Part shown: piece after piece, positions 1 to 64,000 of the stretch
Layout: each line of letters starts with the position of its first letter
Position numbering within the stretch: the stretch's first letter is position 1
Assembly (NCBI RefSeq): GCF_900108065.1
Contig: NZ_FNVQ01000001.1
Span: 1,302,001 to 1,366,000, forward strand
DNA from: Marinobacterium lutimaris
Lineage (GTDB): Bacteria > Pseudomonadota > Gammaproteobacteria > Pseudomonadales > Balneatricaceae
Reading direction: 5' to 3'
Length of the DNA stretch: 64,000 bases
Made by a program: the position numbers and the translations under genes
Notes under the pieces: generated by a model
Seen by the model: only the letters and a program-made list of their open reading frames with translations
What the model was told of the DNA's origin: nothing
The model's database searches: none

Positions 1-561
1 CTGCTCGGTAGCCGGCTCGATTTCGGCTTCGATGATGCAATCTTTATTGGTGTCGATCGCCGTAGAGCGGTACGGCTCGCCGATCGGCTTCAGTGCGGAA
101 CGCACGACCTCACCGCTATCCGGCATTTTACGGACCGGTGACGCCAGGGAGTAAACCACCAGGTCAACCTGACCCAGGTCTTCCTTGATCAGGTCAACGA
201 CCTTCTGCTTGGCATCGTGGGAGAAGGCATCGCCGTTCAGACTCTTGGCATACAGCCCCTCTTCCTTGGCGAGACGATCAAAGGCAGCTGCGTTGTACCA
301 ACCGGCCGTACCGGTTTTCTTCTCGGTGCCCGGCTTTTCAAAGAACACACCGATGGTAGCGGCACCGCTGCCAAACGCCGCAGCGATACGGGACGACAGA
401 CCGTAACCGCTGGAGGAACCGATCACCAGCACCTTTTTCGGGCCGTTTTCGATGCTTCCCTGGGCACGCGTGTATTCGATCTGCTCGCGCACATTGGCTT
501 CACAGCCGGTCGGGTGAGTGGTTGTACAGATAAAACCGCGGATTTTTGGTTTGATAATCAT
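1..561 (-). CDS. fabV: Enoyl-[ACP] reductase FabV (5' part, runs off the window)
   Basis: N-terminal 187 residues of a trans-2-enoyl-ACP/CoA reductase. FabV reduces the enoyl group in the last step of each fatty-acid elongation cycle, using NADH, in the cytoplasm. The translation opens [20 protein letters not shown], the typical FabV start. It continues with the nucleotide-binding stretch [17 protein letters not shown] and later [10 protein letters not shown], both characteristic of this long SDR-like family. The ATG at 559-561 was chosen because the family begins with this MIIKP-type sequence. The C-terminal half, with the Tyr-X8-Lys active site, lies outside the window. FabV commonly replaces FabI in marine gammaproteobacteria. 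Confidence 0.95.
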
Positions 562-684
562 CGTCTATCTATCGGTGTCCGTCAGGTGAATTTCAGAGGC
601 GCTAAGATAACCCATTTTAGCAGGCAACAACAGCAAGGCCCGGGATACCTGCGATACAGGTCATTTTGAGCGCTGAACGCAAGT

Positions 685-1458
685 CTAGAGCCGTAGCTGC
701 TGGTAACGGGTAAAGCAGCGTTTCAGCGCCAGGTTCACGACGATCAATGTCCCCACAGCTGTTGCTCCCACCATCATCAGCATCACCAGAATCTGGTAGC
801 GCACCGCCTGGGCTGGATCCACACCCGCCAGGATCTGGCCGCTCATCATCCCCGGCAGGGATACCAGCCCCACCGTCATCATTGCATTGACCGATGGAAT
901 CATACCGGCGCGTATCGCATCCCGCCGCAACCGCAGGCAGGACTCCTGCCAATTTCCACCAAGGCTGAGTATCAACTCAACCTCCGCCCTTTGCTCACGC
1001 AAGCTTTTGAATAGACGCTCCAGCGCAATTGAAATCGCATTCATTGCGTTGCCGGCGATCATCCCACCCAGCGGAATAAAGTACTGCGGCGTGTACCAGG
1101 GCTGTACCTGCACCACTGCGCTGGTGACAAAAAGGGTAATCAGTGTGAAGGTGACCGCCATGGATACAAAGGTGGGACCCAGGATCGCGACCTTCGACTC
1201 ATCCACCCGGCCACGAATGGCATGAGCCGCCCAGAACAGCATCCAGAGATAGAGCAGCAGAATGAGCCAGGGATTGTGGAGATCGAACACGAACTGCAGC
1301 AGATAGCCCACCAAAGCCAGCTGCGCAAAGGTACGGATAGTCCCGACCAGCAGGTCACGCTCCATCTTAAGGCGGTAAAAAAGGGAGGCGCCGGCGGCGA
1401 GCAGAATAAACAGCAGCGATATCAGCAGCTGCCCCCAGCCGATTTCGACCACATTCAT
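685..1458 (-). CDS. fetB: Iron export ABC transporter permease FetB
   Basis: A 257-residue integral membrane protein of the UPF0014/FetB family, the permease of an ABC exporter that lowers cellular iron and protects against oxidative stress. About six to seven hydrophobic segments are visible, starting with LLISLLFILLAAGASLFY. The family motif GGMIAGNAMNAISIALERL lies near residue 135, followed by IPSVNAMMTVGLVSLPGMM. It overlaps the upstream ATPase gene by 4 bp, so the two are translationally coupled and form a two-gene operon read fetA then fetB. Length matches E. coli FetB (259 residues). The iron substrate is inferred from the family. Confidence 0.9.
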   Translation of the reverse strand: MNVVEIGWGQLLISLLFILLAAGASLFYRLKMERDLLVGTIRTFAQLALVGYLLQFVFDLHNPWLILLLYLWMLFWAAHAIRGRVDESKVAILGPTFVSMAVTFTLITLFVTSAVVQVQPWYTPQYFIPLGGMIAGNAMNAISIALERLFKSLREQRAEVELILSLGGNWQESCLRLRRDAIRAGMIPSVNAMMTVGLVSLPGMMSGQILAGVDPAQAVRYQILVMLMMVGATAVGTLIVVNLALKRCFTRYQQLRL

Positions 1459-2102
1459 GCTGCCGGCTCCAGTCTGTTAGATACAAAACGGTAATGACGC
1501 CCCTGGAAACCCTCAAGCGGCTGATGACTGACAACCACCTGCGCCATCCCCTCGAGACTGGCCCGCTCCAGAAGCCGCGCAACCAGGGCGGCATTTTGCT
1601 CATCCAGCGCCGCTATCGGCTCATCGCAGAGCAGCACCTCAGGCTTTAGCAGCAGACGCTGCAACAGTGCGACGCGTGCCTTTTGCCCCGGAGACAGATT
1701 CCTGGCGTCGGTATCGAGCGAAATATTGAGATCCAGACTTTCAAGCTCCTCGCGCATCGCCTTATCACCGGGTAACGGCGCGCAACTCACCCGCAACGAA
1801 AAAGCCAGGCAGAGGTTATCGCGCACACTGCCTTCAAGCATCACTGGCGTCTGCGGCAGGTAAGCCACGCATCGACGCAACTGCGCCGGCGCCCAATCCG
1901 CCAGTAATTTCCCCTTAACGCTGATTTTTTCTTCACCGCCTGGCTCGAGCATGCACAGGTGGCGCAGCAGCGTCGACTTACCGCAACCCGAAGGCCCCGT
2001 CAGCAAAACGCGCTCACCCGTCTTAATAGAAAGATCCGTGGCTTCAAGCAGCAGAACTTCGCCCCGCTGCAATGTCAGTCCACGACAGCCGATTAATTCC
2101 AT
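1455..2102 (-). CDS. fetA: Iron export ABC transporter ATP-binding protein FetA
   Basis: ABC ATPase of about 215 residues that powers FetB. Walker A is GPSGCGKST near residue 34, the signature is LSPGQKARVALLQRL, and Walker B is VLLCDEPIAALD followed by the switch His in VVSHQP. The reading frame is open further upstream, but the ATG at 2100-2102 is preferred: an AAAAGG ribosome site directly precedes it and MELIGCRGLTL begins a normal ABC domain. The protein is short for an ABC ATPase, as FetA proteins are. Divergent from the MaoC gene, with about 155 bp between the starts. Confidence 0.9.
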   Translation of the reverse strand: MELIGCRGLTLQRGEVLLLEATDLSIKTGERVLLTGPSGCGKSTLLRHLCMLEPGGEEKISVKGKLLADWAPAQLRRCVAYLPQTPVMLEGSVRDNLCLAFSLRVSCAPLPGDKAMREELESLDLNISLDTDARNLSPGQKARVALLQRLLLKPEVLLCDEPIAALDEQNAALVARLLERASLEGMAQVVVSHQPLEGFQGRHYRFVSNRLEPAA

Positions 2103-2259
2103 CCTTTTAACGCCCCCGAGCCCAATTACCGCCACCGTCTTCGCGGTTGCACAATGTTCGTTTACACTTTTACAAAAGCTGAAACAGTCGTTGGTTAAAT
2201 TATGCTGTCTCAGCTGCTTACTTAACTTGACCCAACCCTGCCTGGACAAGGAAAACACT

Positions 2260-2700
2260 ATGGACGATCTGCACGGATACTATCTCGAAGACCTGGAAGT
2301 CGGAATGAGCGCCTCTTTCGCAAAAACAATTTCGGAATCCGACGTTTACCTGTTCGCCGGCATCTCCGGCGATAACAACCCGATGCACGTCAACGAAGAA
2401 TACGCCAGCCAGACCCCGTTCGGCGGCCGTATCGTCCACGGCATGTTCAGCGCCGCGCTGATTTCCACCGTAGCCGGCACCCGCCTGCCAGGCCCAGGCT
2501 GCATCTATGTGGATCAGCAGATCAAGTTCCGTGCGCCCGTTCATATCGGCGACACCGCCCGCGCTTCGATCACCGTTACCGAGATCAACGAGCGTCGCGC
2601 ACGTATCATCTGCCGCACCGACGTCCATGTTGGCGACAAGCTGGTGGCAACCGGTGAAGCAACCTTCATGGTGGACCGCCGCCCGGTTCCGGCAGAGTAA
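2260..2700 (+). CDS. MaoC-like (R)-specific enoyl-CoA hydratase
   Basis: A 146-residue single hot-dog-fold protein of the MaoC/PhaJ family. Members hydrate trans-2-enoyl-CoA to (R)-3-hydroxyacyl-CoA and often link beta-oxidation to polyhydroxyalkanoate synthesis. The catalytic segment FAGISGDNNPMHVNEEYA carries the Asp and His of the hydratase dyad, and GGRIVHGMF follows. The ATG at 2260 was chosen because MDDLHGYYLEDLEVGM aligns with family N-termini and an AAGGAAAA site precedes it. It stands alone between divergent fetAB and the DUF523 gene. The family is clear; the physiological substrate is not. Confidence 0.88.
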   Translation: MDDLHGYYLEDLEVGMSASFAKTISESDVYLFAGISGDNNPMHVNEEYASQTPFGGRIVHGMFSAALISTVAGTRLPGPGCIYVDQQIKFRAPVHIGDTARASITVTEINERRARIICRTDVHVGDKLVATGEATFMVDRRPVPAE

Positions 2701-2800
2701 ATCTGCCGGCAACGACGAAAGTCTGCTTTGCTTCGCTGCAACAGGACTTTAAGATCCGCATGCGAAAATAATAAGAACACTCGAACAAATACGGATTTTC

Positions 2801-3316
2801 ATGGAAAAGATTCTGGTAAGCGCCTGCCTGCTGGGCGCTGAAGTACGTTACGACGGTAAGCACAACCTCATCGACCACCCGGTGATCGCCCGCTGGAAAC
2901 AGGAGGGCCGCCTGGTGGCTCTCTGCCCTGAGGTATTGGGCGGCCTGCCCACCCCAAGGCCTCCCGCCGAAGTTCAGTCCCGCTTTCCGCTTCTCGTCAC
3001 CAGCCGGGACGGCGAAGATTTTACTCCGCAGTTTCTCTCCGGCGCTGAACAGGCTTCGGATATCGCCCGCGCCCAGGGCTGCTGCTGCGCGTTGATGAAG
3101 GCACGCAGCCCCTCCTGTGGCAACCGCTCCAGCTATGACGGCAGCTTTACCGGCCGCCTGATCAGTTCACCAGGCGTCACCGCCAACGAACTTATCCGCG
3201 AAGGCACCCCGGTTTTCAACGAAGAAGAGATCGAGCAGCTTATCAGCTTCATCGAGTCCCGTGAGCAGCATCTGGATGCAGAACCGGACCGGCTCCGCTA
3301 TGCGACTTGTGACTGA
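2801..3316 (+). CDS. DUF523 family protein
   Basis: A 171-residue cytoplasmic protein of the DUF523 (YbbK-like) family. It shows the typical start ILVSACLLGAEVRYDGKHN, then LCPEVLGGLPTPRPPAE and a Cys-rich stretch GCCCALMKARSPSCG near residue 108. The conserved cysteines suggest metal or cluster binding, but the biochemical role of the family is not settled. It starts 100 bp after the MaoC gene and ends 52 bp before proS. That gap holds nothing obvious beyond a weak AAAATGAGGG stretch and the proS ribosome site. Confidence 0.85.
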   Translation: MEKILVSACLLGAEVRYDGKHNLIDHPVIARWKQEGRLVALCPEVLGGLPTPRPPAEVQSRFPLLVTSRDGEDFTPQFLSGAEQASDIARAQGCCCALMKARSPSCGNRSSYDGSFTGRLISSPGVTANELIREGTPVFNEEEIEQLISFIESREQHLDAEPDRLRYATCD

Positions 3317-3368
3317 GCCCCCTCACCCCTAAAATGAGGGCCATTTTTCAACGGGAACAAGCGGAATC

Positions 3369-5081
3369 ATGCGAGCAAGTAACTATCTTATTGCCACACT
3401 GAAAGAGACTCCGGCGGATGCCGAGGTTATCAGCCATCAGCTGATGCTGCGCGCGGGCATGATCCGCAAACTGGCGGCTGGCCTTTACACCTGGCTGCCG
3501 ATGGGACTGCGCACCCTGCGCAAGGTTGAGCGCGTGGTCCGCGAAGAGATGGACGCCGCCGGCGCCCAGGAAGTGCTGATGCCGGCAATTCAGCCCGCAG
3601 AGCTGTGGCAGGAATCAGGCCGGTGGGAACAGTACGGTCCCGAACTGCTGCGTGTCAGCGATCGCCACGACCGCGAATTCTGCGTTGGTCCGACCCACGA
3701 AGAAGTGATCACCGACATGATCCGTCGTGAGCTGCGCAGCTACAAACAGTTGCCGGCCAACTTCTACCAGATCCAGACCAAGTTCCGCGACGAGATCCGC
3801 CCCCGTTTCGGCGTAATGCGCTCCCGCGAGTTCATCATGAAGGACGCCTACTCCTTCCACGCCGACCGCGACTCCCTGCAGGAAACCTACGACAAGATGT
3901 ACAACGCGTACATCCGCGTCTTTACCCGCCTGGGCATGGACTTCCGTCCGGTGCTGGCTGACACCGGCTCCATCGGCGGCAGCTCCTCCCACGAGTTCCA
4001 CGTTCTGGCCGCTTCCGGCGAAGACGACATCGCCTTTTCCGACAGCAGCGACTACGCCGCCAACGTGGAACTGGCGGAAGGGCTGGCACTGGGCGAGCGC
4101 GCTGAAGCGACCCAGGAGATGCACCTGGTCGACACCCCGAACGCCAAGACCATCGCCCAGCTGGTCGAGCAGTTCAACCTGCCGATCGAGAAAACCGTCA
4201 AGACCCTGATCGTAGCCGCCAGCGAAGAGTGCGAAGCGGACTTCGTCGCCCTGCTGGTACGTGGCGACCACGAACTGAACGAACTCAAGGCGGAAAAACT
4301 GCCGCTGGTTGAATCTCCGCTGCGCATGGCCACCGAAGATGAGATCCGCCCGCTGCTCGGCGCAGGCCCTGGCTCCCTCGGCCCGTTGAACCTGCCGATT
4401 CCGTGCATCATCGACCGTAGCGTCGCCACCATGAGCGACTTCGGCGCCGGCGCCAACATCGAAGACAAGCACTACTTCGGCATCAACTGGGACCGCGATC
4501 TGCCCACTCCGGAAGTCGCCGACCTGCGTAATGTGGTCGAAGGTGATCCGAGCCCCTGCGGTAACGGCAAACTGTCGATCAAGCGCGGCATTGAAGTCGG
4601 TCACGTCTTCCAGCTGGGCAGCAAGTACTCGAAAGCGATGGAAGCCACCGTACTCGACGAAAACGGTAAAACCATCGAGATGGAAATGGGCTGTTACGGC
4701 ATCGGTATCACCCGTGTGGTCGCCGCCGCCATCGAGCAGAACTACGACGACAAGGGTATCGTCTGGCCTCAGGCCCTGGCGCCCTTCTCTGTTGCGCTGG
4801 TACCGCTGAACTACGACAAGTCCGACGCCGTCAAAGCCAAGGCGGACGAGCTGTACGAAGCACTGACCAAAGCCGGTATCGATGTACTGCTGGATGACCG
4901 CAAGGAGCGTCCGGGCGTGAAATTCGCCGACATGGAGCTGATCGGTATTCCGCACCGCCTGGTGATCTCCGATCGCGGCCTGGGTAACGGCACCCTGGAA
5001 TACAAGGCGCGTACCGACGCCGAGTCCCGCGACATCCAGGTCGACGAAGCACTGGAGTTTATCCGCTCCGCCCTCGCCTGA
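3369..5081 (+). CDS. proS: Prolyl-tRNA synthetase
   Basis: A 570-residue class II aminoacyl-tRNA synthetase that charges tRNA-Pro. It starts [20 protein letters not shown], the bacterial-type ProS N-terminus. Class II motif 2 is seen around [20 protein letters not shown] (residues about 138-157). The bacterial insertion (editing) domain occupies roughly residues 220-400. Motif 3 is in [17 protein letters not shown], and the anticodon-binding domain fills the last 110 residues. Length matches E. coli ProS (572). A strong hairpin terminator follows 20 bp after the stop, so it is likely the last gene of its transcript. A long antisense frame across it is a codon-bias shadow. Confidence 0.97.
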
Positions 5082-5100
5082 TCTGGCTATAAGCAATACG

Positions 5101-5130
5101 AAAACGGCGCCCATCGAGCGCCGTTTTTTT
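5101..5130 (+). terminator. Rho-independent terminator of proS
   Basis: A perfect 10-bp stem (AAAACGGCGC at 5101-5110 pairs with GCGCCGTTTT at 5118-5127) with a 7-nt loop and a run of T. It lies 20 bp past the proS stop. The A-run on the other side would also let it act on the opposite strand. Confidence 0.9.
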
Positions 5131-5224
5131 GTTGGGCATCGTTAGGATATGAAGAGCACACGCGGTCAACCACCAAGCCTTAAATAACTACCCTGCCAGC
5201 GTCAATCGGCGCGGGGCGCACCTC

Positions 5225-5506
5225 CTACTGGTCGTAGCGGATAATAAAACCGTGAAAACAACGCATCGGCAGGGTTTCCTGCTCCAGCCTATCGACCTGG
5301 GCGTAATCCGGGCCTGTTCTGAGCTCAGCCAACACCTGCTCCACAACGCTTTGCTCACCACAGATCATCGCCTCTACAGAGCCATCAGGCAGGTTACGCA
5401 CCCAGCCGGTCGCCCCCAAAACCTGCGCCTGCTGCTGGGTAAAACGCCGAAAACTGACTCCCTGAACCCGGCCACTGACTCGGACACGAGCACATAACTC
5501 AGACAT
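5225..5506 (-). CDS. acyP: Acylphosphatase
   Basis: A 93-residue acylphosphatase that hydrolyses carboxyl-phosphate bonds. The signature GRVQGVSFRRFTQQQA carries the catalytic Arg, and GWVRNLPDGSVEAMICG carries the catalytic Asn. Length matches the family (about 90-98). The ATG at 5506 gives MSELCARVRVSGRVQG, with the expected short lead before the motif. Longer in-frame starts would only add a basic tail that overlaps the neighbour. The start overlaps the end of the YihY gene by 8 bp, so it is probably translated from the same message. Confidence 0.92.
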   Translation of the reverse strand: MSELCARVRVSGRVQGVSFRRFTQQQAQVLGATGWVRNLPDGSVEAMICGEQSVVEQVLAELRTGPDYAQVDRLEQETLPMRCFHGFIIRYDQ

Positions 5507-6767
5507 TCTCTTTCTCCGCTTCGACCTGCTCCCTGGAGGCCTCGCGAGTGACACAACCAGCGCCGGAAAAAAGCGCAGTCAGGGTCAGGTCCAGCTGATG
5601 TTTGCGCTCTGTCTGCAGTTTTTCAAGACGTTTGCTAACCACCCCTTTCCATCCCTCGACCTCCCGGTCCAGCCCTGCAGGCAGCGGCCAGGGCAACAAC
5701 GCCTGAAACTGCGCCAGGGTGATCGACGATAGATCACGGCTCAGCAGATAGTGTCCCTGCTCGGTGCGACGCAAAAGCCCGGCATCCATCAGAAGCTGCA
5801 TATAGTCGTCCCAGCGTCCCTGATCCAGAGCCGCCACATCCTGCAGCAGTCGACTGTCTTCCAGCGGTTCTCCCATCTGTTGCGCTTGCCAAAGACGCTC
5901 CAGCACCTCCAGCAACGTGTAGAAATGCGGTTCGCGCCGGGTTCTGCGGCCCTGGTGATAGATCGTCAATGCACGGGACAATTCGGCACCGAGCAGGATG
6001 ATGGTCCAGCAGATAAAGATCCAGACGAGAAACAGCGGTACCGCCGCGAACGCGCCATAGATCAATTCGTAGGAGGGAAACTGGGTAACAAAGAGCGCAA
6101 AGCCCCGCTTGGCCAACTCAAACATTACCGCTGCGGCAAGCCCGCCAAAGAATGCGTTTTTGAGCGGCACTCGGCAGTTAGGTACTGCGGCGTATAAAAG
6201 CGTGAAGGCACACATGGACAGCAGCGGCGGCACCAGCGACAAAAGTCTTGCCCGCCCTACCATCTCACTGGCGCTGTAGAAGAACGGCAGCGACGCAACA
6301 TAGGAGGTCAGCAGCAGGCCAAGACCGATCAACACAGGCCCAAGGCTGAGTACGGCCCAGTACAACAGGAAACTGGACATACCCCGGCGGGGTTCGCTGA
6401 CACGCCAGATACGGTTAAGCGCCGCCTCGATATTCTTCATCATCATGATCGAGGTAATGACCAGGAACACCACACCGATGGCGGTGAGCTTACGCGCCTG
6501 GGAGGTAAACCCCTGCAGGTACTCCTGCACCACATCACCGGTGGCCGGCACGAAATTCTGGAATATCCAGCCCTGCAGCTGCTCACCCAGGCCCTGGAAC
6601 GAAGGCACCGCCGCCAGCATGGCGTAAGACACGGTCATCAGTGGCACCACCGCAAACAGCGTGGTGTAGGTTAGCGCCGCAGCATTGAGTATGCCCTGAT
6701 TGCTCTGGTACTGACGCACCAGGTCGCGGACAAAAAGCAATGCAGTGGGCCATGGGCGTTTGATCAT
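5499..6767 (-). CDS. YihY/BrkB family inner-membrane protein
   Basis: A 422-residue protein. The first 280 residues are the YihY/BrkB membrane domain with six predicted helices, for example LTAIGVVFLVITSIMMM and YGAFAAVPLFLVWIFICWTIILLGAELS, the latter being the family hallmark near the last helix. The remaining 140 residues are cytoplasmic and resemble the winged-helix-like extension seen in longer family members. The family was once called ribonuclease BN by mistake and has no proven transport function. It precedes and overlaps acyP. Start ATG at 6767. Confidence 0.85.
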   Translation of the reverse strand: MIKRPWPTALLFVRDLVRQYQSNQGILNAAALTYTTLFAVVPLMTVSYAMLAAVPSFQGLGEQLQGWIFQNFVPATGDVVQEYLQGFTSQARKLTAIGVVFLVITSIMMMKNIEAALNRIWRVSEPRRGMSSFLLYWAVLSLGPVLIGLGLLLTSYVASLPFFYSASEMVGRARLLSLVPPLLSMCAFTLLYAAVPNCRVPLKNAFFGGLAAAVMFELAKRGFALFVTQFPSYELIYGAFAAVPLFLVWIFICWTIILLGAELSRALTIYHQGRRTRREPHFYTLLEVLERLWQAQQMGEPLEDSRLLQDVAALDQGRWDDYMQLLMDAGLLRRTEQGHYLLSRDLSSITLAQFQALLPWPLPAGLDREVEGWKGVVSKRLEKLQTERKHQLDLTLTALFSGAGCVTREASREQVEAEKENV

Positions 6768-6866
6768 CTGTGATCCTTTAAAACCGGCGGGTTGCTTTGT
6801 AACCTACTGACAAGTCTATACAATAGGCTGCCAGAACTACCAATGAAAGACCTCCACGGAGCCCAC

Positions 6867-7816
<950 letters not shown>

Positions 7817-7831
7817 GGAAGCTCTTAACTC

Positions 7832-8215
7832 ATGACCCTTGCCTGTAAAACCCGCGCCAGCCGCATACTGACACTGGCCAGTTACTTTGGCCTGCTGCTG
7901 CTGTTCACCCTCTGGTACATGCTTATTCTGCCGGCCCAGGCGGAACACCCCTGGGTGATCTGGCTGGTGCACGTAGTGCCCCTGGCAGCTTTTATGCCGG
8001 TGGTAATCAAGGGCTACCCTCGCGGCCATGCCTGGCTCTGCTTCGTGCTGCTGATCTATTTCACCGAGGCTGTACTTGCTTCGCTGGTGCCGGCTACCCG
8101 CTGGCTCGGCCTGATCGATGTAGCCCTGATTTGTACCCTGTTCACCAGCGCCATGATGTTCGCTCGCTGGCAGAGCCGCCTGACCAAGGCTCAACAACAT
8201 GCAGCACAGGGCTGA
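7832..8215 (+). CDS. DUF2069 family membrane protein
   Basis: A 127-residue protein with four hydrophobic segments (ASYFGLLLLFTLWYMLIL, WVIWLVHVVPLAAFMPVVI, AWLCFVLLIYFTEAVLASLV, LGLIDVALICTLFTSAMMFA). This is the layout of DUF2069, a small inner-membrane family that commonly follows wrbA in gammaproteobacteria. Function unknown. It starts 15 bp after wrbA behind a GAGGAAG ribosome site, and its end overlaps the start of the cysteine desulfurase gene by 17 bp. Confidence 0.8.
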   Translation: MTLACKTRASRILTLASYFGLLLLFTLWYMLILPAQAEHPWVIWLVHVVPLAAFMPVVIKGYPRGHAWLCFVLLIYFTEAVLASLVPATRWLGLIDVALICTLFTSAMMFARWQSRLTKAQQHAAQG

Positions 8216-9887
8216 TCCGATTCGCCTGAGACGCGACTTCCCGATTCTTTCTTCGCGCGTCCACGGCAAGCCCCTGATCTACCTCGATAACGCGGCGACC
8301 ACGCAGAAACCCCGCAGCGTTATCGACACCATCAGCAACTACTACAAACGCAGCAACGCCAACGTCCACCGTGCAGCTCACGCCCTGTCGGCAGACGCGA
8401 CGCTGGCGTTTGAGCAGGTGCGTCAGGAGCTGGCTGACTGGATCGGCGCCACCAGCCAGAACGAAATCGTCTGGACCCGCGGTACCACCGAGGCGATCAA
8501 TCTGGTCGCCTACAGTTTCCTCAAGCCGAGGCTCAAGCCCGGCTCGCGTATTCTGCTGCTGGAAACCGCTCACCACGCCAATATCGTGCCCTGGCAGCAG
8601 GTAGCAAGGGAAGCCGGCGCCGTTATCGACGTAATGCCCTGCGCTCAGGGTGAAATCGACCTGTCTCGTTTCGGCGAATTGCTCAGCCGCGGTCCCGCCA
8701 TTGCCGCTATCAGCCACGTTTCCAATGCGCTGGGCAGCATCTACCCGATTAAAGCGATGTGCCGCATGGCAAGGGAAGCACAGGTCCCGGTGCTGATCGA
8801 CGGCGCTCAGGGGCTGCCACACACGGACATTGATGTAGCGGATCTAGGCTGCGACTTCTACGCGTTCTCTGGCCATAAGCTGTTTGGGCCCACCGGCATC
8901 GGCGCACTCTGGGCACGTGAAGAGATCCTTGAGCAGATGCCACCCTGGCAAAGCGGCGGCGAGATGATTGAGCAGGTCAGTTTCGAAGAAACCCGGTTCG
9001 CCGGCCTGCCTTTCCGGTTTGAGGCCGGCACGCCAAATATTGCCGGCGTCATAGGGCTGGGAGCCGCCATCCGATATCTGCGAGAAACCGATCGTGCAGC
9101 CATGGAGCAGCACGAGCAAAACCTGCTCCGGCACGCTCTTGAGTGCTGCCAGCAGGTTCCGGGGTTTCGCTCACTGGCAGCCGGGCCAGATCAGGCGGCC
9201 CTGTTCTCCTTTCTGATCGATGGCCAGCACCCCCAGGATGTAGCGCTCTGGCTGGACCGGCAGGGAATCGCGGTGCGCGCAGGCCATCACTGCGCCATGC
9301 CGCTGATGAGCGCGCTCGGCATTCCTGGTTCGATCCGCGCTTCCTTCGCCTTCTACAACACCCTGGATGAAGCCGAGGCTCTGGCGTCCGCTTTGCAGCA
9401 ACTGGTCGACCAGTCACGTAGCCAGGTGCACGGCGCCAGCGTGGCAAACCAGTGCCAAGGTGTTGACGAAACCCTGTTGCAAGAACTCCATGCTGCACCC
9501 GACTGGAACAGTCGTTACAGCATCCTGATGCAGATCGGCAGCGACTTGCCGCCACTACCCGGCAGCTGGAAAACGGATGAGTATCGCCTGCACGGCTGTG
9601 AAACCCGCGTCTGGATGGTAACAAAAGTCGATGAAGAGGGCCGGATGGCGTGTCTTGCGGACGCAGATGCGCGTATACTAAGAGCCCTCCTTGGCCTCCT
9701 ACTACAAAATATCAATGGCCTGACCCCACAGGAAGTGCTTGAGCTGGATTTGCCTGAGCGGATTCGCGAACTCGATCTGGAACGAAACCTGAGCCCAAGT
9801 CGCGGCAATGGTCTGAACGCCATGATCGATGCACTCCTGAGTTTTGCTCGGTTGCAACACACTAACCCAACCAATCCCCAGCCTTGA
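8199..9887 (+). CDS. Cysteine desulfurase SufS fused to SufE sulfur acceptor
   Basis: A 562-residue two-domain enzyme. Residues about 1-405 are a class V PLP-dependent cysteine desulfurase of the SufS/CsdA type: PLP lysine in FSGHKLFGPTGIGA and catalytic Cys in RAGHHCAMPLM. Residues about 425-555 are a SufE/CsdE domain with the acceptor Cys in YRLHGCETRVWM. SufS takes sulfur from cysteine and SufE passes it on for Fe-S cluster or other sulfur-transfer work. The two are normally separate genes, so this is a genuine fusion on one open frame. No suf scaffold genes are next to it, which favours a CsdA-CsdE-like role. The start overlaps the DUF2069 gene. Confidence 0.9.
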   Translation: MQHRADPIRLRRDFPILSSRVHGKPLIYLDNAATTQKPRSVIDTISNYYKRSNANVHRAAHALSADATLAFEQVRQELADWIGATSQNEIVWTRGTTEAINLVAYSFLKPRLKPGSRILLLETAHHANIVPWQQVAREAGAVIDVMPCAQGEIDLSRFGELLSRGPAIAAISHVSNALGSIYPIKAMCRMAREAQVPVLIDGAQGLPHTDIDVADLGCDFYAFSGHKLFGPTGIGALWAREEILEQMPPWQSGGEMIEQVSFEETRFAGLPFRFEAGTPNIAGVIGLGAAIRYLRETDRAAMEQHEQNLLRHALECCQQVPGFRSLAAGPDQAALFSFLIDGQHPQDVALWLDRQGIAVRAGHHCAMPLMSALGIPGSIRASFAFYNTLDEAEALASALQQLVDQSRSQVHGASVANQCQGVDETLLQELHAAPDWNSRYSILMQIGSDLPPLPGSWKTDEYRLHGCETRVWMVTKVDEEGRMACLADADARILRALLGLLLQNINGLTPQEVLELDLPERIRELDLERNLSPSRGNGLNAMIDALLSFARLQHTNPTNPQP

Positions 9888-9905
9888 TCCGGGAAGTCAT
9901 TATTC

Positions 9906-10808
9906 ATGAATCTCAATGACCTCAGCCTGTTCATACGCGTTGTAGAAACCGGCAGTTTTACCTCTGCCGCCGAAACGCTGAACGTGCAGAAATCGACTAT
10001 CAGCCGCCGTATTGCGCAGCTGGAAGATGGACTGGGTGTGCGCCTGATTCAGCGTACCACCCGTAAAATCAAACTCACCCTCGAAGGGCGCGAACTGTTC
10101 GAACGCAGCCGTGAACTGATCGGCCAGCTGGAAGTGGTGCGCGACGAGATCGCCGCCGACTCTCACGAGCTGCGCGGACGCCTGCGCATGACCATGCCCA
10201 GCGAACTGGGCACCATGTTGATGACCGAGGTTATCGCCAGCTTCATCCGTGAATATCCGTCCCTGGACGTGGATGTTGAACTGAGCACCCGTGCCGTAGA
10301 TCTGATCGAAGAAGGTATGGACCTGGCGCTGCGTATGGGCCCCTTGCCCGACTCTTCGATGATTGCACGCCGTATCGCCAGCCTCAGCCGCGGTCTCTAC
10401 GCGAGCCCCAAATACCTCGAAAAGAACGGCCAGCCGAAAACGCCGGAAGACCTGGCGCAGCACCAGTGCATCACCCTGGTAAAACCTTTCGATACCTGGC
10501 GCTTTATGGACTGGAACGATGGCGAGCCGGTGACCTACGGCGGCCAGCTGCGTACCAACAGCCTGAGCTTTGCCCGCGAAATGGCGGTGGAAGGCACCGG
10601 CATCTGCCGTATGCCGAGAGTCTTCCTCAACAACCAGGTGGAAGAAGGCAAGCTGGTTGAAGTGCTGACCGACTTCACCATGACGCCTACCGAGATCAAC
10701 GCCGTTTATGCCAGCCGTCGCAACCTGACGCCAAGGGTACGCGCGTTCCTCGACCATATGACGGAAAGCCTGCAGAACCATCCCTGGATTTCCAACTGCA
10801 CCAGCTGA
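9906..10808 (+). CDS. LysR-family transcriptional regulator
   Basis: A 300-residue LysR-type regulator. The N-terminal winged helix contains FIRVVETGSFTSAAETLNVQ and STISRRIAQLEDGLGVRLIQ. Residues about 90-290 are the periplasmic-binding-like effector domain. The sequence fits the CrgA-like subgroup with LIQRTTRKIKLTLEGRELFE. The target is unknown; LysR genes are often divergent from their target, but here both neighbours do not fit that pattern (an upstream co-directional fusion gene and downstream the broken topB). It starts 18 bp after sufS-sufE. Confidence 0.9.
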   Translation: MNLNDLSLFIRVVETGSFTSAAETLNVQKSTISRRIAQLEDGLGVRLIQRTTRKIKLTLEGRELFERSRELIGQLEVVRDEIAADSHELRGRLRMTMPSELGTMLMTEVIASFIREYPSLDVDVELSTRAVDLIEEGMDLALRMGPLPDSSMIARRIASLSRGLYASPKYLEKNGQPKTPEDLAQHQCITLVKPFDTWRFMDWNDGEPVTYGGQLRTNSLSFAREMAVEGTGICRMPRVFLNNQVEEGKLVEVLTDFTMTPTEINAVYASRRNLTPRVRAFLDHMTESLQNHPWISNCTS

Positions 10809-10849
10809 TGAGCGGAAGGGTTTAATCCCTTAGCGTCAAACGCCAGAAT

Positions 10850-12487
10850 TCAGCCCGCCGCAGCCTTCGACCTGGACCTGCTCTTTGTCGAGCCACTGCG
10901 GCTGGTTGAGGCCTTGCGCTTCTGCCCCTTGCGTCTCGGCCTGCTGTTGGAAGGTACGCCCCTGAGACTTTCAGGCACGCTGCCGCCAAGCTCGTCGACC
11001 AACTCCCGCAGCGACACACCGAGCGCATCCATAAACTGGTCATAGCGCCCTTCTCGCCGCGCCATCGCATCCAGCGAAGACTCCCAGTGTGCGGTCAGAT
11101 CAGGTTTGCTTACTCGCTCCGGCAAAGCGTCGATCAACCCTCGTCCTGCCTGGCTCGATTTGAGCGTTTTACCCTGACGCTGCAGATAACCCCGTTTGAC
11201 CAGCAGCTCGATAATCCCCGCCCGGGTCGCCTCGGTGCCGAGACCATCGGTTTCACGCAGGATCTTTCGCAGGCTGTTATCGCTGACAAAGCGGGCAATC
11301 CCCGTCATCGCTGCCAGCAGCGTCGCATCGGTAAACGGCTTCGGCGGCTGCGTCTGCTTATCGATCACCTCGCCCTTCTCGCACAGCAGTTGATCGCCGA
11401 CCTCAACACGCGGCAGCTCATCCGCTTCTTTCTCACCCTTACCAAGCAGCGCTTTCCAGCCTGCTTCCAGCGTCTGCCTGGATTTTGCGATAAACAGGCC
11501 GCTCTCGATGCGCAGTTGAAGCTCCGTATCGGCATAGCGCCAGTCCGGATAAAACTGCATCAGGTACTGACGTGCGACCAGGCCATAGACCTTGCGCTCA
11601 TCGGCGGACAAGCGCTCCACCGGTACCGCCTTGGAGGTCGGAATAATCGCATGATGAGCCTCTACCTTTTTATCGTTCCAGGCGCGCCCACGACGGGAGG
11701 TATCCGCATTTTTAACCGCATCGTCCAGATTTGAATCGCTCTGACCGATGGCCCGCATCACCGCGGGTGCTTCACCATGATGCTCCTGCGGCAGATAGCG
11801 ACAGTCAGAACGCGGATAGGTGATGGCGCGATGTTTTTCATACAGCGACTGACAGGCATCGAGCACCGCCTGGGCACTGAGCCCAAACGCCTTTGAGGCA
11901 TCGATCTGCAGAGCCGACAGATTAAAAGGCAGAGGCGGCGGCTGCTTGCCGGGCGCACGCTTCGCCTGCTCCACCAGCGCCTCTTTGCCGCCGATCCGCT
12001 CGGCTACATTTTCAGCCAGCTTACGGCTGAGGATGCGGCCCTCGTCATCCTGCCAGCGAGCGCAAGCCTCGCTGGGCACCCAGGTGGCGGAAAAACGTTC
12101 GCCCGCCGGAGTCAGCAGATGCGCCTTAACCTCGTAAAAGGGTTTGCTGACGAACGCCTCTATCTCCCTGTCCCGGGTGACCACCAACCCCAGCACGGGG
12201 GTCTGCACCCGCCCCACCGATAGCAGACCGTCGTATCCGGCCTTACGCCCCTGCAGGGTCAGCGCGCGCGTCAGATTGATCCCGTAGAGCCAGTCGGCAC
12301 GGGAACGCGCCAGCGCTGAAACAGAGAGGGGTACAAATTCGCTGTTGCTGCGTAACTTCGCCAGCGCCTTGCTCACCGCTGAAGGATTCAGATCGGAGAT
12401 CAGCAGGCGCTGGATGCCGCGTTTTTTACTGTCGCTAACCTTGAGGTAATCGAACACCTCATCGACCAGCAGCTGCCCTTCGCGGTC
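10850..12487 (-). pseudogene. topB: DNA topoisomerase III, 3' fragment (disrupted by the island)
   Basis: The C-terminal part of host TopB, from codon 105 on: it begins DREGQLLVDEVFDYL, carries the active-site tyrosine in ITYPRSDCRYLP, and ends in a basic Ser/Arg/Lys tail. Residues 1-106 are encoded 20.4 kb away at 32,923-33,239. Joined at the shared CGGTC, the two pieces give a continuous AGDPDREGQLLVDEV, so this is one gene split by insertion. The frame stays open into the island to an ATG at 12,547, which would add about 20 foreign residues. Any product would lack D103 and the TOPRIM start, including Glu7, so topoisomerase activity is not expected. Confidence 0.95.
12483..12487 (+). repeat. 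Left 5-bp direct repeat at the island junction (CGGTC)
   Basis: CGGTC occurs at both island-topB junctions (here and at 32,923-32,927). In the intact gene this stretch would be present once and encodes Asp105-Arg106 on the minus strand. It is therefore the likely strand-exchange core of the recombinase. Confidence 0.75.
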
Positions 12488-12495
12488 ACTATTAC
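12487..12495 (+). repeat. Left imperfect terminal inverted repeat
   Basis: CACTATTAC at the island edge is the inverted counterpart of GTAACAGTG at 32,912-32,920 (8 of 9 positions match). It directly borders the CGGTC core, as expected for core-type recombinase binding sites. Confidence 0.6.
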
Positions 12496-12502
12496 AAGTA
12501 CT

Positions 12503-12579
12503 AATTTGTGAAAAAGTGTAAGACATTGATTTGGTTGATATTTCCATACTTTCACACTTTTAACGATTTTTCACAAATT
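12503..12579. repeat. Nested inverted repeats in the AT-rich left end
   Basis: AATTTGTGAAAAA (12,503-12,515) is repeated in inverted form as TTTTTCACAAATT (12,567-12,579). Inside, AAAAGTGT (12,512-12,519) faces ACACTTTT (12,554-12,561). They lie 16 bp inside the island edge and run through the stop codon of the last cargo gene. They could be arm-type binding sites for the Gin proteins, or a two-way terminator. Confidence 0.6.
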
Positions 12580-13352
12580 TGCTGCTCATACCAGCCTAAC
12601 GAGAAACCGTATCCATCGTCGTCTACATTCAAGACATCTTCAAAAAGTACCTGGCTTATTCTGCATTGTGGGATATTAAATGGCCTTTTATATCGTGTAA
12701 CAGTCCAGCCTTCATTCTTTGCACGAAATAGAAGATGCTCAAAAATCTCAATGACCGCGTTACGAGAAAGATTTCTTTTATAATCGCCAACTCTTATACG
12801 TGCCAATATGATTTTAATACTTGACCAAAGAAGGCTGATCACTTGCCCTGTATTATAATACAAAAATGCTTCTCTTATAATAAGCTCAGTCTTTCTTCCA
12901 GTATAAATTTCTAGTTTATATTTATCAGAAGAAAACTCCAAAAATTGTAAGCAGTCATGTACCGCAATATCTACCAATAGATCCATCAAAGAGCCACTGT
13001 TCTCTTTGAAATTGTATGAAGATATTTTATGACTCAAAAAATTAGCATATTCGGTATAGCTGTCTACTTCGTCTGGCAATGAAATATTTACAGATCCAGC
13101 ATATTGAAAGATTTCCGATTCATCATTACACACAAGATCATAAATTGGTTTGTACTTATAAATCTTATTTTCCAAAAATAGATAATTAAGTAACTTTCTA
13201 TCCAACGATCTAGTGGGAGAAAACAAGCCACTTGGAGTAATTAGCAAACCCAGAAACAAAATAAGATTTTCATCCATTAGTGATTTAATCACGGAGTAAA
13301 TCAGGATTGAATTTACCAGGTCTTTATCATCCTCCAACCTCAAATCAGACAT
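12552..13352 (-). CDS. Unknown protein divergent from the controller-type HTH gene
   Basis: A 266-residue protein, start ATG at 13,352 behind GGTGG (a GTG at 13,361 would add three residues). No family recognised. It is mostly helical and rich in Leu, Ile, Tyr and Asp. A hydrophobic stretch near residue 30 (ILFLGLLITPSGLF) is too short to call a membrane helix with confidence. No clear nuclease or methylase motif is visible. It is AT-rich, unlike the core genome. Its start lies 84 bp from that of the HTH gene across a double operator, so the regulator probably controls it. In classical controller systems this place is held by a toxin-like or restriction gene or its methylase. Its stop lies inside the inverted repeats of the island end. 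Confidence 0.75.
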   Translation of the reverse strand: MSDLRLEDDKDLVNSILIYSVIKSLMDENLILFLGLLITPSGLFSPTRSLDRKLLNYLFLENKIYKYKPIYDLVCNDESEIFQYAGSVNISLPDEVDSYTEYANFLSHKISSYNFKENSGSLMDLLVDIAVHDCLQFLEFSSDKYKLEIYTGRKTELIIREAFLYYNTGQVISLLWSSIKIILARIRVGDYKRNLSRNAVIEIFEHLLFRAKNEGWTVTRYKRPFNIPQCRISQVLFEDVLNVDDDGYGFSLGWYEQQICEKSLKV

Positions 13353-13370
13353 AATAACCACCGAAAATGA

Positions 13371-13399
13371 GCGTTATAGTCCGTGGAACTATAAACGCC
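13371..13399. promoter_or_regulatory. Operator 1 of the divergent HTH promoter (controller-box-like)
   Basis: TTATAGT (13,374-13,380) and ACTATAA (13,388-13,394) form perfect 7-bp inverted arms separated by 7 bp; GCGT and ACGC extend the dyad. TATAGTCCGTG closely resembles operator half-sites described for restriction-modification controller proteins such as C.Esp1396I. It lies between two divergent starts. Confidence 0.65.
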
Positions 13400-13404
13400 T
13401 AATG

Positions 13405-13437
13405 ATGATAGTTCTACCTTTTGGGTAGAACTATCAT
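13405..13437. promoter_or_regulatory. Operator 2, a 14-bp perfect palindrome over the HTH start codon
   Basis: ATGATAGTTCTACC (13,405-13,418) and GGTAGAACTATCAT (13,424-13,437) are perfect inverted arms around a 5-bp spacer. The right arm contains the AT of the HTH gene's ATG (13,436-13,438). Bound protein would block its own transcription, and in RNA the hairpin would hide the start codon. Half-site ATAGT is shared with operator 1. Confidence 0.7.
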
Positions 13438-13645
13438 GCGTGATGAGCGTTTGGTTGCTTTCGGGCAGCGTGTAAGAGCACTTAGGAAGGAAAAAGGCCT
13501 CTCACAGGAGGCCTTAGCGGCACTAGCTGATATCGATAGGAGCTATATGGGCCATATCGAACGTGGCGAGAAAAACATCACTCTCACAAAAATTTATCAA
13601 ATAGCTGATGCTTTATGTATTTCTGTTACTGAGCTTTTTAATTAG
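13436..13645 (+). CDS. XRE-family HTH regulator, controller (C) protein-like
   Basis: A 69-residue single-domain HTH protein. It reads FGQRVRALRKEKGLSQEALA, then DIDRSYMGHIERGEKNITL and IYQIADALCISVTELFN. This is the size and pattern of controller proteins of restriction-modification systems (SYMGHIERGEKN is typical of them). The ATG at 13,436 is preferred over an in-frame TTG at 13,421, because the family starts just before RVRALR. The double operator in front implies autoregulation: activation when operator 1 is filled and repression when operator 2 is. It is convergent with the ATPase-nuclease gene (9 bp between stops) and divergent from an unknown gene. No type II enzyme is next to it, which is odd for a C protein. 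Confidence 0.85.
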   Translation: MRDERLVAFGQRVRALRKEKGLSQEALAALADIDRSYMGHIERGEKNITLTKIYQIADALCISVTELFN

Positions 13646-13654
13646 ATTTGAATA

Positions 13655-15781
13655 TTATTCCTTGAGTAAATCAGTAACTCCCAATTTCTCTGCAAAACTT
13701 AAATTTCGCCTATGAGCTCGCTCTGCTATTGATGAGAGTTTTATTATTTCAACTTGCGCATTCGCAATGGTGTGCCGATTTTCATCCATTGTTGGGATAG
13801 TGACATTCGCCCTAATCCAGTCGCCGTTGACAGTTTTTTTGTAATCTCCATCTAGAGTCGCATAAGGGCTTATATTCTCACCTATCAAGTAACAATAGAA
13901 TGATGTTACTTTTTTAACCCCGTAGTTAGCTATCAAGATACAGTATTTTGTCATTTGATTTAAATAATCAGATAAATCTGTATCAGGTTCCTTAAATTCA
14001 ACGATCAAACATTTTTCTTCACCAGGGTTGAGATAGATATCTGGACGACCAGTCTTCTTAAAGCCAAGTTCTGTAACAACCTCATGGGGAACAGGCTTTA
14101 ATAGAGCTTCTCCATTAATATCAGATATTTTGTCTATCTGAATATCAGAACATCCTTCGAAGTGAACAAATTCCTCACTAAGAATCCATAGATCATTTGT
14201 CGAATTTGTAGACTTTGATTTTCGTTTAAAAACCAAGTCATGAATCAGTCCTTCCTTATCTTTATTCTTCCGTCCTTGAACTGGTTTTTTTTGATAGTCT
14301 AGTTCTTCATCAAGAATTTTCTTAAGGATGTTAACTACCATCTCTCTTCTTATTACATATTTACTAAGCTCCTCTTTATTCTGGTCATCTACTAGTTTTG
14401 AAAGTTCTTTCGCTTTTTCTTTAATATCATTTTGATAGGTTTCGGATGTGGGGTTCATACTGACAAGCCCATCATATATTTTTTTAGCCCTATACCCAAC
14501 CTCAGCTAACTCTTTCGCTTGACAGGCATATAATTTACTAGTGATAGTTTTTTCACTATCACTGATCCTAATGCCCGACTTTGATATCAAATGAAATGGG
14601 ATCCCGTGAGCTTTAGCTATTCCTTGTACATTAGCTTGTGATGATTCTATGATTTCTGAAATAAAGTCATATATACTATTCAACTTTTCCGATATTCTAT
14701 CAAGCAAAAGATCTTCAATAATTAACGGAGTGCTAAAATCAAAAAATAATCCTTCCGCTTGAGATCTAATTTCTTTCTTACTTGGGAAGGTAAATTCATC
14801 TACAGAATCGGTAACACTTTCAGGTTTATTAAATAGATCACCATAAAAGACAGATATATATCTTTTTCCGTCAAATGTATCTTTCTTATTGAACAAGTGA
14901 TTTCCAATTGACTTAACTGGTATATCCTTGCTGCACAAATATACCTTATTCAAATTAAGATCAGTATCACTGAATTCAAAACAAGCCCAGTTCAATCGTT
15001 CATTTTCAGCTTCTACCTCTTCAAATCTTACTCTGGTTTTCCCACTTCCAGGTGGAACAACACTACAATATGGAATATCAATTACCCCCTCCCTGATTGG
15101 TTCAGGTAGGTTTTCTGGATTTATTTCTTTTTTATTTGTTTCTTTACCATCTTCAACGAAGCTTAAAGTAATAGACGGAGCACCTAAACCTTCCTTCGAT
15201 TCCAAATAAATCCTAAGCAAGAAATGATGTACAAATGATTCAAAAACACTTTTAAAATTAGAGTCGACAAGAACAGATCGGTCAGGTTCACTAAGTATTG
15301 GCAGACATAGCTCAACTGATGTAAAGTATTTTTTCTCCTTTGAAACTTCTATAATCTCTTTAGATATAAAACGATCTTTATAACATTCTATATATCTATG
15401 CTTAAACTCTTCACTTTCAGAAAAGAAACTTGATATTTTCACTAAATCAAACCTATGAAAATATTGAAGTCTTCCACTGCCTCTATTACCAAAACCTTTA
15501 CTTTTATCAAAAAATTCTACAAAGCGGTCATAACTATCAGAATAAAAGCCGCTTCCATTGTCTTCTACAATGATGCAGTCTAGCTCTTTAGATTCATCCA
15601 AATTTGTTTTATAAACAAATTTTACATTGACAAAGGCTTCAAAGGAATCATCACTCTCTTTTCTATAGACAATCGATTCTAATGAATTAGTAACAGCCTC
15701 AAAAATTGGTGAAAGTGGATTATTTGATTTTTTAATAATCCTCATGGCGCCATCTAAGTTGATATAAGCCTTACTATTCAT
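13655..15781 (-). CDS. GHL-type ATPase fused to a PD-(D/E)XK-like nuclease
   Basis: A 708-residue protein. The N-terminal 200 residues show the GHKL/HSP90-MutL-like ATPase signature: N-box SPIFEAVTNSLES (about 24-36), G1 box IIVEDNGSGF (about 70-79) and a glycine-rich G2 box GFGNRGSGR (about 96-104). Residues about 440-500 look like coiled coil. Near residues 575-600, GRPDIYLNPGEE is followed by LIVEFKEP, matching the D and ExK core of a PD-(D/E)XK nuclease. MORC/MutL-like ATPases of this kind have been described as partners in prokaryotic restriction systems. It is the last gene of the hsd group, 70 bp after hsdS, and AT-rich. A defence role is inferred; ATP-driven clamp closure on DNA is what the family does. 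Confidence 0.8.
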   Translation of the reverse strand: MNSKAYINLDGAMRIIKKSNNPLSPIFEAVTNSLESIVYRKESDDSFEAFVNVKFVYKTNLDESKELDCIIVEDNGSGFYSDSYDRFVEFFDKSKGFGNRGSGRLQYFHRFDLVKISSFFSESEEFKHRYIECYKDRFISKEIIEVSKEKKYFTSVELCLPILSEPDRSVLVDSNFKSVFESFVHHFLLRIYLESKEGLGAPSITLSFVEDGKETNKKEINPENLPEPIREGVIDIPYCSVVPPGSGKTRVRFEEVEAENERLNWACFEFSDTDLNLNKVYLCSKDIPVKSIGNHLFNKKDTFDGKRYISVFYGDLFNKPESVTDSVDEFTFPSKKEIRSQAEGLFFDFSTPLIIEDLLLDRISEKLNSIYDFISEIIESSQANVQGIAKAHGIPFHLISKSGIRISDSEKTITSKLYACQAKELAEVGYRAKKIYDGLVSMNPTSETYQNDIKEKAKELSKLVDDQNKEELSKYVIRREMVVNILKKILDEELDYQKKPVQGRKNKDKEGLIHDLVFKRKSKSTNSTNDLWILSEEFVHFEGCSDIQIDKISDINGEALLKPVPHEVVTELGFKKTGRPDIYLNPGEEKCLIVEFKEPDTDLSDYLNQMTKYCILIANYGVKKVTSFYCYLIGENISPYATLDGDYKKTVNGDWIRANVTIPTMDENRHTIANAQVEIIKLSSIAERAHRRNLSFAEKLGVTDLLKE

Positions 15782-15820
15782 AAAAATTCACCAATTTAAT
15801 CATTACCGAGCTCCTTTCGA

Positions 15821-15842
15821 AATATAGCTTATGGGCTATATT
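15821..15842. promoter_or_regulatory. Inverted repeat between hsdS and the ATPase-nuclease gene
   Basis: AATATAGC and GCTATATT form perfect 8-bp arms around a 6-bp loop, 40 bp upstream of the ATPase-nuclease start and 10 bp past the hsdS stop. It may be an operator for the downstream gene, or it may slow read-through from hsdS. Confidence 0.4.
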
Positions 15843-15851
15843 ACAGCTTAC

Positions 15852-17093
15852 TTATTTCACGGTGACCTGACCGTTCATTAGCATGGGAAGAAGCCAATCG
15901 CGGAGCTTTATAAGCTCTCGATTTTCAATACTTCGCTCAAATATCATTTTATTGTACTTGGTTACTACCTCATCATATTTATTTAGCAAATCTGGTGTTG
16001 GATATGCTAGTTTCAGTGAGTGCAAATCATTTTTTGTAATAGAGCCGAACGTTGTACCTTCAGAATTTCGACGATCAAAAATCTTTTTAAAATATTTCAT
16101 GACATAAAATAGAAACCCGTCTGATCCAGTCTTACTGTTTAATGCGGCTAAGCCGCGTCCAATACAGCAATCTGTGTTGGCAATATTCATATCACCAACA
16201 GGTGCCCGAACACTCAAAAGAATATCACCTTTCTTTGCCATGCGGCCTGGTTCCGTTGTGTATTGTCGGGTTGTAGGAAATAGCCAGCCAAAGTCTGTGG
16301 AACCTTGATAAAAAATAGTTCCAACACTCTCATAGTTATAGGAGCTCCCTTCTGGAGATTGACCCATAGTAATGTTAGCTATTTCAGACAGCGTTTTGTC
16401 ACTCCAACCCACAGGTATTTCCCGCTTCAGGGTTAGGTTGTAAACCATTTTCCCGCCAGAAGTTTTGTATGGTTTTCCATTGGCATCAGGGAAGTCATAC
16501 TGTACAAACCAGTAGTCGTAAAGGGTTTTGGCCATGGATTCCAACTCGGTATTGATGCGGTTGTTGAGTTCGATTTTTGTTTCGAGTGCATCAAGCAAAT
16601 CAACGATTTTCTGTTGTACGGAAACAGTTGGGAGAGGAACCTTTACGTCGTATATCCTTTCAGGAGAAGTGTGCTTAACTTTTGAGCCAGATGAAGTGAG
16701 GCGAATCTGCTCTCGTACAGTCTTAGTCTTGAACAGATGATATACGTAATCTTTCAGTATCTTTTTCGAATCTGCAGTGATTAGCCCCAACCGTTGATTG
16801 TGCAAATAAATGCCTGATTCTGGAACTCTGGCACAACTCCCCAACAAACCGGCTGCTTGCTCAGTCATTGCAACAATTAGGTCACCAGCTTCATGTAGGT
16901 ATTCTTCCGGAACTTCTCCAGTATAAAATTTCTCTTTCCCTGCCTGCCTCTTGAAACCACCTTTTTCATAAAAGTTTCCGGGCGTCAGCACAATATAGTC
17001 AGTCTTTTCATCCGAAAAGAATTCACTCTTAAATGGGAATCCATGCTTAATACTGATCTTCCCTTTTAAGTTAGAAAAGGGATAGTTACTCAT
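15852..17093 (-). CDS. hsdS: Type I restriction enzyme specificity subunit HsdS
   Basis: A 413-residue specificity subunit with two target-recognition domains, each followed by a conserved helix. Domain 1 ends at VPLPTVSVQQKIVDLLDALE, followed by the spacer helix ETKIELNNRINTELESMAKT (about residues 160-190). Domain 2 starts at REIPVGWSDKTLSEIANITM (about 225) and closes with a second helical repeat ending in LRDWLLPMLMNGQVTVK. It decides which split DNA sequence is methylated or cut. The start overlaps hsdM by 8 bp. The recognition sequence cannot be read from the protein. Both domains look complete, with no sign of inversion repeats or truncation. Confidence 0.92.
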   Translation of the reverse strand: MSNYPFSNLKGKISIKHGFPFKSEFFSDEKTDYIVLTPGNFYEKGGFKRQAGKEKFYTGEVPEEYLHEAGDLIVAMTEQAAGLLGSCARVPESGIYLHNQRLGLITADSKKILKDYVYHLFKTKTVREQIRLTSSGSKVKHTSPERIYDVKVPLPTVSVQQKIVDLLDALETKIELNNRINTELESMAKTLYDYWFVQYDFPDANGKPYKTSGGKMVYNLTLKREIPVGWSDKTLSEIANITMGQSPEGSSYNYESVGTIFYQGSTDFGWLFPTTRQYTTEPGRMAKKGDILLSVRAPVGDMNIANTDCCIGRGLAALNSKTGSDGFLFYVMKYFKKIFDRRNSEGTTFGSITKNDLHSLKLAYPTPDLLNKYDEVVTKYNKMIFERSIENRELIKLRDWLLPMLMNGQVTVK

Positions 17094-18720
17094 ACCTCAA
17101 CCCCGCCAACTTATTTTTAATCTCTACTTCCAGATCACGTGATTGGTTAAACAGGCAATCCAGGTTAGTTGTAAAGCGTTGCAGCTTATCGGCAAACTGC
17201 TCTGGGGTAATATCGACATATTCGATTTTTAGATCGAAATACTGACCCGCGCTTAGGCTATAGTTCTTCGCTTCGATTTCGTCATAGCTGACCGCAACAG
17301 AAAAGTCTTCCATTGCCTTCTTGGCATTAAAGGTATCGATAATGCGAAGCTCTTCTTCCTGGCTAAGCACGGTTTTCTGGTTCTTACCGTCTCTGATTTT
17401 TTCGCCTAGGCTGGAGGCGTCAATCAGTACCACGTTATCTTTGTTGCTGTCATCCATAAACAGGATGGAGACATTGGTACCGGTAGTAGCAAAGATATTG
17501 GAGGGCATGGACACGACACCTGCCAGCATCTTGTGCTCTACCAGGTACGTACGAATGCCTTTGTCAATGCCCGATTGCGCGGTAATAAAGCCGGTAGGCA
17601 CCACCACGGCCGCTTTGCCACCTTTTTTTAGTGAGTGGATGATGTGTTGCAAGAACAACTGGTAGATTTCCATCTTGTCCTTGGCTTTGGCTTTGATCTT
17701 GGGGATGCCCGCAAAGAAACGCTCTTTGTTTTCTTTGCTGTCCAGTTCATCGCGGAAGTCACTGAAGTCCATCTTGAACGGCGGATTGGAGACGATGTAG
17801 TCAAAACGCTTCAGGTCTTTGCCGTCCCGGTGATAGGGGTGCAGCACGGTGTTGCCCTGAATCACATTGGGGATGGAGTGCACCAGGTTGTTCAGGATCA
17901 AGTTAAGACGCAGCAGGTTTGAGGACTTTTGCGAGATGTCCTGGGTGTAGATGCTGCAACGGTTCTCACCTATGGCATGGGCTACGTTCATTAGCAGGGT
18001 GCCTGAACCTGCGGAAGGGTCGTAGCAACTAACGTTCTTGACTTTGCCTTGTTGCTCCGTGGGAACCAAAATAGCCGCCATAATGCGGGCCACGGCATGG
18101 GGCGTGTAGTACTCGGCGTATTTGCCGCCGGAGTTGCTGTTGTAGTCCTTGATCAGGTATTCAAAGATGGTGGCATAGAAGTCGAATTTCTGCGTAAAAA
18201 TACGCTCGAAGCTGAATTCCACCAGTTTGTTAATGATGGCACGGCAGAAAGCATCGCGTTTGGATTCGTCGGCAATGTACTCGCTTATGCGGTCAAATAG
18301 AACTACCTTAGCACCACCGTCGGTCTTGACTGCAAACACGTCATTGTTGGTTTGTGCAATGTCACGCAGAGTATCATCAAACAGCTTGGCGAAGTCCGGT
18401 ATGTTCTGCTGGCTGAACAGGTAGCTAATAAAGTGGTGAGGTTTCAAGCGTGCGGTATCACCACCCATTTGCAGCTGGAGCATTTCCAGCTCGTCTTCGC
18501 TCATGGCGACCAGGGCTTCTTCCCACTTTTCGGAGTTGGCGACCTTCTCGTCGATCTTCTTCGCCTCGTAGGCGAATTTATCGTTAAGGAACTTGTATAG
18601 AAAGGTTTGGGTGATGATTTTGAATTCATTACCGTCGTTACCCAAGCCATAGTGGGCACAGATGTTCTTCAGGCTATCGATCAGCGCCTTGGTTTTGTCT
18701 CTAAATTCAAGTTCTACCAC
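17086..18720 (-). CDS. hsdM: Type I restriction enzyme methyltransferase subunit HsdM
   Basis: A 544-residue N6-adenine methyltransferase subunit. The N-terminal helical HsdM domain spans about residues 1-160. The SAM-binding motif DPSAGSGTLLMNVAHAIG is near residue 235, and the catalytic NPPF is in FDYIVSNPPFKMDF near residue 320. KKGGKAAVVVPTGFI is a further family motif. It protects host DNA and, with HsdR and HsdS, forms the restriction complex. Overlaps hsdR by 7 bp and hsdS by 8 bp, so the three are translated as a coupled set. Confidence 0.95.
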   Translation of the reverse strand: MVELEFRDKTKALIDSLKNICAHYGLGNDGNEFKIITQTFLYKFLNDKFAYEAKKIDEKVANSEKWEEALVAMSEDELEMLQLQMGGDTARLKPHHFISYLFSQQNIPDFAKLFDDTLRDIAQTNNDVFAVKTDGGAKVVLFDRISEYIADESKRDAFCRAIINKLVEFSFERIFTQKFDFYATIFEYLIKDYNSNSGGKYAEYYTPHAVARIMAAILVPTEQQGKVKNVSCYDPSAGSGTLLMNVAHAIGENRCSIYTQDISQKSSNLLRLNLILNNLVHSIPNVIQGNTVLHPYHRDGKDLKRFDYIVSNPPFKMDFSDFRDELDSKENKERFFAGIPKIKAKAKDKMEIYQLFLQHIIHSLKKGGKAAVVVPTGFITAQSGIDKGIRTYLVEHKMLAGVVSMPSNIFATTGTNVSILFMDDSNKDNVVLIDASSLGEKIRDGKNQKTVLSQEEELRIIDTFNAKKAMEDFSVAVSYDEIEAKNYSLSAGQYFDLKIEYVDITPEQFADKLQRFTTNLDCLFNQSRDLEVEIKNKLAGLRYE

Positions 18721-21700
18721 GTACGTGCTCCGGTACTAAATTCTTTCAGGTATTCGCCGACAACCAGATGATTGATATAGCGAGAGGCGTCGGCATTGAG
18801 TTGTATTTTTTGCTCACCTTTGAAGCGCCTGATCACTAAAGGCATCATCTGGCGTTCAAAGTAGCTTTCGTTGTCCAGTATCTGGCTGTTGTTCAGTACC
18901 TGCTCATCGGCGTCCTGCTTTACTCCGGTAAGGGCTTCGAAGATCTTGCGCTCTGACTCACTGATGCCGCCACGTTCTTGCAGGCGTTTGTGGATGCGGG
19001 TGTATTTAGCATCGCCATGGTATTTTTGGCGAAGCTGGTTGTTCTCGCGATTCAGCTCTCTGACGCGCTCGTGGATCTTGTTGAGCGCATCGATGTTGGC
19101 CACCATTTCATCCTGGGTGACTTCGCTGAGATTCTTTTTCTTGAAGAGCCTTTCCAGCTCCTCTTTTAGAGTAACGAACTTGGGGTCTTGCTGATCAAAA
19201 TTATTGGCCAAGGCTTCGCGGGTTTGGCGTAAGGTGTTTTTCAGTTTGTCGGCCAGCACCAGTTCTTCTTCGCCCACCTTGATGAATTTAAAGATGACAT
19301 CCTCAAGGGCCACATTCAGTAAATTGTCTGTATCCGTGCCTTGTTCGATGCTCTCCTTGAGGTTGAGCAGATCCAGGTGGTTAGAGGTTTCCCGATAGAG
19401 GATGTTCAGTTTCGCGAAGTCCAGCTCATCTAGGATGCTGTACTCACCTTGCAGGCGGATGAGGTTGTAGAGGCTTTTCGCATCGCCCAGTGCTTTCTTC
19501 AGAGCCAGGATGGTTTCCCTCTCCTGAATCTGGCTTATCTGGTCGGTGAATACCTCGGCATTTTCGATGTCGAAGCGGAATAGAACATCCTTGATATGCT
19601 CGATTTCCTGCTTTATTTCCTCTTGGGATTTGAACAGGTTGGAGTAGTGCTCCATTTCATCGCCGAGTTCTAATTGCAGCTCGTCAAAATAGGCTTTGTT
19701 GGTCGCGTCAAACTCCTTGCGGATGTCGGCAAAATCCACCACATAGCCGTAGCGGAAATCCCTATAGGTGCGGTTTACCCGTGTTAAGGCTTGTAGCAGG
19801 TTGTGCTTGCGGATGACTCGGCCCAGATAAATTTTCTTTAGCCTTGGAGCATCAAACCCGGTAAGCAGCATGTTGAATACGAACAGGAAGTCTATTTTCC
19901 CGGCTTTGAAGTCTTCCACCCAATCCTTACGCTCTTCCTTGGTGCCTACATCATCCAGGATCAGCGCTGAGGTTCTGACCTTGTTGTTACCTTTCTTTGC
20001 AACCTTATACTCAGATTTGTTTTCAGCCACTCTGAGTAGTTCATAAACACTGTCATTGGCTCCTTCGAGGGCTATTGTATCTGCGTATTTTTCTTTAAAG
20101 AGTGTAGACATAGCTTTGGCCTGATCTGCGCTATCGCAGATCACCATGCCGCCTATGGTGGCATCATTCAGGGCACCCCGACTTTTTTCAAAGTCGGTGA
20201 TAATGTAATCGAGCATGGGTTCGACAAAGCTCGTGTGGGCGTAGATAAGCTTGCGATCCACGTCACCCATTTTTACTTCCACTTCATCCAGGGCCTGTTG
20301 CAGCACCATCTTATAGTTGGTGGCGATCTCTTCCCGGATCAGACGCAAGGTATAGCCATCGGCAATGGAAGCGTTGTAATAGTATTTATGGATGTATTCT
20401 CCGAATAGCACTCGGGAGTTGTAATCGTCGCCTAACAGCGGCGTACCCGTGAGGCCAATTTTGATGGCATTGGTATCCGATTGGCTCAAGTTCGCCAGGA
20501 AGCTGCCCCTAGGGTTGTAGCTGCGGTGGACTTCATCCAGGAAGTACACGCGCTGGATGGCAACATCGTAGTCCCTGGTTGAGACGACATCCGGGTCGTC
20601 CTTAAACTTCTGGATGTTCACGACCGTGATTTCAGGCTTGCCGGAATGGTTGTGGATAGCCTGAGTTGCCTTAATGTCGCGGGTAAAGGCTTCACGGGAA
20701 TTAACTGTGTGCACTGTCAGGCCGCGAGCGGTGAATTCCCTCTGAGCTTGTTGTAGCAAGTCCAGTCGATCGACAATGAAGTAGAACTTGGGAATGATCT
20801 GTTGCTTCTGGAAGTAGTCAGTTAGAAAGCGCACGTTGTAGAAAGTCAGCGCTGTTTTGCCGCTGCCCTGGGTGTGCCAGATGATCCCCTTCTTAACCCC
20901 TTCATCGAGCTTTCTTTCGATAGCCTTGGTCGCGAAAAGCTGCGGGTAGCGCATGATGTGCTTTTGCAACCCGTCTGTCTCTGACACATAGGCGAGCGCG
21001 TAACGCAGGATAAACGCAAGCCGGTCTCTGTTGACCAGGGAGGTGCAAATACGGTTGGTTGGCCGGTTCGGGTCTTTATTGACTATGAATTCGGGATTAC
21101 TGCGAATGACTTCCAGGTTGTTGTCCTTTAACACCTTGAGCTCGTCATCATCCGATAGTGGCTTGAGCAGCGCCGTAAGGTTCAGAATCTCCTCCTCACG
21201 GAAGTAATTGAAGACCGGCTTCTGATAGGAGCTGCTGGCGTAGAACGCGCCCTGAACAGGTTCCGGGTCGCCGTCGTCATACTCCATATTGTTAGAGAAA
21301 ATCATGAACTGAGTGATGTTAGCAAAGCGCTTGAACTTGGGGTTCTGGAAGCGCTTGTTGATGCGATCCCGCTCCGCCAATATGCCTTCACGGTTATTCG
21401 GCTTCTTCACTTCAATAAAGACCAGCGGCATGCCGTTTATCAGCAGGGTGACGTCTGGCCTAAACTCTTCATCGCCATTCTGGCAGGTCAGCTCGGTAAC
21501 GACGTGGAAGCAGTTGTTGTCGAAGTTTTCGAAGTCGATCAGTTTGGTGTTGGAGCGGTCGCTTAGCCTTTCAAAGAAGGCGCGCCCCAGGTCTTCGTTG
21601 TCGAGCAGAAGTTTGATGTCTTCCAGGAGCCGGGAAACATCGTCCACCTCGATGCCGGGGTTGATTCGTGTGATTGCTGATGAGAACAGCTCAGGGAATA

Positions 21701-21812
21701 TGTTGGTGTCAAGATCCCAACTCTGGCCCTTGAGCGAGAGATACTGATAGCCCAGCCTCATCAGATGGAGGATGGTCGGGATTTTTACTCGGGTGTCTTC
21801 GTTAAACTTCAT
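18714..21812 (-). CDS. hsdR: Type I restriction enzyme translocase/endonuclease subunit HsdR
   Basis: A 1032-residue motor subunit. The N-terminal nuclease domain shows FRPDVTLLINGMPL followed by VFIEVKKPN, the D and ExK of the PD-(D/E)XK site (about residues 118-140). The helicase motor has Walker A HTQGSGKTALTF near 315, a DEVH box in VYFLDEVHRSYN near 430, and LLTGFDAPRLKKIYLGR (motif V/VI region) near 655. The C-terminal 350 residues are helical, as in HsdR proteins that bind HsdM. It pulls DNA past the complex and cuts at distant sites when the recognition site lacks methylation. It comes first among the hsd genes, directly after the HTH gene. No frameshift is seen. Confidence 0.95.
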   Translation of the reverse strand: MKFNEDTRVKIPTILHLMRLGYQYLSLKGQSWDLDTNIFPELFSSAITRINPGIEVDDVSRLLEDIKLLLDNEDLGRAFFERLSDRSNTKLIDFENFDNNCFHVVTELTCQNGDEEFRPDVTLLINGMPLVFIEVKKPNNREGILAERDRINKRFQNPKFKRFANITQFMIFSNNMEYDDGDPEPVQGAFYASSSYQKPVFNYFREEEILNLTALLKPLSDDDELKVLKDNNLEVIRSNPEFIVNKDPNRPTNRICTSLVNRDRLAFILRYALAYVSETDGLQKHIMRYPQLFATKAIERKLDEGVKKGIIWHTQGSGKTALTFYNVRFLTDYFQKQQIIPKFYFIVDRLDLLQQAQREFTARGLTVHTVNSREAFTRDIKATQAIHNHSGKPEITVVNIQKFKDDPDVVSTRDYDVAIQRVYFLDEVHRSYNPRGSFLANLSQSDTNAIKIGLTGTPLLGDDYNSRVLFGEYIHKYYYNASIADGYTLRLIREEIATNYKMVLQQALDEVEVKMGDVDRKLIYAHTSFVEPMLDYIITDFEKSRGALNDATIGGMVICDSADQAKAMSTLFKEKYADTIALEGANDSVYELLRVAENKSEYKVAKKGNNKVRTSALILDDVGTKEERKDWVEDFKAGKIDFLFVFNMLLTGFDAPRLKKIYLGRVIRKHNLLQALTRVNRTYRDFRYGYVVDFADIRKEFDATNKAYFDELQLELGDEMEHYSNLFKSQEEIKQEIEHIKDVLFRFDIENAEVFTDQISQIQERETILALKKALGDAKSLYNLIRLQGEYSILDELDFAKLNILYRETSNHLDLLNLKESIEQGTDTDNLLNVALEDVIFKFIKVGEEELVLADKLKNTLRQTREALANNFDQQDPKFVTLKEELERLFKKKNLSEVTQDEMVANIDALNKIHERVRELNRENNQLRQKYHGDAKYTRIHKRLQERGGISESERKIFEALTGVKQDADEQVLNNSQILDNESYFERQMMPLVIRRFKGEQKIQLNADASRYINHLVVGEYLKEFSTGARTW

Positions 21813-21827
21813 AACGTTCCCTGTCTA

Positions 21828-22028
21828 TTATTTTGTCAGTTCGAGCAGATCCCCTATCTGACATTCGAACAGCCGACATAGCTTTTCAATTGCTTCCAGA
21901 TCTACTTTCTGTGCTGTCTCTTTGTAGAGCAAGGTGACCGTGGCCCTACTCAAACCAGTAGCTCTGGCGACATCAGCTATGCGCATCTTATGCTCACCCA
22001 TCATGCGGGCAAGATGGCATCGAATCAT
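21828..22028 (-). CDS. Small Cro/CI-type HTH regulator leading the hsd operon
   Basis: A 66-residue single-domain regulator. It reads MIRCHLARMMGEHKMRIADV and ARATGLSRATVTLLYKETAQ, then LEAIEKLCRLFECQIGDLLE, the compact YozG/HTH_26 pattern. The ATG at 22,028 fits the family start; an open frame extends 17 codons upstream but does not add family sequence. It ends 15 bp before hsdR, so it is the first gene of the restriction operon. It may hold back expression until methylation is complete. A 13-bp palindrome lies 56 bp upstream as a candidate operator. Confidence 0.85.
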   Translation of the reverse strand: MIRCHLARMMGEHKMRIADVARATGLSRATVTLLYKETAQKVDLEAIEKLCRLFECQIGDLLELTK

Positions 22029-22083
22029 GCTCGTAACCTCAGGCTTTGTCGTCCCATGCAAGTTGCACAAGAATACCATATGT

Positions 22084-22096
22084 AGTGAATTTCACT
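22084..22096. promoter_or_regulatory. Palindromic operator candidate of the hsd operon
   Basis: AGTGAATTTCACT is a perfect 13-bp dyad centred at 22,090, just upstream of the HTH-hsdR-hsdM-hsdS operon. Small Cro-like proteins bind sites of this form. It is the clearest dyad in the 293-bp gap up to the HEPN gene. Confidence 0.5.
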
Positions 22097-22321
22097 CACA
22101 TTATGTAAGATGAACTTAAATTTTATACTGGTCCAATGATTCACCGACGCTCTCCCCTAGTGATGTGTAAGACTTGAGGAAGCCCAGTTTGAAACGGAAA
22201 TAAACTGATGATCCAGACTCTTGCATCGAGCGGTCTGTCAGTGATATCGATAGATACGGAGAGGCCGGTTTAAAGTGGGTACGGCCAACATGATGTAACG
22301 CCCTTAGCGAAGATACCGGTA

Positions 22322-23536
22322 ATGAGCAGCAAAGACCTTAAAGAGATACTGGAACGGCAAAAAGCCCTAAGTGACCAACTCCGGAATCCGCTGGCAGACC
22401 GGCTTGCAGAGCTGGAGTCCACGAACGTCATGCGCGCCTTCTCACAGCAATCAAATATCGCCCGGATGTTAGAGGAGCTAAACAAACCCGTTGCTTTCGA
22501 AGCATTAGAACGAGCGGCAGAGATCGCGAAAAGTCACGACTGTATACGTGACTACGGGAAAGAAGCTGAGCGTGCGACTCAATGGATTAAAGACCTGGAG
22601 GAACAAACAGCGGGCACCCGGCAGTGGCTCAAAGATTTAGAAACTCAGTACCGTCTTCCCGAACTTGATGAAGCGACACGCTTCCTGCGTGAGATCGAGA
22701 ATAACAGCGCCTTTCGTGCAACGCAGGAACTGCATAAGCATTTCGAGCAAACACAACGCGCTATGGAAGCAATGCGCTCCCCATGGCTTGATATCAATAA
22801 CAGCTTACGCTCGGTCAACGCATTCACAGAGCTACAGCTTCTCGGTCATACATTGCATTCTAACGCGCCGTCATACGGTGATACGGTATCAAATGCGCTC
22901 CGTATAGAGCTGGGCGACTGGAGAGATCAGATCACATGGCCGAACCAGATATTCACAGATCCGGTAGCGCGCTCCGATTTTTATGTAGAGCGCGGCTTCA
23001 ACGGCGATCTCGCGGATTTTCCCCCGGAAGCTTTTGAGGAAAGCCTGACGCTGGCCGGTCTTAGTCAGGATAGCACCGAAAGTCCTAGCGGTGACGCCAA
23101 TGACGATGAAGAAGGTTATCAGCGCACCAATGATGCACATGGCCAGTTGTTCCGGTTCGAAAGACAGGTCAGGGTATTCATCGCTAGCCGTATGACCGAG
23201 GCTTACGGCGAGAACTGGATCAAACAGCAGGTCCAGCCGGATATCCGTGCAAAATGGATAGACAAGCATGAAAAGGCACAAAGATGCGGGGAGCCATCTT
23301 TACCCCTGATCGCCTATGCCGACTTTACTGACTACGTGCTGGTCATCACGAAAAAAGATAACTGGAATACAGTCTTCCAGCATTATTTCATGCGCCCGGA
23401 GCTGGTCAGGGAATCTTTCCAACGGCTCCACCCGATCCGGCTCTGTACGATGCATGCACGGATCATCACGCAGGACGATGAGCTATATCTCCGTGCAGAA
23501 ACGCTCAGAATTCTGAAGGCGATGGGGCTATCCTGA
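22322..23536 (+). CDS. Coiled-coil protein with C-terminal Swt1-type HEPN domain
   Basis: A 404-residue protein. Residues 1-170 are helical and coiled-coil-like, rich in Glu, Arg and Leu. A variable acidic linker follows (about 255-270). The last 130 residues resemble the Swt1-type HEPN domain: FRFERQVRVFIASRMTEAYG, the helix after ENWIKQQVQPDIRAKW, then DFTDYVLVITKKDNWNTVF, and the motif RLCTMH near residue 373. R-X4-H is the catalytic pattern of HEPN ribonucleases, although the usual Asn after Arg is missing here. HEPN proteins often act as RNA-cutting toxins in phage defence. It is divergent from the restriction operon. Defence function is inferred from fold and neighbourhood. Confidence 0.65.
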   Translation: MSSKDLKEILERQKALSDQLRNPLADRLAELESTNVMRAFSQQSNIARMLEELNKPVAFEALERAAEIAKSHDCIRDYGKEAERATQWIKDLEEQTAGTRQWLKDLETQYRLPELDEATRFLREIENNSAFRATQELHKHFEQTQRAMEAMRSPWLDINNSLRSVNAFTELQLLGHTLHSNAPSYGDTVSNALRIELGDWRDQITWPNQIFTDPVARSDFYVERGFNGDLADFPPEAFEESLTLAGLSQDSTESPSGDANDDEEGYQRTNDAHGQLFRFERQVRVFIASRMTEAYGENWIKQQVQPDIRAKWIDKHEKAQRCGEPSLPLIAYADFTDYVLVITKKDNWNTVFQHYFMRPELVRESFQRLHPIRLCTMHARIITQDDELYLRAETLRILKAMGLS

Positions 23537-23666
23537 AAGGCCTCACACCCACCGAAAGTGAACTTTCAGGCAATTTTCAGGCCTTCGATGTTACGTACGG
23601 CACGCATCGGTGCTATTTCCTAAACTTTGACTCGCCAAACCAGTGTACTAATCGGGAGGCGACGCC

Positions 23667-24140
23667 ATGAAAAAGCATACAACCGATGAGCAAAAGCTTT
23701 TTTATGCAGTCAGCATCACTGGCTGGGGCGCCTATGTGTGTTTCAACGAATATGCCTGGATCAATATCCTAGACACCGAACCATATCATGATCGTTACTA
23801 TATTTGCCTGCACGGCTCTTTAGTCACGGCGACAACAAAGAAAGTGAAAACGGGACAGAAAGTCACAGTCGCCGTTCATCCTGCGGATTTCAAGGAATTT
23901 AACGTCGATCGGTACGGAGTTGAGCCGATCGGCGACATGGAAATTACAACTATGGCAAATGATGAAGGCAAGAAAGAAAAAATATTAGTGTTCCGCGTAT
24001 CAGTGCCAGAAACGTCATTCAACCATATAAGGGCAGCGATGACCGGCAACCACACAGCAACAGTCAGCATGACCGGAACTGATCTCTATTACCGGAAAGG
24101 ACAGATCTTCCATCTGGCCTTTCAGAGCACGTCAGAATGA
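23667..24140 (+). CDS. Unknown island protein (157 residues)
   Basis: No family recognised. The protein is probably beta-rich, with many Val/Thr/Tyr strands such as GQKVTVAVHPADFKEF and NHTATVSMTGTDLYY. The start ATG at 23,667 has GGGAGGCGACGCC just before it, a strong ribosome site. It follows the HEPN gene by 130 bp; that gap holds a dyad (GAAAGT-GA-ACTTTC at 23,554-23,567) that could be a weak terminator. Two Trp and several Tyr at the N-terminus (WGAYVCFNEYAWINI) hint at a small ligand- or protein-binding domain. It may be an immunity or accessory protein for the HEPN gene, but only position supports this. Confidence 0.65.
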   Translation: MKKHTTDEQKLFYAVSITGWGAYVCFNEYAWINILDTEPYHDRYYICLHGSLVTATTKKVKTGQKVTVAVHPADFKEFNVDRYGVEPIGDMEITTMANDEGKKEKILVFRVSVPETSFNHIRAAMTGNHTATVSMTGTDLYYRKGQIFHLAFQSTSE

Positions 24141-24181
24141 ATGTGTAACGTGATAAATAAGGCAGTCCACTTCGTTAAATA

Positions 24182-24835
24182 TCATTCGAGGCCGAAGTTC
24201 TTTTTCATATCCTCCAGCTTTTTTTGCCTCACTTTATCATAAAATTCTCTTTTGGATTTTTCTTTTAGTACTACCATTTTCTCATATTCAGAAATATAAT
24301 CTTCCAGCCAATCTCCGGGCACAAATCCTATTAGCCCACCAGTGGTATAAAACATCCCGGCTTCATCATGTACTCGAAAAATCTTGGTAGCCAATAAAAG
24401 TTCACCTTCGGCATTACGCAATATCAACTCATATGGATACCTGCTCTCCTCATTATAATCTATAAATCCTCTATCCTTTTCAATAGAGGTCAGAGAGTAG
24501 TTTTTTCCAAAGAGCGTAAAGGTCATCTCCTCTTTCTTCTCTTTTTCATTTTTCTGAGAAGATGGCTCTTCGATAGAAAATTTTCTATATTTAGGCCAAT
24601 CCTCACGTTTAAAATGTACAGGATAAGGCCGAATTTCATCCCATATACCAAGTAGCTTCTTTTCCAGATCCAGACTTTTAGCGAGCTGTCTGCGTTCTGC
24701 CACAACTTTTTCTATATCGCTTTCACTTAATACAGGAGTAGCGTCTAAAAAATCGATCTGTTCACGCAAAACCTTTCGCAAATTTTCAATAGCGGCTTTA
24801 ACTTTATCAGACGCATCATTATTGGCATTACTCAT
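24182..24835 (-). CDS. Unknown island protein with coiled-coil ends
   Basis: A 217-residue protein that I do not recognise. The first 80 residues form charged helices (KVKAAIENLRKVLREQIDFL). A middle part of about 75 residues looks like a small beta domain (FTLFGKNYSLTS to FYTTGGLIGFVPGDWLEDYI). The last 35 residues are again a highly charged helix. No signal peptide or membrane segment is seen. AT-rich. Convergent with the 157-residue gene (41 bp apart) and followed upstream on its own strand by the small membrane protein gene, 43 bp away, so the two may be co-transcribed. Confidence 0.65.
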   Translation of the reverse strand: MSNANNDASDKVKAAIENLRKVLREQIDFLDATPVLSESDIEKVVAERRQLAKSLDLEKKLLGIWDEIRPYPVHFKREDWPKYRKFSIEEPSSQKNEKEKKEEMTFTLFGKNYSLTSIEKDRGFIDYNEESRYPYELILRNAEGELLLATKIFRVHDEAGMFYTTGGLIGFVPGDWLEDYISEYEKMVVLKEKSKREFYDKVRQKKLEDMKKNFGLE

Positions 24836-24878
24836 AGGGAACCCGTCCGCTTATTCCGATTTATATTAATCCTGAATT

Positions 24879-25229
24879 TCACCGATAAATTTTTCTGTTT
24901 TTACCACAGGCAAGGCAATGATAGTACGGCCCGTAGCGGCCACTACGCTCGGATACAATTCCTCCACAGCCGTCACAGCTTTCAGCATTCCCGTGGTACC
25001 ACTGCCACAGGTTAAAGCTCTGGTACAAGGCAGAGAGCACTCCCAATGCAAGCAGCGCAAGGTAAGCCCAACGGTTAAAGGTTTCGATAGTCACGGCCAG
25101 TGCCGCCAGCATTGAAGAGTCGGCTAGTCGGTCCGGTAGCCAGGTGCCAAAGATCAAACGGACAACTACAGCACCGATAATGAAAAGCAAGGGAAACGCA
25201 TATACGCGCAGCAGCATCATATTTCCCAT
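24879..25229 (-). CDS. Small membrane protein with a topoisomerase-like zinc ribbon
   Basis: A 116-residue protein with two hydrophobic helices (about 5-25 and 50-70) and a C-terminal four-cysteine motif: CDGCGG near residue 86 and CLACG near residue 106. Between them lies SERSGRYGPYYH. The spacing and the R-GRYG-x-Y pattern resemble the zinc ribbons found at the C-terminus of type IA topoisomerases, but here the ribbon is tied to the membrane. It lies 207 bp downstream of the island topB on the same strand. The island TopB itself shows no such cysteines at its end. Function unknown; a nucleic-acid-binding role is only suggested by the ribbon. Confidence 0.65.
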   Translation of the reverse strand: MGNMMLLRVYAFPLLFIIGAVVVRLIFGTWLPDRLADSSMLAALAVTIETFNRWAYLALLALGVLSALYQSFNLWQWYHGNAESCDGCGGIVSERSGRYGPYYHCLACGKNRKIYR

Positions 25230-25436
25230 ACGACCTCCTGTCAGATGTTCCGTGGTTGATGCAATCTTGATCAGCTTATAGGACTCTTATCTGGAAAATA
25301 TTTCAATAGATTAGGAATATTAGTCAGGTAGAGTTCTTGAACGGCTACGACGACAGAGCTGCACAAAACAACCCAATCAGTAGCATACGAGTATGCAACT
25401 ATAAGCCAAACTCATCCTCAACTGACTACTGGCACT

Positions 25437-27380
25437 CTACACCAAGAGGTTTTTGGACTTTGCGCCACGACTGGGTCTTTTCGATTTTATCTTCCTTTGA
25501 ACCTTCTTCTTACCCATGCCCCGCAAACCAGAGAAATTCTGGCTTTCAACCTCACCAATCAATGCCCTAAGGCCCTCGGTCAGAGGCTGCATGAAGTGCC
25601 CATAGCGCATCCGCTTCTCACTGATCGCCTCCAGCTGGGACTCCCAATGTGCGGTCATATCAGGAACGACCATCCTCTCCGGCAAACTATTCACGAGCTG
25701 CCTTCCGATCTCAGTTGAATGGATCTCTTTGCCTTTCTTGGTCAGAAACTGACGTTTGAACAACAGCTCGATGATCCCGGCACGAGTGGCCTCCGTCCCT
25801 AGACCGTCTGTATCTCTCAGAACTTTCTTGATCTCCTGGTCTGATACAAATCGAGCAATGCCTGTCATGGCAGCCAGCAGGGTTGCATCCGTAAAGCGCT
25901 TCGGCGGGCTAGTCCGCTTCTCGTCCAGCCGCCCTTCAGTGCAGGCTACAGAATCACCCGTTTTGACATTCGGCAATGCTACTGACAAGAACTCGCCATC
26001 TTGCTTTTCACTTCTCTGGGGCGGCAATAGAGCTTTCCAACCATCGGAAATGACAGACTTCTGCTTAGCGATAAACAAGCCGCCTTCAACCTCACTATCA
26101 ATCTGATGCTCTGCATATTCAAAGGGTGGATAGAACTGCATCAGGTACTGCCGGGCAACAAGTTCGTAGATATTCTTCTCATCCTGTGACAGCCGATCAG
26201 AAGGCATTGACCTGGATGTCGGAATGATGGCGTGGTGCGCACCCACTTTGGAGTCATTCCATGCTTTGCTCCTCAATCCGAGGTCAGCGTTATTTACGGC
26301 ATCAGCAAGCGTCGTTGTAGTTTTGGCAATCGACTGTGTTACGGTTTTACGCTCGTCATAGTGGCCGTTTGGCAGATAACGACAATCAGACCGTGGGTAA
26401 GTGATCAGCTTGTGACGCTCATATAACTGCTGGCATATATCTAAGGTCTTTTGAGCGTTAAGGTTGAAGCGTTTCGACGCATCAATCTGCAGAGCAGACA
26501 GGTTGTAGGGCAAGGGCGCAGGCTGTTTTTTCTTGTCACGTTTAACAGCTTTGATGCTGCCGTTTTTCCCCCTCACTTTATCTAGCACGACTTCTGCAAG
26601 CTTTCGTGAGAGCACACGGCCCTCTTCATCCATGTAAGGCTCGCACGCAGCGCTTGGTTTCCACTTTGCGATAAAGGACTCACCCGCTTGTGTTTGAAGC
26701 GTGATGAACACCTCATAGAAGGGCTTGGAGACGAAATTTTCTATTTCCTGGTCACGGTGTACTACCAAGCCCAAAACAGGTGTCTGTACACGCCCAATCG
26801 ACAAAACGCCGTTATAGCCAGCACTTTGCCCTAGCAGGGTGCATAGCCGGGTCATATTGATACCGTACAACCAGTCCGCTCTGGCTCTTGCCAAGGCCGA
26901 TGTCGCTAACGGAATGAAATCTGTGTTCTTGCGTAGGTCATTCAACGCTTTTTTAATCGCAGCGGGGTTCATGTCGTTGACGAGACAGCGCAGCGTAGAT
27001 TCACGCTTCGCTTTACTGACGCCTGAGTAGTTAATCACTTCATCAACGAGAACCTGACCGACCCGGTCAGGGTCACCCATATTTACAAGCTGATCAGCTT
27101 CTTTGATGAGCTTCTTGACTGTATTGAACTGCTTTCGTGTTTGGCTTTTGACTTCCTGCTTCCACTCGGTGGGGATGATCGGCAAATGCTCCCTTCTCCA
27201 CTTTTTGTACTCAGGGTCATAAGCCTCTGGTTCAGCCTGTTCCAGAAGGTGGCCAATGCACCAGGTCACAACATCGCCGTTAGCAACCTTGATAAAACCA
27301 TCACCCTTTTGATGAGGCTTAGGGAGCACATCAGCAACTGCACGACCGACACTTGGTTTCTCGGCAATGTACAAAATCAA
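25437..27380 (-). CDS. topB: Island-encoded DNA topoisomerase III (E107V variant)
   Basis: A complete 647-residue TopB. It starts [20 protein letters not shown], with the TOPRIM Glu at position 7. The active-site tyrosine lies in LITYPRSDCRYLPNGHY, and RFTDATLLAAMTGIARFVSD and DGLGTEATRAGIIELLFKR are family motifs. TopB relaxes and decatenates DNA by cutting one strand. At residues 103-107 it reads DPDRV where TopB proteins, including the broken host copy, have DPDRE: the third acidic residue of the DxDxE triad is Val (codon GTC). Host and island proteins are clearly homologous but diverged. It overlaps ginD by 4 bp, so it is the fifth gene of the recombinase operon. With the host copy broken it is the only intact topB in this window. 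Confidence 0.95.
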   Translation of the reverse strand: MILYIAEKPSVGRAVADVLPKPHQKGDGFIKVANGDVVTWCIGHLLEQAEPEAYDPEYKKWRREHLPIIPTEWKQEVKSQTRKQFNTVKKLIKEADQLVNMGDPDRVGQVLVDEVINYSGVSKAKRESTLRCLVNDMNPAAIKKALNDLRKNTDFIPLATSALARARADWLYGINMTRLCTLLGQSAGYNGVLSIGRVQTPVLGLVVHRDQEIENFVSKPFYEVFITLQTQAGESFIAKWKPSAACEPYMDEEGRVLSRKLAEVVLDKVRGKNGSIKAVKRDKKKQPAPLPYNLSALQIDASKRFNLNAQKTLDICQQLYERHKLITYPRSDCRYLPNGHYDERKTVTQSIAKTTTTLADAVNNADLGLRSKAWNDSKVGAHHAIIPTSRSMPSDRLSQDEKNIYELVARQYLMQFYPPFEYAEHQIDSEVEGGLFIAKQKSVISDGWKALLPPQRSEKQDGEFLSVALPNVKTGDSVACTEGRLDEKRTSPPKRFTDATLLAAMTGIARFVSDQEIKKVLRDTDGLGTEATRAGIIELLFKRQFLTKKGKEIHSTEIGRQLVNSLPERMVVPDMTAHWESQLEAISEKRMRYGHFMQPLTEGLRALIGEVESQNFSGLRGMGKKKVQRKIKSKRPSRGAKSKNLLV

Positions 27381-27853
27381 CTCTTTTTACCTCGGTCCAG
27401 CTCTACTACCTTCACTTTTTTCACCTCAGTCTCAAGCGCATCAATCCTTTCAAGCGCCTCGTAAAGGGAAAACTCCAAATTCGCATTACGCGCTACCACC
27501 TGATCACAGAATTTCTTGATTTCGTCACGCTGCGACCTGTAACGCTCTTTCAACTCACGTTCTTTGTCTCTTTGAGCCCTGAGCTTATCTATAGATGTCT
27601 TGTTCGAGTTAGACGAATAGCCAGATTTCTGTGACTTGTGCTTTTCTATTTCATTCCTGGCTTTATCAACAAATTCAGCGTAGTAATAGATACCACCTGA
27701 ACTAAGCCCTGCTTCTTTATTTATGCGGCTTAGGCTAATTTTTCCGTCATTTGGTGTCCGATCTGGCTTTCCATTTATCAATCGCTCCAGAGCAGATTCC
27801 AGACGTTGGACTGTAATATTGCCTCTTTCTGATAAGCCCACTTCGCTACTCAT
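27377..27853 (-). CDS. ginD: GinD-like small coiled-coil recombination protein
   Basis: A 158-residue protein. The N-terminal half has a helix-turn-helix-like part (SLSRINKEAGLSSGGIYYY, about residues 43-61). The C-terminal half is a long charged coiled coil (LRAQRDKERELKERYRSQRD and FSLYEALERIDALETEVKKV). It corresponds in size, place and shape to GinD of GInt elements and to TnpC of Tn554-like elements, which are needed for or steer recombination. Overlaps ginC by 4 bp and topB by 4 bp. The assignment rests on operon position and architecture more than on sequence. Confidence 0.75.
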   Translation of the reverse strand: MSSEVGLSERGNITVQRLESALERLINGKPDRTPNDGKISLSRINKEAGLSSGGIYYYAEFVDKARNEIEKHKSQKSGYSSNSNKTSIDKLRAQRDKERELKERYRSQRDEIKKFCDQVVARNANLEFSLYEALERIDALETEVKKVKVVELDRGKKS

Positions 27854-29724
27854 ATATTAAATTCCTTTTCATTAAATATTTCGTAGTCGATACTGTGTTC
27901 AGAAAGAACTTTTTCGATAGATCTGATCTCATAATATATTTTTGAGATCACATTGGGCATATCAATACCGCTTGCCACCAAAGAATTATATTTAGCAATC
28001 AATTTTTCTTTTATTGGTATTAAAGATCTAGCCTTTTCTATAGTTACTACCTTGTATTGACAAACAGTCATATCGCAAATTCTATCACAACTTGGATTGG
28101 TGCAATATCCACCAGGATGTTCGACAATAGATAGGCGCCCTTCCTCTATCTGTTTCAGAATTTCTTCTTTACTAAGATATATTGTTGAGTCACCTTCAGC
28201 ACGGAGATTTTTAATCCTTCTCCCTTCTGGACCCGCCAATGTTTCTGCCTCATTGTAAATATGATATAAAATATCCGCAGTATAATTTTTATTTTCTCCC
28301 GCTATTTCATCTTGCAAGTCAGAATCGATCATCATGTCGAAATAAGAAGCAATATTTGCCTGATTAGAATACCAGGAAGTCATTGCTATATTCATATGTT
28401 TAAACTGATGCTTTATATCTAATAACGATGCTAATTTATTACGAACCAAGTAGACCGCAAATGTACGACGGAAGCAATGAGGGTGGACTTCTAGTATATC
28501 TCCAACCTTAAGATCACCTCTTCGGGTAGGATTCAAAAGGTCGAACTCTTTTACATCATCAAAGCTTGCTCGGTAGCCTACCGAGTACACAAATGTTTTA
28601 AGAGATCCGGACATAGACTGCTTACCCGCCCTTGGCTTGTATCCACCAAGATAAGGTAGAGTTAGAAATAGGCTATTAACATCTCGTAGATACTTATTAC
28701 GCTCGTCACGATGACGAATAGCATTTATCTTGCATTTCCAACCCTCACGAGCAAATTTAAAAGCATCCCAAAGTAACTCAATTGCTTTCTTAGTAATTGC
28801 TACAGTCACCCAAGACGTCTTTCTCTCAACGCCTCCAACATTGGGCTTGGTATGAATACCATTGAGAACGGATACTGTAATACCTGCATACTTCTTCTCT
28901 TGGTATGAATCGAGTCCAAAAGACTTAATTTCACCATCTCTGCACCCTGTAAAAGCAGCAATAACTATATAGCATGCACCTCTCAGCTTTGATAACCAAT
29001 AGCCACCATAATCAAAATCAACATCTAGCCCTTTCAAAGAGTTTTTTATCTTTTTAATGGCATATTTTCTTCGCGTAAGATTACTAGAATACCTATTTGT
29101 TTCTATTATATCCTTATACTCATTTGTGAATTCATTATATGCCTCAGATATTTCATGTCTAAATGGATGTAATCTTTCAACAAGTTCAATCGCATTTTTG
29201 TAGTATGCTGATGCGATTTTTTCCGGCAGGCAAACCGCTTGAGAAACAGCATCACCATTTGGTGCCAAGTATATGGAAAGTTTTTCAAAGTTATCTATGC
29301 TCCGTTTTATAAATCCTGCTTTTTGAGCATGTGAAAAAAAGATAAGGTGATTCTTCCAAGTCTTATATTTTAACTTTCTATTCTTGGCCTCTTGCAAGAA
29401 AAGCCTATAGTTTCGATCATTATCAATGAACCCATAGTCATCACCACCACAACCCTTAATACAATGTTCAAAAATAGAAGCGCCTGAAAGTAAATTCTCT
29501 ATTGCGCTTTTCTTTGATTTTAGGTTTATATCATTTATCACCTGAAAAACTATTTCTTTAGCACTGGATTTAAACTTACCAGAAAGCATAGTAAATGAAG
29601 CTGTAAAATCTATAGACCACAATACCCACTTATCTTCTGAGTAATAACTGTAAGGATTACCTTCAGTATCAAATGACACTGCCACGTCCTCACTGAAACC
29701 ATCTACTTTAAGTGCTTCATCCAT
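27850..29724 (-). CDS. ginC: GinC-like tyrosine recombinase
   Basis: A 624-residue large integrase. The C-terminal catalytic domain keeps the classic residues: Arg I in AAFTGCRDGEIKSF near residue 266, His-x-x-Arg in VHPHCFRRTFAVYL near 415, a His in HQFKHMNIAMTSW, and the nucleophilic Tyr in SWYSNQAN near 450. A Cys-rich patch follows (CTNPSCDRICDMTVC, near residue 550), possibly a small metal site. Beyond this the C-terminal 50 residues are helical. It starts at an ATG sharing one base with the ginB stop (TGATG). It should cut and rejoin DNA at the island ends. Confidence 0.85.
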   Translation of the reverse strand: MDEALKVDGFSEDVAVSFDTEGNPYSYYSEDKWVLWSIDFTASFTMLSGKFKSSAKEIVFQVINDINLKSKKSAIENLLSGASIFEHCIKGCGGDDYGFIDNDRNYRLFLQEAKNRKLKYKTWKNHLIFFSHAQKAGFIKRSIDNFEKLSIYLAPNGDAVSQAVCLPEKIASAYYKNAIELVERLHPFRHEISEAYNEFTNEYKDIIETNRYSSNLTRRKYAIKKIKNSLKGLDVDFDYGGYWLSKLRGACYIVIAAFTGCRDGEIKSFGLDSYQEKKYAGITVSVLNGIHTKPNVGGVERKTSWVTVAITKKAIELLWDAFKFAREGWKCKINAIRHRDERNKYLRDVNSLFLTLPYLGGYKPRAGKQSMSGSLKTFVYSVGYRASFDDVKEFDLLNPTRRGDLKVGDILEVHPHCFRRTFAVYLVRNKLASLLDIKHQFKHMNIAMTSWYSNQANIASYFDMMIDSDLQDEIAGENKNYTADILYHIYNEAETLAGPEGRRIKNLRAEGDSTIYLSKEEILKQIEEGRLSIVEHPGGYCTNPSCDRICDMTVCQYKVVTIEKARSLIPIKEKLIAKYNSLVASGIDMPNVISKIYYEIRSIEKVLSEHSIDYEIFNEKEFNI

Positions 29725-31508
29725 CAGTATGCACCTAGTAGAATATCAATATCTTCTATATCACTCCAAAGCGGATGCGGATCGTCCATATATTTCATAT
29801 AAGCCTCATCATAAACTGCTTTATGAGCTGACTTTATTTTATCCATAATAACCTGGAGAGTATTGTAGACTCTACCCAATAAGCTGGTCGGTTTGGAGTT
29901 AACTGCTGGTCTATTCATGGACTCCAAAATCACATCATTGAAGGATAGCAATAGCCATACATCATCTACTTCCGCTACAACAGCATGATGTATACAGCCA
30001 AAACATTCCAAAAACTTATGACAAGCAACAAGCTCATCTTTGCTAGAAAGACCTTCCTTACGGAGCGCATTTTTTATTTTTATAGCCTTTTCTTCGAAGG
30101 CTCCACCACATCTCAAACCATTTGAAAGCTTTTTGAAGTTATTGCCTATATCACTCTCTTTGACGGGATCAGCAAAGATGAATGAGCTCTCTTCTACTGC
30201 TCTATCTAATGGCTTTCCTAACGCTGTTTGTTCTCGTACGTACAAAGCAGACGCTAACGAAAACTCAACAGATACTGAATCACCATCAGCATAGTGTTTT
30301 CCTGCAGTTTCTGCCGAATTATTTAACCCTTGAGCTACCATAAAGATACTTCCAGTAGCTCTCATAATAAGTGTTGCCTTAGTCTTCCTAAAACGCTGAC
30401 TACTTAATGCCGGGATTCCATAATTAACAATAAATTTATTTATTTTGCTAATTTCCGAGCTTGTCATTTTTGAAGGAATATCATTAATTATATTCGAAAA
30501 CAAATAACCATCTTCATATGAATTTAGCTTTTTGCTTATCTCTACCCATCGTTCGAAAAATGCTTTTGATCGATTCGTGAATCCAATGCTGACTTCGTTT
30601 TTCTTTCCTGCCTGACGTCCTTTAATAGTATTTAGTTTATACAGTCTTCGCATAACATCACTGAATGGATTTTCAGTTAAATCCGATATCTTTAAATCTA
30701 GCAGTGGGTTTGAATTAACACCAGTATAAAAACAAGTTATATAATATGCCGCCCTTACTAAATCGGCCTTCCAGACGCTATTGTTGGTTCCATAGGATAC
30801 TGTTCTATTTGATATCTTCTCATCTGATATTGACCTATTCACTCCCTCTTTATTTGCCACTTCAAGTGGAAAGTGTTCTGGTGTGGTATCATTTTCCAAA
30901 TGAGCTGAATAGTTATCGTATATTATAAAAAGTGCTCTTATGATATCTTTAAGTTCATCATCAGTATATGGTACGACATTCACTGTATCTTTAGGAAAAG
31001 AAATGAAAACATTTTTGCATTCATCATATAGCTTATAGTCGAACTCTAAAATCAAAGTTTTAATTGAATTCTGTCGCGACAGAATAGTCGCCCCCTTTTT
31101 TCCCGCATTATATTCCTCAATAAGAGTTCTTACATACATTGATATCGAATCATGGCAGAATGGCTGGTCGATTCCATCATCGTCAATTATTCTAATAAAG
31201 CGGACAAGCTCATGAAATATATTTATTTTCGTTCTATTTGATTTATCCATTGAGTGGATAATGTTACATATTTTTATAGCAAATTCTTTTCTTCTGGCAT
31301 CAATAATGCCAGGCTGATTCTTTGGAATTACTGAACGTCTACCACTGATTGGTAAAACAGGACATCCTTTATATAGCAGCCTTTCAAAATCAGCCGTGCC
31401 ATGACCATCCGTAATTATCCTTTCTTTTAAATTTATATTCGTGGTGTTTGAGTATTTTGAAATTTTGGCCGATGTTGTTTTTCTCTTATCATTTTTTATA
31501 AAGGCCAT
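29724..31508 (-). CDS. ginB: GinB-like recombinase with altered active site
   Basis: A 594-residue tyrosine-recombinase-fold protein. The fold is suggested by CFYTGVNSNPLLDLKISDL near residue 260 and by LSSQRFRKTKATLIMRATGS and QGLNNSAETAGKHYADGD. In these boxes the usual Arg I (T-G-x-R) is Asn, the His of H-x-x-R is Gln, and the G-H of box III is N-N; only Arg II and the Tyr in GKHYADGD remain. It is therefore probably not a full catalyst and may be a structural partner of GinA/GinC. A Cys/His patch (ACHKFLECFGCIHH, near residue 500) resembles the one in ginC. Two bp separate it from ginA. Confidence 0.8.
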   Translation of the reverse strand: MAFIKNDKRKTTSAKISKYSNTTNINLKERIITDGHGTADFERLLYKGCPVLPISGRRSVIPKNQPGIIDARRKEFAIKICNIIHSMDKSNRTKINIFHELVRFIRIIDDDGIDQPFCHDSISMYVRTLIEEYNAGKKGATILSRQNSIKTLILEFDYKLYDECKNVFISFPKDTVNVVPYTDDELKDIIRALFIIYDNYSAHLENDTTPEHFPLEVANKEGVNRSISDEKISNRTVSYGTNNSVWKADLVRAAYYITCFYTGVNSNPLLDLKISDLTENPFSDVMRRLYKLNTIKGRQAGKKNEVSIGFTNRSKAFFERWVEISKKLNSYEDGYLFSNIINDIPSKMTSSEISKINKFIVNYGIPALSSQRFRKTKATLIMRATGSIFMVAQGLNNSAETAGKHYADGDSVSVEFSLASALYVREQTALGKPLDRAVEESSFIFADPVKESDIGNNFKKLSNGLRCGGAFEEKAIKIKNALRKEGLSSKDELVACHKFLECFGCIHHAVVAEVDDVWLLLSFNDVILESMNRPAVNSKPTSLLGRVYNTLQVIMDKIKSAHKAVYDEAYMKYMDDPHPLWSDIEDIDILLGAY

Positions 31509-31510
31509 TA

Positions 31511-32839
31511 TTATTCACCACTTTCTAAAACAATATCCAAAGCCAACTCATGCACTTCGTTTGCAGTCACGGTATGTTCACAAAGCTTAAGGTAACCAAG
31601 CAAGGTTGACCTTTGCTTATGTCCCATTACAGACTGCAAGTAATCGAGTGCTTTTCCTTCCTTAAGTCCAGAGTCCAGTAATTCCTTCAATCTCTCCACC
31701 GCATATGTGGAGCGCAAGTTATGGAACTTGTGCTTGAAGTTTGGATGCTCTGTCTTCACTGCATTTCTTATTTCTCCCCAGCGAGCATCAAGACTTTTAG
31801 ATGAATACTGACTACCACTTTGGTTCAAAAGCAAAGGAGGATTATTGCCTTCGTCAGGGTTATTTTTTTCATAAACCTTTCTGCGCTGAATGTATCTGGG
31901 CGAATTTACGTACTCATGTAGCCTATTCATCAGCTCAGAAGGAATCTCTGCTATCCTTACGGTTCCGTTTTTGGTTACGACTCCTAATCGTGGATCAAGA
32001 TTAAGACCATCTGTATTAATGAGATATTTTTTACTCAGTTGTTCAACATTAGGCTTATAGATAGAGTTTGCACGAAGAGTAACGACTTCCGAGCTTCTAA
32101 GCCCAGCATAACGACTTAATTCAACCGCTATCTGAAACTCATTTGATATCGAAACCTCTTTAAGCTCACCACCTCTATTGGAATAGCCAATGCCGAGTTC
32201 TTTGTAGTATTTTTCTACCAAGCCCCATTCCCGATAATTTATCGGCAGTAACTTACGTGACAAGCCGTTATAGCTAGTGTCATTTGGAAGCTTCAACCTC
32301 AAGTCAGTGGTGTCTACGTGAATAAACGCGTTCCGCATATACTCATGCGACCCTTGCTTACTGACTTTCACCACTTCATATTTGAATGGTGGGTTTTCAA
32401 ACGCGTGCTTGCGAGCCAGGTAGAATTTATAAAAATTAATAACTACTCCCATGTAGCTGCTTGCGGTAGAACGCGCTATCTTTCCGCTTTTATAGGCCTC
32501 ACGTAAATGTTTTCTAAAGCCATAGGTAGGCCTCAGCCTTAAGGGAACGGGCATGTCATCCCATGACATGCCAATGTCCTTCAAAAAGGTAAAGTAATGA
32601 AGCAAGGCCTGTGCTTGAGTATTAACGCTTTTCTTTCGGAGGTTGGCTTTAAGATGAATAAGCCAGATATTGGCGACTCTAATACTTGCGCCATTATCTT
32701 CGAATAGGAGGGGTAGTTTTCCTAAATTGCTGCCTGTGCCTTCGAAACGTATCGACAGTTCACCGGTAGTCGTATCGATATGGCGTTTAATCTGCTGATC
32801 TACAACGAAGTCTGGAACTTCCCAAAGTACGATACCCAC
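31511..32839 (-). CDS. ginA: GinA-like tyrosine recombinase
   Basis: A 442-residue integrase and the first gene of the gin operon. It has an N-terminal core-binding domain (about 50-190, e.g. NTQAQALLHYFTFLKDIGMS) and a C-terminal catalytic domain with Arg I in YAGLRSSEVVTLRAN (about 235), H-x-x-R in KFHNLRSTYAVERL (about 378), the box III His in VMGHKQRSTLLGYL and the Tyr in that same segment (about 416). The catalytic set is complete. The start is GTG at 32,839, preceded by AGGTG. Only about 75 bp separate it from the island edge, so its promoter overlaps the recombination site and could be changed by excision. Confidence 0.88.
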   Translation of the reverse strand: MGIVLWEVPDFVVDQQIKRHIDTTTGELSIRFEGTGSNLGKLPLLFEDNGASIRVANIWLIHLKANLRKKSVNTQAQALLHYFTFLKDIGMSWDDMPVPLRLRPTYGFRKHLREAYKSGKIARSTASSYMGVVINFYKFYLARKHAFENPPFKYEVVKVSKQGSHEYMRNAFIHVDTTDLRLKLPNDTSYNGLSRKLLPINYREWGLVEKYYKELGIGYSNRGGELKEVSISNEFQIAVELSRYAGLRSSEVVTLRANSIYKPNVEQLSKKYLINTDGLNLDPRLGVVTKNGTVRIAEIPSELMNRLHEYVNSPRYIQRRKVYEKNNPDEGNNPPLLLNQSGSQYSSKSLDARWGEIRNAVKTEHPNFKHKFHNLRSTYAVERLKELLDSGLKEGKALDYLQSVMGHKQRSTLLGYLKLCEHTVTANEVHELALDIVLESGE

Positions 32840-32883
32840 ACGTTCACCTGCGCTACAAATTTCACTATTTCATGGATTGTAAA

Positions 32884-32917
32884 CGTAACAATCGCTTTCA
32901 ATAGAAAAATCGTAACA
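32884..32917 (+). repeat. Direct CGTAACA repeats at the right end
   Basis: CGTAACA occurs at 32,884-32,890 and 32,911-32,917, 27 bp apart. The second copy is part of the terminal inverted repeat, and the first could be an accessory recombinase site. Both lie in the gap between the island edge and ginA, which also must hold the gin promoter. Confidence 0.5.
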
Positions 32918-32920
32918 GTG
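32912..32920 (-). repeat. Right imperfect terminal inverted repeat
   Basis: GTAACAGTG on the plus strand; its complement CACTGTTAC matches CACTATTAC at the left end except for one base. Two bases separate it from the right CGGTC core. Confidence 0.6.
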
Positions 32921-32922
32921 CA

Positions 32923-32927
32923 CGGTC
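32923..32927 (+). repeat. Right 5-bp direct repeat at the island junction (CGGTC)
   Basis: Second copy of the CGGTC core; on the minus strand it reads GACCG, codons Asp105-Arg106 of topB. See the copy at 12,483-12,487. Confidence 0.75.
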
Positions 32928-33239
32928 CGGGTCGCCGGCATGCACGATCTGATCGGCTTCCTTAACCAGCTTGCGCAACACGCTGAGCTGAGTGCGCACC
33001 TTGGGCCGCGGTTTCAACTGCCACTGATCCGGCACGATAGGCAGATGCTCATAACGCCATTGCTTAAATGCCGGATCATAACTTTCCGGTTCAGCCTGTT
33101 CCAGCAGATGCCCGATGCACCAGCTCACCACATCGCCGTTACCACAACGGATACAGCCATCGGCCTTGCTCTGCGGCTTAGGCAACACGGCGGCTATAGC
33201 TCGCGCAAGACTCGGTTTTTCAGCGATATAAAGTTTCAT
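32923..33239 (-). pseudogene. topB: DNA topoisomerase III, 5' fragment (disrupted by the island)
   Basis: The first 106 codons of host Top[21 protein letters not shown] through VHAGDPDR, which covers most of the TOPRIM domain. After the junction the frame reads six island codons (ALLRFFY from the last shared base on) and stops at 32,898. The ATG at 33,239 matches TopB N-termini; an upstream in-frame start would add eight residues. It overlaps the end of the fructosamine-kinase-like gene by 20 bp, so the broken message is still made if that operon is active. Its own promoter could also transcribe into the island against nothing, since gin genes run the same way. Confidence 0.93.
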
Positions 33240-33990
33240 TGAGCGCTGCCAGCCCCTCTTCACAGCCGGTCAGATATGCATCGCCGAACAGGTTGTAATG
33301 GTTAAGATAATGATACAGGTTGTAGATGGCCCGTTTCAGCGGGTAGTCATCACCGCGCGGGCTGATGGCATCATAGGCGGCATAAAACGCACCAGAGAAA
33401 CCGCCGAACATCTCGGTCATCGCCAGGTCCACATCCGGATCCGCATAGTAAACGGCGGGATCGATCAGCCAGACATTCTGCCCATTACGATCAAACAAGA
33501 CATTGCCGCCCCAAAGGTCGCCGTGCACTAGCGCTGGCCCACGGGTGGTAGCGTTGAGAAACTCCTCGACCGCCTCCCGACAGCGCTCCAGCTCAGCCAG
33601 AAAGCGATCGCGAACCGCGCTGTCGGCTATGCGCCTGATCTGAAATCCGAGACGGTAATCGAGAAAGAACCGCCCCCAGTTTTCACTCTTAATGTTGGAC
33701 TGGGGCGATAGGCCAATGAAGTTGCCGCTGGCCAGGCCATAATAGCCATGGCGCTGTGTGTGGATCTGAGCCAGGGACTCACCGAGCAGACGCATCTGCT
33801 GCTCGCTGGCTGATGCGCAATGGATCAGCTCCAGGCAGAGTCTGTCGCGCGTGATCTCCAGCCGAGCCGGTACACGCACTTTAACGATACTGGCGCGATT
33901 GAGCGCAGTCTCAAGCAGCTCAAGCCCTTTTGCCTCGCATATCAGGCTGTCTGAGCCCGGTAAGGGGTTGGTTTTGATAAAGCCTTGCAT
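33220..33990 (-). CDS. Fructosamine kinase-family protein
   Basis: A 256-residue protein of the fructosamine/ketosamine-3-kinase family (aminoglycoside-phosphotransferase fold), which phosphorylates sugar-amine adducts and so helps repair glycated proteins. The catalytic loop is [18 protein letters not shown] near residue 165, with the Asp base and Asn, and the Mg-binding motif [19 protein letters not shown] follows. Typical family length is 280-290; this one is a little short at the N-terminus, where the P-loop-like part is reduced. Its end overlaps the start of topB by 20 bp, an arrangement that places topB downstream of it in an operon. Confidence 0.85.
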
Positions 33991-33999
33991 GGTGTCTCT

Positions 34000-36333
34000 T
34001 TACAGAACATTCTGGTGTCCGCCACCGCCGCTCTTGAGCATCAGCTCCAGTTGTTCATGCGGCACGGGGCGCCCATAAAGGTAACCCTGCGCCTGATCAC
34101 AACCGAGGCCCAGCAGCAGCTCGGTCTGATTGTGAGTCTCCACCCCCTCTGCGATCAACCCCAGTTTCAGTTTTCCGGCCAGTGCGATGATCGCTTCGAT
34201 GATCACTGCATCATCGGGATCCATCACCGAGTTGCGGACAAAAGACTGATCGATCTTCAGACGGGTCACGGGCAGCCGTTTAAGATAGGCCAGCGACGAG
34301 TAGCCCGTGCCAAAATCATCGATAGCAAGGCTGATCCCCATATCGCGCAACCGCTTCAGCATCGGCACAGACGCAGCCGGATCTTCCATGATAAAGCCTT
34401 CGGTCACCTCCAGCTCCAGCCACTCGGGCCGGCAGCCAGTCTCTTTCAGGACTGCAGCGATAACCCGGTCCAGACCCGGGTCGTGCAGCTGTCCGCCGGC
34501 CAGGTTTACCGACACCCGGCCGGGCTCGTATCCGGCACGAAACCAATCGGCCTGGGCACGACAGGCTTCACGCAGCACATATTCGCCGATATCGACAATC
34601 AGCCGCGATTCCTCAATCAGCGGAATAAACGCACCGGGCATCACCAGACCTTTTTCCGGATGCTGCCAGCGCACCAGTGCTTCGGTACCGGTCAGGCGGC
34701 CGCTGTTCATATCGACCTGGGGCTGGTAATAAACCACCAGCTCGCGGTTCTCGATGGCGCGTCTCAGCCCCGCTTCGGTTTCCATACGGTTGAACACTTT
34801 GTCACTCATGCTCTGATCGAACCGCTTGTATCGCCCGCCTCCCTTGCGCTTCGCTTCGTACATGGCGATATCAGCGTTGCGCACCAGGGTCTGGGCATCG
34901 AGCCCATCCTGGGGATAGAAGGTCACACCGATACTCGCGTTGACGTCAAGGTCGCGCTCGCCGTGGCGAACGGGAGCGCTGAGCGTCTGGATCAGCCGGT
35001 CGAGCAGTTCATACACCCGCGATTCCTCACCGCCGACCTCGCTAATCAGAATGAACTCGTCACCACCATGACGGAACAACCGGTCGCGGCCATCCACCTC
35101 CAGTTTGAGCCGCTGGGCGACGGTCTGCAGCAGCGCATCGCCGACCGAATGCCCGAGGCTGTCGTTGATCAGTTTGAAGCGGTCGAGGTCGATAAAGATC
35201 ACCGCGAATACGCTGTTGCCGGTATGGTAACGGCCAATATATTCCAGCAGGCGCTGATCAAAATTAAAGCGGTTGGGCAGCCCGGTAAGCATGTCGTGGT
35301 TGGCTTCGTGGCGGAAGCGGTCGCGCTGCTTTTCAAGCTCCTGCTGCGCAGCCTTGAGCGCCTGGGTGCGATGATCGAAAGCACTGGCGAGCACATCCAG
35401 CTCATCGCCGGTACCGAGAGGACTGCAGGCACGATAAGGCACGGTACGTACACGCCGGTACAGCTCCAGAATCGGCCGCGCGATGCTCTGACCTATTGCA
35501 GCGGCCAACATCGCCGAGGCCAGCGTCAGCAACAAGCCGATGCCGATAAAGCGGGACAGAATCGTCCACTCGATGGAATCGAAACGCTGCTGGGGAAATC
35601 CAGCCTCCAGGCTAAGGTCGAGCCGGGCCAGCAGCGGGGTCTGCTCACTGGCGGAGAGACGGGTGGTGAGATAGTCGGTTTCGGCATTGTAATTCACACC
35701 AACCACCTGCTCACCGCCGCTGAACAGCTTGAGATAAGAGCTGTCTGTGCGCACCGCATGGCTGCGCACCAGTAGTACCAGATCAAACCCGACCACCAGT
35801 GCGCCCTGGGTAGTTTCGTAATAGCTGATCGGGGCAATGATCAGCAGCTGCCCTGTACCTGGCTCCATATAAACGGCGGTATTGCCCATCGCCAGCGCGG
35901 CGCGCAACTCCGGCGACTGGTTGAACTCCGGACGCCAGTCCTGTGCCTGATAAACCGGCCGGCCATCGTAATCCAGCAGCGCCAGGGTACTTAGTGAGGT
36001 GCCTTCGGCAAAATTTTCCACCAGTTTGGGCAGATCTTCTTGGCGTGCCCGCGTATCGATCAGCCCATTGATCATGAAGGGGTTATCGGCCAGACGCCGA
36101 CTGGCCTCCACCAGGTAAGCGACCCGGTTTTCCAGCTGAATCTGGGATGAGCGCGCCGATTCCCATAGCATCTGCTGCGCCTGACGCCCCAGCTCCTGAC
36201 GCATCATGTAAACCACCGCGAGGGTGATCACCACCATCGCCAGAGCAACAAAACCGGCCACTTTGAACACCAGACGGCGTTTAAGGCTGTGGGTCTGCTG
36301 AGGTGTACTGAGCACTTCGAACTGATGACTCAC
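34000..36333 (-). CDS. Membrane-anchored GGDEF-EAL c-di-GMP enzyme
   Basis: A 777-residue inner-membrane protein. An N-terminal helix (about 22-44), a periplasmic sensor region of about 200 residues (dCache/CHASE4-like), a second helix (FIGIGLLLTLASAMLAAAIG, about 265), a HAMP-like linker, then GGDEF (RHGGDEFI near 445) and EAL (TGTEALVRW near 565; also DDFGTGYSS and EGVET). Both catalytic signatures are intact, so it could make or break c-di-GMP. It overlaps the upstream receptor gene by 4 bp (ATGA), so its input is probably the double periplasmic receptor made from the same message. Confidence 0.92.
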   Translation of the reverse strand: MSHQFEVLSTPQQTHSLKRRLVFKVAGFVALAMVVITLAVVYMMRQELGRQAQQMLWESARSSQIQLENRVAYLVEASRRLADNPFMINGLIDTRARQEDLPKLVENFAEGTSLSTLALLDYDGRPVYQAQDWRPEFNQSPELRAALAMGNTAVYMEPGTGQLLIIAPISYYETTQGALVVGFDLVLLVRSHAVRTDSSYLKLFSGGEQVVGVNYNAETDYLTTRLSASEQTPLLARLDLSLEAGFPQQRFDSIEWTILSRFIGIGLLLTLASAMLAAAIGQSIARPILELYRRVRTVPYRACSPLGTGDELDVLASAFDHRTQALKAAQQELEKQRDRFRHEANHDMLTGLPNRFNFDQRLLEYIGRYHTGNSVFAVIFIDLDRFKLINDSLGHSVGDALLQTVAQRLKLEVDGRDRLFRHGGDEFILISEVGGEESRVYELLDRLIQTLSAPVRHGERDLDVNASIGVTFYPQDGLDAQTLVRNADIAMYEAKRKGGGRYKRFDQSMSDKVFNRMETEAGLRRAIENRELVVYYQPQVDMNSGRLTGTEALVRWQHPEKGLVMPGAFIPLIEESRLIVDIGEYVLREACRAQADWFRAGYEPGRVSVNLAGGQLHDPGLDRVIAAVLKETGCRPEWLELEVTEGFIMEDPAASVPMLKRLRDMGISLAIDDFGTGYSSLAYLKRLPVTRLKIDQSFVRNSVMDPDDAVIIEAIIALAGKLKLGLIAEGVETHNQTELLLGLGCDQAQGYLYGRPVPHEQLELMLKSGGGGHQNVL

Positions 36334-38411
36334 GGGGCGGCGTCTCCATCCGGCCGGCAGCTTCGCTGCGAAACGGCGTAGTCTGCAGCACTCAGCGCGC
36401 GGTGCTGAGTGGGTGTATAAACCGCTTCATAGCGACGAATAACGCCATTCACGGGCGGCAGCTCCTCAAGCTGGCTGATCAGGTTTTCACGGCTCAAGGG
36501 AAGCTCCTTGCTCACAAGCTGCTCCACCGATTTTGCCAGCAAAAGCGCCGCATCGTAACCACGGGCCAGGGCTGCTGGTATTTGGGGGGCCGCACCGTAA
36601 TGTTCGATGTAATGCTGCTCCAACTGATCGTAGGCGCTTTGATCAAACCTTGTTCGCAGGCACTCCAGTGGCGCCTCCAGCGCAGGGCTGGTTTGCCATA
36701 GTGAGAGTATCGGCTGATTAGCATCCAGCGCCGCCAGTTGCTCCAGCGCCAGCGACTGCTCAGCGCGGCCCAGCGCCACCACAGAATAGTCACTGTTGTT
36801 CAGTAAGGTCTGCAGCTGCTCGCGGTCGATTTGCGTATCACCCAGGTTCACCGTGACCACGCCACCAAGCATAAGGTTTTGCTTACGCAGCTCCCGCTGC
36901 AGCTGCTCGGTCAGTTCAGCGCCGGCGGTGCTGTTTTCGGTGATCAGCCCCACCCGTCTGGCATCTTTGCCAACAGCCGTTGCAGCGATACGTTCAGCCA
37001 GATGATCGCTGGACATCCCAATCGAAAAAACACTGGCGTGGTCGCCCTGCTCAAACAAACGCGCTTCAACGACCCAGGGTAGCAGCACTGGTATCCCCAC
37101 CTCGTCGATCAACGGTAACTGCTCCCTTAGCGTTGCGACACTGGTGCCCCCAAGTGCGGCGATAACCCGCGGGTTAGCGGCGAAGTTTTCCATATTGCGC
37201 CGTGCTCGGCTGGGCTGGCCGCTGTTATTCATAGCGACTGACGCAAGCTCCGGCACGCTTTGCAATGCAAGCTCAACTCCTCGCTTTATCTCAATCCCCA
37301 CCTGGCCGCTGGCAAGGCTCAGGTCCATATCGATACCCACCAACCTAACCTCGTCTCCGGCATAACGCTGGCGTAGATACTCATCGCTGGGCGCGATCAG
37401 ATCCGCACCGATCACTGGCTCGAACCGCTCTACCAGTGGCCGGAGCTGGTCACGAAAGCTCTGTCGCTGAGCCTCGTTCAGCCGCTCGATGCTGACGCCC
37501 GACTCGGCTATCTGCTGCAGTATGTCCTGCTCGCGGCGCTCGGTCTCATCGCGCTGCCACACGGTCTGTTCACGGGCGCTATCGATCAGCAGGCGTTGCA
37601 AACTTGCCGGCAACCGAGCGAAGCTCGATTCGCTGACCGATAAAACGTAGGCGAGATAGGCATGAGATGAAAGGATCAGGTGACTCTGTTCTTTGTGAAT
37701 CCCCACGGCGACGATGGCCGCCAGCGGGTTTTCCTGGCCATCGACAACGCCATCACGCAACGCCGCGGGCACCTGGTGAAAATCGATCGGCACCGCCTCT
37801 GCGCCAAGCATCTCGAACTGCTCCTTCAGCAGTCGGCTTTTCATCACCCTAAAGCGCTTGCCGACGAACTGCTCAGGTGTCAGCAACGCCTCGTTGGCGG
37901 TAAACTGCTTGAACCCGTTGCCCCAGAAGGTCAGGCCCACCAGGCCGATGCGCGCCATCCTGCCCAGCAGGAGATTACCCGGCTCACCATCAAGCAGCGC
38001 ATAGACATCATCCTGGGAGGGAAAATAGAACGGCAGGTCGGCATACTGCATCTCCGGCAGCGAGATGCTTAGCTTGGCCGTGGGCGTGAGCACCATATCC
38101 AGATCGCCACTGCGCGCCATCTCCAGCATATGGTGGTCATTACCCAGTGCCTGGTTGGGGTAGAGATCTATCAGCAGACGGCCGTCAGAGACGGTTTTTA
38201 CCTGCTCTGCCAACCGCAATGCCGCAGCATGCATGACGCTGCCTTCAGGCATGTTGTAGCCAAGACGCAGATGGTACTGCATCGGCGTGGAGCGGGTCTC
38301 ATCAGCTTCGGTGAGGGCCTGGCCTGAACCGGTGGGCCAGAGGATGAGTGCGCCAAGGCCAAGCAGTATCAGACTGCCGGTAAGCCAGAGCAGCAATCGG
38401 TTTAATGGCAT
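36330..38411 (-). CDS. Double periplasmic receptor: DctP-like plus LivK-like domains
   Basis: A 693-residue protein with one N-terminal hydrophobic anchor or signal (LLLWLTGSLILLGLGALILW). Residues about 45-345 match the TRAP receptor DctP fold (LRLGYNMPEGSVMHAAALRL, KRFRVMKSRLLKEQFEMLGA, DGQENPLAAI). Residues about 350-680 match the ABC amino-acid receptor fold of LivK type (VRLVGIDMDLSLASGQVGIE, VIAALGGTSVATLREQLPLI). Two ligand-binding folds in one chain are rare. No transporter genes are nearby, but a GGDEF-EAL gene overlaps it by 4 bp, so it is probably a sensor that hands its signal to that enzyme rather than a transport receptor. The N-terminal helix is not followed by an obvious cleavage site. 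Confidence 0.8.
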   Translation of the reverse strand: MPLNRLLLWLTGSLILLGLGALILWPTGSGQALTEADETRSTPMQYHLRLGYNMPEGSVMHAAALRLAEQVKTVSDGRLLIDLYPNQALGNDHHMLEMARSGDLDMVLTPTAKLSISLPEMQYADLPFYFPSQDDVYALLDGEPGNLLLGRMARIGLVGLTFWGNGFKQFTANEALLTPEQFVGKRFRVMKSRLLKEQFEMLGAEAVPIDFHQVPAALRDGVVDGQENPLAAIVAVGIHKEQSHLILSSHAYLAYVLSVSESSFARLPASLQRLLIDSAREQTVWQRDETERREQDILQQIAESGVSIERLNEAQRQSFRDQLRPLVERFEPVIGADLIAPSDEYLRQRYAGDEVRLVGIDMDLSLASGQVGIEIKRGVELALQSVPELASVAMNNSGQPSRARRNMENFAANPRVIAALGGTSVATLREQLPLIDEVGIPVLLPWVVEARLFEQGDHASVFSIGMSSDHLAERIAATAVGKDARRVGLITENSTAGAELTEQLQRELRKQNLMLGGVVTVNLGDTQIDREQLQTLLNNSDYSVVALGRAEQSLALEQLAALDANQPILSLWQTSPALEAPLECLRTRFDQSAYDQLEQHYIEHYGAAPQIPAALARGYDAALLLAKSVEQLVSKELPLSRENLISQLEELPPVNGVIRRYEAVYTPTQHRALSAADYAVSQRSCRPDGDAAP

Positions 38412-38525
38412 AGCTGGGGATCCGCCAAAATAAGAACGATCTAATATATATAATGGGGGTCAAGACTAACATCCCTGTAAGATATAGGAATGTCCGAGAT
38501 CAGCTTATTGGACGACGCCCTTATA

Positions 38526-40448
38526 TCAGCCCCAGTGCTCCTCCTCATCGCTGAGTGAAAAGCGGGTATCACGGCCATCGGCGCCTAGCTGCCACACCTC
38601 CTCCGGCTCACCATCGGCGGCAAAACGCACCAGCCCCATGCCGGAGCGATTCACCAGGCGGCAACCCTCATCCGCTCCTTCGGGCCTTCTCGGCGATACT
38701 CTCATGCGACGCCTGCGGGTAAACCAGTTAAGCGGCGACCAGGGCGCATAAAGCCAGCGGTTAAGGCGATCAAATACCTTAAGCAGACGGTCCGGAAATT
38801 CGTTTTTCAAACCGCTGCTGGTGATCTGCCAGATTTTTGGGCCACCCTTGCGAAAGCGGATCTCGATATCGTAGACAAAGGAGTAGTGCACATCGCCCGA
38901 AAGAATGACGAAGTGCTTGGGCGTGCGGGTATGGCGGAAGATATTGAGCATCACGTTGGCAGCCCCTGGGTGGGCCATCCAGTTTTCCGCATCCACCATC
39001 AGCGGATGACCAAACCAGGTAAACACCTTCTGCACGGTTTCGATCAATTTCACACCGAATACCGGGGCCGCCGACACCAGCACCACCGCCTCCCGGTCCA
39101 GCAGTTGCTGCTGCAGCTCGGTCAGCGCCTCCCAGTCCATCAGCCCCGAGGGACTCGCCAGGTTGCTCTCCGCTCGCCAGCGCCGGGTGCGGGTATCGAG
39201 CACCAGCACCGCCGGATCCATTGGGATCAGGTAATCCCAGCCCTCAAAGCGGGTCAACGTCTCGATCAGCTCGTCATGAGGGCCCGGTCTTCGATCGCCT
39301 AACCATCGTTCCACCGACTCACCGAGATCTTTCTTCAGCGGGCCAGGGTTGTTGCCCAGCCCCTGACACAACAGGTAGGCGATCAGGGCGTTGCCGATAA
39401 TCCGCCGCGAAAACGGATGGCCATAGGCGGATACCTCCCAGGCGGCAGAAAGGTTCCAGTCATCGGTGACATCATGATCGTCAAAGATCATGTAGGTGGG
39501 CAGATGGGCCATCACCCGTCTTACCCGGGGTAGCTGCTCGCGGAAGGCATCGATCACCTCTCGCTCCTGGTAATAGAGCGTCCTCTGCTGGTCATCAAGC
39601 CCATCCGGCAACGCCAGTTTCAGTTCGCTCCAGGCACAGGGCGACCAGGCCAGGCAGTAGGCGGCGATCATCTCGGCAAAGCTGATCAGATGGTTGTGCG
39701 CATTATCGGAGGTAAAGATCGGTTTCTTCACGCCGCTGAACAACGACCTGCGTGCGGTCTCCCCTGTTTTGCCTTCGGGCAGCAGGCGTTCGCGCTGGTA
39801 ATAACAATGCTCGCTGCTGATCAGCTCTGAAGTATCCGCCACGCAGGCGTCTACAAATTGCTCATGCCAGAGCCCCAGGCGGTCGGATAGCTCATGACAG
39901 GCCACCAGCATGGGACCGGCGACGTCGTCGGCATAGATCTGATCGCCGCTAAGCATCATTACTGCCGGCCAACTCTCAGGTTCGTTGCGGTGCTGTTCCA
40001 GCCAGGTATCGGCGCGGGCCATGCCATCTGCGCCCGGATGATGAGGTTTACGGCAGGAACCGTGAAAGATCGCGCCCAGCCTTGATTTAACCTGAAACGA
40101 GGGAAGAGACTCGCCGGGATAAAGCAGCTCAGGGCCCCACTCCGCCAGAGAAACCCATCGATCCGCATCTTTATAGCTCAGGTCATATTCAATGGAGCTA
40201 TCGAGAGGAAAATCACTATCGGGGGCTATATCGACCAGACGCAGCCAGCAGCGCTCACCAAGAGGCAGGGTCCATACATCCTCGCCACTGAGGTCCCGCT
40301 CCAATAGCGTTTGACCATCGCAGATAAGCTTAAGCCCCAGTGGGACCTCCGCCGTGGTGAGCAACCAGATAACCAGCCGGTCGGATTCGACACGGCGCAG
40401 GATCGGTCCGACCAAAATCGTCGGCAGTTCAGCATTCACATCACTCAT
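38526..40448 (-). CDS. PhoD-like metallophosphatase
   Basis: A 640-residue protein of the PhoD-like phosphatase group. Metal-binding motifs: HGSCRKPHHPG near 135, MMLSGDQIYADDVAG near 168, YMIFDDHDVTDDW near 323 and VILSGDVHYSFVYDIE near 520. An N-terminal beta-rich domain precedes the catalytic part. No signal peptide is visible, unlike secreted PhoD, so it may be cytoplasmic. The ATG at 40,448 was chosen; a GTG two codons upstream is possible. The substrate is unknown. It is followed by the DOPA-dioxygenase-like gene upstream on the same strand (74 bp). Confidence 0.85.
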   Translation of the reverse strand: MSDVNAELPTILVGPILRRVESDRLVIWLLTTAEVPLGLKLICDGQTLLERDLSGEDVWTLPLGERCWLRLVDIAPDSDFPLDSSIEYDLSYKDADRWVSLAEWGPELLYPGESLPSFQVKSRLGAIFHGSCRKPHHPGADGMARADTWLEQHRNEPESWPAVMMLSGDQIYADDVAGPMLVACHELSDRLGLWHEQFVDACVADTSELISSEHCYYQRERLLPEGKTGETARRSLFSGVKKPIFTSDNAHNHLISFAEMIAAYCLAWSPCAWSELKLALPDGLDDQQRTLYYQEREVIDAFREQLPRVRRVMAHLPTYMIFDDHDVTDDWNLSAAWEVSAYGHPFSRRIIGNALIAYLLCQGLGNNPGPLKKDLGESVERWLGDRRPGPHDELIETLTRFEGWDYLIPMDPAVLVLDTRTRRWRAESNLASPSGLMDWEALTELQQQLLDREAVVLVSAAPVFGVKLIETVQKVFTWFGHPLMVDAENWMAHPGAANVMLNIFRHTRTPKHFVILSGDVHYSFVYDIEIRFRKGGPKIWQITSSGLKNEFPDRLLKVFDRLNRWLYAPWSPLNWFTRRRRMRVSPRRPEGADEGCRLVNRSGMGLVRFAADGEPEEVWQLGADGRDTRFSLSDEEEHWG

Positions 40449-40522
40449 CGGCACTCAGTATCCAGATACTCCCTGGGTGCCGCTGCGGGAGGCATCCCCT
40501 GACTGTTTTTACCAGTGTTCCT

Positions 40523-40864
40523 TTAGCGGTAGAACTGATCCAGCTTCAGCGGCCTGTCTTCGCCAAGCCAGATCGCACGGTCGCGATGATCCCGCAGATC
40601 ATCACCCGTATCAGGATGTACGAACACATTGAGCCCCTTTCGGTTCAATGTCAGCCAACCAATAACCTCTCCAATCAGGCTGGTGGCGACGGTCAGCTGG
40701 CAGCTCCAGTCGGGGTGAGGGCCCACCGGTTTCTGGTGCATACGCCCCATGGGGATGCCAAATATTGCTACAGCCCCCTCGCAGAGTTCGCGGGCCTGCT
40801 CAAAGCTGTCTGCGTCGTAGTAAACGTGCGCGTGGTAAGAACGGATTACGGGCATTTCTGACAT
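40523..40864 (-). CDS. DOPA 4,5-dioxygenase family protein
   Basis: A 113-residue small protein of the DOPA 4,5-dioxygenase-like family. It shows the family's His motifs RSYHAHVYYD (residue about 10), GPHPDWSCQL (about 50) and NVFVHPDTGDDLRDH (about 80). The ATG at 40,864 follows a clear GGAGTTAAT ribosome site. Most bacterial members have no proven substrate; ring cleavage of a catechol is the family reaction. Divergent from the YhiN gene, about 90 bp apart. Confidence 0.85.
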   Translation of the reverse strand: MSEMPVIRSYHAHVYYDADSFEQARELCEGAVAIFGIPMGRMHQKPVGPHPDWSCQLTVATSLIGEVIGWLTLNRKGLNVFVHPDTGDDLRDHRDRAIWLGEDRPLKLDQFYR

Positions 40865-40955
40865 ATTAACTCCTTGCATTACCCCGGGGATCTTACCTGA
40901 ATCAGCCGATGAACGTGGTAAACTGCGCCCTTTTCAACCGGATGCGGGAAATTCA

Positions 40956-42134
40956 GTGCAGCAATTCGACGTGATTATTATCGGCGGTGGCGCCTCGGGG
41001 CTAATGTGTGCAGCAGTGGCTGGCTACCGTGGACGTTCGGTGCTGGTTATCGAGCACACCCGCAAGCTCGGGCGCAAGATCCTGATGTCCGGCGGCGGTC
41101 GCTGTAATTTCACCAATATCCATAACAGCGCTGCGAACTTTCTCTCGGGAAACCCGCACTTCAGCAAATCAGCCCTGAGCCGCTACCCGGCCGCCCAGTT
41201 TATCGAACTGGTGGAGCGTCACGGCGTTGAGTTTCATGAGAAGACCCTGGGCCAGCTGTTCTGTAACGAATCCAGCAAGGAGATCCTGCAGCTGCTGCTC
41301 ACCGAGTGTGAGTGGGCCGGCGTGCAGCTGGTCACCGATACCCGGGTTGAAAGCGTTGAAGCACTGGAAAAAGGGTTTCATCTGAGCACCAGTGGCGGTG
41401 AACTCCAGTGTGAAAGCCTGGTGATCGCCACCGGCGGCCTGTCGATCCCCAATGGCGGTGCTACCGGTTTCGCCTACGATATCGCGCGCCAGTTCGGACT
41501 CAGCGTTGGGGAGGTCCGCGCCGCGCTGGTGCCCTTCACGCTGCAGCCCTATGACCTTGAGTACCTGAAGCCGCTTTCCGGTATCTCTCATGATGTCAGC
41601 GTCAGCTGCAACGGCGCCACCTTCCGCGAAGCGATGCTGTTCACCCATCGTGGCCTCAGCGGCCCGGCGATGCTGCAGATCTCCTCCTACTGGAACCCAG
41701 GAGACACCATCGAGATTAATCTCTTCCCCAATCTGGACCTGTTTGAGTGGCTGAAGCAGCAGCGTAATGACCATCCCAAGTCGGAGTTGCTGACACAGAT
41801 GTCACACCTGATGAGCAAGCGTATGGCCCAGGCACTCTGCGAGCACTGGAAGTTCAGCGGCCATATGGCAGACCTTGGCAACAAACGCCTGGAAGAGATC
41901 GCCCAACAGTTGCACCACTGGACCATCAAACCCGGCGGCACCGAGGGCTATCGCACCGCGGAAGTCACCCTCGGCGGTATCGATACCGATGGTGTCTCAT
42001 CGAAAACCATGGAAGCCAAAACCCAACCGGGCCTGTTCTTTATCGGCGAGTGTCTCGATGTAACCGGCCACCTGGGCGGACATAACTTCCAGTGGGCCTG
42101 GGCATCCGGTGTGGCGGCTGGGCAGGTGGTTTAA
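40956..42134 (+). CDS. YhiN/HI0933-family flavoprotein
   Basis: A 392-residue NAD(P)/FAD-dependent oxidoreductase-like protein. The dinucleotide-binding loop is DVIIIGGGASGLMCAAVAGY at the N-terminus, and the family hallmark GRKILMSGGGRCNFTN starts near residue 38. The C-terminus has FIGECLDVTGHLGGHNFQWA, another HI0933 signature. Start is GTG at 40,956. The function of this widespread family is not established. It ends in a long two-way terminator shared with the convergent TRAP permease gene. Confidence 0.88.
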   Translation: MQQFDVIIIGGGASGLMCAAVAGYRGRSVLVIEHTRKLGRKILMSGGGRCNFTNIHNSAANFLSGNPHFSKSALSRYPAAQFIELVERHGVEFHEKTLGQLFCNESSKEILQLLLTECEWAGVQLVTDTRVESVEALEKGFHLSTSGGELQCESLVIATGGLSIPNGGATGFAYDIARQFGLSVGEVRAALVPFTLQPYDLEYLKPLSGISHDVSVSCNGATFREAMLFTHRGLSGPAMLQISSYWNPGDTIEINLFPNLDLFEWLKQQRNDHPKSELLTQMSHLMSKRMAQALCEHWKFSGHMADLGNKRLEEIAQQLHHWTIKPGGTEGYRTAEVTLGGIDTDGVSSKTMEAKTQPGLFFIGECLDVTGHLGGHNFQWAWASGVAAGQVV

Positions 42135-42150
42135 CCCTGCTCTACCGCTT

Positions 42151-42197
42151 GATACAAAAAAGGCCGATGGCGTAACACCATCGGCCTTTTTTGTATC
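42151..42197. terminator. Bidirectional terminator between yhiN-like and TRAP permease genes
   Basis: A perfect 20-bp inverted repeat (arms 42,151-42,170 and 42,178-42,197) around a 7-nt loop. The stem core is GGCCGATGG/CCATCGGCC with A- and T-runs on either side, so it can stop transcripts from both convergent genes. Confidence 0.92.
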
Positions 42198-42204
42198 GCC
42201 AGAC

Positions 42205-44148
42205 TTAATCCGTGGCGAGGCTGGTACGCTGCGTACAGCGATGTTCCAGATGCCCCTGGACCAGCATCGCGACCAGGATAACCATCCCTGTACCACGAGC
42301 AGCCAATACGAACAGATCGGTATTGGTCGCCAGTTCCGGCCAGGCGATCAGCACCGCTGCCACCACATAAAGCGAGCGCTGAGCTGTGCTGAGCGTACTG
42401 CCTAACCAACCCGAGAATCCCACCCCCATGGAGAAGGTCGCCAGGGTGGTCAGTGCGATCGCAACGGCAATGCTGATGCCATCGCCAATCAGCAGGATCC
42501 CCGGCATGGTGACGAACAGGAAAGGGATCAGCAGTTTTACAAAGCCAAGACGCATTGCCTCCACGGCAGTCTCGTTTGGTTTGGCGCCGGAGATGGTCGA
42601 TGCCGCATAGGCCGCCAGTGCCACCGGTGGTGTAATCGCCGAAACCAGGCCGAAGTAGAAGATGAACATATGGGCGGACAGCACGTTCATGCCCAGCTGA
42701 GTCATCGCCGGCGCTACCAGCACCGCCAGCAGCAGGTACGCCGCCGAGGTGGGCAGACCCATGCCGAGAATAAACGATGCCAGCGCGGTCAACAGCAGCA
42801 CCGCCCAGAGGTTTCCGCCACCGATCTCGATAATCAGGCCCGAAACCATCAGCCCCATACCGGTGAGGTTAAGGATGCCGATGATTACACCCGCAGAGGC
42901 CACCGCCGCTACGATCGGCAGCGTATTGATCAGCGTATCCTTACAGCACTCCACCAGATCCACAGGGCCGACACGGGTCAGCTTGCTCCAGGGGCTGATC
43001 AACAGGCCGACGACGATACCGAGCACCGCCGCCTGGGTCGGCGACTTACCGGCGATCATCAGGCCGATCAGCGCAATCAACGGCGCCAGCAGATAACCAC
43101 GGCTACGCAGCGTCTCGCCCAGCAGTTTCAGGCCGGCTGCAGTATCACGTTCCAGCCCCAGGCGCCCCGCTTCCAGTCGTACCGCCAACATCAATGCGAA
43201 GAGATAAAGCAATGCCGGCACCAGCGCCGCCAGCGCGACCTCGGCGTAGGGAATACCGATCATCTCTGCCATCAGGAAGGCCGCAGCGCCCATCACCGGC
43301 GGCATAATCTGCCCCGCGGAGGATGCCGCCGCTTCAATGGCGCCAGCCAGCTTCGGGCTGTAACCCACCTTTTTCATCAGCGGAATGGTAAAGGTGCCGG
43401 TGGTGACCACGTTCGCCACTGCACTGCCGTTCAGAGAACCCAGCAAGGCACTGGAGAGCGCGGCTGACAAACCGGGGCCGCCCTGTACACGACCGGTAAG
43501 GCCGCGTGCGATATCGACAAATACCGACCCCGTGCCGATTTTGGTCAGCAGCGTACCAAACAGGCCGAAAAGAAAAATGTATTCAACGGCTACGCCCATG
43601 GGGACGCCATAGACCCCTTCCGTGGACAGCATCAGTGTTGAGGTGAGCCGGTCCAGGCCGTAGCCACCGTGGCCATATTTACCGGGGATCAGGTAACCGA
43701 ACCAGGCGTACAGAAACGCCAGTGCCATCAGCACCACCAGCGCCCAACCCACGGCGATGCGCACGAACAGGAACACCACGCTGATCAGCGCCAGGAAAAC
43801 CCAGGTATCCTCGGGGACCGACATGGCGCCGCGCATGATGATATCCATGTAGCTGTGCCAAAGGTACGGCCCCGGAATCAAAGCGATAAACGCCAGAATA
43901 TAAAGTGGAATCCGTGCCCAGCGCCCCATCTGCAGGGCGTAATAGATTAGACCGGCACAGGCCACCAGGGAGAAAAAGCTCGAGCGCAGCAGCAGCGCGG
44001 TGATACCGCCATAGTAAGCGCCATAAAGCACCAGCGCCGCCACGGCTGTAGCGAGCAGACAAAACAAACCGGAAAATACGCCACGCTCAATGGAGCCCCC
44101 CTGGGGGGACTCCAGCAGCAGGCGCGACAGATTAAACTGCGCCATCAC
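42205..44148 (-). CDS. TAXI-type TRAP transporter fused permease (DctQM)
   Basis: A 647-residue membrane protein with many helices, combining the small (DctQ-like, residues about 30-190) and large (DctM-like) TRAP subunits, as is usual for TAXI transporters. DctM-type motifs include FGLFGTLLTKIGTGSVFVDI, LNGSAVANVVTTGTFTIPLM and GQIMPPVMGAAAFLMAEMIG. It drives sodium- or proton-coupled uptake of an organic acid or amino acid handed over by the binding protein encoded just upstream (9 bp gap). It ends at the bidirectional terminator. Confidence 0.93.
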   Translation of the reverse strand: MMAQFNLSRLLLESPQGGSIERGVFSGLFCLLATAVAALVLYGAYYGGITALLLRSSFFSLVACAGLIYYALQMGRWARIPLYILAFIALIPGPYLWHSYMDIIMRGAMSVPEDTWVFLALISVVFLFVRIAVGWALVVLMALAFLYAWFGYLIPGKYGHGGYGLDRLTSTLMLSTEGVYGVPMGVAVEYIFLFGLFGTLLTKIGTGSVFVDIARGLTGRVQGGPGLSAALSSALLGSLNGSAVANVVTTGTFTIPLMKKVGYSPKLAGAIEAAASSAGQIMPPVMGAAAFLMAEMIGIPYAEVALAALVPALLYLFALMLAVRLEAGRLGLERDTAAGLKLLGETLRSRGYLLAPLIALIGLMIAGKSPTQAAVLGIVVGLLISPWSKLTRVGPVDLVECCKDTLINTLPIVAAVASAGVIIGILNLTGMGLMVSGLIIEIGGGNLWAVLLLTALASFILGMGLPTSAAYLLLAVLVAPAMTQLGMNVLSAHMFIFYFGLVSAITPPVALAAYAASTISGAKPNETAVEAMRLGFVKLLIPFLFVTMPGILLIGDGISIAVAIALTTLATFSMGVGFSGWLGSTLSTAQRSLYVVAAVLIAWPELATNTDLFVLAARGTGMVILVAMLVQGHLEHRCTQRTSLATD

Positions 44149-44157
44149 AGCCCCCTG

Positions 44158-45093
44158 TTATTGAGCTGACTGATCGAAGTACTTCTGTGCACCGGGGTGC
44201 AGCGGGATCGGCGTCTGCGTCGCGGTTTCCGGCTGAATCTCTTTCGCCAGAGGATGCACCTGCTGCAGCTCCTCCAGGTTGGAGAAGATGGCGTTGGTGA
44301 TATCGTAGATTTTGCTCTGATCGGCACTGCCGCTGGCAAACAGGACCGCCGGATCGTTGATCACGCTGACCGCTTCGGTCTGATCGGAATAGGTACCGGC
44401 TTTCAGGGTGTAGGACTGGTAGAACGGATATTTCTCGATCAGGCCAGAGAGGACGTCCGCATCGGCAGAGAGCAGACGCATATCGGTCTGTGAATCCAGG
44501 TCGATCAGAGAGGCGGTCGGCGCACCGGCCAGCACAACTGCGGCATCAACCTGCCCATCGTTCAGCGCTTTGACACCCTCGGTGTAGGAGAGGAAACGCG
44601 GCGTAATATCGTCAAACACGCCATAAGCCTGCAACAAACGGGTCGCCAATACTGCAGCGTTACTTCCCGGCGGGCCGATGCTGACGCGTTTGCCCTTCAG
44701 ATCGTCAAAGGATTCGACACCTGTCCCATCCACGGTAGCAACCTGCAGCACGGCAGGATAGAGATAAGCGATAGCGGCCACATCCAGCGCACCACGCGCC
44801 TCGAACGGGCCTTCGCCATGCTTGGCTTCATAGAGTGTGGAGGAGGATGAGAAACCGAGCTGCATCTGCCCGGCGGCAACACGATGGTTGTTTTCCACCG
44901 ACGCGCCGGTCACTTCAGCGCGGGCGGTCACACCGTCCAGATGCTTGTTGATCACTTCAGAGATACCGGCACCGATCACATAGAAAAGGCCGCCGGTGCC
45001 GCCGGTACCGATAGAGATACGATCATCGGCAGAGACTACGCCTGCTGACAGGCTGAGGGAAAGCACTGTCGCGGTCATTACGCGTTTCAACAT
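44158..45093 (-). CDS. TAXI-family TRAP solute-binding protein
   Basis: A 311-residue periplasmic binding protein. A signal peptide is visible (MLKRVMTATVLSLSLSAGVVSA, cleaved before DDRISI). The TAXI motif ISIGTGGTGGLFYVIGAGIS follows, then LKGKRVSIGPPGSNAAVLAT. The ATG at 45,093 has GGAG seven bases upstream; an in-frame start four codons earlier is less likely. It captures the ligand for the DctQM permease. An 11-bp tandem repeat about 90-110 bp upstream suggests control by an OmpR-type regulator, probably the one at 47,771-48,439. Confidence 0.93.
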   Translation of the reverse strand: MLKRVMTATVLSLSLSAGVVSADDRISIGTGGTGGLFYVIGAGISEVINKHLDGVTARAEVTGASVENNHRVAAGQMQLGFSSSSTLYEAKHGEGPFEARGALDVAAIAYLYPAVLQVATVDGTGVESFDDLKGKRVSIGPPGSNAAVLATRLLQAYGVFDDITPRFLSYTEGVKALNDGQVDAAVVLAGAPTASLIDLDSQTDMRLLSADADVLSGLIEKYPFYQSYTLKAGTYSDQTEAVSVINDPAVLFASGSADQSKIYDITNAIFSNLEELQQVHPLAKEIQPETATQTPIPLHPGAQKYFDQSAQ

Positions 45094-45182
45094 GGTTAGC
45101 TCCAATTTTGCTTATTGTTGTCGCGGGTCTCAAGTCAGAGAACAAGGGGGTATGAGACCCGCGCTCATCAAATTATTGGTGC

Positions 45183-45204
45183 AACCTTTCACGAACCTTT
45201 CACG
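45183..45204. promoter_or_regulatory. Tandem 11-bp repeat upstream of the TAXI binding-protein gene
   Basis: AACCTTTCACG occurs twice with no gap. An 11-bp period is what OmpR/PhoB-type response regulators need to bind head-to-tail on one DNA face. It sits 90-111 bp before the TAXI receptor start. A related TGAAAGGTT occurs upstream of the response regulator gene near 48,494. Confidence 0.55.
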
Positions 45205-45264
45205 GATTATTTAGCGGCGATTTTTTTCTACGCGCTTTTCGGTGGGGGCTTCTGGGTATCGATC

Positions 45265-46371
45265 TTATGGAGCGCTGTCAGTCGCCGGTTTCTGCTGCGG
45301 GTAGACTGCAGCCCGCCACTCATTAAGCAACAGCCGGCGCTTTTCCGCATCGGTCTGCAGCAACAACTGCAGGCTTAGAGGGATCGGCCTGAAGATGCCG
45401 TGGCTCTTCTCACGCAGGAACGCAAAGGTATCACTGCTGCCCGCTTCACTGATAACCGGGATCAAGCCGGTCTGCTCACCCAGCCTCGCCTGACCTGAGG
45501 TCGACAGCAGGTCATCGAGAAAACGCCGGGCCGCTTCCGGATGCTGCGCCGATTTCGGAATCAACGCGGTGCGCATCAGGACCGAGGTATAGTCCGCGGG
45601 CATCACCGTGGTTATCCAGGGATAGCGGTTTGAGAAGTCGAAGGCGTAGGAACCCACCAGGTTATAGGCGATAAATATCTCCCCCTTAAGCAACGCCTGC
45701 AGTACAGATTCGCTGTCCGGGTAAAGACGTAGGTGAGCATTACCAAAGGTTTCCAGCAGCTGTCCGTAAGTACGCGACTGCCGGCTGTCATGCGCCCAGG
45801 TAAGGTAGCCCAGCCCCACGGTTTCGATATCGGTCATGCCAATTTTGCCATCCACCAGCGGGCCCTTGGCACGGATCAGCTGCAGCAGCTGGTCCCGGCT
45901 TTGCGGCAATTCGGCCCCAGCCAGCAGATCCCGATTGATGACCATAACGATGGGTTCAAAAGCATATGCAAACAGCTCATCGCGCCACTGAGCCCATTCC
46001 GGAAGTTCACGGATAACGTCGGAGCGATAAGGCTGAGCGTAACCGTCGTTCACCAGCTTGAGCTGCTGCTCCATGGCCGAACTCAGGATCAGATCAGGCG
46101 ATGGGATCTCATCATCGGTATCGGCATCTGCATCAAAAGTCACCGGCACCAGCTCATTGCTCATACGCTCGGTATAACTGACGACCAGTCCCTCACGTTC
46201 GGCAAAGGTCTGCAGAAACGGAGCAAACCTGGCAACGGGAGCAACGCCGGAGATAATCAGGTCGGGAGGAGCGTCGACGTTGGCCCGCTTGAATACCTCG
46301 GTGGTAGCGGCCTGCACGCCGCCGATAGCGGCCAGACATAAGCCAAGCAGCAATGAGGTCAGCGCTTTCAA
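45265..46371 (-). CDS. Extracellular solute-binding protein linked to a two-component system
   Basis: A 368-residue periplasmic binding protein of the ABC iron/sulfonate-like class (PgtC-like). The signal peptide is MKALTSLLLGLCLAAIGGVQA. The mature part reads DLIISGVAPVARFAPFLQTF and later VLQALLKGEIFIAYNLVGSY. It overlaps the histidine kinase gene by 4 bp and has no permease gene of its own, so it is probably the ligand sensor of the kinase rather than part of a transporter. This forms a three-gene signal unit (regulator, kinase, receptor). The ligand is likely the same class of compound carried by the neighbouring TRAP system. Confidence 0.82.
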   Translation of the reverse strand: MKALTSLLLGLCLAAIGGVQAATTEVFKRANVDAPPDLIISGVAPVARFAPFLQTFAEREGLVVSYTERMSNELVPVTFDADADTDDEIPSPDLILSSAMEQQLKLVNDGYAQPYRSDVIRELPEWAQWRDELFAYAFEPIVMVINRDLLAGAELPQSRDQLLQLIRAKGPLVDGKIGMTDIETVGLGYLTWAHDSRQSRTYGQLLETFGNAHLRLYPDSESVLQALLKGEIFIAYNLVGSYAFDFSNRYPWITTVMPADYTSVLMRTALIPKSAQHPEAARRFLDDLLSTSGQARLGEQTGLIPVISEAGSSDTFAFLREKSHGIFRPIPLSLQLLLQTDAEKRRLLLNEWRAAVYPQQKPATDSAP

Positions 46372-47774
46372 TGAATGGCCTCCCCGTTGAATCGCACCCG
46401 CACAACCAGACCCTGAGGTTGATTGTCATGCAGCTCCAGTTCGGCTCCATGATACTGAGCCACCTCCCGGGCGATGCTCAGGCCCAGCCCGCTGCCCGGT
46501 TGATCTATATTGCGGCTGCGATAAAAGCGTTCGAAGACACGGGGTTTCTCCTCATCACTGATGCCCGGCCCCTGGTCGCTGACCTCGAGCTCCGCACCGG
46601 CGCCAACCTCTGTCAGGCGAAGTGTCACCAGACTGCCGGCGGGGCTGTACTTGACTGCGTTTTCAACCAGGTTGCGAATCATCTGCTCAAGCGCAAAGGC
46701 GTCTCCGGTGACGCTTACATCCTCGTCGCCCTCGTAAACCAGCTCGACCCCACGATCCAGCCCCCAGATCACCAGTGAACGACATACCTCGGTGGCGATC
46801 TGCCGCAGGGATACCTTCACCCGCGGCTGGCTTTGAAAACGGTGAGTCAGGTTGGCGTGCTGCAGCAGTTGATTGACGGTTCGTGTCAGGCTCTCGCTGC
46901 ACTCCAGCACATGACTCAACTGCCGCTGGCGGATCTCGGGGTCTGGCTCATCCAGGGCGTTCTGCGCCTGGGAGTGCAGCCCCGCCAGCGGCGTACGGAT
47001 CTGATGCGCCGCCTCAGCGGTAAATCGCTTGAGCTGATCCAGAGAGATCTGCAGCTGCGCCATGAAGTAATTAAGGGTGTCGAGCAGTGGCGCTATCTCC
47101 CTAGGCACATCATTTCCCAGGGGCTGTAGATCCGTGGGCGAACGCTCGGCGATAGCATGCTGCAGACGATTAAGCGGTCTTAACACGCGCCAGATTCCCA
47201 GCATCAAAAGCGCGAGCGTGAGCACAAAAAAAAGTGCAACAAACTGCAGGACAAACCAGCCCACTTCATCGGCAAGCGCCTTTCTTGCCTTCAGCGTCTG
47301 GCCAACCACGATGTAAACGGTTTCAGCGTTATCCGCCTCGATCAGCCGCTTGGCGACACCGAGAAAACGCACCATTTCGCCACGGTAATCGACATCGTAA
47401 AGCGTGGGTTGAAACTGCCCTTCCCGGTCGCGCGCTTCAAGCAAAGTATCGAAAGGAACGGAAGGCAGATCCGCGTAGCCGGTCACTATCCGTTTACCAC
47501 TATCGATGATGGCGTAAAAAGCGCGATCCCGCGGTGCCATCGCCAGCATGTCGAATGCCGACGCGGGCAGGTCCGCCACCACACGGCCATCGAGCATATG
47601 GATATTCTCGGAGATCTGCAGCGCGGCGCCGCGCAGCAACCGGTCGTAGGAGAGCCTGGCCGCCCGATCCGCATAAAGGTGTGCAGACCAGAGCGCGGCG
47701 CCACCCACCACAACCAGCACCATGGAGGTCATCAGCAACATCTGGCGACGGATAGAGCCGCGGCGCTCACTCAT
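46368..47774 (-). CDS. TctE-like sensor histidine kinase
   Basis: A 468-residue membrane kinase. First helix at about 13-33 (LLMTSMVLVVVGGAALWSAH), a TctE-type periplasmic sensor of about 130 residues, second helix about 175-195, then the phosphoacceptor His in AEAAHQIRTPLAGLHSQ near 258. ATPase boxes: MIRNLVENAVKYSP (N), VSDQGPGISDEEKPRVFERF (G1/F) and GSGLGLSIAREVA (G2). It phosphorylates the response regulator encoded just upstream (4-bp overlap). It likely reads a carboxylate signal via the binding protein encoded after it. Confidence 0.92.
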   Translation of the reverse strand: MSERRGSIRRQMLLMTSMVLVVVGGAALWSAHLYADRAARLSYDRLLRGAALQISENIHMLDGRVVADLPASAFDMLAMAPRDRAFYAIIDSGKRIVTGYADLPSVPFDTLLEARDREGQFQPTLYDVDYRGEMVRFLGVAKRLIEADNAETVYIVVGQTLKARKALADEVGWFVLQFVALFFVLTLALLMLGIWRVLRPLNRLQHAIAERSPTDLQPLGNDVPREIAPLLDTLNYFMAQLQISLDQLKRFTAEAAHQIRTPLAGLHSQAQNALDEPDPEIRQRQLSHVLECSESLTRTVNQLLQHANLTHRFQSQPRVKVSLRQIATEVCRSLVIWGLDRGVELVYEGDEDVSVTGDAFALEQMIRNLVENAVKYSPAGSLVTLRLTEVGAGAELEVSDQGPGISDEEKPRVFERFYRSRNIDQPGSGLGLSIAREVAQYHGAELELHDNQPQGLVVRVRFNGEAIH

Positions 47775-48439
47775 TTGGATTGTTCTAGCAGGTAACCCAG
47801 ACCGCGAATGGTACGGATCTGGATATCGCTCCCCTGCAGCAGCTTGCGTACACGGGTCACGTAGATCTCAATAACGCTGGGGTTGGGGTGCTCGTCAAAG
47901 CTGTAGATATGCTCCAGCAGCGCCTCTTTACTCCAAACCCTTTTGGGCTCGTTCATAAAGATCTCCAGCAGGCGAAACTCTCGTGATTTCAACTCTACCG
48001 GTTCACCCGCTACGCTGAGGCTGCACGCACGGCGGTCCAGCACCACATTACCGAAGCTGACCTCGTCCCTTGCCTGCCCCTGGTTGCGTCGCAACAGGGC
48101 GCGCATGCGGGCTTCCAGCTCTCCAAAATCGAAAGGTTTGGTCAGGTAGTCATCGGCGCCGGCATCCAGCAGCTGGATGCGATCTTCGATCTGATCGCGG
48201 GCGGTCAACACCAGTACCGGCGTGGTGTCATTCTGCCGACGCAGACTGTTCAGCACCGCTTCGCCGCTGGTACCCGGCAGGTTAAGGTCGAGCAGCACCA
48301 GGTCGTAGGGCTGAAGCTTAATCAGCGAAACGGCTTCGGCACCGCTCCTGGCCAGATCCACGCCCTGCCCGCTGCGCCGCAGGCGCTGGGTAAGCGACTC
48401 TCCCAGAATGATGTCATCTTCTACGACCAGTAAACGCAT
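47771..48439 (-). CDS. TctD-like OmpR-family response regulator
   Basis: A 222-residue regulator. The receiver domain has the acidic pair in LLVVEDDIILG, the phosphorylated Asp in YDLVLLDLNLPGTSGE (about residue 51), and Lys in DDYLTKPFDFGEL. The C-terminal winged helix binds DNA (LKSREFRLLEIFMNEPKRVW and IYVTRVRKLLQGSDI). The ATG at 48,439 fits the family start MRLLVVEDD. First gene of the regulator-kinase-receptor operon. Candidate target: the 11-bp tandem repeat in front of the TAXI receptor gene. Confidence 0.93.
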   Translation of the reverse strand: MRLLVVEDDIILGESLTQRLRRSGQGVDLARSGAEAVSLIKLQPYDLVLLDLNLPGTSGEAVLNSLRRQNDTTPVLVLTARDQIEDRIQLLDAGADDYLTKPFDFGELEARMRALLRRNQGQARDEVSFGNVVLDRRACSLSVAGEPVELKSREFRLLEIFMNEPKRVWSKEALLEHIYSFDEHPNPSVIEIYVTRVRKLLQGSDIQIRTIRGLGYLLEQSK

Positions 48440-48550
48440 GAACCCTGATCCGCCTCGCAACACTGAAGTAGGCGCAGGGTAAGCGAAAGCATTGAAAGGT
48501 TACAAATCCAAAATCCGTCGAGATCATTAGTTTAGCGCGGGATACAACGG

Positions 48551-48577
48551 AAAAAGCCGCCAGACTGGACTGGCGGC
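48551..48577 (-). terminator. Terminator of the phosphatase-like gene
   Basis: GCCGCCAG (48,556-48,563) and CTGGCGGC (48,570-48,577) form an 8-bp GC-rich stem with a 6-nt loop. Read on the minus strand it is followed by TTTTT. It lies 44 bp past the stop of the gene at 48,621. Confidence 0.8.
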
Positions 48578-48620
48578 ACAGAGGCCTCGCGGCTGCGCAA
48601 CGCCGCACTTACTCCCTCTA

Positions 48621-49040
48621 TCAGAGCAGATGCCGCGCCAGGAACATCAGGCGCAGGCGTTCCGCCAGTTCGATCTCGAGATGCTTGATATCTTCATCAT
48701 CGGTAGGTGCCGGCATATCCCATTCAACCACTTCAGTGTCCGTAAAATACTCATCCAGTTTTGCGCCTATAGCGGGCGACGCGTGAGTTTTATCGCTCAG
48801 CACTACGATCAACCCTATCCCTTCAGCCGATAAATCGGCGAGCTCCGCCACCACCTTTGGCGCCGCCCCTGTCAGATTAACTATCGTACTCTCAACCTCG
48901 GGAGTCATTGGCAAGGCGTCCAACCCCGCACAGAAGGCTTCAACCTTCGGTGCTGCAATACTCTCGGCAAGCGCTGCGGCCAAAGGTGCACGTACAGAGT
49001 TGTGACGACAGAAAAACAGGATTCTTAACACGCTGGGCAT
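48621..49040 (-). CDS. Low-molecular-weight phosphatase / ArsC-type protein
   Basis: A 139-residue protein of the low-molecular-weight protein tyrosine phosphatase fold, which also contains thioredoxin-coupled arsenate reductases. The P-loop is LFFCRHNSVRAPLAA (Cys-X5-Arg, about residues 10-16), and the general acid is in VVEWDMPAPTDDED near residue 108. The additional cysteines needed for the arsenate reductase relay are not in the usual places, so phosphatase or arsenate-thiol transferase activity remains open. Single-gene unit with its own terminator. About 200 bp upstream hold short TATGC-rich repeats (49,111-49,155) and nothing else clear. Confidence 0.78.
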   Translation of the reverse strand: MPSVLRILFFCRHNSVRAPLAAALAESIAAPKVEAFCAGLDALPMTPEVESTIVNLTGAAPKVVAELADLSAEGIGLIVVLSDKTHASPAIGAKLDEYFTDTEVVEWDMPAPTDDEDIKHLEIELAERLRLMFLARHLL

Positions 49041-49242
49041 GGTTGACTCTCTTATCGGGAATTTCAGAAAACTACAGTCCGTTTTCCGCCTTACACGCTC
49101 TGGCTGAAGCTATATGCAGCCCTCTATGCGCTTTCTATGCCGCTTTTTATGCGGTCATGCCAGACGCGCTATCAGCTGTTTACTGGCTACGCGTTTCATT
49201 TTCGTGACTGCGCTCAAAACGATGACCGCTATCGCTTAGCCG

Positions 49243-50211
49243 TCAGCCTGGCGTCTGGATAACCAACCGCACCCAGCGCTCGCCAGTGAACTCCACCGGA
49301 AAACCGACCCACTCCCGGAACTCTCTGAGCGTGCAGCTGCCCGTGGCATAACTGCCGTCACCTGCCACGGTCTTGAAAACCAGCCGCTCACGCTCACTGG
49401 CCATATTTTCGGGCCCATCGAGGATCTGGCGGATCGCCCATTTTTCGCCGTACAAGCCATTGCTGTAATAACGCCCCACTTCCAGGCTGATCGGCTCCTG
49501 CCGCGACTGCGCCGCATGCTCAACCGCCAGGTCAAACAGCTGCGCGAGCTCCTCGGAAGTGACATCAACATAGGAGTCGAGCTTTTCCATCGCTGCGGCC
49601 AGATCTTCATGTGTCAGCATGCTGCTCTGCCGATCCATCACCGGTACACCGGCATTCGCGGGCCGCCGCGCCAAGACCGCCGGATAACGGCGCCAGTGGA
49701 ACAGCGCGTTAAACAGCACCGCGACGCTGAGCATGCAGATTAGGTTCAAAAGCACCGGCGTAAACAGGTAAGCGTATCCGAGCGCGTGAACCGACTCCCC
49801 GCCTACGACTGCGGTCAACGCTGTTGCGCCACCCGGTGGATGGATACAGCGCAGATAGTGCATCGCGGCGACAGCCAGGCCCACCGCCAGCGCCGGCGTC
49901 ATTGGATGATCCGGTAACAAAATCTGACAGCTGACGCCGATGGCACCAGAAACCAGGTGACCTACCAAAACCGCCCAGGGTTGAGACAAGGCGCCATGGG
50001 GTACGGCAAATAGCAGTACCGCAGTAGCTCCCATGGACGCGACCATCAACGCGCCGCTGTGCGATTCGAGGTACCAGTGGGAGATGTAATAAACCAGCAC
50101 GATACTGAGCATGGCGCCAAGACCGGAGATCAACTTCTCCGTATGACTGGTGTTGTTGTCGCCAAGACCCAGAAGGGCTCTCAGGCTCCATTCATTTCGC
50201 TCAGACTTCAC
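49243..50211 (-). CDS. HPP-family membrane protein
   Basis: A 322-residue protein. The N-terminal 170 residues are the HPP domain with four to five helices and the name-giving motif YLRCIHPPGGATALTAVVGG near residue 120. Related proteins have been linked to nitrite transport in plants and cyanobacteria. The C-terminal 140 residues form a soluble domain without a clear family assignment. The start overlaps the end of norR by 11 bp, so it is expressed with the nitric-oxide regulator. A role in moving or sensing nitrogen oxides is therefore a reasonable guess. Confidence 0.85.
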   Translation of the reverse strand: MKSERNEWSLRALLGLGDNNTSHTEKLISGLGAMLSIVLVYYISHWYLESHSGALMVASMGATAVLLFAVPHGALSQPWAVLVGHLVSGAIGVSCQILLPDHPMTPALAVGLAVAAMHYLRCIHPPGGATALTAVVGGESVHALGYAYLFTPVLLNLICMLSVAVLFNALFHWRRYPAVLARRPANAGVPVMDRQSSMLTHEDLAAAMEKLDSYVDVTSEELAQLFDLAVEHAAQSRQEPISLEVGRYYSNGLYGEKWAIRQILDGPENMASERERLVFKTVAGDGSYATGSCTLREFREWVGFPVEFTGERWVRLVIQTPG

Positions 50212-51784
50212 GCTTCATCTTCTCCACATCGATACCCAGTCGTTTCATCAGCCGGTTAAAGTTGCCGGGGTCCAGCCCCAGTACCTTGGCTGTCGCCGTT
50301 CGGTTGTATGCTTTGTCACGCAGAGCCCTGGTGATCAGCTCGCTCTGAAAGCGATCCGTGGCCTCGCGCAGATTCTGCTGTTCTCCCAACACAGCGGTTT
50401 GCATTGGAATCACGCCCTCGCTCCCGGCGCTTTCGCTGAACTCATCCGCAGCCGGCAACGCCAACAGATCGGCACCCAGGGATAGCACGCCGCCGGTCTG
50501 ACGACGGGTTGCGGAAAGACGCAACACCGCCCGACTTATAAGGTGCTCAAGCTCGCGCACATTTCCCGGCCAGCTGTAACCGAGCAGTGCGGTGCGCGCA
50601 CTTTGTGCCAGACGCAGAGAGCCAAGCCCGAGCTTGCGCCGGTTAAACTCCAGAAAGTGCCCCGCCAGCAGCAGAATATCCCGGCCCCGCTCGCGCAGTG
50701 GCGGTACCTGAACCGGATACACACTGAGACGATGGTAGAGATCGGCACGAAAACGACCGCTGGCGACTTCCTGTTTGAGATCGCGATTGGTCGCGGCAAC
50801 AACCCGCACATCAACCTGGTGATAGCTATCGCTACCAAGACGTTGCACCTCGCCCGCCTGCAGGGCTCGAAGCAGTTTGGGCTGCATCGCCAGCGGCAGT
50901 TCGCCGACCTCATCGAGGAACAGCGTGCCGCCATCGGCCAGTTCAAACTTTCCGGTTCTGGCCCCCGTGGCACCAGAAAACGCGCCCCTGGTGTGACCAA
51001 AGAGTTCACTTTCGATCAGGCTTTCCGGCAAGGCCGCGCAGTTCACATAGACCAACGGCGCCTCCGCCCTGGCCGAGCCCGCATGCAGATGGCGGGCGAC
51101 CAGCTCTTTACCCGTCCCGGTTTCACCGCTGATCAGCACCGCCAGATCGGAATTCGCCACCAGGTCCAGTTCGTCAAGCAGCGCTTTGATCGCCAGGCTC
51201 TCACCAACCATTTCGCTGCGTCCGATATCGGCTGCCAGCAGGCGGGCCACCTCGTTCTCTTTGCGAACCTGCACCTCCAGTGACTGGATCAGCGCGGCTA
51301 CGCGGATCGATGCTTCCGCCAAACGCACAAAGGCTCTGAGTTCCAGCGGATCGATCCTGTCGAAAACACCGGGACTCAGGGAATCCAGCGTCAAAACACC
51401 CCAGGGCTGATCGTCGATATACAGCGCCACGCCCATGCAGTCGTGCACATGCAGCGTCGTATTGGGCGCATCGATCAAGCCATCGTAGGGATCCGGCAGC
51501 TCCGAATCCGCCTCAAAGCGAACCAATTCGCGACTTAGCAGGATACGCGCCAGACGTGGGTGCTCTTCCACCATAAAAGAGCGCCCCAGCGTATCTTCCG
51601 ACAAACCACTGATAGCGAGCGGATGCAGCACCGAACCACGCAGTTGCAGCAGCGCTACGGCATCACAGGGAAAAAGTTGATCTATCGACGCTAACAAACG
51701 CTGAAAACGTGTTTCAGCAGGCATTTGTTGCGACAGGTCGGCGACAATGGAAATCATCGACTCGGCTACAGAAAATGATGTCAT
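50201..51784 (-). CDS. norR: NorR, nitric-oxide-responsive sigma-54 activator
   Basis: A 527-residue regulator. The N-terminal GAF domain (about 20-165) senses NO through non-haem iron in this family. The AAA+ domain starts near 190, with Walker [18 protein letters not shown], the sigma-54 contact loop GAFSGA (in [16 protein letters not shown]; most NorR proteins have GAFTGA) and Walker [17 protein letters not shown]. The C-terminal Fis-type HTH ends in [20 protein letters not shown]. The ATG at 51,784 is preferred to one four codons upstream. Divergent from hmp, with three NorR-type sites between them. The Thr-to-Ser change in the loop is conservative and usually tolerated. Confidence 0.93.
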
Positions 51785-51799
51785 TACGACTTCCATATT

Positions 51800-51866
51800 G
51801 TTCTTTTAACAATTTTTTTAACAAGTCATATCAACAATATATTCATAAGATGCGCGTGATATCAAT
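51800..51866. promoter_or_regulatory. Three NorR enhancer sites upstream of hmp
   Basis: The NorR core GT-N7-AC is found at 51,800-51,810 (GTTCTTTTAAC, inside a larger dyad ATTGTTCTTTTAACAAT) and at 51,825-51,835 (GTCATATCAAC). A near match, GTGATATCAAT, is at 51,856-51,866. E. coli NorR also uses three sites. They precede the sigma-54 promoter by 12-78 bp. Confidence 0.75.
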
Positions 51867-51877
51867 GAATGAAAAGC

Positions 51878-51893
51878 TGGCACGATATCCGCT
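51878..51893 (+). promoter_or_regulatory. Sigma-54 promoter of hmp
   Basis: TGGCAC-N5-CCGC matches the -24/-12 consensus TGGCAC-N5-TTGC at the essential GG and GC. It lies 55 bp before the hmp start and downstream of the three NorR sites. Confidence 0.75.
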
Positions 51894-51947
51894 ATCTAGC
51901 CTCTGACCGACAACGGCCTCAGTGCCTTATACCCTCAGGAGAGATCT

Positions 51948-53135
51948 ATGCTGTCAGAGCAGTCCAGAGCGATCATCGACGCCACGCTACCGGCGGTGAA
52001 AGAAAACGCGCGCAACATCACCGAGGTGTTCTACCCACTGATGTTCCAGCGCTACCCTCAGGTCAAAGCCTATTTCAATGAAGCCCACCAGGCTCAGGGC
52101 ACACAGCGCCAGGCCCTGGCCAATGCCGTGGTCGCCTACGCCAGTAATCTGGACCGGCTGGAACTGCTCGGTGACGCGGTCTCGCTGATCGTGCATAAGC
52201 ACGCCTCCCTGAACATTCTGCCGGAGCACTACCCCATCGTCGGCGAATGTCTGCTGGCGGCGATCAAAGAAGTGTTTGGCGATGTAGCCACCGATGAGGT
52301 ACTCAACGCCTGGGGCGAGGCCTACCAGCAGCTGGCAGATATTCTTATCGGTGCCGAAGAGAGTGTTTACCGGGCTAATGAACAGCAGCCGGGTGGCTGG
52401 CGTGGCGAGCGCAAATTCCGTCTGATCAGAAAAGAAAAGGAGAGCGAGGTGATCACCTCTTTCTACTTTGAAGCCGCCAACGGCGATGCCATCGCCTCCT
52501 TCAAACCGGGCCAGTACATCACCCTGATTCTCGAGATCGACGGTGAAACCACCCGCCGTAACTACTCCCTGTCCGACAGTCCGGACCGGCCCCATTACCG
52601 CATCAGCGTTAAACGCGAAGCGGATGGCCGTGTTTCCAACCACCTTCACGACAACCTCAATATCGGCGATTGCGTTCGCCTGACGCCACCCTGCGGCGAC
52701 TTTGTGCTCAGCGACAGTGACAAGCCGCTGGTGCTGCTGTCCGGCGGTGTTGGCCTTACGCCGACAATGAGCATGCTGCGCCCGGCTTTGAACTCCGGCC
52801 GCGAGGTGCATTTCATTCACGGCGCGCTGAACAGTGCCACCCATGCGTTCAAGAGTGCAGTGGATCAGCTGGGTGAAGAGTTCGATAACCTGCGGATCAG
52901 TTACTGCTACAGCGAACCGCTGCCGCAAGACCGGGAGATAGCGACCGGACTGCTCGATCAGGCCCGGCTCCAGTCGCTGCTGCCGCTGGAACAAGACCCG
53001 GATATTTACTTCCTCGGGCCACGCCCGTTTATGCAGTCCTGTTACCGCAGCCTCAGTGCACTATGCGTTCCGGCGGAACGAATGCGTTACGAGTTTTTCG
53101 GCCCGCTGGAAACGTTTGACGCCCCCGCCTTCTGA
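51948..53135 (+). CDS. hmp: Flavohemoprotein Hmp (nitric oxide dioxygenase)
   Basis: A 395-residue three-domain enzyme that turns NO into nitrate with O2 and NAD(P)H in the cytoplasm. Globin domain, residues 1-137: haem-binding His in VHKHASLNILPEHYPIVGE (about 85). FAD domain, about 150-255: RNYSLSDSP motif near 205. NAD-binding domain, 260-395: LLSGGVGLTPTMSML and YFLGPRPFMQSC. Length matches E. coli Hmp (396). AGGAGAG precedes the ATG. Controlled by NorR and sigma-54, as the intergenic sites show, instead of NsrR. Confidence 0.97.
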   Translation: MLSEQSRAIIDATLPAVKENARNITEVFYPLMFQRYPQVKAYFNEAHQAQGTQRQALANAVVAYASNLDRLELLGDAVSLIVHKHASLNILPEHYPIVGECLLAAIKEVFGDVATDEVLNAWGEAYQQLADILIGAEESVYRANEQQPGGWRGERKFRLIRKEKESEVITSFYFEAANGDAIASFKPGQYITLILEIDGETTRRNYSLSDSPDRPHYRISVKREADGRVSNHLHDNLNIGDCVRLTPPCGDFVLSDSDKPLVLLSGGVGLTPTMSMLRPALNSGREVHFIHGALNSATHAFKSAVDQLGEEFDNLRISYCYSEPLPQDREIATGLLDQARLQSLLPLEQDPDIYFLGPRPFMQSCYRSLSALCVPAERMRYEFFGPLETFDAPAF

Positions 53136-53333
53136 TAACCAACCGAGGTCCAGTGAGTCCTCAGCCGGTGGCGCCGCTGCCAGCGTTAAAAATTATTCGC
53201 TGCGCCGCCGGCATGGTTCATTCTATTGCCCAATCCAATACCCACACAGAGCCTCTTCTCCCTGCCGCTACAGCGCTGGGTTTTATCCGTGGTACATTTA
53301 GCGGCAACAACAGTGCCTCAACGAGGTCACAGC

Positions 53334-53585
53334 ATGCAGATTGTCTACCAGGCGCAGGATATCGCCGAAGCCCATATTGTCGCCGGGATGCTTCGCGCCA
53401 GCGGCATTCAAGCCCATGTGGCCGGGCATTATCTGCAGGGCGCTTTTGGCGAAGTCGGCACCTTCAACCTGGCTCAGGTGAAAGTGGACGAGCGCGACTT
53501 CCTCGACGCCCGCATACTGATCGATGAATACGAACACAACAACCGCGATCATAACGACAGCAATGAGGAGCCGTATGGATCTTAA
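53334..53585 (+). CDS. DUF2007-type small protein
   Basis: An 83-residue cytoplasmic protein. MQIVYQAQDIAEAHIVAGML and RASGIQAHVAGHYLQGAFGE fit the DUF2007 'putative signal transducing' domain (ferredoxin-like alpha/beta fold), which resembles the PII-like DUF2007 proteins often found next to housekeeping genes. The ATG at 53,334 has AACGAGG ahead of it; a longer open frame upstream adds no family sequence. The last 11 bp overlap the SDR gene. Function unknown. Confidence 0.8.
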   Translation: MQIVYQAQDIAEAHIVAGMLRASGIQAHVAGHYLQGAFGEVGTFNLAQVKVDERDFLDARILIDEYEHNNRDHNDSNEEPYGS

Positions 53586-54366
53586 TCTCAAGGGTAAGGT
53601 GGTCATGGTTGCCGCCGCCAGCAAGGGCATGGGTTACGCCACCGCACTGGAATGCGCACGCGAAGGCGCCATCGTTTCTATGGCAAGCCGCGACAAGGAC
53701 GCTATCGAAGCCGCCGCCGAAGCGATCCGTCAGGAGACCGGCGCCCAGGTAAAAGCCTACGCCTTTGATGCGAAAGACAGCGCCAGCATTGCCCATTGGG
53801 CCGAAGCCACCCTGAACGAGCTGGGTCCCGTTAAAGGCCTGCTGGTCAACGCCGGCGGCCCGCCCACCGGCCAGTTCGACAGCTTCAGCGATGATGACTG
53901 GCAGGACGCCTTTGAGCTGACGCTGATGAGTTCGGTGCGGATGATACGTGCGGTTCTGCCGAGCATGCGCGAATCCGGCGGCGGCTCGATTCTGGCGATC
54001 ACCTCCTCTTCGGTGAAAGAGCCGATCGATATCCTGCTGCTCTCCAACGTGATGCGTTCCGGCGTGACCTCGCTGTTCAAGTCTCTGTCACAGCAGTTGG
54101 GTCCGGACAATATCCGCTTTAACACCATGATCCCCGGTAAGATCGATACCGACCGCCTGCGCGGCACGATCAAGGCGCAATCCGCCAAGCGTGGAATTTC
54201 CGAGGAGGAGCTGAGCAAAGAGATGTCAGCGACCCTGCCGCTGCAGCGCTTTGGTAGCGCCGAAGACGCCGGCAAGGCCTGCGCATTCCTGCTCTCTGAC
54301 GCATCCAGCTATATCACCGGCGTATCGCTCGCCGTGGATGGCGGCCTGATCAAGACCGTCTGGTAA
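53575..54366 (+). CDS. Short-chain dehydrogenase/reductase
   Basis: A 263-residue SDR-family oxidoreductase. The nucleotide-binding site is VVMVAAASKGMGYATALE (family TGxxxGxG; here AASKGMG), followed by LLVNAGGPPTGQFD. The usual Tyr-X3-Lys catalytic pair is not seen in the expected place (PIDILLLSNVMRSGVTSLFK has Ser/Asn/Arg there). Proteins of this 'SDR with AAASKGMG' type resemble 3-oxoacyl-ACP reductase-like enzymes lacking the classical Tyr. The ATG at 53,575 follows GAGGAG. Substrate unknown; activity may differ from typical SDRs. Confidence 0.85.
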   Translation: MDLNLKGKVVMVAAASKGMGYATALECAREGAIVSMASRDKDAIEAAAEAIRQETGAQVKAYAFDAKDSASIAHWAEATLNELGPVKGLLVNAGGPPTGQFDSFSDDDWQDAFELTLMSSVRMIRAVLPSMRESGGGSILAITSSSVKEPIDILLLSNVMRSGVTSLFKSLSQQLGPDNIRFNTMIPGKIDTDRLRGTIKAQSAKRGISEEELSKEMSATLPLQRFGSAEDAGKACAFLLSDASSYITGVSLAVDGGLIKTVW

Positions 54367-54429
54367 GCCCGCAAGCAGCATGGAGACTTCCGTGCTGCTT
54401 CTTCCCTGCGCTTCACACCGCTGAATTCT

Positions 54430-54912
54430 ATGTCCATGACCAGCCCCAAACTCCAACGCCTCGGCAGCGCGAACCCGCGCCTCTGCGTTTACATCCCCCA
54501 TCTGCCTGAAGCCCTTGAGGCCTGCGCTGCCAGTGGCGACGTTGCTACTCTGCTGGCCCACAACTCGAACCACTGGCGCAAGATCGTGACGCTCAGCGCC
54601 AAGATCGCATCCCCCGATGACGACTGGAGAACATTTCGCGATCAGCAGTTCTTCCGCCAGGTCGCCCTGGTGTTTTCTGCAAGTATCGAAGTGGGTGCCT
54701 GCTGGCACTGGATAGGCGGCAAAGACAACCAAGCCCGCTTTGGCCTGGACAGTGCGGACTGGGCTCCCCTGGCAGGAACAGACGACCTATTTATCGACGC
54801 CGAGAGAAAACTCCTGCTGACGCCCTATCCCGATTACCGCCAGTTGAGCAACCAAAAAGTTGAGCTGATTCGTCAAGCATTGCAACAACTTGGCTTTTAC
54901 GGCGTACGTTAA
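54430..54912 (+). CDS. Unknown conserved-looking protein (DUF6942-like)
   Basis: A 160-residue cytoplasmic protein with no motif I can assign with certainty; it may belong to the DUF6942 family. Trp-rich segments stand out: VGACWHWIGGKDNQARFGLD and SADWAPLAGTDDLFI, and the C-terminus ends in YPDYRQLSNQKVELIRQALQ. No membrane segment or signal. It starts 63 bp after the SDR gene. Codon use matches the core genome, so it is a resident gene. Confidence 0.7.
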   Translation: MSMTSPKLQRLGSANPRLCVYIPHLPEALEACAASGDVATLLAHNSNHWRKIVTLSAKIASPDDDWRTFRDQQFFRQVALVFSASIEVGACWHWIGGKDNQARFGLDSADWAPLAGTDDLFIDAERKLLLTPYPDYRQLSNQKVELIRQALQQLGFYGVR

Positions 54913-54965
54913 AACGCTCAAAACGGCCCTCAACGCTTTAACCTTAAAAATAAAACAGTATTTTG

Positions 54966-54993
54966 TTGACTCCACACAGCTCACCTGTAGACT
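54966..54993 (+). promoter_or_regulatory. Sigma-70-type promoter of the cold-shock gene
   Basis: TTGACT (54,966-54,971), 16 bp, TAGACT (54,988-54,993). Transcription would begin near 55,000 and leave a leader of about 150 nt before the ATG, as is common for cold-shock genes, whose leaders refold with temperature. Confidence 0.45.
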
Positions 54994-55149
54994 CAACGAC
55001 GCTAGCAAGTCAGTTCCGAATTATGTAACACCCTTGACGTCCTGCTTCTGTAGTCCGTCCTGTTCTCATAAGTTCGACAACTTCCCAGCACCTCCGCCAG
55101 AGACTCAGGTCGAAGGCACACACTTATTTGAAAAACAGGATTTAAGACT

Positions 55150-55356
55150 ATGTCTACCGTAACCGGCACCGTTAAGTGGTTCAACGAAACTAAAGGCTTC
55201 GGCTTCATCTCCCAGGAAAACGGCCCTGACGTGTTCGCACACTTCAGCGCTATCCAGGGCAACGGTTTCAAAACCCTGGCTGAAGGCCAGCAGGTTGAGT
55301 TCACCGTTACTCAGGGCCAGAAAGGTCCTCAGGCTGAGAACATCGTTGCTCTGTAA
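55150..55356 (+). CDS. Cold-shock protein (CspA family)
   Basis: A 68-residue single cold-shock domain. RNP1 is KGFGFISQ and RNP2 is DVFAHFSAI; the start is [20 protein letters not shown]. It binds single-stranded RNA/DNA and melts RNA structure. The ATG is preceded by GGATTTAAGACT, and a long leader is likely. A good hairpin terminator follows. Which CspA paralogue it is cannot be decided; cold induction is not proven by the sequence. Confidence 0.95.
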
Positions 55357-55395
55357 GTAACGTTGGCCGTCTGCTAAGACGGTGAAGCTAAAAAG

Positions 55396-55422
55396 AAGGA
55401 AGGCTAAGGCCTTCCTTTTTTT
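55396..55422 (+). terminator. Terminator of the cold-shock gene
   Basis: AAGGAAGGC (55,396-55,404) and GCCTTCCTT (55,409-55,417) pair perfectly around TAAG, followed by a T-run. Confidence 0.9.
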
Positions 55423-55493
55423 GTGCCTGCTCGCCAGTGATTGAAAAACATTCACTCACTGTTACTTTAGTGCGACAGTTGAATCGTTTACTA

Positions 55494-55520
55494 TCAAGGC
55501 AGATGTTGCTTGGGCCGCGA
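55494..55520 (+). promoter_or_regulatory. Possible sigma-28 (FliA) promoter
   Basis: TCAAG (55,494-55,498), 15 bp, GCCGCGA (55,514-55,520) resembles the pseudomonad-type FliA consensus TCAAG-N14-16-GCCGATA. It lies 39 bp before the YjfB-like motility gene. Confidence 0.4.
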
Positions 55521-55558
55521 CATCAAGAACCAAAATTCACACCGCTGGAGTATCAACC

Positions 55559-55753
55559 ATGGATATTGCAGGCACTGCCACCAGTCTCAGTCAGCTGGAC
55601 ATGGCAACCCAACACGCAACAAAAATGACCAAGATGGCTAACGACCAGATGGACATGCAGGGTCAGCAGGTGATGCAACTGCTGCAGTCGACAACCGTAA
55701 GGCCGGTCGACCCTTCCAGCCCGCTTGGCCAGAATATCGATATCGAAGTCTGA
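55559..55753 (+). CDS. YjfB-like putative motility protein
   Basis: A 64-residue small protein. MDIAGTATSLSQLDMATQHA is followed by a Met/Gln-rich helix and VDPSSPLGQNIDIEV, the pattern of the YjfB-motility family, which is under flagellar control in Bacillus. The ATG at 55,559 has CTGGAG eight bases before it. A FliA-type promoter candidate is upstream. No other flagellar genes are in the window. Convergent with gspB (16 bp between stops). Function unproven. Confidence 0.75.
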   Translation: MDIAGTATSLSQLDMATQHATKMTKMANDQMDMQGQQVMQLLQSTTVRPVDPSSPLGQNIDIEV

Positions 55754-55769
55754 TTAGATCTAATCAGTC

Positions 55770-56462
55770 TCAGCGCGCCGGCACCTTGAAACGCTCTCCC
55801 CTGTAGTTGAACACGACTCCGCGGGGAATGATCGCTTCGATATTCAGGTTCGGCGCGACACGCTGCCCTTCCCGCATCATCCTGTCATTCAGCTTTACCA
55901 TCCTGCCCGAACGGCTTTCTGAATAGATATGCACGCTGAACTTGAGTTCAGGAATTTCACGCTGGGTTGCTACGGGTAACTGGCGCAGGTAAGGCAGATC
56001 GGCGTAGGGATCAGCCGCCCTCTCCGTCACCTGAGGCTCTGGGCTAACCTTGCTGACAGCGTTATTCGCAGGCTGCTTGACTGCACGGGGAGCGGGCGGA
56101 GCTTCGGTGGCAGTGGCTCGCGGCTGGCTTTGTGGCGGATTGATAATTAATTTGACCCCACGCATATCCGGTTCGCTGTCTTGCACGACGGCACCGGCCG
56201 GGGCGGTGAACACTGCGGATTGCGACGCGTCAGACGCGGTTGCCGAGACCTCAGCAGGGGCTTGCGACCCAGGGTAGTTGGATACAAACCACCCCGCTGC
56301 GGCAATAATTGCGAAAGCCAGAATATAACCTAGCCTGCGCCGCGACCATCTATGCTGCGGAGAAGCAGTGACCGGCGCTTCCAGGTTTGTCGGCGCGCTT
56401 ACCGGTTTTAACTGACTGCGCTGCTGCTCAGAGTCCTTGAGTGCCTGCAGGATATAGGACAT
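55770..56462 (-). CDS. gspB: GspB-like type II secretion assembly protein
   Basis: A 230-residue inner-membrane protein. MSYILQALKDSEQQRSQLK at the start is the family hallmark. One membrane helix near residues 48-66 (LGYILAFAIIAAAGWFVSNY) is followed by a long Ala/Pro-rich periplasmic linker, and the last 75 residues are the T2SS-B domain (LPVATQREIPELKFSVHIYS, VAPNLNIEAIIPRGVVFNY). With GspA it helps the secretin pass the peptidoglycan. Its ATG at 56,462 follows the gspA stop by one base. Confidence 0.9.
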   Translation of the reverse strand: MSYILQALKDSEQQRSQLKPVSAPTNLEAPVTASPQHRWSRRRLGYILAFAIIAAAGWFVSNYPGSQAPAEVSATASDASQSAVFTAPAGAVVQDSEPDMRGVKLIINPPQSQPRATATEAPPAPRAVKQPANNAVSKVSPEPQVTERAADPYADLPYLRQLPVATQREIPELKFSVHIYSESRSGRMVKLNDRMMREGQRVAPNLNIEAIIPRGVVFNYRGERFKVPAR

Positions 56463-56463
56463 C

Positions 56464-58314
56464 TCAGCGCCCCTCCCCAGCCAGCCTCGGTTGATCATCC
56501 AGTGCGGCGTTATTCATCTGGATCAGTGTGCGCGGGCCCGCCACGCCATCCACATTAAGGCCGTGACCGGCCTGAAAGTCCCTCACCAGCGCAATCAATC
56601 CCGGTCCGTATGCCTTGCGAGGCTCGGTGGTGAGCACCTGCTTGCTGATTCTTGCCAGTTGCTTATCCAGCCAGGCGACTTCGTCTCCATAGGCGCCCGG
56701 CCATATCGGCGCGACATACCCGGGCGGTGGCCGCCACAGCAGTGTAAATTCTCCCAGCCAGCCTGACTCCAGATCCTCTGTTGGCAGCTGCAGCTCTGTG
56801 CCGGACAGATAGATCCGCGCCAGGTTCTCATCCAGCGACAGTATCAACGCCTCATAAGTGCGGCCATCATGGCCAATCCGCGCCACAACGGGCCGGTCGA
56901 TCTGTTTAAGCAGTTCCAGGTCACCATTCAGCGTCAGACAGGCAAGATCATGGAAAGCGGCAAAATCGCAAACGACAGGCTGCTGCCTGGGGTCATATTC
57001 GATGCCCCAGAGGCTGAACAGTCTCCGGTAGGCTTTAACCAGCGCAAGGTCTCTGTCCTGCTGTTCGGGCCAGATAACCTCCGCCGCTGCGCTGACGTCA
57101 CTGCCTGAGGGTTTAGTCTGGGCAACACCTGCCGGCTCGCTTTGAAGTAACTGCAACGAAGCCAGCGATATATCGGACAACGGGCTGGTGTTTACCATCG
57201 CTTCCGGCACTACGCTTGCGTCTGCCGTCGCTGGAACGCCAGCCGCTGTTGCCGGTAATTGATCCAGGGTAATCGGTCGTTCACGCGCCACCGGTGTAGC
57301 TTCAACCACCGCCGGCTCGGCCTGCGCTTCATCGACAGTGTCGTCGAACAGGCTGCGCACCGATGCGCTGAGATCTGAAACACTTCCCTGCTGAAACAGC
57401 ACCGATAACGCGAAACCCGTTCCCCAGGCCATCAGGCCGATCACCACGGCTGCTGCCAGAATCACGCGTTTGCTCTGCCCCGCCGGCAACGTTAAAGGCA
57501 ACTCATCACCGAGCACTTCGGCAGCCGCCTTCTTCAGAGTTTCCGGTGTCACTTCGTTCTGCTTCTGCACATAAGTACCGAGCAGCGCCCTGTCACTGAT
57601 CAGGTTGATAAGACGCGGTACACCTGCTGAAAGACGATACAGCTGTTTCAGCACCGGCTCAGGGAAGACCGGCCTGTTCAGACCAGCCACCGATAGACGG
57701 TGCTGCATGTAGAGAGGAAGATCCTGCGCCGACAGAGGCCCCAGATGAAAGCGCGCCGTGATGCGCTGCGACAGCTGGCGAAGATCCTCCCGCGCCAGCA
57801 TCTCCAGTAACTCGGGCTGCCCCACCAGAATCACGTTAAGCAGTTTGTGTTCGCTGGTTTCCAGGTTGGTCAGAAGGCGCACCTGCTCAAGCAGTTCCAC
57901 CGACAGCTGCTGAGCCTCATCGATGAGCAAAACCGTCTTGCGCCCTTGTGCATAACGGTTCAGCAGCTCTGCATAGATAGCATCTACCTGGGATTTCACC
58001 GTCAGCCTTTCGCTTGACCGATCAATACCGAGCTCATCGGAGATAGTCTCCAGCAGCTCAGGCACGGTGAGGCGTGGATTAAGAATCAATGCTACATCGG
58101 AGGATTGGTCTGAAAGTTGTTCCAGCAACTGCCGGGCGACGGTGGTTTTCCCGGTGCCGACCTCTCCGGTGAGCAAGACAAAGCCACCATCGATGCTGAT
58201 GCCGTAAAGCAGATGGGCAAGCGCTTCCTGGTGCTGGTCACTCATAAACAGGTAGCGGGGATTAGGCGCTATCGAGAAGGGCGACTCGCTTAAGCCGAAA
58301 TAGTTACAGTACAT
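56464..58314 (-). CDS. gspA: GspA/ExeA-like ATPase for secretin assembly
   Basis: A 616-residue inner-membrane ATPase. MYCNYFGLSESPFSIAPNPR is the ExeA-type start. Walker A is LLTGEVGTGKTTVARQL near 50, and Walker B is KTVLLIDEAQQLSVELLEQ near 130. One membrane helix lies near 280 (VILAAAVVIGLMAWGTGFAL). Then comes a linker of about 130 residues and a C-terminal peptidoglycan-binding domain (ALVRDFQAGHGLNVDGVAG near 590). The ATG at 58,314 was chosen over a TTG four codons upstream. It would open the cell wall for the GspD secretin, whose genes are not in this window. Confidence 0.92.
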   Translation of the reverse strand: MYCNYFGLSESPFSIAPNPRYLFMSDQHQEALAHLLYGISIDGGFVLLTGEVGTGKTTVARQLLEQLSDQSSDVALILNPRLTVPELLETISDELGIDRSSERLTVKSQVDAIYAELLNRYAQGRKTVLLIDEAQQLSVELLEQVRLLTNLETSEHKLLNVILVGQPELLEMLAREDLRQLSQRITARFHLGPLSAQDLPLYMQHRLSVAGLNRPVFPEPVLKQLYRLSAGVPRLINLISDRALLGTYVQKQNEVTPETLKKAAAEVLGDELPLTLPAGQSKRVILAAAVVIGLMAWGTGFALSVLFQQGSVSDLSASVRSLFDDTVDEAQAEPAVVEATPVARERPITLDQLPATAAGVPATADASVVPEAMVNTSPLSDISLASLQLLQSEPAGVAQTKPSGSDVSAAAEVIWPEQQDRDLALVKAYRRLFSLWGIEYDPRQQPVVCDFAAFHDLACLTLNGDLELLKQIDRPVVARIGHDGRTYEALILSLDENLARIYLSGTELQLPTEDLESGWLGEFTLLWRPPPGYVAPIWPGAYGDEVAWLDKQLARISKQVLTTEPRKAYGPGLIALVRDFQAGHGLNVDGVAGPRTLIQMNNAALDDQPRLAGEGR

Positions 58315-58533
58315 AACAAGTGCCAATCGCTTGACTCAATTACTGTTCACTATAGTCATCAATTCACGGTATTGAGTCCCAATAACGGTACATCAGGCCG
58401 ATGAAATATTTGCACTGGAGATCAAATTCACGTGCAAACTTGTCTCTTTTACACATCAGGTGACAACTATACTTCCCAGCATACACATCGTGTCGAATGC
58501 ACGTCAGTTTTCGCATTATCTGGACACAACGCT

Positions 58534-59949
58534 ATGGAAACTTATAAGACGAGGGAACACCCGAGGCCACAAGCGAAAAGGAAAGCACTGTTTTTAAACT
58601 TGGAACCCGGCACCGCAATAGCGGATGAACTGGCACGGCTTAATGGCTGGATATTACACGAAGTTAACAGCCTGGAGCAGGCCGACAAGGCGCTTTTACA
58701 GCAGAATTATTTCGTTGGTATCGCCCATTTCGACTGGTCAGATCCGCTGACCCACCAGGAGTTTTCAACCTTCTTTCAGCAGCATAATCAAATTGCGTGG
58801 ATCGCGTTAATCCGACCGGAGTATCTGCGCGATATCGCGTTACGCCGCGCACTTTTTGAGAACTTTTATGACTATTTCTCACTCCCGCTCGGCGACAATA
58901 TAATCAACCTGGAAACGGTGCTTGGTCATGCCTACGGTATCTATCACCTGCAACAACTGGAAAGCGATGACCCCGGTATCAATGATGAATTCCAGATGGT
59001 CGGCACCAGCCAGGAGATGCTGTCCATTTTTGACCAGGTGAGAAAAGTCGCCAAAACCGATGCGGCCGTTCTGATCACCGGTGAAAGTGGTACCGGCAAG
59101 GAACTGATCGCCCGGGCCATTCACCAGCGATCCAAGCGTGGCGCCTACCCTTTTGTCGCTGTTAACTGCGGTTCACTACCGGAAACACTGATTCACTCTG
59201 AACTATTCGGCTACGAGAAAGGCGCTTTCACGGGCGCCGCGCAGCGACGCCTGGGCCGAATAGAAGCGGCAGACCAGGGCTCACTGTTTCTTGATGAGAT
59301 CGGCGACCTGGACCTTAACCTCCAGGCACACCTGCTGCGCTTTCTGCAGGAAGGCACCATCGAACGCCTCGGCAACAACACACCGATGCAGGTGGACGTG
59401 CGAGTGATCGCTGCCACCAATATCGATCTCGTCAAGGCGGTCGAGCAAGGCCGCTTCCGTGAAGACCTGTTCTATCGCCTTAGCGTGCTGAATATCGACC
59501 TTCCCCCGCTGCGTAACCGCGGCGAAGACAAGGAGCTACTGGCCCGCTTCTTCTTTAAAAAATTTTCCAGCGATCATAACGGTCAGCTGCGCGGATTCAC
59601 CGACGAGGCGATCAATGCGATCATCCACCACTCTTGGCCCGGTAATGTGCGCGAGCTAATCAACCGCGTGCGCCGCGGCATGATCATGAGCGATAACAAA
59701 CTGATTACGCCGCAGGATTTGAACCTCTCACCCGGTCTGGCGGAAAAATCTGAGCCGATAAGAACCCTGAGCGAAGCGCGCTCAGAGGCGGAGAAACGCG
59801 CCATTTCCGCTACGTTACACCGGTTTGATCACAACATATCACGGGCAGCCAAAGCCCTTGGGGTCTCCCGCGTGACACTATACCGCATGATGGAAAAGCA
59901 TCATCTCCATGACAAGAGTTCGGACAACCAGCCAGCAAATCAGATCTAA
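58534..59949 (+). CDS. VpsR-like sigma-54-type activator
   Basis: A 471-residue regulator. The first 150 residues resemble the degenerate receiver of VpsR (LFLNLEPGTAIADELARLNG), with no clear phospho-Asp pocket. The AAA+ domain follows: Walker A VLITGESGTGKELIARAIHQ, the GAFTGA loop in GYEKGAFTGAAQRRLG, Walker B QGSLFLDEIGDLDLNL. The Fis-type HTH at the end is ISRAAKALGVSRVTLYRMM. VpsR of Vibrio binds c-di-GMP and switches on matrix genes. The ATG at 58,534 was chosen; the frame is open to a GTG at 58,432. Divergent from gspAB and upstream of the riboswitch-protease gene, either of which may be its target. Confidence 0.85.
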   Translation: METYKTREHPRPQAKRKALFLNLEPGTAIADELARLNGWILHEVNSLEQADKALLQQNYFVGIAHFDWSDPLTHQEFSTFFQQHNQIAWIALIRPEYLRDIALRRALFENFYDYFSLPLGDNIINLETVLGHAYGIYHLQQLESDDPGINDEFQMVGTSQEMLSIFDQVRKVAKTDAAVLITGESGTGKELIARAIHQRSKRGAYPFVAVNCGSLPETLIHSELFGYEKGAFTGAAQRRLGRIEAADQGSLFLDEIGDLDLNLQAHLLRFLQEGTIERLGNNTPMQVDVRVIAATNIDLVKAVEQGRFREDLFYRLSVLNIDLPPLRNRGEDKELLARFFFKKFSSDHNGQLRGFTDEAINAIIHHSWPGNVRELINRVRRGMIMSDNKLITPQDLNLSPGLAEKSEPIRTLSEARSEAEKRAISATLHRFDHNISRAAKALGVSRVTLYRMMEKHHLHDKSSDNQPANQI

Positions 59950-60105
59950 GTCCAAGCATCAACTCTACTGTTTATCACCCTTTACATCGGCCCATCGGCA
60001 ACCGCAGGCCTAGTCTCCCCCTTTGCAGTTTTCTCATTATATTTCAGATAGATAAAATGAATGGCCCGTATACTGCTTAGTCTTAAGACAATAAAGGGTA
60101 TGCCA

Positions 60106-60345
60106 ATGAAGAAAACACGCAGGCGGATTCTTCTGAATCACCGTCTCATACAACAGGAGTACTCAAGAAAGGTCGAGGAGCCCGAAACGCTGGCCAAGAG
60201 CTACGAGTGGGGTAACCACGCGCCACCAGACAACCTTGAACACCCCCATCTTTGGCGACGCCAGAAACCCGCGTTCAGCCGTATTGATTCAGAGGATAGC
60301 ACCAAACACATCACCCTCTGGGACGAGATCTGGGAGACTCTTTAA
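60106..60345 (+). CDS. Small basic protein of unknown function
   Basis: A 79-residue protein, start ATG at 60,106 (MKKTRRRILLNHRLIQQEYS); in-frame starts at 60,061 and 60,100 are alternatives. The N-terminus is strongly basic and the rest rich in Trp, His and Pro (NLEHPHLWRRQKPAF, LWDEIWETL). No family recognised. It lies about 155 bp after the VpsR-like gene and before the long AT-rich gap. Codon use looks normal for the core, so it may be a real resident gene, but it could also be spurious. Confidence 0.5.
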   Translation: MKKTRRRILLNHRLIQQEYSRKVEEPETLAKSYEWGNHAPPDNLEHPHLWRRQKPAFSRIDSEDSTKHITLWDEIWETL

Positions 60346-60904
60346 CCCCCCCTGCAGCACTGACACTGCCAACGCTCAACAGCCTCCTTACTTGTTACCA
60401 AGATCTTGGTCCTCACAAAGCCCCTGATTTCTCCACTCATCCTAAATTTTATATTTCTTATAGCAAATTGATCTATAAAATATACATAGCGTCCGATGCT
60501 ATAAAAGTGTAAATATAAATTTACATAATTATTAATATTAGTCTCTTATCTAAAACACCAAGTTATTATAGGTTAATAAAATTTTTATTTTTGTTACATT
60601 AAATTTACACCGTCTAATAAATACCTGACAGTATGTAAACATTAATTAACAACCAACCACTTAATTTTTAATTTACCCGAAATTCCTGCCCATCCATCGA
60701 TACTTAACGTAACACATCCGGCCTGATATGATCGCCCCACATTCTGGTTGTTAAGAATATTAAACATAACAACCGAATCATTTGTCGTGTGAATTCTAAA
60801 TCTGTATCAGACGGTTAAAAAATACCAACCCAAACAGATAATTGTTTAGCACGGCTTACAGATATAAAACGGTGTGTTTACACAAAAAAGCTGGTTCAAA
60901 AACT
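60346..60904. other. AT-rich intergenic region upstream of the riboswitch
   Basis: About 560 bp with no gene. The first 75 bp are ordinary; from about 60,425 it becomes very AT-rich, with many A- and T-tracts. It must hold the promoter of the riboswitch-metalloprotease transcript. Such regions often bind H-NS-like silencers and activators such as the neighbouring VpsR-like protein. I see no convincing -24/-12 element or unique dyad. Confidence 0.6.
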
Positions 60905-61016
60905 GATCCTCTGTCGAAAGGGCTAAACCCGAGTAATCGGGTGGCGCAAAGTTACGGGTCCGTTCACGGATACCACCGCGAGGTGGGGTTCGTGGAGGGA
61001 TCGCCGGACTGCCAAC
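60905..61016 (+). ncRNA. c-di-GMP-I (GEMM) riboswitch candidate
   Basis: The order of elements matches the GEMM-I aptamer. GGCTAAACC leads into stem CCCGA/TCGGG capped by the GNRA tetraloop GTAA (60,928-60,941). GGCGCAAAG-TTACGGGTCC follows, where most members have GACGCAAAGCYACGGGTC. A second stem CCACC/GGTGG with loop GCGA is at 60,973-60,986. The 3' side closes with GGATCGCCGGACTGCC (60,998-61,013), close to the usual GATAGCCGGGTTGCC. It ends 65 bp before the metalloprotease ATG, so c-di-GMP binding could turn expression on or off. Confidence 0.75.
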
Positions 61017-61080
61017 ATAGAGAAACCTGTTCGTCGCTTAGGGTCATTGCTGAATTTATTTGTATCAGGAGAAATCCCTA

Positions 61081-63696
61081 ATGCGTCTGACCCGACCTGC
61101 GCTTACTCGTACCCTGCTGTCTGTTTCCCTTGCTACCGCCCTCGGTGGATTTACGCTGCCGAGTATCGCTGCCAGCACCCATACTCATGGCCAGCAGCAG
61201 TCGGAATCGAACAGATCACGTCAGGCGATGGAACACACACAGGCGCTGATGACGCTGCAGAAACGCTGGGCAAATGCCAAGGGCGCCGATAAATCCCGCG
61301 CGCTCTCTCAAATGCTCGACAAAGCCGCTGCACGCCGCGAACTTCTCGAACAGATAGTAACTACAGACCCAGCCACCGTTCTGCGCGTGGCCATTCCTTC
61401 AGAGATTCAGTCGGGCATGCCTGCAGAGGTGCGTGCAAAACTGGAGCAGCGCCTGGAGCTGAGCGGTCAGCTCGATGTCTTCTACGAAGACCATGAAGAT
61501 GGCAGCCACCGTCTACGCCATGTATTGAACACTGACTTCGGCGAAAAGTTCGAAATGCACTTTGCCGGTACAGCCCCCGAAGTGTCCAAGGGAACTGCGG
61601 CAACCGTTTATGGCGTTCTGTTTGCGAATGACTCCGACGATGACAACAGCCAGGGCGATCTCGTACTGAGCTCAGATAACCTCATGCTGGCAGCAGGCAG
61701 CACCAGTAATGCCAATCTGGGCGGCACCGCTCAGGCCGGCTGGACCTTTGGCGAACAACCCACACTCGTTATCAACGTGAACTTCGCCGATAACGCCACC
61801 CAGCCCTGGACCCGGGCGCAGGCGCAGAACACGGTGTTCGAGTCGGTCAACGACTTTATCCGCGAAAACTCCTCCGATCAGACCTGGCTCAGCGGCGATG
61901 TAACCCCCTGGCTCAACCTGCCGATCAATGGCGCCAGCTGCGACACCACTGCCATCGTCACTGCGGCAGACAACGCTGCGGCAGCTGCCGGCTATGATCT
62001 TTCCCGCTACAAGCGTCTGATCTACGCTATGCCGTACAGCTCCAGCTGTGGCTTCAGCGGCGTGGGTTCCGTGGGCGGCTGGCCATCAACCACCGTTATA
62101 AACGGCTCCATGAGCCTTTATACAGTCGCCCACGAACTCGGGCATAACCTGGGGCTGTACCACTCCCATGCGCTGGAGTGCGGTTCTGCGGTAACCGGCT
62201 CCGGATGCTCAACCGATGAATACGGTGACAGCACAGACATCATGGGACGCGTCACCAGCCACTACACCACTTTCCAGAAAGAGCGACTGGGCTGGCTGGA
62301 CGACTCCAGCATCCAGACTGTTACCCAAAGCGGTGTCTATTCACTGGAACCCTATGCGGGCAGTCAGGGAAGTGCCCCCAAGGCGTTGAAGGTGCAGAAC
62401 GGTATCGATGCTGCTACTGGTCTGCCGCTCTATTACTACCTGGAGTATCGATTTGCCACCGGCTTTGACTCTGGTCTTAGCAGTGTCGGCAACATTCAGG
62501 ATGGCGTCGTCGTGCACACCGGTGTCGAGAGCCGCGGTAACACCAGCTATCTGTTGGATATGACTCCGGGCAGTGGTTCATCCAGCTATTCCGATCCCCG
62601 CGATGCGGCCCTGGTCACCGGTAACAGTTTTAACAGTGGCGACCTGACCCTGGCGACTGAATGGGTAGACGGTCAGACCGCGGGTATCAATATACAGCTC
62701 GACGGAACCGTAGCGACCTGTAGCCGCGCCAATCCTGGGCTGAGTCTTACTCCGGGCGAAAGTGAATGGTTGCCGGCCGGCTCAACTGTCACCTACACCC
62801 TGACACTGACCAACCGTGACAGCAGCGTCTGCGGAGCCAACAGCTTCAGCCTCGGCAAGAGCGCTCCCACCGGCTGGAGCAGCACTCTGGGCAATACGAC
62901 CCTGACCCTGGCTCCGGGTGAAAGCGCCAGTACCACGCTGACGGTTACCTCAAGCACCAGTGCTACCGACGGATTCTATGCAGTGAACACCAGCGCTACC
63001 TCGGGCTCTTTCACCGCCAGTGACGAAGTAACCTATGTGGTCGACAATCCGGTGATCGCAACCAACAGCGCACCTGTCGCGAATAACGACAGCGCCAGCA
63101 CCGACTATGAAACGGCGGTCAGCATCAACGTGCTGGCAAACGATACTGATGCCGACGGCGATACTCTCAGCATCTCGTCAGTCAGTGGTGGCAACGGTAG
63201 CGCGGTAGTTAACGCAGACGGCACTCTGACCTTTACGCCGTCAACAGGCTTCAGCGGTACCACGAGTATCAGCTACACCATCACCGATGGTAAGGCTAGC
63301 GACAGCGCCACAGTCAGTATCAACGTGGCTTCCGCGCCAGTTGCAGCCAACCTTGCGCCCATCGCCAAAGACGATAGCGCGATTACCGATGCAGGCAGCG
63401 CTGTAACGATCAACGTGCTGGCCAACGACTCTGACCCGGATGGCGATGCCCTCAACCTGGTGACCGTCAGCGAAGGTGGTAAGGGCTCGGTCAGAATCAA
63501 TGCCGATGGCACTCTGACCTTCACACCCGCGAAGAACTTCAAGAACTTTGACAGTTTCAGCTACACCATCAGCGATGGTTCCCTGACCGCCACCGCAACA
63601 GTTACCGTAACCCTGGCTACAGACACAAGCTCAGGGGACAGCACTACCGACACCACCAGCCCTACCGGTGGCAAGGGAAACGGTCGTAACAAGTAA
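61081..63696 (+). CDS. Secreted metzincin metalloprotease with Ig/cadherin-like repeats
   Basis: An 871-residue exported protease. A signal peptide (TRTLLSVSLATALGGFTLPS, cleaved near IAAS) and a propeptide-like part of about 200 residues come first. The catalytic zinc site is HELGHNLGLYH (residues 351-361, HExxHxxGxxH) with the Met-turn in TDIMGR near 388, which makes it a metzincin, gametolysin-like. An NPCBM/NEW3-like beta domain (about 555-655) follows, then two cadherin-like repeats with INVLANDTDADGDTLSISSV and INVLANDSDPDGDALNLVTV (about 665-755 and 760-850). The tail is Ser/Thr/Gly-rich. CAGGAG precedes the ATG. Export through the type II pathway aided by the nearby gspAB is likely. 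Expression probably depends on the c-di-GMP riboswitch. Confidence 0.9.
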   Translation: MRLTRPALTRTLLSVSLATALGGFTLPSIAASTHTHGQQQSESNRSRQAMEHTQALMTLQKRWANAKGADKSRALSQMLDKAAARRELLEQIVTTDPATVLRVAIPSEIQSGMPAEVRAKLEQRLELSGQLDVFYEDHEDGSHRLRHVLNTDFGEKFEMHFAGTAPEVSKGTAATVYGVLFANDSDDDNSQGDLVLSSDNLMLAAGSTSNANLGGTAQAGWTFGEQPTLVINVNFADNATQPWTRAQAQNTVFESVNDFIRENSSDQTWLSGDVTPWLNLPINGASCDTTAIVTAADNAAAAAGYDLSRYKRLIYAMPYSSSCGFSGVGSVGGWPSTTVINGSMSLYTVAHELGHNLGLYHSHALECGSAVTGSGCSTDEYGDSTDIMGRVTSHYTTFQKERLGWLDDSSIQTVTQSGVYSLEPYAGSQGSAPKALKVQNGIDAATGLPLYYYLEYRFATGFDSGLSSVGNIQDGVVVHTGVESRGNTSYLLDMTPGSGSSSYSDPRDAALVTGNSFNSGDLTLATEWVDGQTAGINIQLDGTVATCSRANPGLSLTPGESEWLPAGSTVTYTLTLTNRDSSVCGANSFSLGKSAPTGWSSTLGNTTLTLAPGESASTTLTVTSSTSATDGFYAVNTSATSGSFTASDEVTYVVDNPVIATNSAPVANNDSASTDYETAVSINVLANDTDADGDTLSISSVSGGNGSAVVNADGTLTFTPSTGFSGTTSISYTITDGKASDSATVSINVASAPVAANLAPIAKDDSAITDAGSAVTINVLANDSDPDGDALNLVTVSEGGKGSVRINADGTLTFTPAKNFKNFDSFSYTISDGSLTATATVTVTLATDTSSGDSTTDTTSPTGGKGNGRNK

Positions 63697-63757
63697 CCGG
63701 GAAATCAGGTTCGGGAATCTTAGGATAAGAAACCCTTGTACCAAGACAAAACGCAAA

Positions 63758-63779
63758 ACGGCGGGCCTCGGCCCGCCGT
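63758..63779. terminator. Hairpin after the metalloprotease gene
   Basis: ACGGCGGGCC (63,758-63,767) and GGCCCGCCGT (63,770-63,779) form a perfect 10-bp GC-rich stem; an A-run lies on the left side and a weak T-rich stretch on the right. It separates convergent genes and may serve both. Confidence 0.7.
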
Positions 63780-63819
63780 CTGCTGTTAATCACTGTCCAT
63801 TACTCAGCGCACTTCCTCT

Positions 63820-64000
63820 CTAGGGTGCCGGCGGACAGAGTTCATTGTTGTTATAGGCATCAAGCACGCCGGCCAGGTAGTTGGCCTCCTGTGCTGCAGG
63901 CCCACCTTTCAGGTACTTGCCAGTAGCATCGAACCCGATGCTTTCAAGCAGATCCTGAGCATCACTTACCGCATCCAGAAGTTCCGGACAGTATGCAGCA
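63820..64000 (-). CDS. Unknown protein, C-terminal end only
   Basis: The last 60 codons of a gene entering from the right edge. It ends at a TAG at 63,820-63,822 and reads AAYCPELLDAVSDAQDLLES, then LKGGPAAQEANYLAGVLDAY and NNNELCPPAP. Two Cys near the ends could form a disulfide, as in an exported protein. There is no family that I can assign from this piece. Codon use fits the core genome. Confidence 0.6.
   Translation of the reverse strand, partial: AAYCPELLDAVSDAQDLLESIGFDATGKYLKGGPAAQEANYLAGVLDAYNNNELCPPAP

Follow-up and report, generated by a model that had tools for sequence, protein, structure and literature searches.

A GInt island within topB of Marinobacterium lutimaris carries a complete topB that differs at the insertion site

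Why should a genomic island that splits topB also carry a complete topB, and carry it in the same operon as its own recombinases? The question is raised by the window examined here—the whole stretch of 64,000 nucleotides of Marinobacterium lutimaris DNA that was analyzed—in which an element of the GInt type (a name synonymous with the Tn6571 family; PMC10121019) lies inside the host gene. We approached it through the anatomy of the island, its relatives in other bacteria, the codons at which carried and interrupted genes differ, and the fate of the carried copies.

The island, its operon and the interrupted gene

The genes ginA, ginB, ginC, ginD and topB form one same-strand run whose members abut or overlap, with topB in fifth place (Table 1). 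The first four genes follow the ginABCD layout, i.e., three products of the recombinase type plus a small fourth one, and GinA, GinB and GinC share 22-32% identity with plasmid GInt relatives. GinA matched the Pfam Phage_integrase model with 27.0 bits, just under the cut-off of 27.1, and its residues R248, K290, H373, R376, H407 and Y416—which we take to be the tyrosine recombinase catalytic set—are invariant in five aligned sequences. At the island ends, the inverted arms GTAATAGTG and CACTGTTAC flank a 6-bp core, and the other topB GInts have near-identical arms. These arms are clearer than the direct repeat at the window junctions, where little more than GACCG is common to both ends (GInts are described as having imperfect repeats of 10-17 nt). 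The cargo between positions 15852 and 21812 resembles a type I restriction-modification set. A Pfam scan of nine window proteins yielded no intein-type endonuclease with a zinc finger, the kind associated with the yeast WHO elements discussed below.

A sequence-only reading of this DNA had described a full TopB as the fifth gene of the operon, overlapping ginD by 4 bp, and this description holds. The open reading frame begins with a TTG start codon, the Pfam families Toprim and Topoisom_bac were matched over the full length of the protein, and the NCBIfam model TIGR01056 (topB) gave 766.6 bits against a cut-off of 515.75. In comparison with TopB of E. coli K-12, residues E7, K8, D103, D105, Y328 and R330 are retained; among 14 positions compared, the sole difference in the island protein is the replacement of E107 by V. 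Metal binding by type IA TOPRIM domains is attributed to a glutamate plus a DxD pair (excerpted text of PMC7587558 and PMC6101483) and, as both are kept in the island TopB, V107 need not inactivate the enzyme. Moreover, purifying selection acts on the protein, with dN/dS values of 0.04-0.05 in four pairs and a fifth pair that was saturated. These features suggest that the island TopB is expressed and active as a topoisomerase. The overlap between the genes is likewise consistent with a promoter common to the gin recombinases and topB, and a promoter/terminator scan returned promoter-like and terminator-like matches at chance level only.

The same reading held that insertion breaks the host topB and at once supplies a whole substitute, and here, too, the anatomy agrees: the host gene is split between codons 106 and 107, its two pieces lie in open reading frames at either end of the island, and the carried gene keeps its catalytic residues. 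In a congener (G371), by comparison, the topB frame stays open for 670 aa and shares 95% identity with the host 3' piece of M. lutimaris, and a tblastn match spanning residues 1-635 places the gene in one piece. Querying the M. lutimaris genome with its island TopB identified four places, namely the island gene itself, the two host pieces and a match of 28% identity that we take to be TopA. No second intact TopB, which would have made a replacement unnecessary, was found with this query in the assembly (5.57 Mb in 21 contigs, 99.38% complete). Additionally, the host 3' piece has a dN/dS of 0.036 against G371, i.e., selection is not relaxed, which would fit a recent insertion and need not imply loss of function.

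Table 1. Coordinates of the island, its genes and junctions in the window, and of a second recombinase element found in topB of another genome (G452)
Feature	Position	Strand	Basis
Whole GInt island, ~20.4 kb, ends approximate by a few bases	12483..32922	-	Junctions vs host topB
ORF with host topB N-terminal piece (host part ~33241 down to 32922, last residues island-derived)	32898..33263	-	Homology, junction
ORF with host topB C-terminal piece (host part from ~12487 down, first residues island-derived)	10850..12547	-	Homology, junction
Left junction: host GACCCGG, core ACCGTG, island arm CACTGTTAC	32905..32932	-	Host topB comparison
Right junction: island arm GTAATAGTG, core ACCGCG, host AAGGGC	12475..12500	-	Host topB comparison
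ginA, tyrosine recombinase	31511..32839	-	Alignment; weak Phage_integrase match
ginB	29724..31508	-	Alignment with plasmid relatives
ginC	27850..29724	-	Alignment with plasmid relatives
ginD	27377..27853	-	Homology (tblastn) and position
Island topB, complete, 647 aa, V107	25437..27380	-	ORF call, Pfam/NCBIfam, K-12 comparison
Recombinase element in topB of G452, with own complete topB and Wadjet cargo	L213:1765-19001 with L214:1-13041		

Pairing of carried and interrupted genes among GInts

An alignment of GinC with four plasmid relatives led to 69 loci in the genome collection which, together with six plasmid loci, gave a set of 75 that was searched for gin genes and TopB. Eight of them (L046-L053) contain TopB, directly 3' of ginD in every instance; the carriers are three Pantoea, two Photobacterium and one each of Pseudoalteromonas, Halomonas and an Alteromonadaceae bacterium. 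A host TopB N-terminal piece lies directly 5' of ginA in the five carriers with enough upstream DNA—in the remaining three, the contig starts within the operon or 77 bases ahead of it—and all eight carrier genomes contain the two host topB pieces, which in five of them share a contig with the island TopB. No TopB was found at the 67 other loci, not all of which are proven GInts: ginA and ginD are both present in 51 of the 75 loci, that is, in six topB carriers and 45 others. The association proposed in the sequence-only reading was thereby recovered, as a trailing topB accompanies a split host topB in 8/8 relatives and in the 3/3 E. coli genomes described below, against 0/67 other loci, and an island topB in a gin operon at some other site was seen at none of the 75 loci. 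Two of the eight relatives (G502 and G504) additionally possess a distant full-length TopB, with 43% and 41% identity, so that the island substitute is not the sole TopB in these genomes. At a threshold of 1e-20, GinC of M. lutimaris matched only its own genome among 369 genomes of the class, and at 1e-6 it matched five of the 116 genomes of the family, four of these being partial matches of 26-34%. Among viral contigs, 45 pattern matches were obtained and none was confirmed. One of the carrier loci (L048:18198-18917, in G499) also holds an extra topB C-terminal fragment, covering residues 392-629 at 60% identity and with one stop.

The arrangement extends to E. coli. With Pantoea gin DNA as the query, three of 5,426 E. 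coli genomes were identified (strains BR1220, HH35 and PO06021), and a query with the island topB DNA returned the same three at full coverage, with three places per record; E. coli gin DNA found no match among plasmids. In the annotation of all three genomes, the host topB appears as two incomplete pseudogene pieces flanking the gin genes, an intact DNA topoisomerase III gene and cargo, and a copy of ISEc52 sits between ginC and ginD in HH35 and PO06021. The host pieces of BR1220 are almost identical to topB of K-12 (299 of the first 300 bases and 1644/1644 bases of the 3' piece), hence precise excision should restore the gene. Insertion is site-specific, with the same topB codon hit in the window, the eight relatives and E. 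coli.

GInts with other targets were identified by comparing the DNA preceding ginA (up to 3 kb) with that following ginD (up to 10 kb) at the 51 loci having both genes, 11 of which offer less than 3 kb before or less than 3 kb after—enough of a shortfall to hide a match. A before/after match emerged at nine loci, comprising five topB, three cca (L054, L055 and L056) and one umuD (L065). The cca gene following ginD in L055 encodes 415 aa and matches the CCA-adding family at full length. Host cca is split in all three genomes; in G505 and G506, a single contig carries the pieces in their proper order. The host 3' piece contains one stop in G505, and that of G507 lies on a different contig and is broken by stops. 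In L065, host umuC is split after the SNN motif and the island brings umuD and a complete umuC, all three umuC parts being located on one contig. A complete UmuC-like gene also lies 3' of ginD in L060 (384 bits, short of the 431 that the model requires), with a umuC 3' piece further along the contig; the upstream region falls off the contig, and the genome has more umuC pieces. Among the loci surveyed, cca is limited to L054-L056 and umuC to L060 and L065, leaving aside a minus-strand umuC in L109, where the GinC match is only weak. Many other GInts adjoin complete genes, judging by model position in the representatives tested (gor 449/450, obg 328/329, ycgN 144/145 and rraB 129/134). Finally, two interior insertions are accompanied by no copy. 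In Pseudoalteromonas luteoviolacea (L058), a GInt cuts dinB at model position 108/357, at the SLDE catalytic motif (6205-6552), with no dinB copy within the next 9.6 kb; in L083, the interior of an ion-channel gene is interrupted (match to 198 of 241) and the island carries no copy of it. Copy-carrying is therefore frequent, yet not universal, among interior insertions.

Altered target codons and resident copies

Native TopB reads GDPDREGQ at the site, the E being residue 107 in K-12 numbering, whereas the island protein reads GDPDRVGQ in eight of nine elements as well as in E. coli—nine of ten GInts in total, with L052 keeping E107. The codons around V107 vary between elements, indicating that it is the amino acid change that has been retained. 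Island Cca has KNKEEWALARTEKK or QNKEEWALARTEKK in 3/3 cases, and the host 3' pieces resume with EYALARTE. In L065, the island UmuC has SNNDNC against NNDGC in the host 3' piece, and the motif in L060 is SNNDGA.

An element of a second kind occurs in topB of another genome, G452 (Table 1). It splits the gene between SVGRVQ and TPVLGL, near codon 200, and its recombinase module consists of four genes encoding 805, 763, 177 and 460 aa, a Pfam integrase match being present in the last alone. A complete topB follows these genes, and then come other cargo, including Wadjet (JetA and JetD), and the host 3' piece. Compared with the Gin proteins of the window, the module gave weak, chance-level matches only (best E 0.03). 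Its carried TopB is normal around residue 107 (DPDREGQ), but reads SVGRVQSPLVG at the element's own site. This is a single case, in a genome that is 88% complete with 6% contamination, and the recombinase was detected in one of 116 genomes of the family, namely G452 itself. Among 65 TopB rows in which both motifs are readable, with two genes entered twice, the chromosomal sequences combine E with TP in 45 rows, V with TP in nine and E with SP in two; those from islands combine V with TP in eight and E with TP in one. The SP signature of the G452 element is common to the TopBs of G460 and G449, which belong to different genera, and the element's TopB and that of G449 share 80.6% identity. Moreover, a module of the G452 type, again of four genes, immediately precedes umuD and umuC on an IncT plasmid of Providencia huaxiensis (L252:5925-14006), where UmuC is altered at the SNNDG site and reads SNNDAS. 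No host umuC piece lies within the 19 kb of plasmid sequence covered, and we hence treat this locus only as a lead. The altered site coincides with the insertion site for topB, cca and umuC and, elsewhere in topB, for the unrelated G452 element; on these grounds, E107V probably makes the island copy a poor target for its own element.

The carried gene has a long shared history with the element. Across the nine topB GInts, TopB and GinC distances correlate with r = 0.95 (0/5000 permutations as high), and those of GinC and GinD with r = 0.94 (1/5000 as high); the matching divergence of TopB and GinC indicates that TopB has descended together with the element through several host families, and was not recaptured in each host. 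The topB GInts form one clade, so the pairing of gene and target counts as one gain rather than many. In the TopB tree of the family, the proteins of ten genomes fall among the island ones, nine of them with V107, and the same clade (100/99 support) contains five more E107 genes from one genus along with the E107 island L052. For six of the ten, in three genera, the island-type topB occupies the locus where congeners have an ordinary topB. The TopB of G467 is a chimera, of host type up to residue 110 and of island type from residue 117, and that of G461 (L174), with mixed sites, was weighed as a candidate chimera. The flanks of nine of the ten resident genes, one of them very short, gave only chance-level matches to gin genes and host topB. 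Taken with their loci, the position of the resident island-type TopBs in the tree suggests that they are copies left behind by elements, and this may include the SP type of G460 and G449.

Interpretation and comparison with known systems

The analysis establishes the anatomy of the locus, the intact catalytic residues, the purifying selection and the exclusive pairing of the carried with the interrupted gene. The best explanation as a whole, to which we assign a probability of about 0.8, is that the GInt breaks topB and supplies a complete substitute that is a poorer target. The Gin recombinases would insert the island into the DNA encoding the conserved Toprim active-site motif, at codons 106/107, and thereby split the host gene, and the fifth gene of the operon would provide a whole TopB, such that the cell still has topoisomerase III. 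The E107V copy would then probably be a poor target for its own element and, upon decay of the element, could persist at the native locus as resident topB—a step suggested by the resident copies and the chimera.

Alternatively, V107 might be the mark of a natural, ordinary TopB lineage within the window's family, captured once by the element, and have no bearing on insertion resistance, with the resident V107 genes being vertically inherited or otherwise transferred. Nine chromosomal V107 TopBs do exist, no remnant of gin or host topB lies beside the eight that were tested (one on a 4.3 kb contig), and the nearest outgroups of the wider clade are chromosomal TopBs of the same family. However, the native loci that hold the resident copies differ from genus to genus and are occupied by an E107 TopB in congeners, the copies are nested among island TopBs, and one of them is a chimera whose breakpoint adjoins the insertion codon; G452 mirrors the pattern at its own site, and the cca and umuC copies are altered at theirs. 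We thus regard a natural lineage as an unlikely, if serious, alternative.

The functional roles considered in the sequence-only reading fared less well than its description of the locus. A stabilizing or addiction device, in which loss of the island is punished by loss of TopB, could draw on the stops in the host cca 3' pieces of G505 and G507, where loss would now come at a cost. Yet precise excision should rebuild the host gene, as the nearly K-12-like pieces of BR1220 illustrate for topB, such that the copy would lower the cost of insertion instead of punishing loss; a toxin is neither needed nor seen in the arrangement, and we consider this role improbable. The suggestion that TopB takes part in the recombination reaction, to which unlinking of a circular or copied-out form may be added, has its appeal: topoisomerase III unlinks DNA, and topB belongs to the recombinase operon and shares 4 bp with ginD in six of the nine elements measured. 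Against it, TopB was found at none of the other 45 loci having both ginA and ginD, and cca or umuC occupies the topB slot in other GInts. Furthermore, each of ginABCD is reported to be essential for movement in GInts described without topB (excerpted text of PMC5385486), giving no hint of a need for TopB, and such participation seems very improbable to us. GInts are also reported to catch genes from related bacteria (same excerpted text), which would be compatible with topB as passive cargo caught by chance near the target, but the fixed slot, the match between carried and interrupted gene in three families, the long co-inheritance and the purifying selection make mere chance barely credible.

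Beyond the proposed substitution of topB by a poorer target in GInts, we lean, at slightly better than even odds, towards the broader proposition that at least two unrelated recombinase modules independently became break-and-replace elements—inserting in active-site codons (of topB, cca and umuC), carrying behind the recombinase genes a complete copy altered at their own target codons, and leaving that copy as a resident gene on decay. If true, islands could land in the most conserved DNA of important genes without harm to the host, and one could predict which alleles admit insertion and which do not. Core genes could be serially replaced in place by foreign versions, misleading gene trees, and a resident TopB with V107 or an SPLVG motif would be at once the fossil of an earlier invasion and protection from a further one. 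The E. coli strains with this arrangement make activity, target choice and the cost of excision directly testable.

Among the matches listed for the open PMC literature, a scope outside which supplements and subscription journals fall, we recognized no GInt with a complete copy of its own target. The GInts described by Bardaji et al. (2017; PMC5385486) resemble the window island in the ginABCD operon, site-specific insertion and cargo placed behind the operon; the excerpted text mentions neither topB nor a topoisomerase, places insertions at gene ends, at gene starts or between genes, and includes no complete target copy. The SE elements likewise have a four-gene recombination module, for which a copy-out style of movement was proposed, but their protein clusters are distinct from those of GInts, and topB is absent from the excerpted text (PMC10214605). 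Integron-like elements in rulB, a gene of the umuC type, are similar in having three recombinase genes and inserting 123 bp into the gene; they provide a shortened alternative reading frame, rulB(2), according to the excerpted text (PMC4542609), as opposed to the complete carried copy found here. Elements that rebuild a tRNA or gene end when they insert (Islander, PMC4383910) also repair the gene that they interrupt, although they restore the gene end only, whereas the window island has a whole, diverged gene elsewhere inside it. The nearest working parallel is provided by the WHO homing elements at FBA1 of yeast, which attack a conserved gene and bring a resistant part of that gene with them, resulting in chimeric genes and decayed fragments; as presented in the excerpted text (PMC7282813), these elements belong to a eukaryote and operate through an endonuclease and DNA repair, in contrast to the recombinases of the GInt elements in this study.
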